Positions 1-64,000 of a stretch of DNA of 64,000 nt are shown here, piece after piece; the stretch's first letter is position 1; every line of letters starts with the position of its first letter. The stretch lies in contig CP092876.1 in assembly GCA_030710605.1 (NCBI GenBank), forward strand, positions 61,318,115-61,382,114. The letters run 5' to 3'. The notes under the pieces are model-generated. The model was not told the origin of the DNA. It ran no database searches and saw only the letters and a list, made by a program, of their open reading frames with translations. Both the position numbers and the translations under genes were made by a program. This DNA comes from Cordylochernes scorpioides. Its lineage: Eukaryota > Arthropoda > Arachnida > Pseudoscorpiones > Chernetidae.

Positions 1-117
1 GTAGGTGCATTTCTTCCAGTTGTTATTGTGTTGTTTGCTTGTATTAGTGACTTTAAGTTTAAGTCCAATAAATATCCTTCAGATATAGCCTATCGTCCTC
101 TTCATTTTATCACTCCC

Positions 118-873
118 TCCAGATGAAAACTCGTCGAGAATCTGTGCTTAAACTAAATCTTGACTTGTCACTGAAGAGAACATTGGCCCACTGATCATGA
201 GTCCAGGCGTTATGTTCCAAGCACCAATTCAAGCGGTCTCCTGTGAGCAGAGGTTAAAGGGATACAGACCATTGGTCGTCTTGCATGAAGAGCACCTTCG
301 TGAAGCCTTCGGTAAACAGTTTGTCTTGAAATTCTCGTTCCAGTAGCACTTGAGAGTTCATTAGAGAGTTGAATAGCTGTCATCTCCCTATGGCGCTTGG
401 CAGTTACGACCAGATAACGGTCTTCAGAGGTAGCTGTTTTTCTTTTTCTACCAGAACCTTCTTTTATTTTGATGGTTCCTGTCTCAATGAACTGTTTCCA
501 TATTTTTCTGACCACAGATTTATTCACATTTAGCCATTTTGCTACTTCAACTTGTGATTGCCCTGCCTCCATTCTTCCAACAGCTCTCCATTTTGAATCA
601 TCTGCTAAATATTTTCGTAAACTCATAATTAACTAAGGATTAAATAAAATTATAATTGGACAATTCTTAGATGGGGTAAACGACACGCCAAATAGCACAC
701 TTATAAAGACAAGCAAAAACTTGCATATTTTCAATTTTACCGAATCGAATGGTTGCGATAAATAAATTCTACGACTTAAAATACCTAATTAAATTACTTT
801 TTAGCTTTTAGCGTTGTATATTTTAAAACATATCATTAAAAAACAAAAGTTTCTTATTTTTTGGACACCAGTG
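118..873 (-). pseudogene. Tc1-like transposase, truncated copy (Tc1 family A)
   Basis: This is the N-terminal part of a Tc1 transposase read on the minus strand from an ATG at 626, beside an intact right terminal inverted repeat (TIR) at about 846-873 that ends CCAGTG and is followed by TA. The N-terminal helix-turn-helix half is readable (for example VEVAKWLNVNKSVVRKIW). The frame breaks near 230, where a 2-bp deletion relative to the fuller copy at 24696-26190 turns HRRAR into HRRPL. The first catalytic motif survives in a shifted frame as SDKSRF, where the sister copy has SDESRF. Homology stops near 118, so the left TIR and the C-terminal half with the other two catalytic acids are missing. 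It is a dead, 3'-truncated copy (relative to transposase). Family assignment is secure from the sister copy. Confidence 0.88.
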
Positions 874-995
874 TAGTTATTCTATTTATTTCTTGAAAAA
901 TGCGATCTGGTCCAGAGGTCTTTCCGTCCGTTACTCCTTGCCAACAGTTGTTACCTTCCAAGTTATGTCCAGTGATGACGGCTTTGTCGAATATA

Positions 996-1230
996 CACTC
1001 ATGAAGAAAACTCAATAAAGTTGTACCTTTCAGCATGTATATCGCAATCAGACAATAAATGGAAGCTATCTGATACAGAGTATAACCTTTATTGAGGGCA
1101 TACGAGATAACTAAAGGTGAACAAAATTGCCTCTCATGATTGAATGAAATTGCTTCAGCCTCCTTCAAAAAATAGACAACTGATACATCAAAGAATTTCC
1201 ACTTCCTTAAGTTTTGTCTTCACAGGAGTG
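996..1230. mobile_element. MITE family E, copy 1
   Basis: A short non-autonomous element of about 235 bp. Its ends are imperfect inverted repeats: the left end starts CACTCATGAAGAAAACT, and the reverse complement of the right end starts CACTCCTGTGAAGAC and continues into AAAACTTAAGGAAGT. The interior matches a copy near 10270-10435 and the compact copy that carries the Tc1 at 24650-26270. An open minus-strand frame (854-1168) runs through it, but that frame is not conserved as protein between copies. Confidence 0.65.
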
Positions 1231-1416
1231 TGAATAATAATAATGTATACTTTGTCAGTGAAATTATTTTGCAACTAATTTTTACAATGATTACATTAAC
1301 AATTTCAAAATTAAAAATTGTAAGATAAAATATTGGTGCATCATGTTTGATTGACATGATGCAGTAATATATTGCACATTATTGCGCCTCCTGCATATTT
1401 TATTATTTTGAAAATA

Positions 1417-1575
1417 GAGCAATCCATAAATAAATCTTTAATTATTCTTAAATCTTATATCTTAAATGTTGTTGATACACATTAATATGTTATAACACCT
1501 TGATAAAGGTTGGCGTTCAGCCAACTAAAATATTGGTAAAATAAATTATATTTTGATCTAATATATGTATTTTTA
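1417..1575. repeat. Interspersed repeat family H, copy 1
   Basis: This copy starts GAGCAATCCATAAATAAATC. It contains the family core GTTGGCGTTCAGCCAAC, a short self-complementary stretch within CACCTTGATAAAGG...AGCCAACTAAAATATTGG. Related copies lie at 3442, 7694, 14851 and 46694. The best-preserved copy (14851-15015) shows inverted outer ends, so this is probably a MITE. The right end is not recognisable here. Confidence 0.6.
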
Positions 1576-2329
1576 ATTAAATATTTTATTATGTAAAAAC
1601 GACATTTAATATTATAAATTACACCAATAATACAGACGAATTAAATAAACTTGTAAAGAAACGTGTTTCTAACGGCCACACCAAAGGATGCCTCCAGAAT
1701 TCTATACGAAGCAGCGCGATGTCGCCGAATTCCTAAAAGAGACTTGGAGTCTGACTTTTATTTGATTCCAAGTGATGGGTCTAAAAGCTCTGCCAAACTG
1801 CCACCTCAGTTTCAAACTTCCGCCCCATCAAATTTTTACAAGATCGATTTTGCTTACGAAGTACCCTTTGATAGAGGGATTCAGTTTCAGAGAAAATAGT
1901 TTCAAAATAAGATTCTTTCTAGTTTACAGAATATCGTAAAAATTGTAAATTATTAATTTGAATATAATTAAACTTCTGCATATTAAAAAAAAACTCTTTT
2001 TAACATTTTACTATTTTATTCGATATTTTGTGGAATATATTTTGATAGTGTTGCAATAGGAAAACATACTTGTAATTTACTGCTGAGAGATTTACACCTG
2101 GCAAAATGTTCACTCACATTTTGATCATAGAATTAGTAACTTTATCAGCTAAATATCATTTCAAAAGATTCGAAATATTTCATAAATTTCTTATTGTTCA
2201 CGTGAAGGTAAAGTAATCCTAGGCTATAGCATGAAACCACGATACTCCGATGAGAGTTCTAAATTGAACTAAGCTAATGTTATGGCGTTGTCAACAACCT
2301 CATTTGGGCTAGTTTGCAGAGATGATTAA
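1576..2329. other. AT-rich stretch with one weak ORF, otherwise unrecognised
   Basis: The only protein-like sequence is a 78-codon plus-strand frame at 1663-1899. A second frame starting at the internal ATG near 1688 is also open for 25 codons. Neither frame has a recognisable domain, a strong start context or a clear splice site, so I do not call a gene. The rest shows no feature I can support. Confidence 0.3.
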
Positions 2330-2450
2330 CAGATGGAGCATAATAAATGTTAGATTAAACTGGCGAAACCGCTGGGAGGTTTCACATGGTAGATTAAACT
2401 GGCGAAACCGCTGGGAGGGTTCACCACTAATGAACCAGGCCCTCCCATTA
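2330..2450 (+). repeat. MITE family F core, partly duplicated
   Basis: The family F core (GCGAAACCGCTGGGAGG followed by GTTCACCACTAATGA and a GCCCTCCCA block) is present. The segment AGATTAAACTGGCGAAACC is repeated in tandem at about 2351 and 2391. This looks like an internal duplication inside one degraded copy. Confidence 0.6.
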
Positions 2451-2529
2451 ATTTTTCATCACAGAAAAGTAATGATGAACGTGAAAATAAAATGTCCAGG
2501 GATGGGAATTTACTTTATATAATGGTGAT

Positions 2530-2983
2530 TGGTAATTCGCTTTTTTTATTTGAATGGAAACATAAGTGACGAAATAAAACAACCTGTATACCGTATATAG
2601 AAACCTATCTCTATCTATGAATACATTTTGATATTATAATGCAATAGCGCGCCATCTGGTATGAAAATTCGATACTATTATAGACGCGTATGATTCTTTT
2701 TAAAAATTGAACAATTTATGCTGCCCTTACTGCAATAGAAAAATTATAGGATGGGTCTCTGGCTCATCAGTAGTGAACCCTTTCATTGCAGTAAGGACAG
2801 TAGAAATTTTTTAATTTTTAAAAAGAATCATACGCGTCTATAATAGTTTAGAATTTTCATAACAGATGGCGCCCTAATGTATCATAATACCAAATCATGG
2901 ATGAAGATGAGTTCCTATACAGGTTGTTTTTATTTCGTCACCTGTGATGTTATTCAAAAGAAAAAAGCGAATTAGCCACCTGA
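2530..2983. mobile_element. Foldback MITE, family F, long-armed copy
   Basis: Inverted arms of about 170 bp flank a short centre near 2740-2790. The outermost arms pair (TAATTCGCTTTTTT on the left with AAAAAAGCGAATTA on the right). The pairing continues through GTGACGAAATAAAA, the GCGCCATCTG block at 2649 and 2864-2873, GACGCGTATGATTC, and CTTACTGCAAT/ATTGCAGTAAGG. It has no coding capacity. The shared core (GTAAGGACAGTAGAA, TCATCAGTAGTGAACC) links it to many other copies in the window. Confidence 0.75.
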
Positions 2984-3440
2984 ATCAATGAAATTTGGCT
3001 CATCTGCGTTTAAAGAATGCCAGCGCGTTGTAGCTACAAAACTAGACGTCGAGGGGCCTTCAGTCTCTAAAGACGATGCTTATTCTCTTGTATTCAATAT
3101 GCAGAAAGGAGAATTTAATAATTCCAATATCTTATCATTACGCTCATTTCTTCGTATTGTGGATGAAATATATCGATGGAATTAAATCAATTTCCAGCAC
3201 TTTAATTAGAGACACATAAATATTTCAAGATAAATGCAAATATATTGTTTAGAACAAACCTACGCTGTAAAGTCGACCGCCAGATGGCGCGGATATCCCT
3301 ATATAAACCCATTGTTGTTGTTTCCTTGGCCGACTGTTTTGCATAGGTGTGTTATCTTACAATTGTTATGGTTTAACAAAAATGCAAAGCTTTAAAATAA
3401 AACATGGAATGAGATATATATATATAATCTTATATTACAT
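2984..3440 (+). other. Unassigned stretch with a weak 65-codon ORF
   Basis: A plus-strand frame from 2988 to 3185 begins right at the edge of the foldback MITE. It has fairly balanced codons (it starts MKFGSSAFKECQRVV) but no recognised domain and no clear splice sites. It might be an old exon or chance. The remainder to 3440 includes a GCCAGATGGCGCG motif like those in the MITE ends and is otherwise featureless. Confidence 0.25.
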
Positions 3441-3441
3441 A

Positions 3442-3535
3442 GAGCAATCCATAAATATATTTTTAATAAAAAGGCATATATTGGTTCAAAATATTGGATC
3501 CAATATATATATATATATATATAATATAAAAAAAA
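3442..3535. repeat. Interspersed repeat family H, copy 2 (partial) with TA run
   Basis: It begins GAGCAATCCATAAATATA and includes AAAAAGGCATATATTGG, as in other family H copies. It then passes into a TA dinucleotide tract and poly-A at about 3502-3537. The second half of the element is missing. Confidence 0.55.
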
Positions 3536-3538
3536 AAT

Positions 3539-4109
3539 GCTTGTCGACTTCACTGTGATAAAGTGCTTTGTCCTGAGAATCCTCGGGAGTGGATGGGGTT
3601 TTGTATGTTTGGGCAGTCGTTATCGATGGCGGTGGATGAAAAATCGGCACACTATATCGATTAATGAATCACAAAACACCTCGGAATATTAATCATTGGC
3701 GGCTCGGGAGAGGAGATGGAAGGATTTTCGCGATTAAATTGGATTGAGATGACTCACATCTTGGACCTCGAGGCACTACTTTTAGAAGATGCACACACAC
3801 GTCTTGACACACACGTTACACCGACCGAACTGCGGTTGCCCCACCCCCCGGCTTGGGTCATGTGGGACCCTGCTTGACCTTTGATTGGTCCCTGTCTCTG
3901 TCGGCCATGATGGTTGGTCGGGAAGGAGCTTTGCCTAACATCCCAATCTCTCAGGACATTCAACTCTGGAATATGAGGGCCTCTTTGTTCTAAGTGACCT
4001 AGATACACGACTTGGATCTGTCGTTCTTTTCTCTTCTACTTCTTCCATCTCCACGTCCTTTGACTGCCATCTTTATTTGAATCCATACAGAATACATTAT
4101 ATCCAACAT
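3539..4109. other. GC-richer block of unknown nature, possible LTR-like
   Basis: This block is clearly richer in G and C than its surroundings. On the plus strand it begins TGCTTGTCG and ends ATCCAACA (TG...CA). Read on the minus strand it starts TGTTGGATA, like the copia LTR elsewhere in this window, and an AATAAAG-like signal follows soon after. I see no target duplication and no matching second copy, so a solo LTR is only a guess. A minus-strand 84-codon frame (3754-4008) resembles no protein I know. Confidence 0.25.
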
Positions 4110-4254
4110 GGTACATAATTATTTATTAGACAATATTCTTTATAATATTACATATAAATATATAATAGTATTGATTGAATACACACATAAACCCATACAA
4201 CTACAGATGTTAGGAATATCTTATATCTATGCATCATATGTTTATTTTATTCAT

Positions 4255-4410
4255 AAAGCAATAACGTGCTATCTATACACGAGAGATGAAACCCTTAAAG
4301 CTCTAACTGGCCCTGTCCTTATTGTTTTAGGAAGAACATTGTTCAATGTAAATATTTATATGTAATCTACTGTCCTAAAAACTTATGTCCATGATTTTCT
4401 TGACATGATT
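4255..4410. repeat. MITE family F-related segment
   Basis: It starts with AAAGCAATAACGTGCTATCT, the outer end seen in other family F copies. It continues into CTGGCCCTGTCCTTATTG and ATATTTATATGTAATCTAC. The same segment occurs inverted at about 59420-59540, which shows that it is dispersed. Confidence 0.5.
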
Positions 4411-4759
4411 CCACCTTTCAGTGTAATATATATATTATCATTTAATTTTTTTTTATATTTTTAATATAATTAATTATAAAGGTTTTGATCATTATATTTT
4501 TCAAGACGCCGTTATCGTCTTTCAATAAAGAATTACCTTAACAAATTATATATCAACTGTGAGATATTTTTGTGTATTTAATCAAGAGTAAAAAATGAAC
4601 TACTTAATAATAAACATTTTTTTCTGTTTTTTTTTTCTAAGCGACTGCACTTAGTGAGAAACCTTCCAAAATCGATTATTTTTTATAAATATTGTAAAAT
4701 AATATCCATAATATGCTTAAATGCTATATAAATGATTACAATTATCAGTGTAGCATATA
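4411..4759. other. AT-rich, nothing recognised
   Basis: Very AT-rich DNA with T-runs and no supported ORF, repeat family or RNA gene. Confidence 0.4.
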
Positions 4760-6274
4760 CACTGGTTCGCAAAATTAAAGGAACAACACATGTTTAAAAA
4801 AAATAAAAGTTATATTAAGGGATATATATCAAGTTTTTGTATATTCAAAAGCTTCCATGAATAAAGAGAGCATGTAAAGCAGAAAAACAAATAAAGTTGT
4901 TCCCAATATGTAAAATAGCACCGTCTACGTTGACTCCGCCTCCAGCACGTGCCTGAGTCTTTCTCAAAGCTTCCTAATTTTACGATCCACTAGATTTCTA
5001 TTGAACCTTTTTGTTTTTTAAAGTTTTCATGGCTTATAGGCAACATTTATCTCAAGAAAAAAAAATGGCAAGCTATTGGAAGGATGGAAGCAGGCCAATC
5101 ACAGGCAGAAGTAGCAATATGGCTTGGAGTGACAAGAAACGTTGTCTCAAGGCTTTGGAAAAAATTTCAAACGACAGCTAATGTTGCCAGAACACCTGGA
5201 CAAGGACGGCCAAGGGTCACAAAGTTAAATCAAGACCGTTATTTAAGTTTCCTTGTGCGTCGCAATAGAAGAATGACAGCATCGCAACTACGAAGTGACC
5301 TCAATGCAGCTACAGGAGTCTTAGTATCAACTGATACAAAACGCAGAAGGCTTCACAAGAAGGGCCTCTATGCTCGACGACCCATAATTTGTGTGCCATT
5401 GACACCACCTCAAAAGAGAGCAAGGAAACTTTGGTGCAGACAACATGTCGCCTGGAATCCAGATGAATGGAGGCGTGTAATGTTCACTGATGAGTCCAGA
5501 TTCTCTCTAAACAGCGATTCTCATCGTGTCTTTGTCTGGGGAGAGGTAGGAACCAGAAATAATCCCCGGAATATGGTTGAAAGGGATCCCTACAGAAGCC
5601 AAGATTTTATGGTCTGGGCTGGAATCTTTTTGGGCGGTCGCACAGCGCTACATATTTTTCGGCAAGGAACCCTGGCTGGACAGAGGTATCGGGACGAGAT
5701 CTTGGCAGCATATGTGATGCCTCAAGCATTGGAAATGGGAGAAAACCTTCTTCTAATGGATGATAATGCCCGTCCACATAGGGCTGGTGTGGTCAACACT
5801 TTTCTCTAAAACCATGCAATTGCTCGGATGAATTGGCCAGCTCGATCCCGAGACCTAAATCCCATTGAGCATGTATAGGACAACCTAGGACGGCGGATCT
5901 CATCCCTCCAACCTCCTCCTAGAAACACTAATGAGCTAGAAACAGCCTTAACACAAGAGTGGGCGTTGATTCCACAGGAGCTGATAAACTCCCTAATTCT
6001 TAGTATGGGTCACCGATGTATAGCCTGTCTATCAGTTAAAGGCGATCACACCCCATATTAACAACAATATCCAAGATAATTATGCACTGACTGCAAGAAG
6101 ATCATTGCTTGACCGGCTAATTTGCATAAAATACGTGTTAGAATTCTTTGATTTCGGGTATTCTAATCAATAATGGAATAATAAATTTGTGTATAAAATT
6201 TCATTGATAAATTTTCAATAAAATTTGAGATAAATGATAAAAATATGTTGTTCCTTTAATTTTGCGGACCAGTG
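4760..6274 (+). mobile_element. Full-length Tc1-like transposon (family B)
   Basis: A complete 1515-bp element. The left TIR begins CACTGGTTCGCAAAATTAAA at 4760, and the right TIR is its inverse with one mismatch, ending CCAGTG at 6274. TA dinucleotides flank both sides (4758-4759 and 6275-6276), the expected Tc1/mariner target duplication. The single transposase gene inside (5029-6061) is broken, so the element cannot move by itself. The intact TIRs could still be used by a transposase supplied in trans. Confidence 0.95.
5029..6061 (+). pseudogene. Tc1-like DD34E transposase, inactivated
   Basis: A cut-and-paste transposase of the Tc1 group. The span of 1033 nt is 344 codons plus one base. 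A single extra A in the A9 run at about 5057-5065 shifts MAYRQHLSQ out of frame with WQAIGRMEAGQSQAEV. The HTH region (about residues 15-110) and the DDE domain follow. FTDESRF holds the first Asp, DDNARPH the second and NPIE the Glu, with 34 residues between the last two (DD34E). Two in-frame stops interrupt the C-terminal part: TAA at 5807-5809 and TAG at 5876-5878, the latter where related proteins have Trp. The natural end is GDHTPY at 6061, the same ending as family A. With three lesions it is a pseudogene. The frame assignment is supported by the normal 343-aa length after allowing for one base. Confidence 0.93.
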
Positions 6275-6282
6275 TATATATA

Positions 6283-6460
6283 AGCAGAATCCAATACGGT
6301 ATTAAAGCTCTAAGAAACGCGCGGTCTGGTAGATTAAATTGACGAAACCATTGGGAGGGTTCACCACTTATAAGCCTAGCCTACCCAATATTTTATCAAC
6401 GCAGTAAGGACAGTATGTTTGTTCTAATTGAAAAGAAACATTCGTGATATAATGGTTACA
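6283..6460 (+). repeat. MITE family F copy
   Basis: It begins at GCAGAATCCAATACGG, passes TTAAAGCTCTAAGAAACG and GGTCTGGTAGATTAAATTG, then the core GGGAGGGTTCACCACTT and CGCAGTAAGGACAGTA. It follows the Tc1 right end closely. The order matches the copies at 59515 and 63885 in reverse complement. Confidence 0.6.
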
Positions 6461-6713
6461 TCAAATTTTTATTTTTAGTTTATAACGTGTCATATTCAAA
6501 TAATGTATTCCACTGAAGTGCCATCTAAATCTATCCTGACACGTGTGTCACGTGGCGACAGAGAATCATGCTGATATAAGTAATTCACTTCAAGTTTACA
6601 CTTATATATTCTATTCACATCGCTTTCTATAGAAATGTGAATTTAATTTTTAGGCATCATTTTATTATAGTTGAGAATATAATTGTTTATTATATAATAC
6701 ACTGCGGCTTGTG

Positions 6714-7038
6714 ATTGTAAAACAACACTTGAAGTTACACCGCATGAGTTTCTTTTCAACGAAAAATCAAAATTTATTTCAAGGTGAAATATTGACTATT
6801 TCTAACCTTTTTGGATGAGGTATGAAAGGGTGAATTATGAAGAGTAATGATGAACGGAAAAATAAAATTCCCATCCCTGGACACTTTTATTTTTCCGTTC
6901 ATCATTACTCTTCATAATTCACCCTTTCATACCTCATCCAAAAAGGTTAGAAATAGTCAATATTTCACCTAGAAATAAATTTTGATTTTTCGTTGAAAAT
7001 AAACTCATGCGGTGTAACTTCAAGTGTTGTTTTATAAT
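6714..7038. mobile_element. Near-perfect palindromic (foldback) element
   Basis: The left arm 6714-6867 and right arm 6885-7038 are inverted copies of each other over about 154 bp with very few mismatches. They include CACTTGAAGTTACACCGCAT, GAAATATTGACTATTTC, GGATGAGGTATGAAAGGG and TAATGATGAACGGAAAAAT. The 17-bp centre (6868-6884) contains CCCATCCCTGGACA. It has no coding capacity. The arm/centre junction also occurs at about 2470-2510, but there the centre is in the opposite orientation (GTCCAGGGATGGG). Confidence 0.85.
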
Positions 7039-7690
7039 TGTTTATTTTATGTCTCATATGCGTATGTGGAATTTAAAAAAAAAAGTAGAGAGGGAATAAA
7101 GAATCTAGAGGTTAGAAATGGCAAGAAAGGCTTCGGTCCTAGAAAAAGGTGTGCTGGCACGGACTGAGCAATGAAATTGTCCAGGGCGACGGCATCTCTC
7201 TGATACTGAATGACTGATTTTATAATTCCGGCTAACTGATCAGAGAGGATGACCTTCTAGCCCTTACTGATACCTAAATCCGGTGTCTTTAACAATTCTC
7301 AAGATCTTTTTATAGCCGGAGTGGTCCTACCGGAGTCAAAGGTTGGACCTTTGAGTGTAAAGTGATATGGTGCTAGGTTGTCACGCCTATTTCTTGTATC
7401 GTCAACCTTCCTTCAACTTTATTGTTCCTATACAAGTTACATATAAAAGAGGATATTTTTATATCATATATTATAATATTTTGTGTTAAGTGTAAAGAAT
7501 AGGATATGACTATAATATTTGAATATTTGATTTGTTAATTTCGCTTTATTTTTGTGTCAAAGTGAAAATAAATGTTTAAAAAAAAAATATATATATATAT
7601 GTTGTTAATTATCAATTATTTATCATAGCAATATAATTTAGACAATTTCTATTAAACTATATAACGCAATACCATACTTTTGTATTGAAA
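7039..7690. other. Unassigned; moderately GC-rich block then AT-rich DNA
   Basis: Positions 7110-7430 are less AT-rich and contain no open frame of note. A TTTTTATAGCC box is visible near 7310. The rest is AT-rich with a TA run at about 7590-7600. I recognise no gene or known element. Confidence 0.3.
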
Positions 7691-7693
7691 ATA

Positions 7694-7833
7694 GAGCAAT
7701 CCATAAATAAATCTTTAATTAAAAAAGCATATATTGGATCGAAATATCATTTATTTTATCTATATTTCAGTTGGCTGAACTCCAACCTTTATCAAGGTGT
7801 TATAACATATTTAATGTGTGTCAACAACAAACT
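7694..7833. repeat. Interspersed repeat family H, copy 3
   Basis: It starts GAGCAATCCATAAATAAATC, runs through AAGCATATATTGGATCG and the core GTTGGCTGAACTCCAACC, and then TTTATCAAGGTGTTATAAC. It matches copies 1 and 4. Confidence 0.6.
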
Positions 7834-7936
7834 CAGCGCCACATAACGTCAACAGAATTAAGTTTTAAAAATATTTTGTTATATTCAATAGGGAGAAAAA
7901 AAATTGATATATGTATTTATAGATGGGATTTTTTTT

Positions 7937-8295
7937 TGCCGGGAGGAAAATGATCTAAAGAGACAAGGGTCGCCGTTTCCGTCAAAAAAAAAAAATCCAT
8001 CTATATTTTAGCCATAGATATCGCCCAGCCACTTTGCCAACTAAACACCTCTTTGGCAGATTGTCAAGATTCCATTAGATCCCGTATGGATCTCATGGAA
8101 TAAAGTCCGCCCTAGACTGACGAGGGCCATTAGCCCGAAACCATGGTCTCTAGATGGACGCTTTTCAGTTTGCAAAAGCTGGTGTGGTGGCTTTGTCACC
8201 GACCCGAGGCCGCTAGTTGCGGCGACGGTCAATAGATGGCGTCTGTTTTAGACGCCTATTTTGACGGGAGAGGCGACCCTTGTCTCTTTATATGT
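7937..8295. mobile_element. Inverted-repeat element family G, long copy 1
   Basis: The terminal inverted segments are TTTGCCGGGAGGAAAATGAT followed by AGACAAGGGTCGCC on the left, and GGGAGAGGCGACCCTTGTCT on the right. The interior of about 260 bp contains GACGAGGGCCATTAGCCCG and GGTCGGTGACAAAGCC in reverse complement. It also matches the copies at 15104-15484 and 35953-36290. I see no protein-coding frame. Confidence 0.65.
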
Positions 8296-8879
8296 ATTTA
8301 TATTATGGACAAAATAAATTTTGTAATATATGCCTTATATTGCCTTAAAAAGGCAATGTTACCTTTTTAATTAAATATTTTTGTATGTGTTTGAAGTTTA
8401 CTTATAATATTTTCTTTACCAACAGATATTTATATTTAAAAAGTTACACCCTGACGGATAAAGCTAATGTAAAAACCCATTAAAATATCCAGAAAAAGTC
8501 CCAGATTACATGATTTGCCGGAAACTACTCTGGCTGTAATCAAGTAAAATTTTGAATAAGTTTGGTTAATGCATAATTTGAGTTTGAGAAAATATTATTC
8601 AGTAAATTAGTCTTCAATGAATATAGAAATGTCATTTGATTTTCTGAATAATGGAAACTCTAAAATATTTGTCTGAAGACAAAAATTATTCTTTTTTTAA
8701 AACTTAGAATTCTTTTATAAAAAGATTCCAGTTATTTTATTCATCGTTTGACATTTTTGACAATTTGTAGAACAACCATATATATATATATGTTTCTAAA
8801 AATATATATATTTATATATATGATGACTTTAACCATGTATATAAAAAGGCTTTATTCATTGTTTGTAGCTATAACTTTC
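8296..8879. other. AT-rich, nothing recognised
   Basis: No supported gene. It includes a TA-rich microsatellite-like tract at about 8775-8822. Confidence 0.4.
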
Positions 8880-9000
8880 CTTACAATAAAACGTAGCCTC
8901 CGAGGATAAGACATTATTTTATTAAATACTCTCTCAAGTATTCGGGGAATGTGAACCCTTCAATAGGAGCATACAAACGGAATGAATCTTTTTTTAAATC
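8880..9000 (+). repeat. Direct repeat unit (first of pair with 9455-9560)
   Basis: TTACAATAAAAC, then GGGAATGTGAACCCTTCAAT and AGGAGCATACAAACGGAATG recur about 575 bp downstream as GTGAACCCTTTTACAGG and AGTATATAAACGAAATG. The two copies are diverged, so the duplication is old or both are independent insertions of one repeat. Confidence 0.5.
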
Positions 9001-9127
9001 ATCTTCTATTAAACGTAAGGTGGTTTCTCCATTTTGCCAGAGATACAGATTTTATATCTTCATATATTCTGAAGACAGAGGCTGCCTGGCCGGCATTCAT
9101 ACTTCTATAAAAATAGACACTTCGGCC

Positions 9128-9360
9128 AGTTCGAGTTTTTTAATTTCTCAACGTTTCGACAAAAATATTTTGTTCTCGTCAGGAGAAGTAAATAAAAATA
9201 AAGCATTTGGCATGGCGTTAAAAATTGTTCTGAGGTTGTGAAGGCGTTCTCACGTGATATTTCGAATTTAGTACAACAATGTTTATATTTATTTACTTCT
9301 CCTGACGAAGAAATATTTTTGGTCGAAACGTTGAGAAAATAAAAAACTCTAACTAAACTC
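9128..9360. mobile_element. Small foldback element
   Basis: The left arm (about 9130-9196) holds AATTTCTCAACGTTTCGAC and TCGTCAGGAGAAGTAAATA. The right arm (about 9288-9352) is its inverse (TATTTACTTCTCCTGACGA and GTCGAAACGTTGAGAAA). Around 90 bp separate them. A 96-codon frame at 8951-9241 crosses the left arm and is not a gene. Confidence 0.65.
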
Positions 9361-9454
9361 TAAAAAACTCTATTTTTCATAGAAATATTAATATATATTA
9401 TCGGAAACATTCTTAAAACTGTTTTTCCAAAATATCAGAAGAATCCTCTGAAAT

Positions 9455-9560
9455 TTAAATTACAATAAAACACAGGATAAGTTTCCTTTTTTTTTTAAAA
9501 TTCACTTAAGCTTTCGGGTACTGTGAACCCTTTTACAGGAGTATATAAACGAAATGAATT
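9455..9560 (+). repeat. Direct repeat unit (second of pair with 8880-9000)
   Basis: This is the diverged second copy of the repeat described at 8880-9000; it shares TTACAATAAAACA and GTGAACCCTTTTACAGG. Confidence 0.5.
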
Positions 9561-9736
9561 ATTTTTCGTTGAGTTTTGTTCTTTCTCTCAAAGTGTTAGG
9601 CCCTTTTATTTAGAACTAGCAAAAATGGTTCATTTATATGAAGAGGTAACACTATTTATTATTAAAAAAATATAATATTATTTTTTAAAATGATAAAAAT
9701 AAACCTTCCTACTGTCCCCCCTTACACGGAGATGTA

Positions 9737-9890
9737 AAATATTAGAAAGGTCTGGTTCATAAGTGGTGAATCCTCTCCCTGTGGTTTCACCTGTTTAATC
9801 TATTTTGGCGATACCGCAGGGAAGATTCATACGGATGAGTTAAGACTGCCCATTATATTCCCATCGCATTAAAGACAATAGGATTTTTAA
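9737..9890. repeat. MITE family F copy, palindromic
   Basis: It shows GTGGTGAATCCTCTCCC and, inverted, CGCAGGGAAGATTCAT, with GGTTTCACCTGTTTAATC between them. It is a diverged palindromic core of family F followed by CGCATTAAAGACAATAGG. Confidence 0.5.
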
Positions 9891-9899
9891 TTTTTTTTA

Positions 9900-10014
9900 A
9901 ACATAGGGGCGCCACTCCCGTCAAAATGGCATCTTTTTGGCCCAATGGCGCCATAGATGGCATCAGGTTTTGACGTTTATTTTGACAGGAGAGCCTCCCT
10001 ATGCTTCTATGGAT
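9900..10014. mobile_element. Inverted-repeat element family G, short copy
   Basis: A roughly 115-bp element. The left end is CATAGGGGCGCCACTCCCGT and the right end is CAGGAGAGCCTCCCTATG. TGGCATCTTTTTGGC and GATGGCATCAGG lie inside. It is almost the same as the copy at 11011-11125. Confidence 0.7.
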
Positions 10015-10269
10015 TTATAGATTAGGCAAAAAAAAAGGTTGGAATTTATTTATAACTCTTGCAAATTCAAAAAAAAAAAAAATATATATATATATACATA
10101 TATATATTAAAAAACGAAAGAAAAAAATAAAAATAGTTCGTGCTAATTTATTATTATTTTATGTGCTTAGAATTTCTATATATCTTGCAAAATATACGTT
10201 TTTTTCTAGATGTGTAAAAATCATATTTATATATACAATCATGGACAATACTTTAAAAGTCGCCGGTCG

Positions 10270-10435
10270 TCTGTTTTTTTTTTTCAAGGAGATGAGGCAA
10301 TTTTGTCATACTTAGTTATAACGTGTGTATTCAATAAAGATCACTGCCTTGCAAATATCTTTCAGAGTTATTGTCTGAATCCCGATATATATATTAATAG
10401 GTACAGCTTCCTCTTAAGTTTTGTCTCCGTGAGTG
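10270..10435. mobile_element. MITE family E, copy 2 (diverged)
   Basis: It matches the reverse complement of copy 1: GAGGCAATTTTGTCATACTT, CAGAGTTATTGTCTGAATCC, and TTAAGTTTTGTCTCCGTGAG at the right end. The left terminus is decayed and imprecise. Two overlapping ORFs crossing it (10001-10560) are low-complexity and are not called. Confidence 0.55.
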
Positions 10436-11010
10436 TGATTCCAGGGATGTCAATACGTATAAAAGAGTTTATCAAACGTGTAAATAAAAATAATAGTTTG
10501 ATTAAATGGCTGAATACTATCACAGAGATAGACGCAGTGAAGAACTATCAATATATTTAGAAATCAAGAGCTGAGTAACCTCGATATTCTAATCTGTAGA
10601 TGTTTTCCATCTCCCTGTTTGGTATTCCTCTAAGATCTTCCTACAAGCTCCCCAGTAATTATGTAGAAATTCAATCTATACTTTCTGATCTCCTAATGAG
10701 TAAATTATATTAATGAATTATTAAAACCAACTTATTGCTTTACAAATCATTCAAGTAATTAACCATTTTTAAACAATTCGGTTAATTATATCGACTTATT
10801 CATAGAGTAATTATTTGTACATTTTAACTGAAAATATATTTTTAATTAACCAATTCTAATGGGGAACTACCTCTTAATGATTTAAAAATTGCTAAGTATT
10901 AAATATTCTGAAAATATCTTCAGTAAATATAGGAAATAAGGAGGCAAGCATTTAGTGAAAATGGATAACATATAGAGTCAAATAGATGGTAAATTTGCCT
11001 GGAGGAAATT
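10436..11010. other. AT-rich, nothing recognised
   Basis: No gene, repeat family or RNA is supportable here. Confidence 0.4.
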
Positions 11011-11125
11011 GATCCATAGAAACATAGGGTGCCTCTCCCGTCAAAATTCCGTCATTTTGGCGCCAAAGATGGCATCAGGTTTTGACGTTTATTTTGACGG
11101 GAGAGGCGCCCTATGCTTCTATGGA
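11011..11125. mobile_element. Inverted-repeat element family G, short copy 2
   Basis: The left end is CATAGAAACATAGGGTGCCT followed by CTCCCGTCAAAAT. The right end is ATTTTGACGGGAGAGGCGCC followed by CTATGCTTCTATG, a clean inverted repeat of about 35 bp per side. TTTGCCTGGAGGAAATTGAT, just outside, resembles the flank of the long copies, so the family terminus may lie slightly further out. Confidence 0.75.
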
Positions 11126-11421
11126 TATATAGCTTAAGCTTGTATTTTATTTATCAGTTCTGCTCAGAACGAGCTTCCGCATACATGCGTGTACGATTCA
11201 CTATGCAAATTCCACAAAAAATATATAAGACATCATATATTTTGTTAATTAGAAGCGGGGGTTGGAAACCCAGCAGAACGAACGCAATAAATGTCCGGCT
11301 CGGAGTTAAGAACGTTTCACGCATGCTCTTTGAGCTTTTTTTTTTACATGTAAATCAGCACCTTTATTTGCAATGCCTTTAAAGATTATATTCTCAAAAA
11401 AAAATTAATTTGTATGTGTGA

Positions 11422-13200
11422 ATGAAGATAATCTTTAAAACCTTCGAACAATCCATCTTTGAAACAATTATGGATAGAGTTTGGAATTTCGAGGCTAACC
11501 CACATGTTTATATTAAAAAGGAACTTAAGGTATTTGTGTTTTCAATAGACGGGCTGAGACAAGGTAGGCGCTGTAGAAGGCGGTCGAGCTCGAAGAAGCC
11601 CCGCTGTAGGAGCTGGTTCCGTGAGCCAGATCACATTACTAAGGTCACAAAGTCCAATCTCAGGATGTCCCAAGAGTCCAATCTCAGGATGTCCCGAGAA
11701 GTCAATCTCAGGATGTCCCAAGATTCCAATCTCAGGATGTCCCAAGAGTCCAATCTCGGGATGTCCCAAGAGTCCAATCTCAGGATGTCCCAAGAGTCCA
11801 ATCTCAGGATGTCCCAAGAGTCCAATCTCGGGATGTCCCAAGAGTCCAATCTCGGGATGTCCCAAGAGTCCAATCTCGGGATGTCCCAAGAGTCCAATCT
11901 CGGGATGTCCCGAGAAGTCAATCTCAGGATGTCCCAAGATTCCAATCTCAGGATGTCCCAAGAGTCCAATCTCAGGATGTCCCAAGAGTCCAATCTCAGG
12001 ATGTCCCAGAAGTCCAATCTCAGGATGTCCCAGAAGTCCAATCTCAGGATGTCCCAGAAGTCCAATCTCAGGATGTCCCGAGAAGTCAATCTCAGAAGGT
12101 ACCAGAAGTCCAATCTTAGGATGTCCCAAGAGTACAATCTCAGGATGTCCCAGAAGTCCAATCTCAGGATGTCCCAAGATTCCAATCTCAGAAGGTACCA
12201 GAAGTCCAATCTCAGGATGTCCCATGAGTCCAATCTCAGGATGTCCCAAGAGACCAATCTCGGAATGTCCCAAGAGTCCAATCTCAGGATGTCCCAAGAG
12301 TCCAATCTCAGGATGTCCCAAGAGTCCAATCTCAGGATGTCCCAAGAGTCCAATCTCAGGATGTCCCAAGAGTCCAATCTCAGGATGTCCCAGGAGTCCA
12401 ATCTCAGGATGTCCCAAGAGTCCAATCTCAGGATGTCCCAAGAGTCCAATCTCGGAATGTCCCAAGAGTCCAATCTCGGGATGTCCCAAGAGTCCAATCT
12501 CGGAATGTCCCAAGAGTCCAATCTCGGGATGTCCCAAGAGTCCAATCTCGGAATGTCCCAAGAGTCCAATCTCAGGATGTCCCAAGAGTCCAATCTCAGG
12601 ATGTCCCAAGAGTCCAATCTCGGAATGTCCCAAGAGTCCAATCTCAGGATGTCCCAACAGTCCAATCTCGGAATGTCCAAAGAGTCCAATCTCAGGATGT
12701 CCCAAGAGTCCAATCTCGGGATGTCCCAAGAGTCCAATCTCGGGATGTCCCAAGAGTCCAATCTCGGAATGTCCCAAGAGTCCAATCTCGGAATGTCCCA
12801 AGAGTCCAATCTCAGGATGTCCCAAGAGTCCAATCTCGGAATGTCCCAAGAGTCCAATCTCGGGATGTCCCAAGAGTCCAATCTCGGAATGTCCCAAGAG
12901 TCCAATCTCGGAATGTCCCAAGAGTCCAATCTCAGGATGTCCCAAGAGTCCAATCTCAGGATGTCCCATGAGTCCAATCTCAGGATGCCCCAAGAGTCCA
13001 ATCTCAGGATGTCCCAAGAGACCAATCTCAGGATGCCCCAAGAGTCCAATCTCAGGATGTCCCAAGAGTCGAATCTCAGGATGTCCCAAGAGTCCAATCT
13101 CAGGATATTCTCAGAAGTCCACACTAGACTATGTGCCGTGCTGGTGGTTTCACGAGATGAAAGCTATGACACCACACTATTCTCTCCAATATTCACTTAG
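11422..13200 (+). other. Long repeat-spanning ORF, coding status doubtful
   Basis: A 592-codon frame starts outside the 24-bp array (ATG at 11422), passes through all of it as an 8-residue repeat MSQESNLR/G, and stops at 13200. Before the repeat there is a basic stretch (RRCRRRSSSKK). The 24-bp unit has no stop in several frames, and four other frames (two plus, two minus) are open over nearly the same span. Openness is therefore no evidence for coding. There is no recognised domain, signal peptide or splice context. I treat it as a minisatellite, with translation possible but unproven. Confidence 0.2.
11646..13112 (+). repeat. 24-bp minisatellite, about 61 units
   Basis: The unit is ATGTCCCAAGAGTCCAATCT plus CAGG. 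Units differ by substitutions only (CAGG/CGGG/CGGA; CAAGAG/CAGAAG/CGAGAA; one AAGGTACC variant seen twice). I found no indels, so the 24-bp register holds for about 1.46 kb. A variant order (the CCCGAGAAGTC unit followed by CCCAAGATTCC) occurs near the start and again near 11910-11950, suggesting block duplication within the array. Confidence 0.95.
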
Positions 13201-13472
13201 AGTAGCACCGCACTCCCCGTGTTTGTAGCGCTGAGTAGATGACGTATTCATATTGAATGATATAGATACGTTTATTTAGGGTTGTCGATAGTGGATGAAT
13301 TCTAATTATAGAATTAATCGCTCCAATTGGTCGCATATTTAATTGAATAGTTCAGAATAAGTAATAGTATAGATTAAAAATCATTTCGGGAATTTGTGAG
13401 GTCTTTACATTTTGGATTTTTCAAAAATAATATTAATTTTCAAAAAATGTTTTAAATAACACATATATAATT
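13113..13472. other. Flank of minisatellite, nothing recognised
   Basis: Unique-looking sequence, becoming AT-rich. No feature supported. Confidence 0.4.
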
Positions 13473-14110
13473 TATTTGCGATAGAGCGTTGTGGCCACTG
13501 TACGTATTACATCCCAAACACGATGCGACGCCAGCCATCTGTGCCTTGAGATAGATGTACCATCTCGGTGACCGTTAAACCTGGGAGTTCCTTTAATTGG
13601 TTCACGAAGAGTGTCGGCGGGCGCCCAGGTATGTGTCGCCCAGACGTCTTTTCGGTCAGTATGGTGTACTCCATTCCCCTGTGTCACGCGATGTGAACGA
13701 AAAATCTCAAACAATTCCGTTGTACAGAAGTCGGGCATCTTCCGAAATCGATAGTTGTGATAGTATCGAGTCCTACACGCTGTCCAAGGTATACGAAGCA
13801 CTTTTCGCTAACAATACATCTCGAACGCATCGATTTTATTCTCTAGCGAAGATGTTATAGTCCAAGACTCTGAAGCATAAGTAGCCACTGAGAAAACCAG
13901 GGCCCGGACTCTCCTTGGTTCTCGTCGTGATACTGTGGTCTTTCCATAGTTTTTTTAGTCATCCCATTGCCACATCGCCATCCTTCTCCGGATTTCTTTC
14001 CCAGATCCTCTCTTGTTAGTTATCAGGACACCGAGGTAGGTGTCCACCACTCTAGCATCCCATGAGATGGATGAGTTTTCCTTTGATGTGTGTGCTCTAT
14101 CAATCAATTT
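13473..14110 (-). pseudogene. Non-LTR retrotransposon (RTE-like) C-terminal remnant
   Basis: Read on the minus strand, this is the region downstream of the reverse transcriptase in an endonuclease/RT non-LTR retrotransposon. The readable order is VVDTYLGVLITNKRGSGKEI and RRRMAMWQWDD (the TYLGS..TNNG...EIRRR..MA signature), then RALVFSVATYASESWT, then IDAFEMYC and RKVLRIPWTACRT, which match the conserved IDAFEMWCWRRMLRIPWTARRT block of these elements. Several frame changes and stops occur (one stop lies directly after FEMYC). The last part (13472-13801) reads through to TLYRK. The RT catalytic core and endonuclease are absent. It is a decayed, 5'-truncated copy. The family call rests on these motifs from memory of the family, not on a database search. 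Confidence 0.75.
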
Positions 14111-14850
14111 TAAATGAAAAGAATCATTAATCATTAAGAAATTGAATAAGGTTGAGAATATATATATATTTAGCTTATAATTATTTGAATAATAGAGCAA
14201 GAGGTAATAGCTATCTAAGATGAATACCTATCCAATATATATGTATCGGAGAGTTTACCTTTATTTGAAATAAATTTGGAAAACAAATTTATAGCATGTA
14301 GTCGGATGGTTTTGACAATTATAAAGAGGAAGGGGTGACGCCGTGCGACCTTTCTCACAGCCAAGCAGATCTGTGGCGTCAGAGGCAGAAAAAGGTCAGG
14401 CAGGGCAAACGGCGGAGATCTCCTCCTCTTTTTCTAATCAGTTCAACTTCCGAAAGGAAAAACTGCGTCGAGTAGGCGTTCAACTTTTTTTATATTTTTG
14501 GGGCGATGGATTTTGAGGCGGCTGTAGCATTTAGTTATAGAGATCTTATCGAAGTGTTGCAGTAACCCTGGAACGCCATCTTTGAATAGTGGATAGACTC
14601 CAAATACTTATAAATAAAGTCAGTTTAGTCAAATATTCAGTGGGTTTCCTAAATGGACTCTTTTCCAAGTGAAATGCTTAGATTTGTGTGGTAGTGTATC
14701 ATCTAGGTTTTTGTTTTATGTTGAATAGTGTTATTTTATGAGGATAGTCTATATAGAGAATCCTATATCCTAAAGTATCTGCTCATATCCAAAAAAAATA
14801 TATATAATTATATAGTGTCCTTATGAAATATCTGTACTCATACAACATAA
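14111..14850. other. Unassigned sequence
   Basis: Positions 14330-14480 are less AT-rich (TGACGCCGTGCGACC, CAAACGGCGGAGATC) with no open frame. The rest is AT-rich. I recognise nothing. Confidence 0.35.
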
Positions 14851-15015
14851 TTATATAATATAAAGGCATATATTGGATTGAATAAAATGTTTCTTTGCCA
14901 ATATTTCGGCTGACTGAACGCCAACCTTTATCAAGGCATTACATTTTTGTGTAAAACATTTATTCAAGCCAATATATACCTCTTTATTATCTAATGATTT
15001 AAATGTGGATTGCTC
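14851..15015. mobile_element. Interspersed repeat family H, best-preserved copy
   Basis: The left half has AAAGGCATATATTGGATTG and AATAAAATGTTTC. The right half has GTAAAACATTTATTCAAGCC and AATATATACCTCTTT, ending GGATTGCTCTAT, the inverse of the GAGCAATCC start seen in other copies. The centre is GGCTGACTGAACGCCAACC. The inverted halves identify family H as a MITE of about 165-190 bp. Confidence 0.7.
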
Positions 15016-15103
15016 TATATTCAGAACAACATAAATATATATTTATAATATGTTCTCATATAAAATATCTACTTCTATCTACATAATTATATTTTTATAT
15101 GGA

Positions 15104-15484
15104 AAATTTGACGGGAGGCTTTTCAACTATAAAAATATAGGTCAGCTCTCCCGCCAAAATAAACATCAAAACTAGACGCCATCTATTGACCATCGCCGTA
15201 AACTAGCGGCCTCAGGTCGGTGACAAAGCCACAACACCAGCTTTGGCAAACTGAGAAGTGTCCACCTGGAGACCATGGTTTCAGTCTAATGGCCCTCATC
15301 AGTCCAGGGTGGAATTTATTCTAAGAGATTCACACTGGATCAAATGGAGTCTTCACAATCTGCCAAAGGATGTTTAGCTGGCAAATTGGCTAGGCTAAAT
15401 CTATGGCCAAAATATTGATAGAAATTTTGTCAAGGGAAATTGATCTATAAAAATAAAGGTCACCTCTTACAGCGACGTTCAATA
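15104..15484. mobile_element. Inverted-repeat element family G, long copy 2, cut by gap
   Basis: It starts AAATTTGACGGGAGGC and includes CAGCTCTCCCGCCAAAATAA, GGTCGGTGACAAAGCC, GAGACCATGGTTTCAG and GGCAAATTGGCTAGGC. It then reaches GGGAAATTGATCTATAAA, the outer end seen in copy 1. The assembly gap starts immediately after. Confidence 0.65.
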
Positions 15485-15925
15485 NNNNNNNNNNNNNNNN
15501 NNNNNNNNNNNNNNNNNNNNNNNNNNNNNNNNNNNNNNNNNNNNNNNNNNNNNNNNNNNNNNNNNNNNNNNNNNNNNNNNNNNNNNNNNNNNNNNNNNNN
15601 NNNNNNNNNNNNNNNNNNNNNNNNNNNNNNNNNNNNNNNNNNNNNNNNNNNNNNNNNNNNNNNNNNNNNNNNNNNNNNNNNNNNNNNNNNNNNNNNNNNN
15701 NNNNNNNNNNNNNNNNNNNNNNNNNNNNNNNNNNNNNNNNNNNNNNNNNNNNNNNNNNNNNNNNNNNNNNNNNNNNNNNNNNNNNNNNNNNNNNNNNNNN
15801 NNNNNNNNNNNNNNNNNNNNNNNNNNNNNNNNNNNNNNNNNNNNNNNNNNNNNNNNNNNNNNNNNNNNNNNNNNNNNNNNNNNNNNNNNNNNNNNNNNNN
15901 NNNNNNNNNNNNNNNNNNNNNNNNN
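15485..15925. other. Assembly gap (441 N)
   Basis: A continuous run of N. Two apparent ORFs spanning it are artefacts of translating N. Confidence 1.
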
Positions 15926-16381
15926 TCAAATTAGATTATTGATTCATAACAGAAAACTTTGCCTTTAATTCCAAAGGGTTTTAGATATGAACTTGAATAT
16001 TCGGATATCTAACTTGTTTATGATGTTGAACAATCTTTAAAAAGTCAATTCGCAACTCCCAAACGTTTCCTAGATGACATAACACCAAAGATTCAAATAG
16101 AAACATAGAAATTGGTTCATTCCTGGCTACCCCCCAGTAGTCTGTATGCTTGCATTGTTCGTTGGACTGAGCGAGTGTTCAAAATTCCATACTTGTATGT
16201 GGTCTGGAAGCATATTAAAATTTAATCTCATATTTTGAAACTCAATTTGGAAATTTGTCTGTTTCCGGCCACCCTGACAAACCAAATGCCTGAGAATATT
16301 GTCAAGTAGCTCTGCAACTCCGGCCAAAGGAAGCTCCATGGGACACCTGTCAATCATCCCTGGACCCTGGGGGGACCACAG
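15926..16381. other. Unassigned sequence
   Basis: A 76-codon minus-strand frame (16127-16357) has ordinary composition but no recognised domain. It abuts the LTR-like block that follows, so it may be internal retroelement sequence. This is speculative. Confidence 0.25.
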
Positions 16382-16606
16382 GTGTGAGGGGTTCTCGGAA
16401 TCTTATCGGCAAATAAGGAAAACTGGACGCCTCGGTGGCTGACACCCCTATCATTAATATCTTTACCTTGGGATAAGTTGTTATATCTCTCCCTATAAAT
16501 ACCGCTTGTATATAATTTTATTGGATAACTAAAAGGTAAATACCCTTTATAATAAATTAATTATCCCCAAATTTGCCCTTGCTTTATTCATCTCCGCGAC
16601 AATATT
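16382..16606 (+). repeat. Possible LTR fragment
   Basis: A TG...CA-bounded block starts TGTGAGGGGTTCTCGG and ends ATCTCCGCGACA. It has a TATA-like CCTATAAATACC near 16490 and AATAAATTA near 16553, in the order expected for U3/R in an LTR. A purine-rich CCTGGGGGGACCACAGG precedes it, as a polypurine tract would. There is no second copy and no target duplication in the window, so this remains a suggestion. Confidence 0.35.
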
Positions 16607-17094
16607 TCAACTTACATGTTCATCGGGTTTCAAAGGGAATAAAATATTTCAGATTTCTATGTGCTCTAGAAGTATATTAAACATTGATTAGAAGATTTGT
16701 GGACAGGCAGACATGGGAGCAAGTTAAATAAAAACTTTAAATGAATAGTGTTAGTGTAAGAGCCTGCAGTTGTGAGGGGGGCCATCTAAGTGAAATAACT
16801 CTCCATTCATTATACTTTTAAGACAAGGTAGTGTTTTCGTTATATTCAAAAACCTGATAAAAGTGAATACATATTAAATTTAAAAAAATCGAAAGGTTTG
16901 CCTATTTTAATTTTAAGAGACTTTTGGATAACCTTGTGTTAGAAATATCAATTGTTTATATGTTAACCATAATAGAAATATATTAGATATATTTATACAC
17001 ACGCCTTCATTTATATTTTATTTGTGTCAATATAATTAATCACGTATATGTGAGACTTGAAATGTAACCTAATTTAAATATCTCTTTATTCAGG
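16607..17094. other. AT-rich, nothing recognised
   Basis: No supported feature. A possible splice acceptor (TCTCTTTATTCAG) ends at 17095, upstream of the small ORF at 17180. Confidence 0.35.
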
Positions 17095-17179
17095 TTTCTA
17101 TGGAGACAAGTTTTCATTCAATTGTTAGAGAGCGATAAGACTTGACGCTTAACTACGAAGTAAAGACAAATATATCGCA

Positions 17180-17389
17180 ATGGATAATTATTTCGAGGAT
17201 GCCCTCATTAGAAGTCTGAATGACGACTTCAGAAAGCTGTACCGAGAAATGGTCAGCAACCAGCTGCTATTGGACGCGCTGGACGCGAAGATGGAAGAAG
17301 CAAAGATTAAGCTTAACGAGGAGCCCATCTTCAAGAAAATGTCGAAGGAGGCTGTCAAGAAGCTGAGGGCGCCAAAGAAGTTTTGGTAG
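17180..17389 (+). CDS. Small charged, helical ORF; possible host exon
   Basis: A 69-codon frame with a good start context (GCAATGG). Its codon use is unlike the AT-rich surroundings: many GAG, AAG, CTG and GAC codons. The product is rich in Lys, Glu, Asp and Leu and probably forms one helical or coiled-coil segment (about residues 5-50: RSLNDDFRKLYREMVSNQ, LDALDAKMEEAKIKL). It has no signal peptide or membrane segment. An acceptor-like pyrimidine tract ends at 17095, so the upstream part could be a 5' UTR exon. The stop TAG at 17387 lies inside TTTTGGTAGAAG. If splicing occurs at G|GTAGAAG, the frame would instead continue into another exon. I do not recognise the family. It is one of the few places that looks like host coding sequence. 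Confidence 0.45.
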   Translation: MDNYFEDALIRSLNDDFRKLYREMVSNQLLLDALDAKMEEAKIKLNEEPIFKKMSKEAVKKLRAPKKFW

Positions 17390-17599
17390 AAGTCCTCACT
17401 TCTTCAAGTGATCATCCCGAGGGCCGAATACTAAAGTACTCCTCTTCTTTTAGAGCACCTCCTCTGGTCAAATATGTTGGCCTCAACATTCAGGCAAATT
17501 TTTGCTCAAGGCCACTCACCACGTGCCCTCTTCGCCCTACCTATGCCATAACCAAATAGGCTGCTTGTTTTTATTGCCTATCTCCAACATATTGCCCCA

Positions 17600-20500
17600 T
17601 TCCAACTGGGCTCTTTATCCTCCTCCCTTAGCCCTCACAACCTGGGCCCTTTCTAATTTTCCTTTGGCCCCAAACCACTAGGGCCCTTCCTCCTCCTCCC
17701 TCGGCCCCACACCACCTGGGCTTTTCTCATTCTCCTTTGGCCCCAAACCACTAGGGCCATTTCTCCTCCTTTCTTTGACCCCACTACCTGGGCCATTTCT
17801 CCTTTTCCTTTGGCCCCAAACCACTAGGGCACTTCATCTTCCTCCCTTGGCCCCGACCACCTGGGCCCTTTCTCATTCTTCCTCAGACCCAAATCACTAG
17901 AGCTCTTACTCTTCCTCCCTTGGCCCCAAACCACCTGGTCATTTTCTCATTCTCCTTTGGCCCCAAACCACTAGGGCGCTTACTCCTCCTCCCTTGGCCC
18001 CACACCACCTGGGCCCTTTCTCATTCTTCCTCAGACCAAAATAACTAGAGCTCTTACTCTTCCTCCCTTGGCCCCAAACCACCTGAGCCTTTTCTCATTC
18101 TCTTTTGGCCCCAAACCACTAGGGCTCTTCCTCCTCCTCTATTGCTTCCCACCACCTGGGCCTTTTATCATTCTCCTTTGGCCCTAAACCATAAAGCTCT
18201 TCCTCCTCCTCCCTTGGTCCCACACCACCTGGGCCTTTTCTCATTCTCCTTTGGCCTCAAACCACTAAAGCTCTTCCTCCTCCTCCCTTGGCCCCAAACC
18301 ACCTGGGCCTTTTCTCATTCTTCTTTGGCCCAAAACCACTAGGGCTCTTCCTCCCTCTCCCTTGGTCCCTAAAACCTGGCTCTTTTCTCCCTCTCCTTGG
18401 CCAAACCGCTAGGGCTCATCCTTCTCCTCCCTTGGCTCCCACCACCTGGTCCTTTTCTCATTCTCCTTTGGTCCCAAACCACTAGGGCTCTTCCTCCTCC
18501 CATGGCCCCAAACAACCTGGTCCTTTTCTCAATTTCCTTTGGCCCCAAACCACTAGGGCCCTTTCTCCTCCTCCCTCGGCCCCACACCACCTGGGCCTTT
18601 CTCATTCTCCTTTGGCCCCAAACCACTAGGGCCTTTTCTCCTCCTTTCTTTGATCCCACTACCTGGGCCATTTCTCATTTTCCTTTGGCCCCAAACCACT
18701 AGGGCCCTTCCTCTTCCTCCCTTGGCCCCCACCACCTGGGCCCTTTCTCATTCTTCCTCAGACCCAAATCACTAGAGCTCTTACTCTTCCTCCCTTGGCC
18801 CCAAACCACCTGGTCCTTTTCTTATTCTCTTTTGGCCCCAAACCACTAGGGCTCATCCTCCTCCTCCCTGGGCTCCCACCACCTGGTCCTTTTCTCATTC
18901 TCCTTTGGTCCCAAACCACTAGGGTTCTTCCTCCTCCCATGGCCCTAAACAACCTGGTTCTTTTCTCAATTTCCTTTGGCCCCAAACCACTAGGGCCCTT
19001 TCTCCTCCTCCCTCGGCCCCACACCACCTGGGCCTTTCTCATTCTCCTTTGGCCCCAAACCACTAGGGCCTTTTCTCCTCCTTTCTTTGATCCCACTACC
19101 TGGGCCATTTCTCATTTTCCTTTGGCCCTCTTCCTCCCTTGGCCCCCACCACCTGGGCCCTTTCTCATTCTTCCTCAGACCAAAATCACTAGAGCTCTTA
19201 CTCTTCCTCCCTTGGCCCCAAACCACCTGGGCCTTTTCTCATTCTCCTATGGCCTAAAACCACTAGGGCTCTTCCTCCTACTCTATTGCTTCCCACCACC
19301 TGGGCCCTTTCTCATTCTTCCTCAGACCCAAATCACTAGAGCTCTTACTCTTCTTCCCTTGGCCCCAAACCACCTGGGACTTTTCTCATTCTCCTTTGAC
19401 CTCAAACCACTAGGGCTCTTCCTCATCCTTCCTTGTTCCCCACCACCTGGGCCTTTTCTCATTCTTCCTCAGCCCCAAACCACTAGGGCTCTTCCTCCCC
19501 CTCCCTTGGTCCCTAAAACCTGGCTCTTCTGTCCCTCTCCTTTGGCCAAACCACTAGGCCTCTTCCCCTTCTATCATGGCTCCCACCACCTGGTCCTTTT
19601 CTCAGTCTCCTTTGGTCCCAAACCACTAGGGCCCTTCCTCTTCCTCCCTTGACCTCCACCACCTGGGCCCTTCCTCATTCTTCCTCAGACCAAAATCACT
19701 AAAGCTCTTACTCTTCCTCCCTTGGCCCCAAACCACCTGGGCCTTTTCTCATTCTCCTTTGGCCCCAAACCACTAGGGCTCTTCCTGCTCCTCTATTGCT
19801 TCCCACCACCTGGGTCCTTTCTCATTCTTCCTGAGACCCAAATCACTAGAGCTCTTACTCTTCCTCCCTTGGCCCCAAACCACCTGGGACTTTTCTCATT
19901 CTCCTTTGGCCCCAAACCACTAGGGCTCTTCCTCATTCTTCCTTGTTCCCCACCACCTGGGCCTTTTCTCATTCTTCCTCAGCCCCAAACCACTAGGGCT
20001 CTTCCTCCTCCTCCCTTTGCCCCCACCACCTGGGCCTTATCTCATTTTCCTTTGGCCCCAAACCACTGAAGCTCTTCCTCCTCCTCCCTTGCCCCACACC
20101 ACCTGGGCCTTTTCTAATTCTCCTTTGGCCCCAAACCACTAAAGCTCCTCCTCCTCCTTCCTTGGCCCCAAACCACCTGGGCCTTTTCTCATTCTTCTTT
20201 GGCCCCAAACCACTAGGGCTCTTCCTCCCCCTCCCTTGGTCCCTAAAACCTGGCTCTTCTGTCCCTCTCCTTTGGCCAAACCACTAGGCCTCTTCCCCTT
20301 TTACCATGGCTCCCACCACCTGGTCCTTTTCTCAGTCTCCTTTGGTCCCAAACCACTAGGGCCCTTCCTCTTCCTCCCTTGACCCCCACCACCTGGGCCC
20401 TTCCTCATTCTTCCTCAGACCAAAATCACTAAAGCTCTTACTCTTCCTCCCTCGGCCCCAAACCACCTGGGCCTTTTCTCATTCTCCTTTGGCCCTAAAC

Positions 20501-22430
20501 CACTAGGGCTCTTCCTGCTCCTCTATTGCTTTCCACCACTGGGCCCTTTCTCATTCTTCCTCAGACCCAAATCACTAGAGCTCTTACACTTCCTCCCTTG
20601 TCCCCAAACAACCTGGGCCTTTTCTTATTCTCCTTTAGCTCAAACCATTAGGGCGCTTACTCCTCCTCCTTCGGCCCCACACCACCTGGGCTCTTTCTCA
20701 TTCTTCCTCAGAACAAAATTACTAGAGCTCTTACTCTTCCTCCCTTGGCCCCAAACCACCTGGGCCTTTTCTCATTCTCCTTTGGCCCCAAACCACTATA
20801 GCTCTAATCTTCCTCCCTTGGCCCCAAACCACCTGGGCCTTTTCTCATTCTCCTTTGACCCCAAACCACTAGGGCTCTTCCTCCTCCTCTATTGCCTCCC
20901 ACCACCAGGGCCTTATATAATTCTCTTTTGGCCCCAAACCACTAGGGCTCTTCCTCATCCTTCCTTGTTCCCCACCACCTGGGCCTTTTCTCATTCTTCC
21001 TCAGCCCCAAACCACTAGGGCTCTTCCTCCTCCTCCCTTTGCCCCCACCACCTGGGCCTTATCTCATTCTCCTTTGGCCCCAAACCACGAAGCTCTTCCT
21101 CCTCCTCCCTTTTCCCCAAACCACCTGGGCCTTTTCTCATTCTTCTATGGCCCCAAACCACTAGGGCTCTTCCTACCCCTCCCTTGGCCCCTAAAACCTG
21201 GCTCTTTTGTCCCTCTCCTTTGGCCAAACCACTAGGCCTCTTCCCCTTCTCCCTTGGCTCCCACCACCCTGTCCTTTTCTCAGTCTCCTTTGGTCCCAAA
21301 CCACTAGGGCTCTTCTTCTTCTCCCTTGGCTCCCACCACCTGGTCCTTTTCTCATTCTCCTTTGGTCCCAAACCACTAGGGCTCTTCCACCTCCCATGGC
21401 TCCAAACAACCTGGTCTTTTTCTCAATATCCTTTGGCCCAAACCATCAGGGCTCTTCCTCCTCCTCCCATGGCCCCAAACCACCTGGACCTTTTCACATT
21501 CTTCTTTGGTTCTAAACCACTAGGGCTCTTCCTCCTCCTCCCTTGGCCCCCACTACCTGGGCTTTTTCTCAATATCCTTTGGCCCTAAACCACTAGGGAT
21601 CTTCCTCCTCCTTTCATGACCCCAAACCACCTGGTCCTTTTATCATTCTCCTTTGGCCCCAAACCACTAGGGCGCTTACTCCTCCTCCTTTGGCCCCATA
21701 CCACCTGGGCCCTTTCTCATTCTTCCTCGGACCAAAATCACTAGAGCTCTAACTCTTCCTCCCTTGGCCCCAAACCTCTGGTCCTCTTCTCATTCTTCTT
21801 TGGCCCCAAACCACTAGGGCTCTTCCTGCTCCTCTATTGCCTCCCACCACCTGGGCCCTTTCTCATTCTTCCTCAGACCCAAATCACTAGAGCTCTTACT
21901 CTTCCTCCCTTGGCCCCAAACAACCTGGGCCTTTTCTTATTCTCCTTTAGCTCCAAACCATTAGGGCGCTTACTCCTCCTCTCTTGTCCCCACACCACCT
22001 GGGCCCTTTCTCATTCTTCCTAAGACCAAAATTACCAGAGCTCTTACTCTTCCTCCCTCGGCCTCAAACCACATGGGCCTTTTCTCATTCTCCTTTGGCC
22101 CCAAACCACTAGGGCTCTTCCTCCCCCTCCCTTGGTCCCTAAAACCTGGCTCTTTTCTCCCTCTCCTCTGGCCAAACCACTAGGGCTCTTCCTCCTCCTC
22201 CCTTGGTTCCCACCACCTGGTCCTTTTCTCATTCTTTATTGGCCCCAAATCACTAGGGCTCTTCTTCCTCCTCCCTTGTTCCCACACCACCTGGGCTTTT
22301 TCTCATTCTCCTTGGCCCCAAACCACTAGGCCCCTTCCTCCTCCTCCCTTTGCCCCCACTACCTGGGCCCTTTCTAATTTTTCCTCAGCCTCAAACCATT
22401 AGGGCTCTTCCTCCTCCTTCCTTGGTTTAC
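17600..22430 (+). repeat. CT-rich minisatellite array S1 (37-bp monomers, 74-bp dimers)
   Basis: Two 37-bp monomer types alternate. Both begin TTGGCCCCAAACCAC; type A continues TAGGGCTCTTCCTCC and type B continues CTGGGCCTTTTCTCATTC. On the order of 130 monomers fill 4.8 kb. Longer blocks recur: 18412-18690 is repeated at about +439 bp, and the block near 19501 at about +730 bp (20231), showing higher-order duplication. The plus strand is strongly pyrimidine-biased. Long ORFs seen in several frames on both strands (Pro/Leu-rich or Gly/Arg/Lys-rich) result from a unit with few stops and a length not divisible by 3. They are not genes. Confidence 0.95.
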
Positions 22431-22654
22431 ACCATATCTTTCTCCTACTGGGCTGAAGTATTTTATTCTCCTCCCCCCCTTTGCGACTTCTTCTTTCCAT
22501 TGTCTCGTACCTCCTTGATCGCTTCTCTTGTGTCTATCATTGAAGATAGTCATAACAACGTTTGGAGTCTAAGAATCAATTATTGATTCAACTCATTTTT
22601 TTGTTGCTGAATGTTGAAATATATGAGAAATAAACATTTTTAAATAAAAATATA

Positions 22655-23170
22655 TTCTCTACTCAGATGGCGCCCCTGCTCTTGTACGCTCAACGCGGGC
22701 TGCGCTGCTGGACGCACAAAACATCGGGATATTCTGCCAGCGACTCCTGCAGGAAAATGCCAGATCCAGATATCATGCGGAGTACGAAGCGGAGACCAAT
22801 GTTCTGAGGGGCTCAACAAACACCCATTACCCGCCTTTTCAGCCAGAGCGCGCGCCGGACACTGGACGTGGCACGGCTCCAGGCCCATCCTGCTGCAGAA
22901 CTGGCTGCGCGGTGGGATCCTACCGTAGATGTTCCTCGCTCCATCTCCTGGGCTGACCTGCGTCGCAATTGCTTCTCGGGGCACGACGCAGATGTCGCTC
23001 TACGATTGGCCCTCCACGCGCTGCCACATCTTGACCATCCTGCCTCGTGGCGTGCCAACTGTGCCGTCTGTGGGTCCAGCGACCCCTGCTCCGGGAGGTG
23101 TTCGCCTCCTGCGAAATGCCCCTGGATCTGCATGCCTGGCTTTCGGCGTCGGCCTCCATCCCGAGGGGAT
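22655..23170 (+). pseudogene. Non-LTR retrotransposon 3' fragment (zinc-binding end)
   Basis: A GC-rich island between AT-rich flanks. The readable pieces are in order but in changing frames: RAALLDAQNIGIFCQRLLQE from about 22692, then AAELAARWDPTVDVPR and LRRNCFSGHDADVALRLALH (frame from 22868), then ANCAVCGSSD, then LLREVFASCEMPLDLHAW, ending at a TGA near 23170. The Cys pair followed by a Leu-rich tail resembles the zinc-binding region at the C-terminus of many non-LTR polyproteins (zf-RVT type). Most of the segment expected between the Cys pair and the final helix is missing. It is a dead fragment. Clade assignment would need a search. Confidence 0.5.
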
Positions 23171-24249
23171 GAAGATCTAAAGTGTGGCGAAGGCTACCAT
23201 CTACAAGTACCATTTTGGTCTTGAGGTGGGCAATGCCAGCCAACACCTAGACCTGACCACTCTTTGGGAACGAACTCTCGCAGTCCACCGGTGGCGGAGT
23301 CGTTCTCGCGGTTGGCGGCACCAATAAAGCCCTTGTATATATTTCTGTATATATGTATATTTATCAATTATTTTATATATTTACATTTATTTATTCATAT
23401 ATTTTATCACCTTCATGTATTTAGCCTTATATAATCTTATATGAGTGATGTAATAAAGAAGTTTTAATCTCAATCTCTATTTTCAATTCTACATCATACC
23501 ACACATTCTGATATTTAGAACTATCTTTACACTTTTATGTGAATACAAAAATTGCTAAATTTTGAATATTATTACAATTTATATGATGTAAAATAATTTA
23601 ATTTTTATCATTAGTATGTCACAATCTAGATGTTTATCTGTACTATTGAACTTTAGAATATTCAAGAATAAAATTTTAAAAATTACGTCCAAGGTCCACG
23701 TTTCTTATACTGGCCCGACATCTCAACAGTGAGTACAAGTTACCAAACAGGGTTCTGGCAACATATGAACATATAATTCACTTTCAGTTGAGCAGTTCAC
23801 TTATATCATCATGTTTATCATGGCCAAATTAACATTGGATAAATCGAATTATAAAATAGCGGTGAAGCAACTAAGAATAAAATGGTGATGAATTAAATAA
23901 TAAATTGTTCTTCAGTTACTGAACAATAGATGTTCTGTTATGATATTGTGTGCATAACTCATATGACATGTCTTTGTTACCTTCGATGGTGAAGTCGTTC
24001 TCCCACACTAGACGTATTTAGACATTTCTCTTTATTGAAATTTGTGTAGTCATAGTTTTAAGACCTGTGAAATATCCAAGATACCTCGAATACCCGGTAA
24101 ACTATATTTTGTAATCTCATCGTATATGACTGTGGTGGTGTAGATTTATTTGTACTCAATTCCTTTAGGAATCGTCACCTGTAGACTAGTTGAAGTCCCT
24201 TCCTCTTTTTCTGTTTACATAAGTTTCACAAGTAAGGGCAGAATTGTCC
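23171..24249. other. Unassigned sequence
   Basis: Starts with the GC-rich 3' flank of the non-LTR fragment (to about 23330), followed by TATA-rich DNA and unique-looking sequence. No gene, RNA or repeat family recognised. Confidence 0.4.
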
Positions 24250-24400
24250 AATACAGTTTTAGAGCTCTTAAAACGCGGTCTGGGGGATTATATTAGTGAA
24301 ACTGCTAAGAGGGTTCCCCACTGATAAAACAAACCCTCCCAATATTATCTCGCAAGTGTAAGGATAGTAGTAAGTTTGTTTATATTTAAAAAAAATTAAA
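24250..24400 (+). repeat. MITE family F copy
   Basis: It reads CCAATACAGTTTTAGAGCTC, AAACGCGGTCTGGGGG, then GAGGGTTCCCCACTGATA, ACCCTCCCAATATT and GTAAGGATAGTAG, the family F order. Confidence 0.6.
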
Positions 24401-24695
24401 AACGTGCCTTATAGTTTTTTGTTTTTATTGTCGTTTCAAATGAAGAGCCTCAGATGTCCCCATTCATTTATATTACAGCAGTCGCAATGTCCTCTATCTT
24501 GGATCCGTTTAGCTGCTTTTTTGGGTCCATGTCAATTTTGTGCAAGGCTGATGTCATTGCTGAACATGAGAATATGTGGGTAGGTGTTAGTTTCACACCA
24601 GGACAGTTGTTGCATGTCTTATATATTGTTGTGCCATCTGGATATATTACACTGATAGACAAAACTTAAGGAAGTTGTACCTTATAGCATATATA

Positions 24696-26190
24696 CACTG
24701 GTGTCCAAAAAATAAGAAACTTAACCAATATTGAAATTTCTCAAAAGCTGATTTATTAACAAATATAAAATTTTGTACACAAATAGTTTAAACTATGGAG
24801 AATTTGACTAGCTATATGAAAATAAAAAATATTTGAAATCATGAAATATGCAAATTATTACCAACATACCCAAAGCTAAGGTTCCAGATCTTAAAGAAAT
24901 AAGATATCAATAGGGAGTATGATCACCTCTAACAGCTATCAAGGTCTTACAGCGAGCCATCATACTGTTTACCAGGCTTTGGAGGAGGTCCAGGGGTAGT
25001 AAACCCCACTCCTCCAATAGAGCAGTTCTTAGCTCAACGAGGGTTCTGGGAGAGGGGTGACGAGCTTCAATACGCCTCCCTAGAGCATCCCACACATGCT
25101 CTATTGGATTCAGGTCCGGAGATCTGGCTGGCCAATCCATCCTTCGAATATTCTCACTCTGGAGATATTCATTGACTAACCTAGCCCTATGCGGACGAGC
25201 ATTATCGTCCATTAAAATTAAATTGTGACCAATTTGATCTCTATAAGGTCTTAGATAGGGCTCAAGGATCTCGTCCCTGTACCTTTGGGCAGTTAAAGTG
25301 CCCCCAGAAAAAAATGTGGAGGGGTGTGCGTCTGCTAGAACTGATGCCAGCCCAGACTAAGAGACTGCCCCCTCTAAAACTGTCTATTTCCCTGATGTTA
25401 CTGGGATGATAGCGGGTTCCAGGCTCCTTCCAGATGAAAACTCGTCGAGAATCTGTGTTTAAACTAAATCTTGACTCGTCACTAAAGAGAACATTGGCCC
25501 ACTGATCATGAGTCCAGGCGTGATGTTCCAAGCACCAATTCAAGCGGGCTCTCCTGTGAGCAGAGGTTAAAGGGATACAGACAATTGGTCGTCTTGCATA
25601 AAGAGCACCTTCCTGAAGCCTTCGGTAAACAGTTTGTCTTGAAATTCTCGTTCCAGTAGCACTTGAGAGTTCATTAGAGAGTTGAATAGCTGTCATCTCC
25701 CTATGGCACTTGGCAGTTACGACCAGATAACGGTCTTCAGAGGTAGCTGTTTTTCTTTTTCTACCAGAATCTTCTTTTCTTTTGATGGTTCCTGTCTCAA
25801 TGAACTGTTTCCATATTTTGCTGACCACAGATTTATTCACATTTAGCCATTTTGCTACTTCAACTTGTGATTTCACTGCCTCCATTCTTCCAACAGTTCT
25901 CCATTTTAAATAATCTGCTAAAATATTTCGTAAACTCATAATTAACTAAGGATTAAATAAAATTATAATTGGACAATTCTTAGATGGGGTAAACGACACG
26001 TCAAATAGCACACTTATAAAGACAAGCAGAAATTTGCATATTTTCAATTTGAACGAATCGAATGGTTGCGATAAATAAATTCTACGACTTAAATAAAATA
26101 CCTAATTAAATTACTTTTTAGCTTTTAGCCTTGTATATTTTAAAACATATCATTAAAAAACAAAAGTTTCTTATTCTTTGGACACCAGTG
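24696..26190 (-). mobile_element. Full-length Tc1-like transposon (family A)
   Basis: A 1495-bp element. The left TIR starts CACTGGTGTCCAAAAAATAA and the right is its inverse with one mismatch, ending CCAGTG at 26190. TA flanks both sides (24694-24695, 26191-26192). It sits inside MITE E3, which sits inside a non-LTR element. Its transposase (24907-25939, minus strand) has one frameshift only. Confidence 0.95.
24907..25939 (-). pseudogene. Tc1-like DD34E transposase, single frameshift
   Basis: Minus-strand transposase starting MSLRNILADYLKW and ending GDHTPY. The 1033 nt are 344 codons plus one base, so one extra base in the T-run (plus-strand A-run) near 25305-25313 explains the break: PLHIFFWGHF is read where PLHIFSGGTL would be expected. 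The HTH region (about residues 1-115) contains VEVAKWLNVNKSVVSKIW. The catalytic triad appears as FSDESRF, MDDNARPH and NPIEH, all intact. It is the least damaged transposase in the window. Either an error in the assembly or one slippage mutation separates it from an open 343-aa frame. Protein ends and length agree with the family B copy. Confidence 0.92.
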
Positions 26191-26650
26191 TATATCGGGA
26201 TTCAGAAAATAACTCTGAGAGATATATATATGCTATAAGGTACAACTTCCTTAAGTTTTGTCTATCAGTGTTATCATTCCTTTATAGTATTTCCTTCTGA
26301 GTCTGCTTATATTTTTTGTAATTCTTCTCTAAGAGTTTATTTCTCATATTTGATCTTTTCTTATTTTTTTGTTGAATTATCTTGTATTTTGCCAAAGCAT
26401 CAGCGTCAAATTCTGATATTTGTTCTTTCCTTTGGCTCAACTGGCTTACTTTGCTAATTCCTCTTCCATCTCATTACCCTCGATCCCAACATGGGTAGGA
26501 ATCTATTGTAGAATGCATTTCTTTTCCAAGGTTCCAGTTGGGTAAGTAATGAGTGTATTTTCTGCGTGATTCTAGTATTGTCCTTCTGAATTGCATCAAG
26601 CGTGGATCTGGAGTCGCTGTATATTACAATTCCTTCTGTCTTATAGTTTC

Positions 26651-27119
26651 ACATTTAACATTGAATAGATAATAGGTTTTTATTAGGCGACAAAATACAT
26701 CTAAATTATGTTTATTCGGAACCCATTGACTCGGTTATCTTAGGCAACTAGAGTTCCGGGAAATTTAGAATTTAGATGTCGATATGAAAGAGTGAAAAAT
26801 TTGGGATTCCTAATATTTAAAATTCCAATCATTTCTAAAAAATAATGGAATCAACATGAAATTTCTAAATTTTAAATTAAGCACAATCTCACTATTATTA
26901 AACCTTCAAATATAGAGTATAGGAAATTTTTAAACTTTTTGATTTTGATATCATTTTGAAAAAAAAAATGGAATTCTATAAATTATCAAAATGAAAGTTT
27001 AAATTGGTGTCAAAACAAAAGAATAAAATGATTATTTCAAAGGCAGTAAAATAAGAATCCATATTCTAGAAATTATAATCTTGATATTTTGTTCCTGGAT
27101 AAAATAAATATGGAACATT
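26651..27119. other. AT-rich, nothing recognised
   Basis: Flank between the truncated non-LTR copy and the mariner. No supported feature. Confidence 0.4.
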
Positions 27120-28416
27120 CAAGGTATGTCCCATAAGTTCCCGGACTGGGTGCATAAAAAAATAAATATATGAAAAATGTAATTGAATTTGACTGTTTAT
27201 TATTGAAAAAAAATCTGGCAACACGGTGGTACCAATATCGAAGCGTTACGTGCGCGCGCGCCAAGGTCATTCTAATTTATTTAAAGGTCACACCTAGCGC
27301 TGCGGCGATTTTACGATGGAACAAAAATTGAAGCAGGAGATTTGCATAGAATTTTGTTTGAAATTTCAAATATCAGAAACCGAAACTTTTTAAATGCTTA
27401 ATAAAGCATTCCCCAATTACGCCCCAAAGAGAACAACTGTTTTTAAATGGCATTCAAGATTTAAAGCTGGTAGAATTTCCATTGAAGATGATCCTCGTCA
27501 AGGACGCCCAAAATTTCAAAAGACTAATGAAAATGTGCAAAAAATTACCGATTTGATAAAGGAAAATCCTCGAACCAATTTTCTGGTGCTAGAGCAAGAC
27601 ACAGGCATATCTAAAACAACGATTGGAAATATCGTAACCGAAGATTTGAAGCTCAAAAAGACTCCTGCAAAATGCATCCCAAGATTCCTCACTAATGAGC
27701 AAAATCTGTGTCGGCTTGCAACCTGTGAGGACATGTTGGAAATGACAAGAACGGATCCGGAATGGAAAGACAAGATAATCACAGGCGACTAGACATGGGT
27801 CTATGGCTATGACCCTGAAACCAAGCGTCAATCTGCCGAGTGGAGAAGTCAGGGTGAGCCTAGACCCAAAAAATTCAGGATATTGAAATCCAGAAACAAG
27901 GTTTCTGGTCGCTTTTTTGGATAAGAAGGGCCTTGTTCATCACGAGTATCTTCCTGCAGGCCAAACAGTTTTTAAGGAAATGTATTTGGGCATTTTTCGC
28001 CATCAGATGGAAGCGATTCGAAAAAAAAGGCCAGAAAAATAGACTAATGGTGACTGGATCCTAGACCATGACAATGCCCGTCCTCACACGGCGCACTTGG
28101 TGACGAGGTTTTTGGCGAAAAATGGGACACAAATCCTACCTCAACCACCCTATTCCCCAGACATCGCACCAAATGACTTTTTATCTGTTCCCCAAACTTG
28201 AAGCAGTTTTAAAAGGAGGCCATTTTGACTCAGGGAAGACATAATAGAAAAATCGCTGTTGGCATTGAAGAGCATTCCAAAAGAGGCCTATAAAAACTGT
28301 TTCGACAATTGGGAGAAACGATGGCGCTGGTGCGGTGAAGCAAGGGAGATTACTTTGAAAAGTTTTAATAATTTTTTTTTATGAACCCAGTCCGAAAACT
28401 TATGGGACATACCTTG
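27120..28416 (+). mobile_element. Mariner element (family 1), copy on plus strand
   Basis: A 1297-bp element. TIRs: CAAGGTATGTCCCATAAGTT at 27120 and the inverse ending ATACCTTG at 28416. A TA follows the right end (28417-28418), while the left flank reads TT, so that TA has mutated. The same family occurs at 56838-58143. Confidence 0.9.
27316..28384 (+). pseudogene. Mariner D,D34D transposase, heavily decayed
   Basis: It starts MEQKLKQEICIEFC. Stops include TAA at about 27391 (after TETF) and TAG at 27790-27792, which replaces the Glu after the first catalytic Asp (TGD then stop then TWVYGYD). Further frameshifts follow near 27880 and 28180, and there is another stop within KKRPEK. The HTH half (RTTVFKWHSRFKAGRIS, GRPKFQ, TGISKTTIG) and the catalytic landmarks HDNARPHT and APNDF remain readable. 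The final codons are ITLKSF followed by a short tail. It cannot encode an active enzyme. Confidence 0.9.
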
Positions 28417-28599
28417 TAAATGCAAGCATTTGAGATTCCCCAATGTTTACCTTCCTATATATTATATTGAAAAAATACACATTGGGAAATAAAAAGGAAG
28501 AGAGGGTTTGGATGATGAATTATAACACCTCTTAGACAAATCTTTACACACACACTGGTCTAACTATTTTATTTTACTGGTAATTCTTGGAAATATTTT

Positions 28600-30372
28600 A
28601 CCTCCTCCCCTCTTTGCCCCACACCACCTGGGCTCTTCCTCCTTCTCCTTTGGCCCCACACCATCTGGGTCCTTCCTCCTTTGTCCCCACACCACCTGGG
28701 CTCTTCCTCCTTCTCCTTTGGCCCCACACCATCTGGGTCCTTCCTCCTTTGTCCCCACACCACCTGGGCCCTTCACCCTCCCCTCTTGGCCCCACACCAC
28801 CTGGGCTCTTCCTCCTTATCTTTTGACCCCACACCATCTGGGCCCTTCCTCCCTTGACCCCACACCACCTGGGCCCTTCCTCCTTTCCTCTTGGCCCTAC
28901 ATCACCTGGGCCCTTCCTCCTTTTCCTTTGGCCCCACACCATCTGGGTCCTTCCTCCCTTGACCCCACACCACCTGGGCCCTTCCTCCTTTCCTCTTGGC
29001 CCTACATCACCTGGGCCCTTCCTCCTTCTCCTTTGGCCCCACACCATCTGGGTCCTTCCTCCCTTGACCCCACACCACCTGGGCCCTTCCTCCTCCTCTC
29101 TTGGCCCCACACCACCTGGGCCCTTCACCATCCCCTCTTGGCCCCACACTACCTGGGTTCTTCCTCCTTCTCCTTTGGCCCCACACCATCTGGGCCCTTC
29201 CTCCCTTGGACCCACACCATCTAGGTCCTTCCTCTCTTGAACCACACCACCCGGGCCGTTCCTCCTCCCCTCTTTGCCCCACAACATCTGGGACATTTCT
29301 CCCTTGGCCCCACACCATCTGGGTCCTCCCTCCCTTGACCCCACACCACCTGGGCCCTTCCTCCTTTCCTCTTGGCCCCACACCACCTGGGCTCTTCCTC
29401 CTTCTCCTTTGGCCCCACACCATCTGGGTCCTTCCTCTCTTGACCCCACACCACCTGGGCCCTACCTCCTCCCCTCTTGGCCCCACACCACCTGTGCTCT
29501 TCCTCCTTCTTCTTTGGATCCACACCATCTGGGCCCTTCCTCCCTTGGCCCCTCACCATCTGGGTCCGTTCTCCCTTTACCCCACACCACCTGGCCCCTT
29601 CCTCCTTTCCTCTTGGCCCTACATTACCTGGGCTCTTCCTCCTTCTCCTTTGGCCCCACACCATCTGGGTCCTTCCTCTCTTGACCCCACACCACCTGGG
29701 CCCTACCTCCTCCCCTCTTGGCCCCACACCACCTGTGCTCTTCCTCCTTCTCCTTTGGCCCCACACCATCTGGGCCCTTCCTCCCTTGACCCCACACCAC
29801 CCGGGCCCTTTCTCCTCCCCTCTTGGCCCCACACCACCTGGGCTCTTCCTTCTACGCCTTTGGCCCCACACTATCTGGGCCCTTCCTCCCTTGGCCCCAC
29901 ACCATCTGGGTCCTTCCTCCTTCCCTCTTGGCCCCACACCACCCGGGCCCTTTTTCCTCCCCTCTTGGCCCCACACCACCTGGGCTCTTTCTTCTACGCC
30001 TTTGGCCCAACACTATCTGGGCCCTTTCTCCCTTGGCCTCACACCATCTGGGCCTTTCCTCTTCCTTCCTTGGCCCCACACCATCTGGGCCCTTCCTCCT
30101 TTGACCTCACATCATCTGGGCCCTTCCTCTTCCTCCTTTGACCCCACAACATCTGAGCCTTCTTCCTTTGGCCCCACACCATCTGGGCCCTTCCTCTTTT
30201 GGCCCCACACCATCTGGGCCCTTCCTCTTTTGGGCCCTCACCATATGGGTCCTTCCTTCCTTGGCCCCACACCACCTGGGTCCTTCCTCCTTCTCTCTTG
30301 GCCCCACACCATCTGGGCCCTACCTCTTCCTCTCTTGGTCCTACACTATCTGGACCCTTCCTCCCAGTTTGG
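28600..30372 (+). repeat. CT-rich minisatellite array S2 (31-37-bp units)
   Basis: Units begin TTGGCCCCACACCATCTGGG or TTGGCCCCACACCACCTGGG and continue CCCTTCCTCC (31 bp) or CTCTTCCTCCTTCTCC (37 bp). They share the TTGGCCCCA.ACCA.CTGGGC core with array S1, about 6 kb upstream. The two arrays are therefore branches of one minisatellite family with distinct subunit variants. The long overlapping ORFs in it are repeat artefacts. Confidence 0.95.
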
Positions 30373-30397
30373 AGAGCACTAAGATTTTTTCTTAAAA

Positions 30398-31141
30398 AAT
30401 ACCCGTTCCAAATTCAAATATTTCACAAGCTAAAAGCCGGCGATTTTAAGAAGCGTCAATAATTCGCTGCGTGGGTTTTCTGGAAAATTAATATTGATGA
30501 AAACTAACTTTCGAATGTTTTGTGGACCGATGAAGCTCATTCTTCTCTAAACGGAGAAGTTAACACTCAAAACAGCCGCATTTAAGCAACAGAAAACCCT
30601 AGGAATTTTACAGAAATGCCACTTCATCAGCCCAGAGTTACAGTTTGGTGTGGGGTGACTTCTTTTATTATTGGGTCATTTTTCTTTGAAGAAATCAATG
30701 GAAGAACTTTTAAAACCGTTTCTGTAACTGGTGAACGTTATGTTCAACTTTAGAGAGAAAAGGTTATCCCATATTGCAGGACAGACAAGCACTAAGTCAA
30801 ATAACATTCATGCAAGATGGAGGACCTCCTCATATCTCCCGCGGTGCCAAACAATTGCTGAATAATACGTTCGGTGAAGATCGTGTGAAAGTCGCCACTT
30901 TGTACACCAGTGGTCTCCAAGATCACCAGACTTGACGCCTTGCGATTTTGACTATGAAGGTACATTAAGTCGTGTGTTTATCGATGCCGGCCTTCCACAT
31001 TGGCCATTTTGAAGGCTTCTATCAGACGGAATGTTTCATAAATTTCAACATTTATGCTATTTAATGCTGTCCAATCTGTCATCTATCGTTTGCAGGCAGT
31101 TTTTGAGAATGAAGGGCGCCACATTGAGCAAGGAATGTGAC
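30398..31141 (+). pseudogene. DDE_3/DUF4817-type Tc1-mariner superfamily transposase remnant
   Basis: This is the catalytic half of a mariner-like transposase of the kind that carries DUF4817 in arthropods. Readable segments in order: YPFQIQIFHKLKAGDFKKRQ, a stop, NVLWTDEAHSSLNGEVNTQN (first Asp in TDEAH), HQPRVTVWCGVTSFIIGSFF, VTGERYVQL, ITFMQDGGPPHISRGAKQLL (second Asp in QDG), then a frame-shifted SPDLTP-like segment near 30930, and FNAVQSVIYRLQAVFENEG at the C-terminus ending GRHIEQGM at 31141. Multiple stops and shifts are present. The N-terminal DNA-binding part is missing: minisatellite S2 begins directly upstream, so S2 either replaced it or invaded next to it. Confidence 0.8.
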
Positions 31142-31915
31142 CTAATACTAAAGAGAAGGCAGTTACCTCATGTGTTATATAAGCTGCCATGTATTATATT
31201 ATCTACCAATATTTTTCAGCTCTTCGTGTTGGGTTATGGAGATAATAAATGCTGTCCTCACATCTTGATTTTTTTTTGTTTGTCATTTGCTCACATCTTA
31301 TATTATGCGTGCAGACCAAAGTGTTATAACTTCTCGAATAAAAGTGGTACACACAACTTTACCCCTTATGTTTAATTTATCGCTTTTCGCTCATTAGAAG
31401 AAATAGCATAAGGAATATTCTCTGTACACCCTAACTTTAGAAATTTTGCGCAAAAATATAATACTAAATGATTTTACTACACGTTTTCAAACGCAAAATA
31501 TTGATCTAAAAATTATTTTCATTTGAGGTAATACACATTTTTATATTTTTTTACAGTATAGTAATCAATGATAACATTTGTCAAGCGCATAGGATATTTG
31601 AAATAAAGTACGACGAATTTATTTTGTCACACCTCTCTTTATTTAATTTGTTGGATCATGACAAATATCCAGTTAAATAGTCAAGTGTCGCCAATTAGTC
31701 AAGAAACTACACATTCCTTATAGCAAGAAATCCTATTAGTAGTGCCATCATAATTTTTGGTACTATATTAACATTTCAAAAAATGGTGTTTTGATATCAG
31801 CAGTGTTTTTCAAACATTCAATCTATTTCACAAAGCCGCATCTGAAATATATATATTTTTTACTACGTATTTTAATTTGCATTTACCTATTTTACATATT
31901 TTACATTTGGATATG
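31142..31915. other. Unassigned sequence between transposase remnant and non-LTR element
   Basis: AT-rich. A plus-strand 114-codon ORF (31031-31375) overlaps the transposase C-terminus in another frame and is rejected. No feature supported. Confidence 0.4.
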
Positions 31916-34580
31916 CAAACAAGAAAAATGGGCAGAATTCTGCGAAAAAATGGATCCAAGAAAGGTCAGCCAACACTGGAATATAATTAGAGTGTTAGAA
32001 AACAATCAAAACCAACACCATTCCTCCAATACTCTAACCGATATGAATAGAACAGCGAGAATGAACAAACAGATGGCTGACATAATTGCTAAATATATTT
32101 CAAGCACTTACAGACTCAGCTATTCGAATGAAGACAGGACTCAAAAATATGATATGAACAGGTTAGTTAAACAAGCAAGAAATTACCATCAACAAGATAT
32201 TTTTTCGAGAGACTTCACACTGAATGTGCTAAACTCATCAATAGAAAAGTTAGATCTCAAGAGGTCACCAGGAGATGATCTAATCTTTGGTCAAATGATT
32301 AAACACTTTGGAGACAAAGCTAAAAATCAACTCCTACGAATACTGAACATTTCATGGCAAACTTGTAAACTACCGAAGAATTGGAAGATATCAATTATAG
32401 TGTCAATACTGAAACCAAACAAAGATGCCAAGGAATGCAAGAACTATCGGCCAATTGCTCTCACCAGCATACTTTGTAAAATAACAGAACGAATTACCCA
32501 CTCTACGCTCATAGTCTGGCTCACCAACAATAATAAAATAAACCTCTACCAAACTGCCTATAGATCCCGGCACTGTACAACTGATCAACTATTCTACTTC
32601 TGCCAATCAATAATAGATTCTATCCAGGAAAAACCAACAAAGAAGACAACGGCCGTATTCCTGGAAATGACCTCAGCTTTTGATCGAGTATGGAAGGAAA
32701 AATTACTTGAAAGGCTGCACAACATCGGATTAAGAGGAAAAACCTTAATCTGGATTGCATACTTCTTAAGAGGAAGAAGGATAAAGGTTCGGGTTAAGGG
32801 AGCATTTTCCAAGGACAGAAGAACATGGGCTGATGTACCTCAGGTATCTGTGCTCAGTCCTCTACTTTTCCTACTATATATTAACGACATCCATCCTTAC
32901 TTCACCGAAGACACAAAGGTTGCCTGTTATGCAGATGATATAGTCATATGGCACACAAGTAGCAGTATAGAAAAATCAGAAAAAATACTGAACACCTCAA
33001 TGAGAGGACTGGAGAAGTGGGCAATGGAACTCAAAATGACCATAAACCCAATAAAAACAAACCTATGCGTCTTCTCCACAGACAGGAAAAACAGGCATAA
33101 ATTTAATCCCAAAATAAGCATAAATAACCAAATAATTGATAAAATTAGAAATCCAAAATACCTAGGTGTGATACTTGATGAGGAATTGCGATTTACAGAA
33201 CACATAATTAGCACCTCAAATAGAGCTACCAGAAAACTAAATATTCTGAGAAGGTTATGTGGAACAAATTGGGGAGCAAAACCCAAAACCCTCAGAACAA
33301 CTCTCCTCAATATCATCACTAAAAGGAAGACTAGACAGTGTTCAAGAAAAAGCGGCCAAAATAATCACTGGTGCTGTTTCATCCAACAACAATGAGAAAA
33401 TTCAGAGAGAATGTGGTCTAGACCTAATCAAAAGTAGAAGACAATTAAAGACAATAAAATTCACCAATAGCTTAAAAAGTAAAATAGCCGTACACATATC
33501 CCTTAGAACCTATTTGAACTGGACACAAAAAGAAAGACTTAAAAGATATTCAACACTTCAGTACAACACTATTAGAAAGGGAATAAACATGATAAACAAT
33601 GACTTTCAAATTCAAGAAGAACCAACATTTCCTACCCCATCACCATCAAATATAATCATCAACCTCAACCTGAATGAACCCTGCAATAAAAAAGAGAAAA
33701 AAATCATACTTAAAAAGAAAGGACTTGACACAATTGATTTATATGATCAGAAAAATTATTTATTAGCATACACAGATGGATCATCAGACCTTACCCTGAG
33801 TAATGGAGTGGCCGGAATTAACATAATACTCCAAGATGGAACACACATCAAAATCAAAGAAGGAGCAGGAAAGATTTCGTCAAACTTCACTTGTGAAATG
33901 ACAGCTATCTGGAAAGCCCTTGATGTATGCCTTAACCAACCTTCCTTGCATCAAGCAGAAGGAATCATAATATACAGCGACTCCAGATCCGCTCTAGAAG
34001 CAATTCTGAAGGGCAATACTAGAATCACGCAGAAAATACACTCATTACCTACCCAACTGGAAACATTGGAGAAGAACTGCATTCTACAATGGATTCCTGC
34101 CCATGTTGGGATCGAGGGTAATGAAATGGCAGATGAATTGGCAAAGTAAGCCAGAAAGCTGAGCCAAAGGAAAGAACAAATGTCAGTATTTGACGCTGAT
34201 GCTTTGGAAAAATACAAGATAATCAAGCAAAAAATGAGAAAAGATCAAATATGTGAAATAAACTCTGAGAGAAAACTGACAAAAACTATAACAAGACTTA
34301 GAACAAAACACTATAAAGGAATGGCAATACATCCAGATGGCACAAGAACCTATAGAGCATGCAACAACTGTCCTGGTGTGGAACTAACACCTACTCACAT
34401 ATTCTCATGCCCAGCAATGGCCGCAGCCTTACAGAAAATTGACTTAGACCCGGAGCAGCAGCTTTACACACCCAAGATAGTGGATATTGCTGCTGCTGTG
34501 ATGCATGGAGACATTTGAGACTCTTCTTTGGACACGAAAACAAAAACAACAGCATATCTCGGGTTGCATTTAAAATCGTC
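31916..34580 (+). mobile_element. Non-LTR retrotransposon with RT and RNase H, 5'-truncated
   Basis: Homology begins near 31916 (KQEKWAEFCEKMDPRK), without any endonuclease domain, which indicates 5' truncation typical of target-primed reverse transcription. RT, RNase H and a Cys-rich C-terminal domain follow in order, then a short 3' UTR containing CGAAAACAAAAACAACAGC. The same 3' UTR motif ends the copy at 24410. An RNase H domain after RT places it near the Jockey/R1/I-type group. The exact clade is not determined. Confidence 0.9.
31920..34518 (+). pseudogene. Reverse transcriptase-RNase H polyprotein, non-LTR
   Basis: The RT occupies the first 1.4 kb: SPGDDLIFGQMIKHFG, NYRPIALTSILCKITER, motif A as AVFLEMTSAFDRVW, PQVSVLSPLLFLLYINDI and the catalytic CYADDIVIW. 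Motif A has Glu where the catalytic Asp is expected (FLE for FLD), and PQV where PQG is usual. A frameshift near 33300 moves the reading to another frame. RNase H then shows AYTDGSSD, CEMTAIWKAL, IYSDSRSALEA and PAHVGIEGNEMADELAK, so its acidic residues are all present. A TAA at about 34147-34149 ends that frame. The next segment (ARKLSQRKEQ on to 34518) ends with CNNCPGVELTPTHIFSC, a CCHC-like zinc-binding end. The initial 40 codons of the open frame (from 31791) are a fortuitous AT-rich extension. Confidence 0.9.
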
Positions 34581-35080
34581 TTTCAATTCTTGTACTCTTG
34601 ACGAAATGGCGTTTTATTAATTTATCATTTGATATTATTAAGGTTCTTTCCTGGTATTCAAAAAAAGAAAAATACGTGTCGATCAGTTATATTTTTCAAT
34701 TTATCAAACAATTTGGCCGCTGAATCTCTGACTGGTAGAGCGTCATCTAGCGAATAAAATTGTAACTAAAATTAATTCCGGATATTTTATTATTTACCCT
34801 CAAACTCCCAATGCATCCTGAACACAATGGTGTTTACCGCATTGCTCTAGCGCAAATATTCGCGGAGTTATTAATTTTTAAAATTGTGCAAGACTTTTGG
34901 ATCACCCTTGATATATTACTACATTGAAGCAATATTTAATGAACAAAGTATTATTGTTAGTTCTGGAAATATTCAATATATAAACAAAGACATTTAGATA
35001 TACAGGAGTAAACAAGGTTGAATACTGTTGGAAAACAATTATGTAAATTTATTTCTATATTTAATCAATATATGTAAATA
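34581..35080. other. AT-rich, nothing recognised
   Basis: No gene or repeat recognised. Confidence 0.4.
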
Positions 35081-35259
35081 CAGTTAAACCTGTCTATAGC
35101 GCCCCCTCTTGGGACTCACCAAAAAAGGGTGCTATAGAGAGGGGGTGCTATAGACAGGTAACCTTTAATGTAAAATGTTTACATTTTGAGGTTTAAAAAA
35201 TCGGGCGCTATAGAGAGAAAGGCGCTATTTAGAGGGGGCGCTATATACAGGTTTAACTG
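35081..35259. mobile_element. Complete TA-flanked MITE (179 bp)
   Basis: TIRs of about 29 bp: CAGTTAAACCTGTCTATAGC at 35081 continuing into GCCCCCTCT, with the inverse ending GGTTTAACTG at 35259 (one or two mismatches). TA flanks both sides (35079-35080, 35260-35261). Internal direct copies of GGGCGCTATAGAGAG-like sequence occur. CAG...CTG ends and TA duplication suggest a pogo/Tigger- or Tc1-related non-autonomous element. Confidence 0.88.
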
Positions 35260-35952
35260 TATGTCTTACTTTAAATATTATATTTAATTCAAAATAAAGT
35301 GTATGTAAGCCAGTTAGTGTTGAGTTGTCCTTGGTGTTAGATTGGGCTTCGGTCAGCCTACCATTCAGGAGTATAAGAACTTTCCTACTCTATAGAGAAA
35401 GATCGGCGAACTTCTCTCGGGACCAGAAGAAGTTTAGGGCGTCTAGGCGAACCAGGGCCTAGGCGTAAACTCGCTTTACACGACAGATACCATATCTCCA
35501 GACATGATGAGATTCTAAGTTTGGTTCCAAATAATGAAGTCATCGAGGAGACGGAGATATATTTTGAAACCTCGACAAATACTGATCTTAGAGGGGTTAG
35601 GAAAATGCCAAGAACTTTGAGAGAAGTATAAACATCCTCAAAATGGACTCTGTTGGAATATATATAATTTGATTTTGGAAAAGGTTGCATTTTCAATCCG
35701 TACAATGACACTTATTGAACCGTTTTCGTAGAAAAATTCCTAAACAAAGTGCATACGGCTAGGCTTTAACAACGTATGCATTTTATAACTACTTAGCGGT
35801 AGTTCTATCTTTTTTTTACAAATTAAAAATTTCCACTGCCTTTACTGCGAAGGAAAAATTGATTAAAATCAACAAAAATAACGCTAAAACAGTTTATATA
35901 TAATATGCAGTTGGCTCACAAACTCTTTTTTAATATATAAAGATGGAACATT
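35260..35952. other. Unassigned sequence with a weak minus-strand ORF
   Basis: A 108-codon minus-strand frame (35385-35711) has no recognised domain. TTTCCACTGCCTTTACTGCG near 35830 is a family F fragment. Nothing else supported. Confidence 0.3.
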
Positions 35953-36290
35953 TTTGCCGGGATGATTTCGATAAAAGTCAACTCACCACTTAAAACTAGG
36001 CGCTATCTATTGACCATCTCCGCAAACTAGCAGTTTCGGGTTGGTTAAAAACCCACAACGCTAGCTTCGGCAAATTAATAACGCTCATCTGAAGACCATG
36101 GTTTCGGGCTAATGACCCTCGTCAGTTGAGTGAGTGGTTTGCTTTCATGAGACCCACAAGGTATCATATGAAATCCTTGGGATTTTCCAAAAGAGGTGGT
36201 TAGTTGGTATAGTGGCTAGGCCAATTTTACGGCCAAATTATAAATGGGCACAATGCCGGGGGATATTTTGATCGATAAAAAAAGTGAGCA
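35953..36290. mobile_element. Inverted-repeat element family G, long copy 3 (diverged)
   Basis: It starts TTTTTGCCGGGATGATTTC and ends with ATGCCGGGGGATATTTTGAT. Inside are ATCTATTGACCATCTCCGC, AGACCATGGTTTCGGGC and GACCCTCGTCAG, matching the interiors of copies at 7937 and 15104. It is the most diverged of the long copies. Confidence 0.6.
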
Positions 36291-36474
36291 TTCTGAATAT
36301 TCCAAATCTTTGGTTGTAGCTTAGTCAACGAACCCAGTCCGCTATTTGGAGGGATGTTCAATAAATTATGCTTAGTTTTTTTCACCATTTTTTGCTAGAG
36401 AGGTTACCTTCATTTTATAAGGTTCTATTTAAAAGTTTGCGTTTAAAAAGGTAACAAAAAATATATAAATAACA

Positions 36475-36945
36475 AACCCTGTATGCTGCCTGCCTGCTTG
36501 TTTTCTAGTAGTGCATGGTGAGGAAAGAATTCCTCAAAGCAATTTCCTTTCATATAAAGGATATATTTGACAATTATTAGATTGGAGAGAAAAACGATTG
36601 GCTTAAGATCATCAATGATTAACTTTTCCAGCGATTCAGCCAATTTAATCCATCAGATTTCTACAACTATTGCATTGTTCATTCTTAATAAAATATGAAA
36701 TCTATTAGCGCAAAAATCCGACTTTTTTCAAGTTAAAACAACTTGCTATTACTCTTTCTACGATGGAAAATATTGGGATAATATCGTCGACGCACTATAT
36801 CCTTATATTTAATTGATCACTATATAGTGAGATCGAAGCAAAACTATTTGTGAAATATTTACAATTACAGAAAATTCTTCTCATAGTTTCGTTAATCTTC
36901 ACGAATAAACCTTCAAGTCCAGACAATATATATTTAGAATATAAT
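36475..36945 (+). repeat. About 400-bp direct repeat, unit 1
   Basis: Shared blocks with 37625-38030: TATAAAGGATATATTTGA, TCCATCAGATT, ACTATTGCATTGTTCATTC, ATCCTTATATTTAATTGATC, GAAACAAAACTATTTGTG-like sequence, TTTACAATTACAGAAAATT and AAGTCCAGAC. Same orientation, 1.15 kb apart. Divergence is moderate. Confidence 0.8.
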
Positions 36946-36973
36946 CCTCTGCTAGCAATTTTAGATAATAAAG

Positions 36974-37365
36974 TAAACGTCTAAGGATGAGCATTTTTAA
37001 CTAAACGTTTTTAAAGGTTTCGGGATAACGCCCTTCTACAGAAAAATGTATACAAATGGAAACTATGCTATGGCAAGTTATATGTACATTATAAAATTTA
37101 CATAATATTAGCTGTGTTTGTTATCTATTTTAGAATTGATATATTTACATACTAGAGCAAATTTGGTATTTAACATAGGTAAATTAGGAGCAAATAATGT
37201 CTATGAATTAGGGTTTTTGTATCATATTATGGTAAATTTCCGGAATATGTCTGTTTAAACTGTTGAATTTTATGGAGGCCAAAGCCTCAATTTACTTGTA
37301 GAAGGGCGTTATACCGAAAGATCGAAAAAGGTTTAATAAAAGATACTCATCCCCTAAGACGTTTA
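36974..37365. mobile_element. Foldback element between the two 400-bp repeats
   Basis: The inverted arms are about 70 bp: TAAACGTCTAAGGATGAG through ATAACGCCCTTCTACAG on the left, and TGTAGAAGGGCGTTATAC through CCTAAGACGTTTA on the right. The 250-bp interior is AT-rich with no coding sequence. Confidence 0.72.
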
Positions 37366-37424
37366 TTATAAAAGAAAAGACTATATGTATGAGTAATAGG
37401 AACATACAATAGAATTATAGCGAT

Positions 37425-37560
37425 CTACTCGATTAAATTAACGAAATCGCTCGGAAAGGTCAAACTAAGGAGCCAGGCCCCCCTAATAATTTTTCCATTG
37501 CAGTAAGAGCAGTATAAATTGTTTATTTTTTAAAAGAATCATACGCATCTATAATTGTTT
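37425..37560 (+). repeat. MITE family F copy
   Basis: It reads TACTCGATTAAATTAACGAA, then GGAGCCAGGCCCCCCTA, TTGCAGTAAGAGCAGTA and AAGAATCATACGCATCT, the order seen in the long-armed copy at 2530-2983. Confidence 0.55.
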
Positions 37561-37624
37561 CGAATATTCATAAAAAAATATATATAAATAAATAACCTCA
37601 GTATACTAAAATATGATCTTCGCT

Positions 37625-38030
37625 GTAGGCAGCCTGTCTGCTATACAGGAGTGCAAGCTGAGGAATTAATATATCAACGTAATTTTTCCTTTTAATATAA
37701 AGGATGGATTTGAAAATTATTAGACTGAAGAGAAAAAAGATTGGCTTGGGCTAATCAGTGACGAATCTTTACAACGATTTCGCAAATCTAATCCATCAGA
37801 TTGTTGAAACTATTGCATTGTTCATTCTTAATAAATTTGAAATCCATTAGCGCGAAATCTCATTATTGGGATAATAATATCGATATATCCTTATATTTAA
37901 TTGATCATTATATAGTGGGCTCGCGCGAAACAAAACTATTTGTGAAATCTTTACAATTACAGAAAATTATTTCCATAGTTTCGTTAATTTTCACTAATAA
38001 TCCTTTAAGTCCAGACTATGTATAGAGTAG
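37625..38030 (+). repeat. About 400-bp direct repeat, unit 2
   Basis: Second copy of the block at 36475-36945, followed immediately by another family F fragment (ATCTACTCGATTAGATTG). Confidence 0.8.
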
Positions 38031-38039
38031 AAGGACATA

Positions 38040-38115
38040 CAAGGGAATTGTAGCAATCTACTCGATTAGATTGACGAAATCGCTCGGAAGGGTAAACTAC
38101 TATTCCAAGCTATCC
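38040..38115 (+). repeat. MITE family F fragment
   Basis: It reads CAATCTACTCGATTAGATTG, GAAATCGCTCGGAAGGG, then decays. Its partner half may be the palindrome at 38515-38635. Confidence 0.45.
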
Positions 38116-38514
38116 CATATCTTTTCCTTTCCAATGCACTAATTAGAGAAATTGGTCTTATACGACCTCTATACGTTATACGGTCGTGTACGCACGTACC
38201 CTATAATATAGAAGATATATGAATATGTGAATAAATCTATTACGAAAGTATATCCCCCGAAGTAACCCGGTATCTGTAACGAGGATGTTAAAAGATAAGC
38301 CCCCAACAATGATGACACGGTCAGATGGCCTCGAGCTTCTATTTCCCCCGGGACCCTGTTCCCTTATGAACTCCGAGATGAGGGACGCTAACAATTATCC
38401 TGTCTGCCTTCTTCCTGGGTATAGTTCGGTAGGATTGTTGGCCGTTAGTTCTCGTTCTATATGGATACGCGTCTGTATAATTGTGATTTGTTATGATGCA
38501 TTAACACGCCATAT
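38116..38514. other. Unassigned, locally GC-rich
   Basis: Contains overlapping ORFs on both strands (38285-38521 plus, 38176-38394 minus) over a GC-rich block (GATGGCCTCGAGC, CCCCCGGGACCC). No recognised domain. Because it sits between two family F halves it may be a segment inserted into such an element. Confidence 0.3.
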
Positions 38515-38635
38515 GTTATGAAATTCGAAACTATTATAGACGTGTATGATTCTTTTAAAAATAAACCAATTTCTTTTTATTTTTAAAAGAATCATACGCG
38601 TCTAAAATAGTTTCGAATTATCATAGTGATTTGTC
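38515..38635. repeat. Palindromic MITE family F end
   Basis: Inverted arms of about 46 bp: GAAATTCGAAACTATTATAG through TGTATGATTCTTTTAAAAA, and the inverse through ATAGTTTCGAATTATCAT. The same sequences form the arms of the 2530-2983 element. Confidence 0.65.
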
Positions 38636-38994
38636 CCCGTTCTTAAAGGGTTGTCTATATCACATAGTTTTATTTTTGCATAGTTGTTGTCTTTAACCTT
38701 TATTTCCCCTTCACTTTTGCATTTGTCATCTTTGTTACATTGTTATTTTCTCCTCGTTCTGCGCATTTTTTCTTTATTACATTGTTCTTTTTTCCTCGTT
38801 CTGCATGGCTTTTTTCTTTATCGCATTATCTCTTTACTTAATAAACATTGAAATTATCAATTTCTTACAAAATTCGTCCATTTTTATTCTTTAATTTACC
38901 TTGAAAAGTTAGAAAATATCAGATGTCTCACATTAGTAAATAATTCAAAACTATTATAAAAGTACATATGATAATAAAATCAGGTGTTCTACAG

Positions 38995-39206
38995 AGAAAA
39001 CAGCATATGATGGCAGTCCAAATCTATTCCACTCAGTTAGCGTTTGATGGTAATAGCGACAATTTGAGCTCTCTAGACACTCTGAGGAAAAGAACTACGC
39101 ACCAAGAAGGAACTATCCGAATGAGATACAATTTTATAGAAGCGATACAACATGTTTTGAAAAATAAACTAAGGATTTCTCTCAGAGGAATAACATTTTT
39201 ATTCAG
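38995..39206 (+). CDS. Candidate internal exon of an unknown host gene
   Basis: The 212-bp segment is bounded by an acceptor-like GTGTTCTACAG (ending 38994) and a near-consensus donor CAG|GTAAGA (39207). One frame is open throughout. It starts RKQHMMAVQIYST and ends LRISLRGITFLFR, with a mix of Ser/Asp/Leu and Arg/Lys and no repeats. I recognise no domain. The strength of the donor and the open frame between two splice sites are the whole case. A chance match in AT-rich DNA cannot be excluded. No flanking exon could be identified. Confidence 0.3.
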
Positions 39207-39650
39207 GTAAGAGAGATACATATTGTAGCAAAGTATTAATTATATTTTAAATCCAGATTATATTATTTTTTTGATATTTATATTATTTATATTTTGATAC
39301 TCTCTGAAAACTTCCCTCATCGCCTTGATTGTATCCTATTAATTCTAATTTTGTTTTTGCCTCAAATAAATTACCGTATGATTATGTAGTTTGCCTTTCC
39401 TAATTTTCTACGTTACAATATAGTGACCTAAATAATAGGGCGTTGGCGCACCCCTTACTTATTCAAGCTGTTATTCGGCTTGGCATTGATTAATAGAGTT
39501 TACAGCTGAACTCCTGAGAGGAGGAATGAAACTATTTAACACGATTTTTAAAATTTAATTCTTATATAAAAAACAACTTCCTCAAGTTGCAACTGAACTC
39601 TTGAGGGATAGCCAAATTATCTCATAGTGCCACATTATATCGACAACTGA
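39207..39650. other. Unassigned sequence
   Basis: No supported feature. AACTCCTGAGAGGAGGAAT near 39510 and ACTCTTGAGGGATAG near 39597 are weakly similar and not pursued. Confidence 0.35.
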
Positions 39651-39830
39651 GCTAGTTGAAGAATACTCTTCAATAAACCCCAAATATGATCAAATAAAGA
39701 GAGATATCTAGCGATTTCTTTCTGGCTAACGTAATGTTGATAATCACGAAGATAAACAGTAGGAACTATTGCCGTGTTATGTAGTCGGGCATTATCCTGC
39801 TGAAATTTGCCGTGGGCCTAGGATATGCGC
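39651..39830 (-). pseudogene. Tc1-like transposase catalytic-domain fragment
   Basis: On the minus strand, KFQQDNARLHNTAIVPTVYL at about 39820-39770 matches the second-Asp motif of Tc1-type transposases (FQQDNARPH), followed by YLRDYQHYV and, further on, DHIWGLL. The latter corresponds to the P-I-E-H-x-W block but lacks the Glu. Upstream sequence (to about 40010) is open but not recognisable. It belongs to a Tc1 family different from A and B. Confidence 0.5.
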
Positions 39831-40982
39831 AAGAGAAAATCAAGATTACGACGATAATATCGCAAAAGCAGTGAGCTATGGTCGCCATCATGTGGAGAAC
39901 AATCGTCTTGTGATAGACAGGTTACATAGCAACAAAAATAGCCAATGGTGTCGGCACTGACAGAGAATGGAAAGAGGACCCGAATTGGAAGGTGGTTCAA
40001 CAACAAGATGCCTCGTTAATTCTGACGTTACGTTTTGAGACTGCTGACAATCCTCGTGCGGTTGGTGTCATTCAAGAGTTCAAAGGTCCTCTAGAAGAGA
40101 CTCCAGTCTTTGGAGGTTTGGAGGAGCTTTGGTTTGTTTGAGACAAACAGGTTTAATAAGGAAAACAGTATCACGACTATGTCCAGGCCTAGGTCAGGCT
40201 TAGAGCCTAGCGACAGTCGGATTGTGTTCCCGTCGAGATCAGCGTCTGTCCTCTCTTTTACGCAGTTTGTGTGACCCTGTAAATTAAATCGGGTGAATAG
40301 CTCGAGAACAGAGATTCTCTCTCTCTCTCTTATCGATCCCGAGTGTTCATTTGATCAACCTGACACAGCGGCGGGGTAACAGTATAAACCATTTTGTTCT
40401 ATGGTTATATTCCACCTTTCAGTGAAATTACGAATTTCAGATCGGTACCATTTTCCGTATGCCATTTTTTCCTATTTATAAAGGCTTATATTTTAGCGCA
40501 AAAAAACACTGATGAATAATGACAAGAGAAGGAATCCCAGACATCATCTTGAAGAAGTAATCAATTATTTGTGCTGTATAATCGGCAAGCTTTCGGACTA
40601 GGACGTCCTTCAACAGGCAACTATCCAAGAAACTAGAGGATAATATATTTATACACGTATATAATGCGTGCAATAATTTAGATAGCCCCATGTCTTCGTC
40701 TAAGATCGAACATACGTGTGAAACGGCTTTAAAATAAATATTAACAGATTTAATATCCGTAATTCGAAACAGTGATTATTTTGTAGTCACCTTCAACAGA
40801 TCCTGACTGCCAAGAATCGCCATGTTTTGCAAAATACAGTTAAATTTCTGATCTTGCTTCTAAAAGAGATTCAAATCCTTTCTTCATATACTATAATAGC
40901 CGAAAGACCAGGGCAACGCCCGTGTTTTACCCGATTGAATGTTTTGATTCAAATACTATTTGTTACAATTATAAATTGGCGC
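39831..40982. other. Unassigned sequence
   Basis: Moderately GC-rich to about 40380 with a (CT)n run at 40317-40331. The block from TGTCCAGGCC (about 40180) to GCGGGGTAACA (about 40381) has TG...CA ends but no other LTR signal, so it is left unnamed. The remainder is AT-rich and featureless. Confidence 0.35.
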
Positions 40983-41126
40983 CTTATATAAATGCATATG
41001 TTAGTTAATAACTATAGCCTATGTGCTTTATCTGTCTATGTACTGTTGACTTCCGTAGGCGTCTCATACTGGGAAAAGGAAAGAGAGGATTCCATTTAGT
41101 TATTAACTAATATATGCATTTATTTA
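40983..41126. repeat. Small foldback repeat
   Basis: AAATGCATATGTTAGTTAAT at about 40989 is inverted at about 41098 as AGTTATTAACTAATATATGC, enclosing about 85 bp. Probably a MITE remnant. Confidence 0.55.
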
Positions 41127-41171
41127 AGGAGCAACCCGCTCCAATACATTAATTACAAAAACGAAAAAGCG

Positions 41172-41205
41172 AGTGGGGGAGGCATGATGGGGGGTGGGGG
41201 GCGGC
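41172..41205 (+). other. G-rich tract with quadruplex-forming pattern
   Basis: The plus strand contains GTGGGGGAGGCATGATGGGG, continuing GGTGGGGGGCGG. There are G-runs of 5, 6 and 6 plus shorter ones in about 34 bp, an isolated feature in AT-rich DNA. Confidence 0.45.
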
Positions 41206-41492
41206 AAAGGTGGCGTGATCGTAGCCAACCAATAGGAGGGCGCCATTCCAAAAAAAAAGCAAACGGTGACAGAGTTGATTAGGAGATGAGGAATGACGCT
41301 CGTAACTGTATATAAAATAGTAGATTCTCTTAATAACACCATTAAAATATTTAGTTGAAGATAATTCTATGTTTCCAATAAAGCTCTGGTTTGTTTATTT
41401 TCCCATTGTAGCAAGTTTTCACATTTTAATGTGAAATCTCTAGAGCATTTGAGATATTCAAATATATAATTGTTCACATGTACATTTCATAG

Positions 41493-41596
41493 AGTTGTAG
41501 CCCGATCTAAAATTCAAAGACACTCGGCTGCGATGACAAGCATTCTAATTGGTTCTTGCATTCCTTTGAAACTGTTGCTCTCTGGAGAATCTAATG
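41493..41596 (+). CDS. Candidate short exon with strong donor
   Basis: An acceptor-like ACATTTCATAG ends at 41492, and a consensus donor G|GTAAGT starts at 41597. An ATG at 41533 in the frame that is open up to the donor would start MTSILIGSCIPLKLLLSGES. That is hydrophobic after the first residues and weakly signal-peptide-like. The exon could be a first coding exon with a short UTR. No downstream exon was found and the product is not recognised. Confidence 0.25.
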
Positions 41597-41888
41597 GTAA
41601 GTTAAATAGAATAATAGTTACTATTGTTATCAATATTGGAAAAATAAAAATAAGAGTGTTATATAACTAAATCTAATAATTAAAGTAACGATAGGCTGGT
41701 GGCAATCCGGAGAAAACGTGAAACAAGACAAACTAAATTTACATACATGAAATATATTATAGAACTCTACACGATGATATATATTTGATAGGAAAATTTT
41801 AGAATAAATAAAACACTATTTAAAACTAGAGCAGTTACCTAAAACTACCTTTGTAACTACCAACTTCTTCCACGCAGAGAAAATCCGA

Positions 41889-42210
41889 TTTATTTATTAT
41901 TTATTAACCACAACCAGGCGCGATGTTGAAATATCTGCGCCTATTACAGAGGAAACAAACAAATTAAACTTTAGAATTAAATTTATTTACAAATTTACAC
42001 ATGTATTAATCGACAGAATTCATAAAATATATATAGACAAAGTGGCTGATATAAGAGAGTTAAATGATTTAGATCAGGGAACAATCGATGTCTCACTTCT
42101 GCAAAGTTCGGACAGTCATAGATAAGGTAAAGAGAAGTTATAGCTTCCTTGTATTCGTTCCCAGGTATTACAATTCACAAATTCAACAAATTTCTTCTCG
42201 GAAGTTTTAA
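41889..42210 (-). pseudogene. Non-LTR retrotransposon 3' terminus remnant
   Basis: On the minus strand, EYKEAITSLYLIYDCPNFAE followed by VRHRLFPDLN matches the typical C-terminal zinc-binding end of non-LTR polyproteins (the pattern HLLLDCP..A.VR...F). The frame stops at 41997. The following UTR-like sequence contains GCGCCTGGTTGTGGTTAATA and ends in an AATAAATAATAAATAAA repeat near 41889, as expected of a non-LTR tail. Everything upstream is missing or decayed. It belongs to a different family from the elements at 24410 and 31916. Confidence 0.6.
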
Positions 42211-43559
42211 AGAAGTGAAATATAGTTTTCTTCCTTTTAGTCTTCAGTACAAATTAACCTCCAAACAAATTTACGGCACGGCCTTTTTTGCCTTAAACCT
42301 CAAATAAGCAAATATTCCAATAAACAAAACAAACCGCTTCCGGCCATCCTTCTCAGCTTTTTTTTTTTGCAATGGCCGCTCAACTTCACCTTATTGGCTT
42401 CTTTCAGCACGTGATTAAACAATGGAAAAAATATAGAAACGAAATAGTTTTAACAGATACTGAACTTCTGTGCGTCGAGAAATCGACTACATGTGAAAAC
42501 TTTAATATTAGGTACATATGGGGGAAAAATCACCTTACCCTCCAATAAATCTTTAAAAATTCATTTGTAAAATGTCTTAAATGTAAATGAGAAATATTCT
42601 AAATTAAGAAATGTGATAGGTTCTGAAAACGAGTATTTTTGGTTTTATAATTCTATGTACAAGACGTCTCTCAATATTTTGAAGATAATTGTTTAGTGCG
42701 TTACGTATTTGACCTTAAGTACTGGTTTTGTATTTTCAATTTCCGGCAAATTATACACGACTAACACTACTATATAGTGTCTAAACGGAAACATGAGAGA
42801 ATTTACAAAATAATATAAGACGCGGCAACTCTATATAAACCTTCTTGTAATTTGTCGAAATTTACTAACTTGTGATAATGAATGAGAGAATTTTTAGTGT
42901 TGAATAGTTTTTATGATTGTTGAAATTGATTCGACTCCCCCCATCTCCATCCAGCACAGTCCAACATATTTAAAGTTAAAAATAAAAAAAGGCATATCCT
43001 GACCAAGAGCACATGTGCTTTACATATGGCAAAGCGCCATCTGGTGGAACAGAAATCAACTAAACGTTGATTTAGCCTGTTCCTTGATATTTAGCCAACC
43101 CAATTTATTGATAAATCAAGGAAAGCCATCCACGAACGCGTTTCGCGCTGTTGGCGCTCGTCAGCATTGAATAGGCTGTACCACTGCGACCAAAAATATA
43201 TTTGGTCAGAGGCTTCTTGAGAAACCAAGAAATGGGTATTTAAGGCCAAGCTTGCGTAAATACGCTTAACACACGAATTTATTTAAAATTGTGTGGGTGT
43301 TTGTTGGAGTAATTTTAGAATCTCCAAACCTTTCTCCATCTCCAAGAATACAGACCTTGGATTCCAAACGATCAGAGTATCTAGTAGGGGGAACGTCGCC
43401 ACACGGTTGGAGACTCCAATACGCCATATGATAATCATGCAAATATATTGTGTCTTATGTTAAAGTCAACATTGTGTTATATCTTGTATTACATTTTTAA
43501 TGTGATGGTATAGAAAGAATATATGAGGAGTCTGATAATATCCTCTATAGGATACTCAA
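42211..43559. other. Unassigned sequence
   Basis: AT-rich. A moderately GC-rich stretch at 43010-43210 contains CGCCATCTGGTGG and CGAACGCGTTTCGCGCTG. No open frame of note, no RNA gene recognised. Confidence 0.4.
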
Positions 43560-44331
43560 AGGCTGAAGTTCAGTTCGCCATTGTAGGAACTAAAGATGTG
43601 GAACCAACATTGATGGACAATGTGTAATCAATAAAATGGAAACAACAATATTAGAACTAACAAGAATGATATGAAAAACATTTAAGAACAAACAATTCCA
43701 AACTAACAATATAAGAACCAACTATGTTGAAACCAAGAATATTGGAACAAAAAATGATGAAACTGACATTTAATGAACTAACGATTAGAAACCAACAATG
43801 AAAAGGGATAATTAATTATGGAATTACCGATGATGAAATCAACAATGCAGGAACTACCAATGATGAGATCAGCAAGGGTGGAACCAAGAATATGGAACCA
43901 ACAATGATGGAATGAAAAATATAGGAACTAACAATGATTGAATAAACAAGTATGGAATCAAAAATGGAGGAACCAAAAATGTTGGAGCCAACAATGATGG
44001 GACAAGCAATGATGGAGCTTACAACGTAGTATCTAGTACTGTGAAGCTAACATTAATAGGTTCAGAAATGCCGGAACTAATGATATTGAACCAACAACAA
44101 AATAACCAACTATGATAACGCCAACAATGTGGCAACTAATAATTATGGATTCAACAATGGAGGAACCAACAATGTAGGAGCAAACAATGGGAGAACCAAC
44201 AATTTTGGAGCCAAAAATGATAGAAAAATCAATTTTAGAACAAAAGATTATGGAACTAACATTGAACGACCCGACAATGGTGGAACCAACAATATAATAG
44301 GCAACAATGATTTAAACAACAGTAATGAAGT
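43560..44331 (+). repeat. Degenerate AACAAT satellite (S3, diverged part)
   Basis: It is built from roughly 15-bp units such as GGAACCAACAATGAT, with much divergence. One frame (44129-44350) is open and would give an Asn/Gly-rich peptide (NNGGTNNVGANNGRTNN), but the array as a whole does not keep one frame. Confidence 0.85.
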
Positions 44332-44622
44332 TGTGTTGATGGTTGTGTGATGTGTTGGTGTGGCTTGTGGAAATGCCGCTGATAAAATTAATTTATTTAA
44401 ACCAGAAATATATAGAGAGAAAAGAAGTAACGGTTGAAGTAACGGCCGTTGGGAGCAGGCCTTGTTGTTATGACGCCAGTGGCCAGCAAAAGTCTCGGAT
44501 GACGTCCGGCGCGCATGCGTAGTCAGGTTGACGCTCGCGGTTGCCGAGGCCGTCCACTGCCCGTGTGTGTAGTGGAGCTTTGTCCCAGTTCGCGCTCGCT
44601 GAAGCAAAGTGTGGTCGCCACA
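44332..44622. mobile_element. Probable solo LTR inserted in satellite S3
   Basis: A 291-bp GC-richer segment bounded by TGTGTTGATGG and GGTCGCCACA (TG...CA), flanked by AAGT on both sides (44328-44331 and 44623-44626). The satellite phase continues across it (AATAATGAAGT on the left, AAGTCAACAATGATAG on the right), so removing it plus one AAGT restores the array. No internal retrotransposon genes are present. Strand and clade are unknown. Confidence 0.7.
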
Positions 44623-46320
44623 AAGTCAACAATGATAGACCTACCAATTTCGGAATAAAAAATTATGGAACTAACATTGAAGGAACCGACAATGGTGGAA
44701 CCAACAATATAAGAGCCAACAATGATTGAAACAACAATAATGAAGTCAACAATGATGGAACTAACAATTTTGGAACAAAAAATATGGAACTAACATTGGA
44801 GGAACCGACAATTATGGATCCAACAATATAAGAGCCAACAATGATTGAAACAAAAATAATGAAGTCTACAATGATTGAAACAACAATAATGAAGTCAACA
44901 ATGATGGAACTAACAATTTTGGAACAAAAAATTATGGAACAAACATTGAAGGAACCGACAATGGTGGAACCAACAATATAAGAGCCAACAATGATGGAAA
45001 CAACAATAATGAAGTCAACAATGATGGAACTAACAATTTTAGAACAAAAAATTATGGAACTAACATTGAAGGAACCGACAATAGTGGAACCAATAATATA
45101 AGAGCCAACAATGATGGAAACAATAATGAAGTCAACAATGATGGAACTAACAATTTTGGAACAAAAAAATAATGGAACTAACATTGAAGGAACCTACAAT
45201 GGTGGAACCAACAATATAAGAGCCAACAATGATTGAAACAACAATAATGAAGTCAACAATGATGGAACTAACAATTTTAGAACAAAAAAATAATGGAACT
45301 AACATTGAAGGAACCTACAATGGTGGAACCAACAATATAAGAGCCAACAATGGTGGAAACAACAATAATGAAGTCAACAATGATGGAACTAACAATTTTT
45401 GAACAAAAAATTATGGAACAAACATTGAAGGAACCGTCAATGGTGGAACCAACAATATAAGAGCCAACAATGATGGAAACAATAATGAAGTCAACAATGA
45501 TGGAACTTAACAATTTTGGAATGAAAAATATGGAACTAACATTGAAGGAACCGACAATGGTGGAACCAACAATATAAGAGCCAACAATGATGGAAACAAT
45601 AATGAAGTCAACAATGATGGAACTAACAATTTTGGAACAAAAAATATGGAACTAACATTGAAGGAACCGACAATGGTGGAACCAACAATATAAGAGCCAA
45701 CAATGATGGAAACAATAATGAAGTCAACAATGATGGAACTAACAATTTTGGAACAAAAAAAAATAATGGAACTAACATTGAAGGAACTTACAATAGTGGA
45801 ACCAACAATATAAGAGCCAACAATGATGGAAACAACAATAATGAAGTCAACAATGATGGAACTAACAATTATAGAACAAAATATTATGGAAATAACATTG
45901 AAGGAACCGACAATGGTGGAACCAACAATATTAAAGCCAACAATGTTGGAAACAATAATGTGGTCAACAATAATAAAACTAACAATTTCGGAATAAAAAA
46001 ATTATGGAACTAACATTGAAGGGACCCGCAATGGTGGAACCAATAATTAAAGAGCCAACAATGATGGAAACAACAATAATGAGGTCAACAATGATGGAAC
46101 TAGCAATTTGGAACAAAAAATTATGGAACTAACATTGAAGGAACCGACAATGGTGGAAATAACAATGATGGTACCACAACGAAGTTACTAACAACGATGG
46201 AACTAACAATAATGGAGAAAGAGAATGAACAATATTGGAACCAAGAATTAGGTAACTAATAATATGAAACTAACAATTCTAGAAGTATAAAAGATGCAAC
46301 CAACAATAGCAGCAGAGCCC
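44623..46320 (+). repeat. AACAAT satellite (S3), regular 115-120-bp higher-order units
   Basis: About 14 higher-order units repeat in the order GGAACTAACAATTTTGGAAC, TATGGAACTAACATTGAAGG, AACCGACAATGGTGGAACC, AACAATATAAGAGCCAAC, AATGATGGAAACAATAATG, AAGTCAACAATGAT. Each contains 7-8 diverged 15-bp subunits. Indels in the A-runs change phase, so the long minus-strand frames (44663-45184, 45277-45513) are incidental. The last units from about 46150 are degraded. Confidence 0.93.
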
Positions 46321-46693
46321 CATAGATGCAGGAGGAAGACCAATTACTCAGGAAGTTCCAAATGTTACGGCAAGCCCAGCTTCGGAAACGAATAAAAGCT
46401 TTTTTCGGAGTAAAGCCTTTAAAAGGATCGACCTAACGTTCCCTTAGAGCCATTCCTTTTTATGTCTTTATAAATCAGTGTTATGTATTTGGTATACAAT
46501 GGGGAATACAATATTTTCATTGTTAAAAATTATAATATAATTTATTTTATTGTTTTATAACTTAAATGTGTGCCATGTGCAAGTGAGGTAAATTACTGAT
46601 ACTTTAATACCCTCATAAAATTCGACAAACAAATATTGTTTATAATTAATTCATATTATACCTCATTATATTTATATATATTTTTTGAAAATA
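46321..46693. other. Unassigned sequence
   Basis: No supported feature between the satellite end and the next MITE. Confidence 0.4.
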
Positions 46694-46800
46694 GAGCAAT
46701 CCATAAAATATTATTAATTAAAAAGGCATATATTGGATCATATATTGGTAAAATAAATAATATTTTGATAAAATATATACCTTTTATTTAAAAAAAATAT
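46694..46800. repeat. Interspersed repeat family H, copy 5 (partial)
   Basis: It starts GAGCAATCCATAAAATATTA, then AAAAAGGCATATATTGG and ATATTGGTAAAATAAATAA. It resembles copy 1 with the core deleted. Confidence 0.55.
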
Positions 46801-47557
46801 ATATATATATAATATATAGGAATATATATTTTGCAAATATATATACAAGTATATATTTCTATATATTTAAAATCTATTCGATTATTGAAAAAATATATAT
46901 TATATTAGCTCTTTATACTATGAATTTTAAAATTATATTTTATTATTTAGACATACACGGTAGGATCAAAAAGTTCCCGAACTTTTAAAAAATAAAATAT
47001 AAAACAACTTTTGAAAAATTTAAAATCAATTTTACTGTAAAGAACAAAGCCTAAACTATGATTTACTTTAGCAACGCCAGTAAATACGCATGCGTAGTTT
47101 TCATTTTAGGCATATCTTTGTTGTAAGTAGAGGTGGGCAAAACGATTCTTTTAAGTGAATGATTCAGAATCGATTCACTCCGCAAAAAGAATCGATTCTT
47201 ATTATCGATTCTTCGATTCTTTATAAATAAAAATTAAAAAGATTAACGTTTGTATGGTGTGTGTGCATCCGGAAGAATAAATTATTCTAAACAAAATTAA
47301 AATCACCAAATCAGTTGTTTCATAAACACAATAAACAATAATAGTAGCAAGGAAAAAAAAAGGTTCATTTACCTAACACAAATTTTATTGAACTTCGGAT
47401 ATTTTAAAAGTAACATACACATAACATTATCTTAAAATAACAGTTTTATTAATAAGGAAAATAAACAAAATGAACCAAAAAGCTTACAAAATGAATGAAA
47501 TATAATTGCCAAAAAAAAAATTCAAAAATTATACAAAAAAAATACAAAAAATTTACA

Positions 47558-49547
47558 TTACACGAAACTGTGGTTTAAAAAAATATTTTTTGATATCTTA
47601 GACGAAGTTAGGCAAGACCGTTTCTGGGTGCAAATATTGCCTGCTTTAGAAAACAACCTCTCACAAGGAACAGATGTGGCCGGAATACAGAGCCGCTTTT
47701 GCATCAAAATAAACAAATCGGGGAAAATTGTCTTCCTTTCATGCCACCAAACTAGGGGGTCCATTCTTCTATCGATTATTGGCTCGGCTAGGTACTTGTC
47801 CACTTGTATTGTCGCATTTGCTTTTGGATCTTGTGCTGCTGTAAATTGATTTACAGCAGCATCGAAGTCTTCCCAAATTGATGAAGCTGATACTGGTCGA
47901 ACTTCAGGTGCCACAGGGCCGACTGTGGTTGCGGGAATAGAGGACTGTATCTTTTCTATAATTTTATTTTTTACTTCCAAGAAACGACTGGTGTTCTCTC
48001 CAAAGCCGTGCTTTTTGAAGCGTGGATCCAAGAAGATAGCCTGATTGATTAACTCAACATTTAACCTATCCCCAAATCTATTCGATAAGGCTTCTAATAG
48101 ATTTTTTCCTAATCGTAGGACTTCTTCGGAGAGGTTGTTTCCTCGGGTAGGTACATTTTCAATAGTCCGCCTCACAGACCTTGCCAGTCCCTGGGCCAGA
48201 ATGCATGTTTTTGACAAGGAAATTTTCTGTTCTGAGGAAACTTCCTCAGTAACTTCAAAAAAAAAAAATTAATATGGAAATAGATTCCTCTATCACTTTC
48301 CAGTCACTATCCCCCAGCAAAATTTTAGGATTGAGCAAAGCCAAGACGGATATCACTGGCTCTCGATTTTTCATGATGCGGTCTAACATCTCATACGTTG
48401 AATTCCAACGTGTTGGAACGTCTTGTTTTAACTTCAATGGTTTTGTGGAGAGATTAGCTTGCATTTCTCTTAATTTGGCCATTGCGTGGGAACTCTGTTT
48501 AAAAAATTGGACGATAGATTTTACCTTATCTACCGCGGATTTTATACTCTCATTAATGGACCTCTGAACCACCAAGTTAAGACTGTGGGCAAAACAAGAT
48601 AGGTGAGGTATCCCCAAGGTTTTTATTGCAGCTTTGATATTAGGGGCATTGCCAGTCACCACAGCGACCGTTTTAAAATCAAGTTTGAATTTTTTGGTTA
48701 CACCAAGAATCCACGATGATATATTTTCTGCAGTATGTTTTTGAGGAAACTCTGAACATTCGAGAAGAATGGAATTTAATTTTGTTGTGTAGTCTATGAA
48801 GTGTGCAGTAATGGCATAAAAACTGGTGGTATTTATGTTAGTCCAGCCATTACATGTCAGGCATACAGCATATGCTTCTTCCAACATCCCTGTAATTTTT
48901 ACGACAAGGGAGTCGTGAATCGAAATCAGAAGTCCGTTTGATAGAGATTTCCGGCTGGGTAATTTGTATGTTGGGCATAGCATATTTACAAAGGCTTTAA
49001 ATTCTTTATCTTCAACTAAACCAAAAGGATGATATTCCGAACAAATCATTTTCAATAGTTGAATATCTATTTGTCGGCTCCTATTTAGTGGTATGGGCCT
49101 TGATACATCCACAAAACTTGTCATAGAGGCTTGAGAGTTCTGCCTCTGAGGGACTGGAGTAGAAAGTGCAGAAGGTGACAGAGAAATAGTTGGAGAGCTT
49201 GACAATGATGATTTACTGGCAAGAGAAGGCGAATCATGCACGAGTGGTTGTTTAAAAGTATTATCTACTTCCTCTTCTGAAATGAATGCGAATACCGAGC
49301 GAGATCGAGACCTGTTTTCTTGTTGGGCTTCGTGACGCTCTATAGGAACCGTAACGTGCTTCTTGGATAGGTGCCTCTTCAAGTTACTCGTTGCTCCATC
49401 TGTAATTGCTATTTCGTTCTGGCAATAACGACATTTTCCTTTGGTACCCGTTTTAGTTTTAACCTTCTCAAAATGATACCATATATCTGACCGTGAACTG
49501 GAAGGACTTGCCATTTCTGTATAAACATAATAATAATGTTTTAACAT
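47558..49547 (-). pseudogene. hAT transposase (BED finger, hATC), frameshifted and catalytically altered
   Basis: It starts MLKHYYYVYTEMASPSSSRS. A BED zinc finger follows (about residues 20-65): IWYHFEKVKTKTGTKGKCRY with CRYC and LKRHLSKKH as ligands. The RNase-H-like core contains LTCNGWTNINTTSFYAITAH and VVTGNAPNIKAAIKTLG. Most hAT proteins have Asp at TxDxWT and at VTDNAxN. Here these are Asn (codon at 48849-48851) and Gly (48651-48653), so two of the three catalytic acids are gone. The C-terminal hATC dimerisation region (WWHERKTIFPDLFILMQK, VPCERLFSKAG) keeps the Glu. A frameshift in the A-run at about 48256-48268 separates the two open parts (430 and 219 codons). The expected EVTEEVSSEQ segment is readable in the intervening frame. 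Total length would be about 660 aa, normal for the family. Confidence 0.93.
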
Positions 49548-51017
49548 ATTTACTTTTTACGCTAACCCAACAAATTTAACACAATATCAAACATTCAATT
49601 TAACATAATATCAAACATTTTCAAATCTGGGGCCACGGTGATGTTGATTTGCCCAAAAAGTTAAACTAAAGTTTAAAACTCGAGTCATAATCTCGCTTGT
49701 TTGAATTGTTGAAATGCTTTACAATTAAGGAATATTACCATTAATTTTACTTATTCAAATAATTATATAATTAATAAACAAAAATATTAATCTGCAATAC
49801 TTACCAGTTGGATAATGTAGCGTGATTATATATGCTCGCGGGTCAGGTGTAAAATTAATATTAAAAATGTTTATTGAGTTATGTTTATACAATATCTATA
49901 TATTCAATACATTATAATTCGTTTGGGTGAGATACTCATCTACCGGAACTCGATCGGATTGTGTATGCCTCCGCCAAAAAAATAGTCCCTTTGTGTACTC
50001 CAGTTATGCACGGTATTAAAATAGTCCCAATGTGTACAACGTTTTTTTACACTTCATTATATATTAATTGACAAAATGCTATCCTTTTACCTATTTTTGT
50101 TAATTTATGAGAAGGGTTTAATCATAAAAAAAAGGAAAAAACAAAAATTTCCATTCCAAAAATAGTGTTTTATTTGTGTATTGAATAAATAGAATTTTAT
50201 TTCCTTGTACGCTTGTACAGCTAAATAACCAAATAAATCGATTTAAAGGAAATATGCACCGATCGATAAATTAATTAATCTAGATATTTATATAGAAATA
50301 TTTACTGACTTAAATAAAAGCATTTTTTATATATGTATAGGGTTATCCACCGACCGTTGCAACTTTTCATCGACTAGGGCTACAAAAGACAATGTAAATT
50401 TTGCCGACTTTGTTTCCTTATAATTAGGAAAGTCTTTTAAAATAAAAAAAAATATAATGCAGCCACTTAGCTATGATGCTCAGGATTCAAAATATGTATT
50501 AAGGTATATATATACTATACATTGTTTAGTTTGGTCTTATATCCACAATGTACAAATGAATGTTTTTATATAGCCCATTAAAATCTTTAGTGTAGAAATA
50601 TATATGTAATAATATAAAGAACTATATCCCCTCACCACACTAGTAGAATACTGTATAAAAAGTGATGTAAATTGCAAAGAACAATACCCATCCACCATTC
50701 TTCTAGAATACTGTATAAAAAGTGATGTAATTTGCAAAGGACAATACCCATCCACTATTTTTCCAGTACACTGTATATAGAATAATGTGATTTGTAAGGC
50801 GCAATCCATCCAACCCTTTATTAATAATGTATGTTTACACAATGTACCATTTAATTGTAAAAATGTGTGTGGATTAATAAAGATGGCGACCAGAGTAGAG
50901 AGAGAGAGCATTATTAAACGTTATATACAAAAAGAAACACAACCTCGGAGGCTTTGTTATTTTCTCCTTAAAAAATATATAAATAACCAAATTTCGAAAG
51001 TAAATTATGTATATTTA
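49548..51017. other. Inner hAT sequence, non-coding
   Basis: AT-rich sequence of the hAT element between the transposase start and the copia insertion. Apart from the 60-bp tandem repeat (50629-50815) no feature is recognised. A minus-strand 124-codon ORF over that repeat is rejected. Confidence 0.45.
50629..50815 (+). repeat. 60-bp tandem repeat, about 3 units
   Basis: The unit contains TAGAATACTGTATAAAAAGT followed by GATGTAAATTGCAAAGAAC and AATACCCATCC. Successive copies start at 50641, 50701 and 50761, with the third more diverged. Confidence 0.85.
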
Positions 51018-51227
51018 TGTTGTAAGATTTAGGTACTTACAGCTTGTAGGAAGGCATGAGGACGTTGAGGATTATATGATAATAATCTTTATTATCCATT
51101 TAGCAAGAAAGACAAAGTTATGGTAGCGAACAGTTATTGTAAGTATAGAGAAGAAAGGTAAACAAACAGTTGTGATGATGATAGGTCCAGTGTGGCGCTA
51201 GCTGTCGTAGCATTCAGTTATCCAACA
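51018..51227 (-). repeat. Copia 3' LTR
   Basis: 210 bp, TGTTGTAAGATTTAGG to CAGTTATCCAACA as written on the plus strand. The polyprotein reading frame ends ten bases inside it (stop at 51218). Confidence 0.95.
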
Positions 51228-54200
51228 AATCCCCGGCATGAATGTGGAGACATCACGAGGTTGTAGCGTAACTTCTCAAATGTCGGCCTTGGTAGCGGCT
51301 TGGTCAGAATGTCCGCCTTCATGTCGCCAGTTGGGCAGTAGACCATTTTTATCACTGTCTTCTTCTGAAGATCCTTCAGGTGATGGATCTTGGTTGCGAT
51401 GTGCTTGGTTCTAGAAGACACTTTTTCGGATGAACATATCTTGAGACATGATTGATTGTCTTGGTGGAAGTAGATTGGAGCTTTCTGTTCCAGTTCGAGA
51501 TCCTTTAGCAAGTCGAGAAGCCATAACAGTTCTTGTGAGGCTTCAGCTGCGGAGATAAGTTCCGCTTCGGTGGATGAGAGAGATACGCAACCTTGTTTCC
51601 CAGTCATCCATGAGATGGGGTTTGAACCCAGTAGGAACAAGTTTCCGCTTTGTGATTTTCTGTCGGTGTTGTCGCTTGCCCATGTGGCATCACTGTATGC
51701 TTCCAGTGTGGGAGGTTTTTGGTTAGATATGCGTAGCTCGAGTTCTTTAGTGGTTTTTAGATATCTTACGATTCTTTTTGCTGCATTCCAGTCACAATTT
51801 CTAGGATTCTGGTTTCTGCTGCTTAGTATGCAGACTGGAGCTGCGATATCTGGTCTGGATACTACGCTTAGGTACAATAGTGAGCCTATCAGTTGTTGGT
51901 ATTGGACGTTGTTTGGTAGAAGTTTTTCATCAGATATACCGGGATATCCGCTTTCCATGGGAGTGAAAGTAGGTTTCGCTTCTTGGAGATTGTACCTTTC
52001 AACTAATTCTTGGATTTTACTCTTTTGGCTCAGTAGGAGTTCACCTTCTCTGTTCCTGGAGATTTCTATACCAATGAATTGAGTGGGGTCTCCAAGGTTC
52101 TTTATTTCGAATTCTTTTTCGAGAGTTTTTACAGTGTTTTGGATGATTATTTAGGAATCGCTTGCAAGGAGCATGTCATCCACATATAGAATCAAGTAGA
52201 TGGAATGGTTTTCTTCATTCTTGGTGAATAGGCATGGGTCTACAAGGCTCTGTTTGAAGTTAGTTTTAATTAGAGTGCTTGCAATTTTTGTGTTCCAAGA
52301 TCTTCCAGCTTGTTTTAGACCGTAAATTGCCTTCTTTAGTTTGCAGACTTTGTTTGTTTGTTTTGTATGGAGTCCTTCTGGGAGTTCCATGTAGAGTTCT
52401 TTATCTAGGTCGCCGTGTAGGAACGCTGTCTTGACATCGAGGTGGTTCACTTTCATCCCTTTGTAGACTGATGCAGCTAGGAAGGCTCTAATTGTAGAAT
52501 GCTTCACAATTGGTGCAAAGGTTTCTTCGTAGTCTCGGCCAAATTTCTGATTGAACCCTTTTGATACGAGTCTGGCTTTATACCGCTCTATTTCTCCTTT
52601 GGAATTGAGTTTTTGTTTATAGGTCCATTTACATCCTATGATCTTTTTGTCCTTAGGTAGAGGCGTTAGTTCCCATACGTTGTTCTTCTCAAGAGAATTT
52701 AGTTCTTCGTTCATTGCTTGTAGCCATTTTTCTCTTTCTATTTTTTGGTAATTGTAGGACTTCCGAGTAGTTGGTGGGTGTCTGAATGTCTTGAGCTTCA
52801 GTTTTGTACAGCATGTAGTCATTTCTTATGGGAGGTATTCCCTTTGTTGGTCTCGTGGATCTTCTTTGTGTGACCACTTGTGTTCCTGTGCTTGTACTGG
52901 GTTGAATGTAATCCTCGGTTTCTGAGTCCTCAAGGTTTTCGGATTGTGTTCCTGGTTCCTGACTTTCCTCTGCATTTCCAATATGATTGGAGGAAGTTAG
53001 ATCTGTACTTAGTACTTGTGGTGAAGTTGTTTTTGTGGAAGCGTGGTGAAACCCATTTTCTTTTTCTATAAATTTTACGGATCTGCTGATTGTGATGTCG
53101 TCTGTGTCGTGCAGGATTCTGTATCCTTTGCTTCGATCATCGTATCCAAGAAAAATCCCTTCGATAACTTTGCTATCCAACTTGTTTCTTTTTATCTTGG
53201 GAATATAGGCGAAGGCTTTACATCCGAATCTTTTTATATGCTTCAGACTGGGCTTCCTGTTGGTCCATAGTTCAAAAGGAGTCTTGTCTGTAGCTTTCGA
53301 GGGTATTCGGTTGTGTAGGTAATTAGCTGTGGTAACCGCTTCCGCCCATAGAGACTGTGGGAGTCCTGAGTCAAACAGCATGCATCTTGTCATCTCCATT
53401 AGTGATCGATTTTTCCTTTCGGCTACTCCGTTCTGGGCTGGTGAGTAGGGGACTGTTAGCTGATGTTTGATTCCGCTTTGGTTCAGGAAATCTTCGACTT
53501 GTCGGTTTACGTACTCACGACCGTTGTCTGTCCGTATGGTTTGGATATTTTTTCCAAATTCCGTGTGTGCTGAGATGACGTAGTCTTTTATTTTTTCATA
53601 GACTTCGTCTTTTCCTTTCAGGAGGTAGATCTTCGTGTATCTGCTGTAGTCATCAGTGAAGGTGATGAAGTATCTCTTACCGCTGAGAGAGTTAGTTGGT
53701 AATGGACCGCAGATATCACTGTGGACAAGTTGAAGCGTTTCAGTTGCTCTGTACTCTGTCTTCTTTGGAAATGGGGTTTCGGTGAGTTTTCCTTGAATGC
53801 ACTGAACGCAGTCTGTGCTGTGCGAACAGTTATTTAGACTTAGTCCTCTTGCTAGGTTCTCATTTCGAATCTTCTTAATTGATTCTATATTTCTGTGTCC
53901 TAGTCTGTCGTGCCAGAGCATGAGGCAATTTTTGTTCTTGCAGTGGTTTTGTTTTGCAACATTTGCTTTGAATGTGCGAGTTTGGGGGTTGTCATCCAGG
54001 TGGAGTCGGTACATTCCATTGTCAAGTATACCGTTCGCGAGGGCTGTGTTGTCTCTTTCGATGGTACACCAATCTCTGTTGAACGTCACTTTACATCCGT
54101 TGGAGGTGGCCGCACTCACTGACAGAAGGTTGTCTGTTAGTTCCGGGATGTAGAGAACTTTTGTGAGAAGTAAGGTGTCAGTCTTTCCTTGGGGTGTGAT

Positions 54201-55226
54201 GACTTTGATTTCTCCTTGTCCTATCCCTTTGACCTGCAGCTTATTGCCATTAGCAACCACAACATTTTGTGTTTGTTCTCTGTTAAGTTCAGTGAAGAAG
54301 CTTTCATCGTACGCCATATGAGATGTGGCTCCAGAGTCGATGAACCAGTTGTGTACACTTGCTTCTCGTTGAGTGCAATTGAGAGCTTTTGGGTTAGGTC
54401 CTTTTGTTGTTCTCTGATTTGTTGATTGTTCTTGGGTGACACTCGACTGATTTGTGTACTTTGGTACGTTTCCTCTTCTGAAGTTTTCATATTTGTACTC
54501 TTTGTTGCTGTTGTTTCGCTTTTGATAGTGCCAACATTCTTCTTTGGAGTGGTTTGGTTTGTGGCAGAAAGAACAAAATTTCTTCTCTTTTTCTCTTCTT
54601 TGGCTTGAAGCTCCGTGGAGGCTTTTTAAGGCTTTTGATGCGGTGCTTTCGTCTTTCGAGCTTTCTACTCTGCGTGTGTGTTCATCAAGGAGTTTGTTCT
54701 TGGTGAATTCAAGCGTTAGCTCGTCATCAGGCCTTGATTCCAACATCGTGATGAGATTTGAGTAGCTCTTTGGAAGCGAGCAAAGCAGTATAGCCGTGAT
54801 GTGAGAGTCCTTTAGTGTTTCGCCAATGGTTCGCAGTTTGTCGACAAGTTCCATCATGGTAGTGATGTGCTGCTGCATGTCTTTGTCTTCTTCGAGTTTT
54901 AAGCTGTATAGCTTCCTTAGCAAATAAATTTTTCCTGAGAGTGTTTTTCTTTCATAGATATTTTTAAGAGTGTCCCAGGTAGCTTTGGCTGTTAGTAGGT
55001 TTTTGACATGCACTATTTGTGAGTCGGCGATGCTTAGATTAATGATAGCTCTAGCTTTTGAGTCTTTCTTTTTCCATTCGATTTTAGGTTCATCTGGAAT
55101 ATTTTCGGTGACAACTTCCCAAAGATCTTCCTTTTGCAAAAGCATTTCGATTTTGAAAGACCATAGTGAGTAGTTATAGCCGTCGAGCTTATTTAGGGTT
55201 ACATCGTGGCTCGGGAGTGACGCCAT
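51218..55226 (-). pseudogene. Copia gag-pol polyprotein with one frameshift and one stop
   Basis: Domains in order on the minus strand: gag (about residues 1-210, LDGYNYSLWSFKIEMLL); zinc knuckle CSFCHKPNHSKEEC (218-231); aspartic protease FIDSGATSH (DSG 297-299); integrase zinc region (H439, H443, C473, C476); and core with D504, D567 and E603 (DD35E; VHSDICG, RTDNGREY, NGVAERKN). After residue about 820 a one-base shift in the A-run near 52738-52760 breaks the frame. RT continues as EKWLQAMNEELNSLEKNNVW and LDVKTAFLHGDLD, with the catalytic LYVDDMLLASDS. A TAA at 52151-52153 follows, then the same frame runs on through FIGIEIS to RNase H (SLSSTEAELISAAEA, KHIATKIHHLKDL). All catalytic motifs are intact. 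Only the two lesions prevent a full product. Confidence 0.95.
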
Positions 55227-55302
55227 TTTTGCTAAGCCTTTTTTTTTCTTTGTCTTAACTCGTTAGTTGAATTTCATGCAATATTCAGTCTCATAATCTA
55301 AT

Positions 55303-55512
55303 TGTTGTAAGATTTAGGTACTTACAGCTTGTAGGAAGGCATGAGGACGTTGAGGATTATATGATAATAATCTTTATTATCCATTTAGCAAGAAAGACAA
55401 AGTTATGGTAGCGAACAGTTATTGTAAGTATAGAGAAGAAAGGTAAACAAACAGTTGTGATGATGATAGGTCCAGTGTGGCGCTAGCTGTCGTAGCATTC
55501 AGTTATCCAACA
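55303..55512 (-). repeat. Copia 5' LTR
   Basis: 210 bp, reads as identical to the 3' LTR. The start codon of the polyprotein lies 76 bp downstream in the sense direction (55226). I could not assign the primer-binding site with confidence. Confidence 0.95.
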
Positions 55513-55852
55513 ATTTATATTATCAAATTATGTGGCTAATATATTGCCTCACATATATTTCGAAATATAAAACTTCAAATTTGAGCGTCTAATATAAATA
55601 TAAATTGAAAAATTGCTTTTTAAAATAATTTAATTAATGGCCGAGCATGACACTAACGTCGAGCTAATTGCGCTATTTTTCGATTTTTAAATATATTTTT
55701 GAGGATAATTGAATAATTCCGGTACAAAATGTAATATGTATACAAAAGATTGGCGTTTAAAATTGAGTATTGAGCTTTAAAAAATAATAAGATATTTAAA
55801 CATATATATAACAAATATATTCAGAATATAAAGAATATATTTTTAAAAAATT

Positions 55853-55950
55853 CATTTTAACTTTTCGAATTTGTAGATTGTATAGGAAATATATTATAAT
55901 ATTAAAGAATATATTTCCTATACAATCTACAAATTCGAAAAGTTAAAATG
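55853..55950. repeat. Perfect 43-bp inverted repeat inside the hAT
   Basis: The left arm 55853-55895 (CATTTTAACTTTTCGAATTT onward) and right arm 55908-55950 are exact inverses around a 12-bp AT centre. They could form a stable hairpin. Confidence 0.85.
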
Positions 55951-56184
55951 GATTTTTTTTTAAATGTTCAATTATTGTTTTTAATGTTTTGTAAGTAAAA
56001 TGTATATATATATACTATCTATAAATAACACGCATCAAATAAATTTAATGCTTAAAATATCCAATTATTTATATTGATAACATGCGTGACTCGTGAACAG
56101 GAGAATCGAGGAGTTAAAAGAATCAAAGAACGAAAAGAATCAGTTCAGAATCAGATCGGGAACTTGCTACCGATTCGATTCCCG

Positions 56185-56400
56185 AATGAATCGTCTTCCA
56201 ATCTTCGATTCTTCGATTCTTTCGATTCTTTCGATTCTTCGATTCTTTCGATTCTTTCGATTCTTCGATTCTTTCGATTCCCGAGAATTGAAAGGAGTGG
56301 GAGTCAGAAGAACCGTGATTCTTCTTTGGGAATCGAATCGAAGAGCGCTCTTTCGGATGAGTGAATCAAAAGAATCGATTCTCGATTCACTTGCCCACCT
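56185..56400. promoter_or_regulatory. hAT subterminal motif cluster (right end)
   Basis: Many copies of TTCGATTCTTTCGATTC-like sequence and AATCGATTC lie within about 220 bp of the right TIR. The left end (47140-47225) carries the same motifs (AGAATCGATTC, ATCGATTCTTCGATTC). In hAT elements such repeated subterminal motifs are transposase-binding sites; that role here is inferred. Confidence 0.55.
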
Positions 56401-56749
56401 CTAGTTGTAAGTATTTAGCTCGCGTCGGTTTCTGCAATGTCATCATTTGAGCAAAGGGCAAATATTAAATTCTGTGTAAAATTAAAAATGTCTTCCACGG
56501 AGACTTTAGCATTAATGAATGAAGCTTAAGAAGAGGGAAAATTGTCACGAACGCAAGTTTATTTCTGGTATAAACCTTTTAAAGATGGCCGTAATAGCAT
56601 CGCAGATGAATCAAGGTCAGGTCGGCCATTGACGTCAACAACAGATCGCAATATTGGACAGGTACGTGATTTAATTGTTGCTGATAGAAAAATTACTATT
56701 GATAATATATCTGGAATACTTTAAATTTCGTATGGTAGTTGCCAAAATT

Positions 56750-57947
56750 TTATCGGTGAACATTTAAACATGAAAAAACTTTGTGGTTATTTTGTCCCAC
56801 GAAATTCAACAGATCAACAATGAGAAACCAGATTATACAAGGTATGTCCCATAAGTTCCCGGACTGGGTCCATAAAAAAAAGGTAAGATTTTTAAATTTT
56901 TTTTTATTAAAACTTTTCAAAGTAATCCCCCTTGCTTCAACGCACCAGCGCCATCGTTTCTCCCAATTGTCGAAACAGTTTTTATAAGCCTCTTTTGGAA
57001 TGCTCTTCAATGCTAACGGCGATTTTTCTATTATGTCATCCCTGGTGTCAAAATGTCTTCCTTTTAGAACTGCTTTAAGTTTGAGGAACAGGAAAAAGTC
57101 ATTTGGTGCGATGTCTGGGAAATAGGGTGGTTGAAGTAGGATTTGTGTCCCGTTTTTCGCCAAAAAGCTAGTCATCAAGTGCGCTGTGTGAGGGCGAGCA
57201 TTGTCATGGTGTAGGATCCAGCCACCATTAGTCCATTTTTCTGGCCGTTTTTTTCGAATCGCTTCCCTTAGACGGCGAAGAATGCCCAAATACATTTCCT
57301 TAATAACTGTTTGGCCTGCAGGAAGATACTCGTGATGAACAATGCCCTTGTTATCCGAAAAAGCGACCAGCAACACCTTGTTTCTGGATTTTTTTGGGTC
57401 TAGGCTCACCCTAACCTCTCCACTCGGCAGATTGAGGTTTGGTTTCAGGGTCATAGCCATAGACCCATGTCTCGTCGCCTGTGATTATCTTGTCTTTACA
57501 TTCTGGATCCGTTCTTGTTATTTCCATCATGTCCTCACAGGTTGCAAGCCGACACAGTTTTTGCTCATTGGTGAGGAATCTTGGGATGAATTTTGCAGGA
57601 GTCTTTTTGAGCTTCAAATCTTCGGTTACAATCCTTCCAATCGTTGTTTTAGAGATGCCTGTGTCTTGCTCTAGCTCCAGCAAAGTGGTTCGAGGATTTT
57701 CTTTTATCAAATCGGTGATTTTTTGCACATTTTCATCAGTCCTTTGAAATTTTGGGCGTCCTTGACGAGGATCATCTTCAATGGAAATTCTGCCAGCTTT
57801 AAATCTAGAATGCCATTCAAAAACAGTTGTTCTCTTTGGGGGGTCATTGGGGAATGCTTTATTAAGCATTTCAAAAGTTTCGGTTGCTGATATTTGAAGT
57901 TTCACACAAAATTCTATGCAAATCCTCTGCTTCAATTTTTGTTCCAT
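56750..57947 (-). pseudogene. Mariner D,D34D transposase (family 1), nearly intact
   Basis: It starts MEQKLKQRICIEFCVKLQIS. The HTH segments (KRTTVFEWHSRFKAGRISIE, TGISKTTIGRIVTEDL) and the catalytic ITGDETWVYGYD are intact. A TAG at 57411-57413 ends the first open part where the sister copy has a Gln codon. A shift in the following A-run restores KSRNKVLLVAFSDNKGIVHH. The second Asp (HHDNARPHT) and third Asp (IAPNDFFLF) are spaced 34 residues apart. The usual stop after ITLKSF is lost, so the open frame runs through the TIR and 88 bp into flanking sequence to 56750. The element needs two repairs at most to be coding, so it is younger than the plus-strand copy. Confidence 0.92.
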
Positions 57948-58143
57948 CGTAAAATCGCCGCAGCGCTAGGTGTGACCTTTAAATAAATTAGAATAACCTT
58001 GGCGCGCGCGCAAGTACCGCCTCGATATTGGTACCACCGTGTATCCAGATATTTTGTCTATAATAAACAGCCAAATTCATTTACATTTTTCATTTATTTA
58101 TTTTTTTATGGACCCAGTCCGGGAACTTATGGGACATACCTTG
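56838..58143 (-). mobile_element. Mariner element (family 1), reverse-strand copy
   Basis: 1306 bp. TIRs CAAGGTATGTCCCATAAGTT at 56838 and its inverse ending 58143, identical over at least 28 bp. TA on both sides (56836-56837, 58144-58145). It is closely similar to the copy at 27120-28416 but much less decayed. It sits within the transposase gene of the family 2 mariner. Confidence 0.94.
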
Positions 58144-58865
58144 TATAATGCAAAGATTTAATTGAAACTGCAAATAATGATTCGGATATTTTAAAAACAA
58201 TAATAACTGGTGATGAAACATGGTTCTTTCTTTTTGATCCACAAACCAAAAAAACAATCACTCGAATGACACACACCAAGTTCTCCTTGAAAGAAGAAAG
58301 TTCGTCTTGACAAATCCAAACGAAAAGTAATGCTTGTAGTGTTTTTCGATTATCAAGGGCTTATCTATTATGAATTTATTAAAGAGGGGGTTACTATTAA
58401 TAAACAGGCATACAAAGAAATACTTGTGCGCCTTCGTGATGCGATAAGAAGAAAAAGAAACCAACTCTTTAAATCAAAACAGTGGTAATTGCTACATGAT
58501 AATACCCCTGCTCATAGAACCTTTATTGTTCAAGACTATTTAGCCAAACTCTCTGTATATGTCTAACCGTATCCTCCGTACTCTCCTGGTATCGCCCCAT
58601 GTGATTTCTTCTTCTTTCCAAACATAAAATGACGTTGAAAGGGAGGCGCCTTTCATCGTCATCAGAAGTAATTGAAGATGCGACGGTGGAGCTAAACAAG
58701 CTTTAAAAAATTGACTTTAAAATATCATTTCAACAGCTTTTTCCATGCTGGAAAAAAAATGTGTAGATAACCAAGGCTCCTATTTTGAAAATTTTTATGT
58801 TTAAATTACTATACTATGAATAAATAATTAATTTAAAAAGTTCGGAACCTTTTGATTTTACCTTG

Positions 58866-59220
58866 TATATAGGTTGAAATAAAAGCGCCAAGTTAAGAAG
58901 TTCGAAAAATAGCCCTTTGATTCATGATTCTGATATATGTGTGATCTACAGTCTTTCTTAGTTATATTATATTCATGTTACTTGAATTTTGCCTGTTTTG
59001 AAGTTTCATTTATGTGAGAGCTGTACCAATGCTAATACAATTCCTTTTTTTATCTTCAGCCTTGCTCGAATTCTTCTGACCATCAGTTGCCACTACCAAC
59101 CTGTGCAATTAGTCCCGTGCAACAGGGTAGAAAAGATTGAGTAAAACATTGACAAAATAATGACAAAGAATACTCATGTGTATTGAGAAAATAATGAAGA
59201 TGTCGACATCTCTGATTATA
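58866..59220. other. AT-rich, nothing recognised
   Basis: Right flank of the nested complex; no feature supported. Confidence 0.4.
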
Positions 59221-59221
59221 T

Positions 59222-59510
59222 GCAACTTTGAAAACATTAAGACGCGAATGTTTATTTGCACAAACAAATAACACTTCTACTGTCCTTACTGCGATTAAAA
59301 ATATTGGGTTTCGCCAATTTAATCTACCAATCCGCTTCTTTAGAGCTCTAATACTATATTGGATCACTCTGCTTATATACGCTGCACTAAAGAGTGGAGT
59401 CCTTGAAATGGTTTTCAAGCGGATTATGTAGAATTACATATAAATATTTTCATCGAGGAATGTTCTTCCGCAAACAATAAGGACAGGGCCAGTCAGGCAT
59501 AAATTAATAC
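59222..59510 (+). repeat. MITE family F copy
   Basis: It reads GAAAACATTAAGACGCGAAT, ACTTCTACTGTCCTTACTGC, GGGTTTCGCCAATTTAATC, TTTAGAGCTCTAATAC. It lacks the GGGAGGG core by a small deletion. The tail (AACAATAAGGACAGGGCCAG) pairs with the segment near 4310-4350. Confidence 0.6.
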
Positions 59511-59514
59511 AAAG

Positions 59515-59750
59515 CATTTAACGCGCCATCTATGTATATTAAATGAAAACATTAAGACGCGAATGCCTATTTTCACAAATAAATTAAACTTCTATTGTTC
59601 ATACTGCGATGAAAATTTATTGGGAGGGCTTGGTTTATCCGTAGTGAACCCTCCCAGCGGCTTCGTCATTTTAATCTACCAGCCCGCTTCTTAGAGCTCT
59701 AATACTGTATTGAAATCATTCCGATTATATATGCTAGACTGAAGGGTGGG
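59515..59750 (+). mobile_element. MITE family F, well-preserved copy
   Basis: It starts ATTTAACGCGCCATCTATG. It runs AACATTAAGACGCGAATGC, ACTGCGATGAAAATTTATTG, GGGAGGGCTTGGTTTATCC, GTAGTGAACCCTCCCAGCGG, TTAATCTACCAGCCCGC and ends near GATTATATATGCTAGACTG. It is the best reference for the non-palindromic form of the family. Confidence 0.7.
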
Positions 59751-60529
59751 CTTTCTTTTTTCGAAATTTCATATAAATTATTGAGTTGCCTCAACCGGTG
59801 CCATCATATATAGAAGCTAGGGAAATTAAAGACATCAAAATAAGCTATTAGATTAATATTTTTCGTTGAATACAAGCAAAATGGACTGAATATCGTGAAG
59901 AAATACATTGATAGGTTTTTATTAAGGTGTTTTCTCTGGTCGCAATCAAATAGTTCAAATATATTTTATATTTTAAATCTCTATCTCTTCTCTGCGTAAA
60001 TATTTATCTTTCTGAGAAACCTCACGGTCGATTCCAAACTTATTGGATAACGTGCATGGCTATTTGAACAATCTTTTTATTCCTTCTATATATCTTTCCT
60101 CGAATTTGAATTAAATTCATATATAATATTCTAATGTTTTTCTGAAAGTTGTGTGTTTTTTTTTTTTGCAGAACTCCTCTCAAACTATGAATAGTTTTGA
60201 TGTGGTATTTGTCCAGATGTAATTCACGGGTGATATCTCGATTTTTCCACTTTTTATTTGAAAGGTGAAGTTAAATTTATTATCATTAAATCAGACGCGA
60301 TATCCCTACAAAGGCTATTTACGTCAATAAAAAACACTAAACACAGAGGCTATTTTACATTAACAATTGAATATATAATTATAAAGTTTGAGTAGAAGTT
60401 AAATAACGAAAAGAAAGGTATATAGTTATATCTTGCCTTTATGAAATATCAATAAATAGTAGCGATACTGAGGTGATGATGATACATATTTATTGTTATC
60501 ATCATTACTAATACTTTTAATATTTTATA
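59751..60529. other. AT-rich, nothing recognised
   Basis: No gene or RNA supported. AAATCTCTATCTCTTCTCT near 59980 also occurs before the candidate exon at 63586. Confidence 0.35.
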
Positions 60530-60790
60530 TAGATAACACACAAATAGAGCTTACAGTTTTAAAGTTTTAAGCAATCTCCTCCAAATATACTGAACTATAC
60601 ACAGCGATCTATATACTAAAATTGTCGTTATTTTTTACTTTCGTGTGTCACACTTATTTTTATTCTTCAAATATAATTAGTTATATCTATTTTATAATTG
60701 ATTCAATTTCTAATAATCGATTTTTCATTTCAAAATTTTACTTTATATTTTTATCATCCCCAAATTTCTTTGTTTTTAAAACGTGCGTAT
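60530..60790 (+). repeat. Inverted-repeat arm (pairs with 62240-62520)
   Basis: TTTTAAGCAATCTCCTCC, ATATACTGAACTATACACA, TTTTACTTTCGTGTGTCACA and TTATTTTTATTCTTCAAATA recur inverted at 62240-62520. A third, shorter copy in direct orientation is at 60960-61110 (ATACACTAACAGAGATTTTA, CTCCTCCAAAGATACTGAAC). Confidence 0.65.
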
Positions 60791-60959
60791 ATTATTGAAT
60801 TTAATTGATTTCTAATGGAAGAGATTACGTGGTTCGATTTCTATTATTATTTATTTCTTTTATTATAATTGTATGTTTATAGGTTTGTTACATATTTGCA
60901 ATATTTTACTGTTCACAAGCAAAAGCTGCCAAAAGTCAATACATATTTCAATTTATCTG

Positions 60960-61110
60960 TTATATTACAGTAATCGCCGATTCCAGTATCAATACCGAAA
61001 TACATATAGATAATACACTAACAGAGATTTTAGTTGTAAAGGTTTAAGCAATCTCCTCCAAAGATACTGAACTAGAAACTTTACTTGGGGATCTATTCTG
61101 GATGGACAGG
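60960..61110 (+). repeat. Partial copy of the 60530 repeat
   Basis: Shares AATACACTAACAGAG and TTTAAGCAATCTCCTCCAAA with the arms described at 60530 and 62240; it extends them outward (GATTCCAGTATCAATACCG). Confidence 0.55.
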
Positions 61111-61474
61111 ATTTGACCATTTGCATATCTGCCCCAATGTATATTATATAATATAAAATGCATTTTTTTTCAAAAACATGTATTTTATTTTCATTCATTG
61201 ACTGTTCTACATATTTTGACCATATATTTATAACATAACTTTGAATATTGTTGTAAATATGTATAGTTGACCTACCTATTTTTTTAAAAATCACGAATAT
61301 AGAATTCATCTTATAAATTCTATATTACTCTAATAAATAATTTTATGTGTAATTTGCTTCAAGTAATTCTAAATGAAAACTACTTGATAAGTAAATAATA
61401 TTTTTTCTATTTTCACGACTGTACCTTCAATTCCCTATCCTTTTCAACACAACAAAACAAAATATTCATAACAT

Positions 61475-61570
61475 CTATATTCTTTGTTAGAAAGTATTTT
61501 TATTCAAACTTACTCTTAAAATTCTGCTTCTACTAAACTAAAATATACCCATTGCGATTTTCAAGCCACT
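61475..61570 (+). repeat. Dispersed repeat family K, three copies in 61.4-63.0 kb
   Basis: TTTGTTAGAAAGTATTTTTA, followed by CTTACTCTTAAAATTCTG and AAATATACCCATTGC, recurs at about 62930-63005 (same strand) and inverted at about 61905-62005. The related copies carry ATCTGCCC.AATGTATATA just before. Confidence 0.6.
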
Positions 61571-61573
61571 CTC

Positions 61574-61640
61574 TATACTCTTAATGTGCCTTCTTCACCC
61601 GTGTGTTTGGCCGAAGGGCCTGTGAACACATTAAGAGTAT

Positions 61641-61641
<1 letters not shown>
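61574..61641. repeat. Hairpin with perfect 15-bp stem
   Basis: TATACTCTTAATGTG (61574-61588) and CACATTAAGAGTATA (61627-61641) pair exactly around a 38-base loop that contains its own GGCCGAAGGGCC. A further ACATTAAGAGTATAGATGG at about 61889 belongs to the same family. Confidence 0.6.

Positions 61642-61667
<26 letters not shown>
61641..61667 (+). repeat. (AC)n microsatellite
   Basis: About 13 uninterrupted AC units. Confidence 0.97.
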
Positions 61668-61671
<4 letters not shown>

Positions 61672-62239
61672 CCTTTATTAGGGACTTGCCTCATACAGAA
61701 TCTTCCATTTGGGTAAGGTAATAATCATCTTGTGTTATTTTCATACAAATTGAACTGGCTTTACTCTTCATCTCAAAGACATTCACTTGTTGACTGGTGC
61801 TTACATAATAATGATCTAAATAATTATAGTAAGCTATTGCCTTTGAATAGTTTGCTGATATTTTTACGAAAGCAATACGTAGGGTGAAGACATTAAGAGT
61901 ATAGATGGTGGTTCAAAATTGCAACAGATATATTTATTAGAATCAACATTACAAGTAAGGTTGAATGAAAATTCTTTATACAAAGTATATACATTAGGGC
62001 AGTACGACCACGGATAAATCCCGGGCATCCATAGTAGAATTCCAAGGAAAATTTCCACAGAAAAGTAATTCAGAAGAGTATTCAATAATTAAATTAGAAA
62101 CACGAAAATAATATACTATTTGAAAAATTAATATTATATTATTTATAATAAAACCTACTTGTTTTAAAACAATGGAATTTGATGTGAGCAATAGTTACCC
62201 AGAAATTATTTGAAATAGAAAAAATAAAAATCAGGTAAA

Positions 62240-62520
62240 ACGTTTATTTTAATTTTGAATTTGAAAAAATTGTGTGTGGAATTTGGTGATTATGAATATA
62301 TAAAGGGAAATTTGAAGCAAAAATCTAAGATTGGAAAATTGAATTAATTTAAAATGAATATAACAACTGATATTTATAGAATAAAAATAAATGTGACACA
62401 CGAAGTAAAAATAATGAAAATTTTGGTATATAGATAGCTATGTATATTTCAGTATCTTTAAAGAGGAGATTTTTAAAACTTTACAACTGAAAACTCTGTT
62501 AGTGTATTATCTCTATATAG
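62240..62520 (-). repeat. Inverted-repeat arm (pairs with 60530-60790)
   Basis: Reverse complement of the 60530 repeat over about 270 bp with moderate divergence, 1.45 kb away. The two could be the ends of one large inverted-repeat element or independent insertions. Confidence 0.6.
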
Positions 62521-62583
62521 ATTATATGAGTTACGATATTGGAATATGATTACTGAAATACAACGATATATTAAATATTGCGA

Positions 62584-62840
62584 ATGAAGATATTAAGACG
62601 CTAATGTTTCTTTTCACAAATAAATCAAACTTCTACTGTCCTTACCGCGATGAAAAAATATTGGGAGGGCTTGGCTTATCAATAGTGAACCCTCCCACTG
62701 ATGAGCCAAGCCCTCCCAATATTTTTACGTCGCAGTAAGGACAGTAGAAGTTTGATTTATTTGTGAAAAGAAATATTAGCGTCTTAATATCTTCATGCGT
62801 TATATATAGATGGCGCGTTATTGCTTTGTATTAAGCTATA
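62584..62840. mobile_element. Palindromic MITE family F with 93-bp arms
   Basis: Left arm 62584-62676 and right arm 62704-62796 are inverted copies with about three mismatches: ATGAAGATATTAAGACGC, CACAAATAAATCAAACTTCT, ACTGTCCTTAC, TATTGGGAGGGCTTGGCT. The 27-bp centre carries AATAGTGAACCCTCCCACT. Outside the right arm are GATGGCGCGTTATTGC and TTTGTATTAAG, the outer family end. Confidence 0.85.
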
Positions 62841-63242
62841 TTAAAGTTTAGAATGAGGGGATCATATATCGCCGCAACTCTTTTGGATGTCCAGGATTTA
62901 ATAGTGTTCGTATCTGCCCGAATGTATATACTTTGTTAGAAAGTATTTCCATTTAACCTTATTTTAAATGCTGATTCTAAGAAATCAGAATATACCCATT
63001 GTCGAAATCCGCAATCCGTTTACCATGAATATATTAAAGTGTTTATTGACTTTTTCAGTTTTTGCTTGTAAATAACAATAAATAATAAACAAAATGATGC
63101 TAACATATTGATAAAGGTAATTATATAACAATTGAATTAGAAACACGGAATATCTATCAGAAATTAATTGAATTCTATAATTCAAACGCACATCAACTGA
63201 AAACAAAACAATTTGTTGATGGAAATAAATAAAATATTTTTT

Positions 63243-63375
63243 TTAAGACGAGAGTGTTTATTTCACAATTAAATCAAACTTTTAATTATCAAACTTCTAG
63301 TTATTTGTGGAAGAAACATTTGCGTCTTATGTTTTCATTTGTTATATATAGATGGCGCGCTATTTCTTTGTATTA
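63243..63375. repeat. MITE family F, short palindromic derivative
   Basis: It reads TAAGACGAGAGTGTTTATTT, AAATCAAACTTTTAATTATC then inverted AAACTTCTAGTTATTTGTGG and AACATTTGCGTCTTATG, GATGGCGCGCTATTTC. The core between the arms is deleted. Confidence 0.6.
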
Positions 63376-63585
63376 AAGTTAAAATTTGAAAGAAAATATT
63401 CTTCGAATGGAAAATTGAATTAATTAATTAAATAAATATATAGATTATATAACCATATTAACTGAAAAAACATTTATTGAAACTATATTATTTATACATT
63501 TATTTACTTATCAAAACATGTGAGAAGATAGTTCTTTTTTAAATGTAAAGTGAGACTCATAAAATCTCTATCTCTTCTCTAACAG

Positions 63586-63778
63586 GGAAGACATCCTCGA
63601 GTACCTGTCACCTGAGCAGAGGTATGCTCTGAAGCTATTCTTCGGCATGGCAATAGTCGGGGGGAGATCTGTCCGACTTCAGGACGTGACATCATACGAG
63701 ACGACCCTCAGTGGGATTCGTCTGATGAAAATAATATTCAAGTTTAATATTTTAAAAATATATATTAACCCTGTATAA
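63586..63778 (+). CDS. Candidate 3'-terminal exon of an unknown host gene
   Basis: A textbook acceptor (TCTATCTCTTCTCTAACAG) ends at 63585. Reading from the second base, the frame gives EDILEYLSPEQRYALKLFFG, then VGGRSVRLQDVTSYETTLSG and IRLMK, before an AT-rich tail and TAA at 63776-63778. Codon use is balanced (CTC, GAG, CTG, GAC, ACC), in sharp contrast to the flanks, and drops back to AT-rich after about 63735. No strong donor is visible, so it may be terminal, or a weak donor may lie near 63710-63735. I do not recognise the family. It is the most convincing piece of host coding sequence in the window, together with the ORF at 17180. Confidence 0.45.
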
Positions 63779-63884
63779 TTTTATATTAGTAAATTAAATT
63801 TAATTGCCATCTATCGTTAAAATTTTACACAAATAAATTTACTGGCAATGCGCTTCTTTTAAATATCATCAAATATTATCTCTA

Positions 63885-64000
63885 CAGACCTTACTGCAAT
63901 GATATGAGTTATTGAATGAGAGGGCTTGGCTCATCAGTAGTGAACCCTCTCAGCGGTTTCGCCAAATTAATCTCTAGACCGCTCTACTATTGTATTGGAT
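63885..64000 (+). repeat. MITE family F copy, cut by window end
   Basis: It reads CAGACCTTACTGCAATGAT, GAGGGCTTGGCTCATCAGT, AGTGAACCCTCTCAGCGG, TTTCGCCAAATTAATCTC, then GACCGCTCTACTATTGTATT at the window edge. Confidence 0.65.

Follow-up and report, generated by a model that had tools for sequence, protein, structure and literature searches.

Relative dating of transposable elements from nests, in which elements lying within other elements yield a partial order of activity, is established through the TCF/Interruptive Matrix Analysis and TinT, as described in an excerpt of the source (PMC3014933). A first-pass annotation of the DNA considered here had proposed that fully readable nests provide a relative clock for transposon activity, which is correct but, going by that excerpt, already formalised by these methods; the principle is the same, whereas the present case is one single nest made up of two mariners, a hAT transposon and a Ty1/copia element. 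The target pattern of the hAT transposon Hermes is given as nTnnnnAn in the available section of PMC10368747. Among mariners, Rpmar11 of Rhodnius prolixus is represented only by internally deleted copies and is thought to use the transposase of another lineage, according to the available text of PMC4678618.

We analysed a 64,000-nucleotide stretch of the Cordylochernes scorpioides genome (the window), in which the two mariners (mariner 1 and mariner 2), the hAT transposon and the Ty1/copia element are laid out as follows:

46956–47127, plus strand: left piece of mariner 2, including the left GTTGTAAG (47120–47127), preceded by TA at 46954–46955; colinear with relatives and in the same orientation
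47128–56403, minus strand: hAT transposon, 4776 bp without the copia element and one ATTTA, recognised by a 13-bp terminal inverted repeat (TIR), CGATTC repeats and its target duplication
47558–48268, minus strand: C-terminal part of the hAT transposase, read in another frame than the N-terminal part and containing the hAT dimerisation region
48255–49556, minus strand: N-terminal frame of the hAT transposase with a BED zinc finger and a Hermes-like region
51018–55512, minus strand: Ty1/copia LTR element, LTRs at 51018–51227 and 55303–55512
51218–52825, minus strand: copia reverse-transcriptase region in two open frames (52151–52825 and 51218–52150)
52689–55262, minus strand: copia frame of 857 amino acids with gag, gag-pre-integrase and integrase
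56404–56837, plus strand: middle piece of mariner 2, with the right GTTGTAAG (56404–56411), a degenerate N-terminal part of the transposase and TA at its end; recognised from relatives and from homology to mariner 1
56838–58143, minus strand: mariner 1, 1306 bp, with 43-bp perfect TIRs and TA on both sides
58144–58865, plus strand: right piece of mariner 2, with a degenerate C-terminal part of the transposase and the right inverted repeat, followed by TA at 58866–58867
27120–28418, plus strand: an older copy of mariner 1, outside the nest (BLAST 92%), which has 14 bp missing from young copies

We are highly confident that this is a real but ordinary nest of selfish DNA, in which the hAT and mariner 1 inserted into mariner 2 and the copia element later into the hAT. 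Each element belongs to a well-known family, and both the nest and the mariner 1 lineage are systems of a known kind. All four element boundaries and their duplications were re-read to the base in the sequence itself: TA for mariner 2 (46954–46955 and 58866–58867), GTTGTAAG for the hAT (47120–47127 and 56404–56411), ATTTA for copia (51013–51017 and 55513–55517) and TA for mariner 1 (56836–56837 and 58144–58145). With base composition as it is here, two randomly chosen places share an 8-mer with a probability of 2.5e-5. After subtraction of the inserts, mariner 2 measures 1318 bp, the hAT 4776 bp, copia 4495 bp and mariner 1 1306 bp, the two mariners being oppositely oriented. The first-pass annotation had described a four-element nest in which mariner 2 holds a hAT that holds a Ty1/copia element and is also split by mariner 1, with a host of about 1318 bp; the exact junctions and the subtraction bear this out, and Pfam and PDB matches agree with its identification of two mariners, a hAT and a Ty1/copia element.

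Both mariners are recognised by a TA duplication, TIRs and a mariner transposase. In mariner 1 the transposase is of the D,D34D type, with the second and third D separated by 34 residues according to an eye count on the translated frame, which is itself broken; it matches HTH_48 and Transposase_1 in Pfam, and Mos1 and SETMAR in the PDB. Its two open frames (57411–57965 and 56750–57484, the latter extending into mariner 2) are parted by a stop and a 14-bp loss. A search of viral contigs gave one weak match at 39% (L009). Mariner 2 is more degraded: its TIRs have diverged (84% over 38 bp by BLAST), and its transposase pieces, which retain the D34D spacing by an eye count, contain several stops and are 37–47% identical to mariner 1.

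To look for uninterrupted copies of the host, we searched the genome (2.62 Gb, 24 contigs) with the right piece of mariner 2, which gave 2521 first-look candidates, of which 40, including the nest, were scored; the other 39 were 91–92% identical to this query, and 29 of them were fetched. At the hAT site, 24 of the 29 relatives have the left piece joined to the middle piece with an 8-bp overlap and carry a single GTTGTAAG there (exact in 19, with one change in 5), while the remaining five either have no left piece in the alignment (three) or small deletions (two). The mariner 1 site is unbroken in 26 of the 29, where the middle piece runs on into the right piece with no more than 1 bp of difference; two of the other three have gaps of 238 and 127 bases, and the third is three bases shorter than the rest. 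The continuous relatives exceed the rejoined nest site by one base, and the position of the nest TA reads TC in 24, TA in one and AC in one. Because 25 of these 26 have no TA and the relatives are a base longer, we attribute the difference to mutation of the target before or after the insertion: either the diverged nest copy had a TA that is not typical of the family, or its flank was altered afterwards. The claim that every junction is resolved thus stood for the duplications, with the mariner 1 site less clean than claimed, and the proposed check for uninterrupted copies, with 24 and 26 of 29 joined, upheld the insertions of the hAT and of mariner 1 into mariner 2. Additionally, residues 11–140 of the mariner 1 transposase match the middle piece of mariner 2 and residues 143–176 match the right piece, so that the homology runs across the second break, in agreement with a once-continuous host.

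Three pairs among the 29 loci have both flanks in common, and a fourth (L026/L031) shares parts of one flank, so the set amounts to about 25 independent insertions. The members of these pairs (L012/L016, L018/L025, L027/L032 and L026/L031) lie about 29–73 kb apart on one contig, with both flanks alike at up to 99.9% in the first three, and reflect either segmental duplication on a local scale or haplotypes that the assembly left uncollapsed.

The hAT element combines an 8-bp duplication and a short TIR (13 bp, perfect, TAGAGGTGGGCAA) with a minus-strand transposase that matches zf-BED in Pfam and, in a second frame, Dimer_Tnp_hAT; part of it matches Hermes in the PDB. CGATTC occurs five times in the left 200 bp and 13 times in the right 306 bp of the element, as against once in its interior and six times in the rest of the window. 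As in Hermes and related hAT elements, a BED finger, a Hermes-like region and a dimerisation region are present, and the duplication GTTGTAAG fits the Hermes pattern as given in the available section of PMC10368747; in contrast, the element here is 4776 bp long with a transposase frame broken between the BED part and the dimerisation part, and we assign it to the superfamily rather than to the Ac group. No relatives of its transposase were found among IMG/VR viral contigs or GTDB genomes, and neither the hAT nor the copia pieces found a BLAST match in the loci collected up to that stage of the analysis. The right part of the hAT also contains a 51-bp inverted repeat (55845–55958), 98% complementary and with 12 bp between its arms.

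In the copia element, integrase precedes reverse transcriptase (Pfam order Retrotran_gag_2, gag_pre-integrs, rve, then RVT_2), which, together with the copia-type gag, TG...CA LTRs and a short duplication, places it in Ty1/copia. Its LTRs read TGTTG...CAACA and are identical (0 of 210 bp different). The coding sequence is interrupted twice, by a frame break ahead of the reverse transcriptase and by a single in-frame stop inside it, after which the RVT_2 match lies below the Pfam cut-off (28.4 against 31.6 bits). A search with a 783-bp copia query gave 1784 first-look candidates; all 39 scored copies other than that of the nest were at least 99% identical over the 783 bp. Fourteen of them were fetched, and all lack hAT sequence within the 1.5 kb flanking the LTR, so the copia family is independent of the nest hAT. 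The LTR start is exact in 13 of the 14 loci, and no flanking 5-mer is ATTTA, two sharing ATTTT and the rest differing. We also observed that GTTGTAAG starts one base inside both LTRs (T-GTTGTAAG, at 51019–51026 and 55304–55311); it occurs four times in the window, two of these being the LTR pair, where roughly one per 64 kb per strand is expected, and its presence in the LTRs is probably chance.

We next compared mariner 1 copies, taking the best 40 of 1600 first-look candidates, that is, those nearest to the nest copy and including it, so that figures for these 40 describe the nearest subfamily of a defective copy and not the whole family. In 39 of the 40, the left end has TA next to CAAGG; the exception, L072, has no left end in the alignment. 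Since this arrangement is constant wherever the left end is seen, we rejected an alternative boundary in which the element starts with TACAAGG and the TA lies outside, a choice raised by the palindromic flanks here; some copies, L004 and L005 among them, have no TA before TACAAGG. All 40 copies lack 14 bp of the transposase frame, 37 being caught by an automatic pattern and the other three, which have a nearby substitution, being read from the letters. The same stop just before the loss was read by eye in 39 of the 40, and no methionine-initiated open frame on the coding strand is longer than 207 amino acids. The copies have a mean pairwise identity of 98.04% (minimum 94.87%) and are inserted at separate sites in the genome, with flanks that differ in sequence. 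The older copy at 27120–28418 averages 93.3% identity to the 40 young copies; its 14 bp keep the transposase halves in one frame there, and it has other defects of its own.

It could be argued that the nest is only apparent, with unrelated transposon fragments joined by repeat-driven misassembly: mariner 1, mariner 2 and copia are highly repeated in this genome (1600, 2521 and 1784 first-look candidates), and the assembly holds the local duplicated pairs described above. Random joins, however, would produce neither matching duplications (8, 5 and 2 bp) precisely where the elements end nor mariner 2 pieces in the same order as in 24 to 26 of 29 relatives, and the sole run of N in the window (15485–15925) lies outside the nest, which makes such an artefact extremely improbable. 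We hold it equally improbable that the hAT and copia moved as one composite, without copia landing in a resident hAT. Support for a copia insertion into the hAT comes from the copia side: the copia element has its own 5-bp duplication, all 14 other copia loci are free of a hAT match in the 1.5-kb flank, and the 13 loci with an exact LTR start have no flanking ATTTA. The junctions, taken together with these 14 loci, thus point to a copia element that would have inserted into the hAT.

A different question is whether the nest mariner 1 was still autonomous at insertion and later broke on its own, as its position in old, decaying DNA might suggest, and as might the window copy at 27120–28418, which has the frame-keeping 14 bp. 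We consider this very unlikely, because the 14-bp loss in 40 of 40 copies and the stop in 39 of 40 are found at different places with differing flanks. Lesions common to such copies predate their spread, and the transposase would then have come from elsewhere. Very probably, then, the nest mariner 1 had already lost its transposase frame before landing and was moved by transposase made elsewhere, and the young lineage as a whole probably spread on the transposase of another element; intact members may exist among the remaining candidates. We see an even chance that mariner 1 is a near full-length, transposase-dead lineage that spread entirely on another mariner's transposase and is now a major recent mariner in this genome. 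The resemblance to Rpmar11 is that of a recent lineage without transposase-making copies for which the enzyme of another lineage is supposed; in the available text of PMC4678618, however, the Rpmar11 copies are internally deleted to 921 bp, whereas mariner 1 copies are close to full length (the one in the nest has 1306 bp) and carry the 14-bp loss and the stop.

The nesting fits the order of events proposed in the first-pass annotation, with mariner 2 first, the hAT and mariner 1 independently, and copia after the hAT. On this reading, a mariner 2 copy landed at a TA and then decayed; a hAT entered its left part, presumably by cut-and-paste with an 8-bp staggered target; mariner 1 entered a TA within the mariner 2 transposase gene, in the opposite orientation and independently of the hAT; and the copia element, judging from the junctions, would have integrated later into the hAT with a 5-bp duplication. 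The mechanisms are taken from what is known of these families. The nesting supports mariner 2 before the hAT, mariner 2 before mariner 1 and the hAT before copia; the hAT and mariner 1 are unordered by the nest, and copia and mariner 1 are ordered by divergence only. Over the right piece of mariner 2, relatives average 94–95% pairwise identity and the nest copy 92.0%, and among the three families measured, divergence suggests that mariner 2 is the oldest, mariner 1 next and copia the youngest, although all these identities come from copies chosen by similarity to the nest copies and are biased, not true ages.

For a 2.6-Gb genome, the nest gives a partial order of when four families were active, and it makes a clean worked case, with uninterrupted relatives to confirm the duplications. 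Mariner 1 is likely another example of a defective lineage that spread in trans, and it has a bearing on the question of how such lineages outlast their own enzyme.

Elsewhere in the window, we observed minisatellite arrays at 11644–13106 (24-bp units), 17608–22425 (37/73-bp), 28612–30364 (37-bp) and 44661–46216 (15/120-bp), the second and third of which are related at about 72%. Beside the nest, 59229–63983 contains scattered short repeats that also match near 2387, 6292 and 24249.
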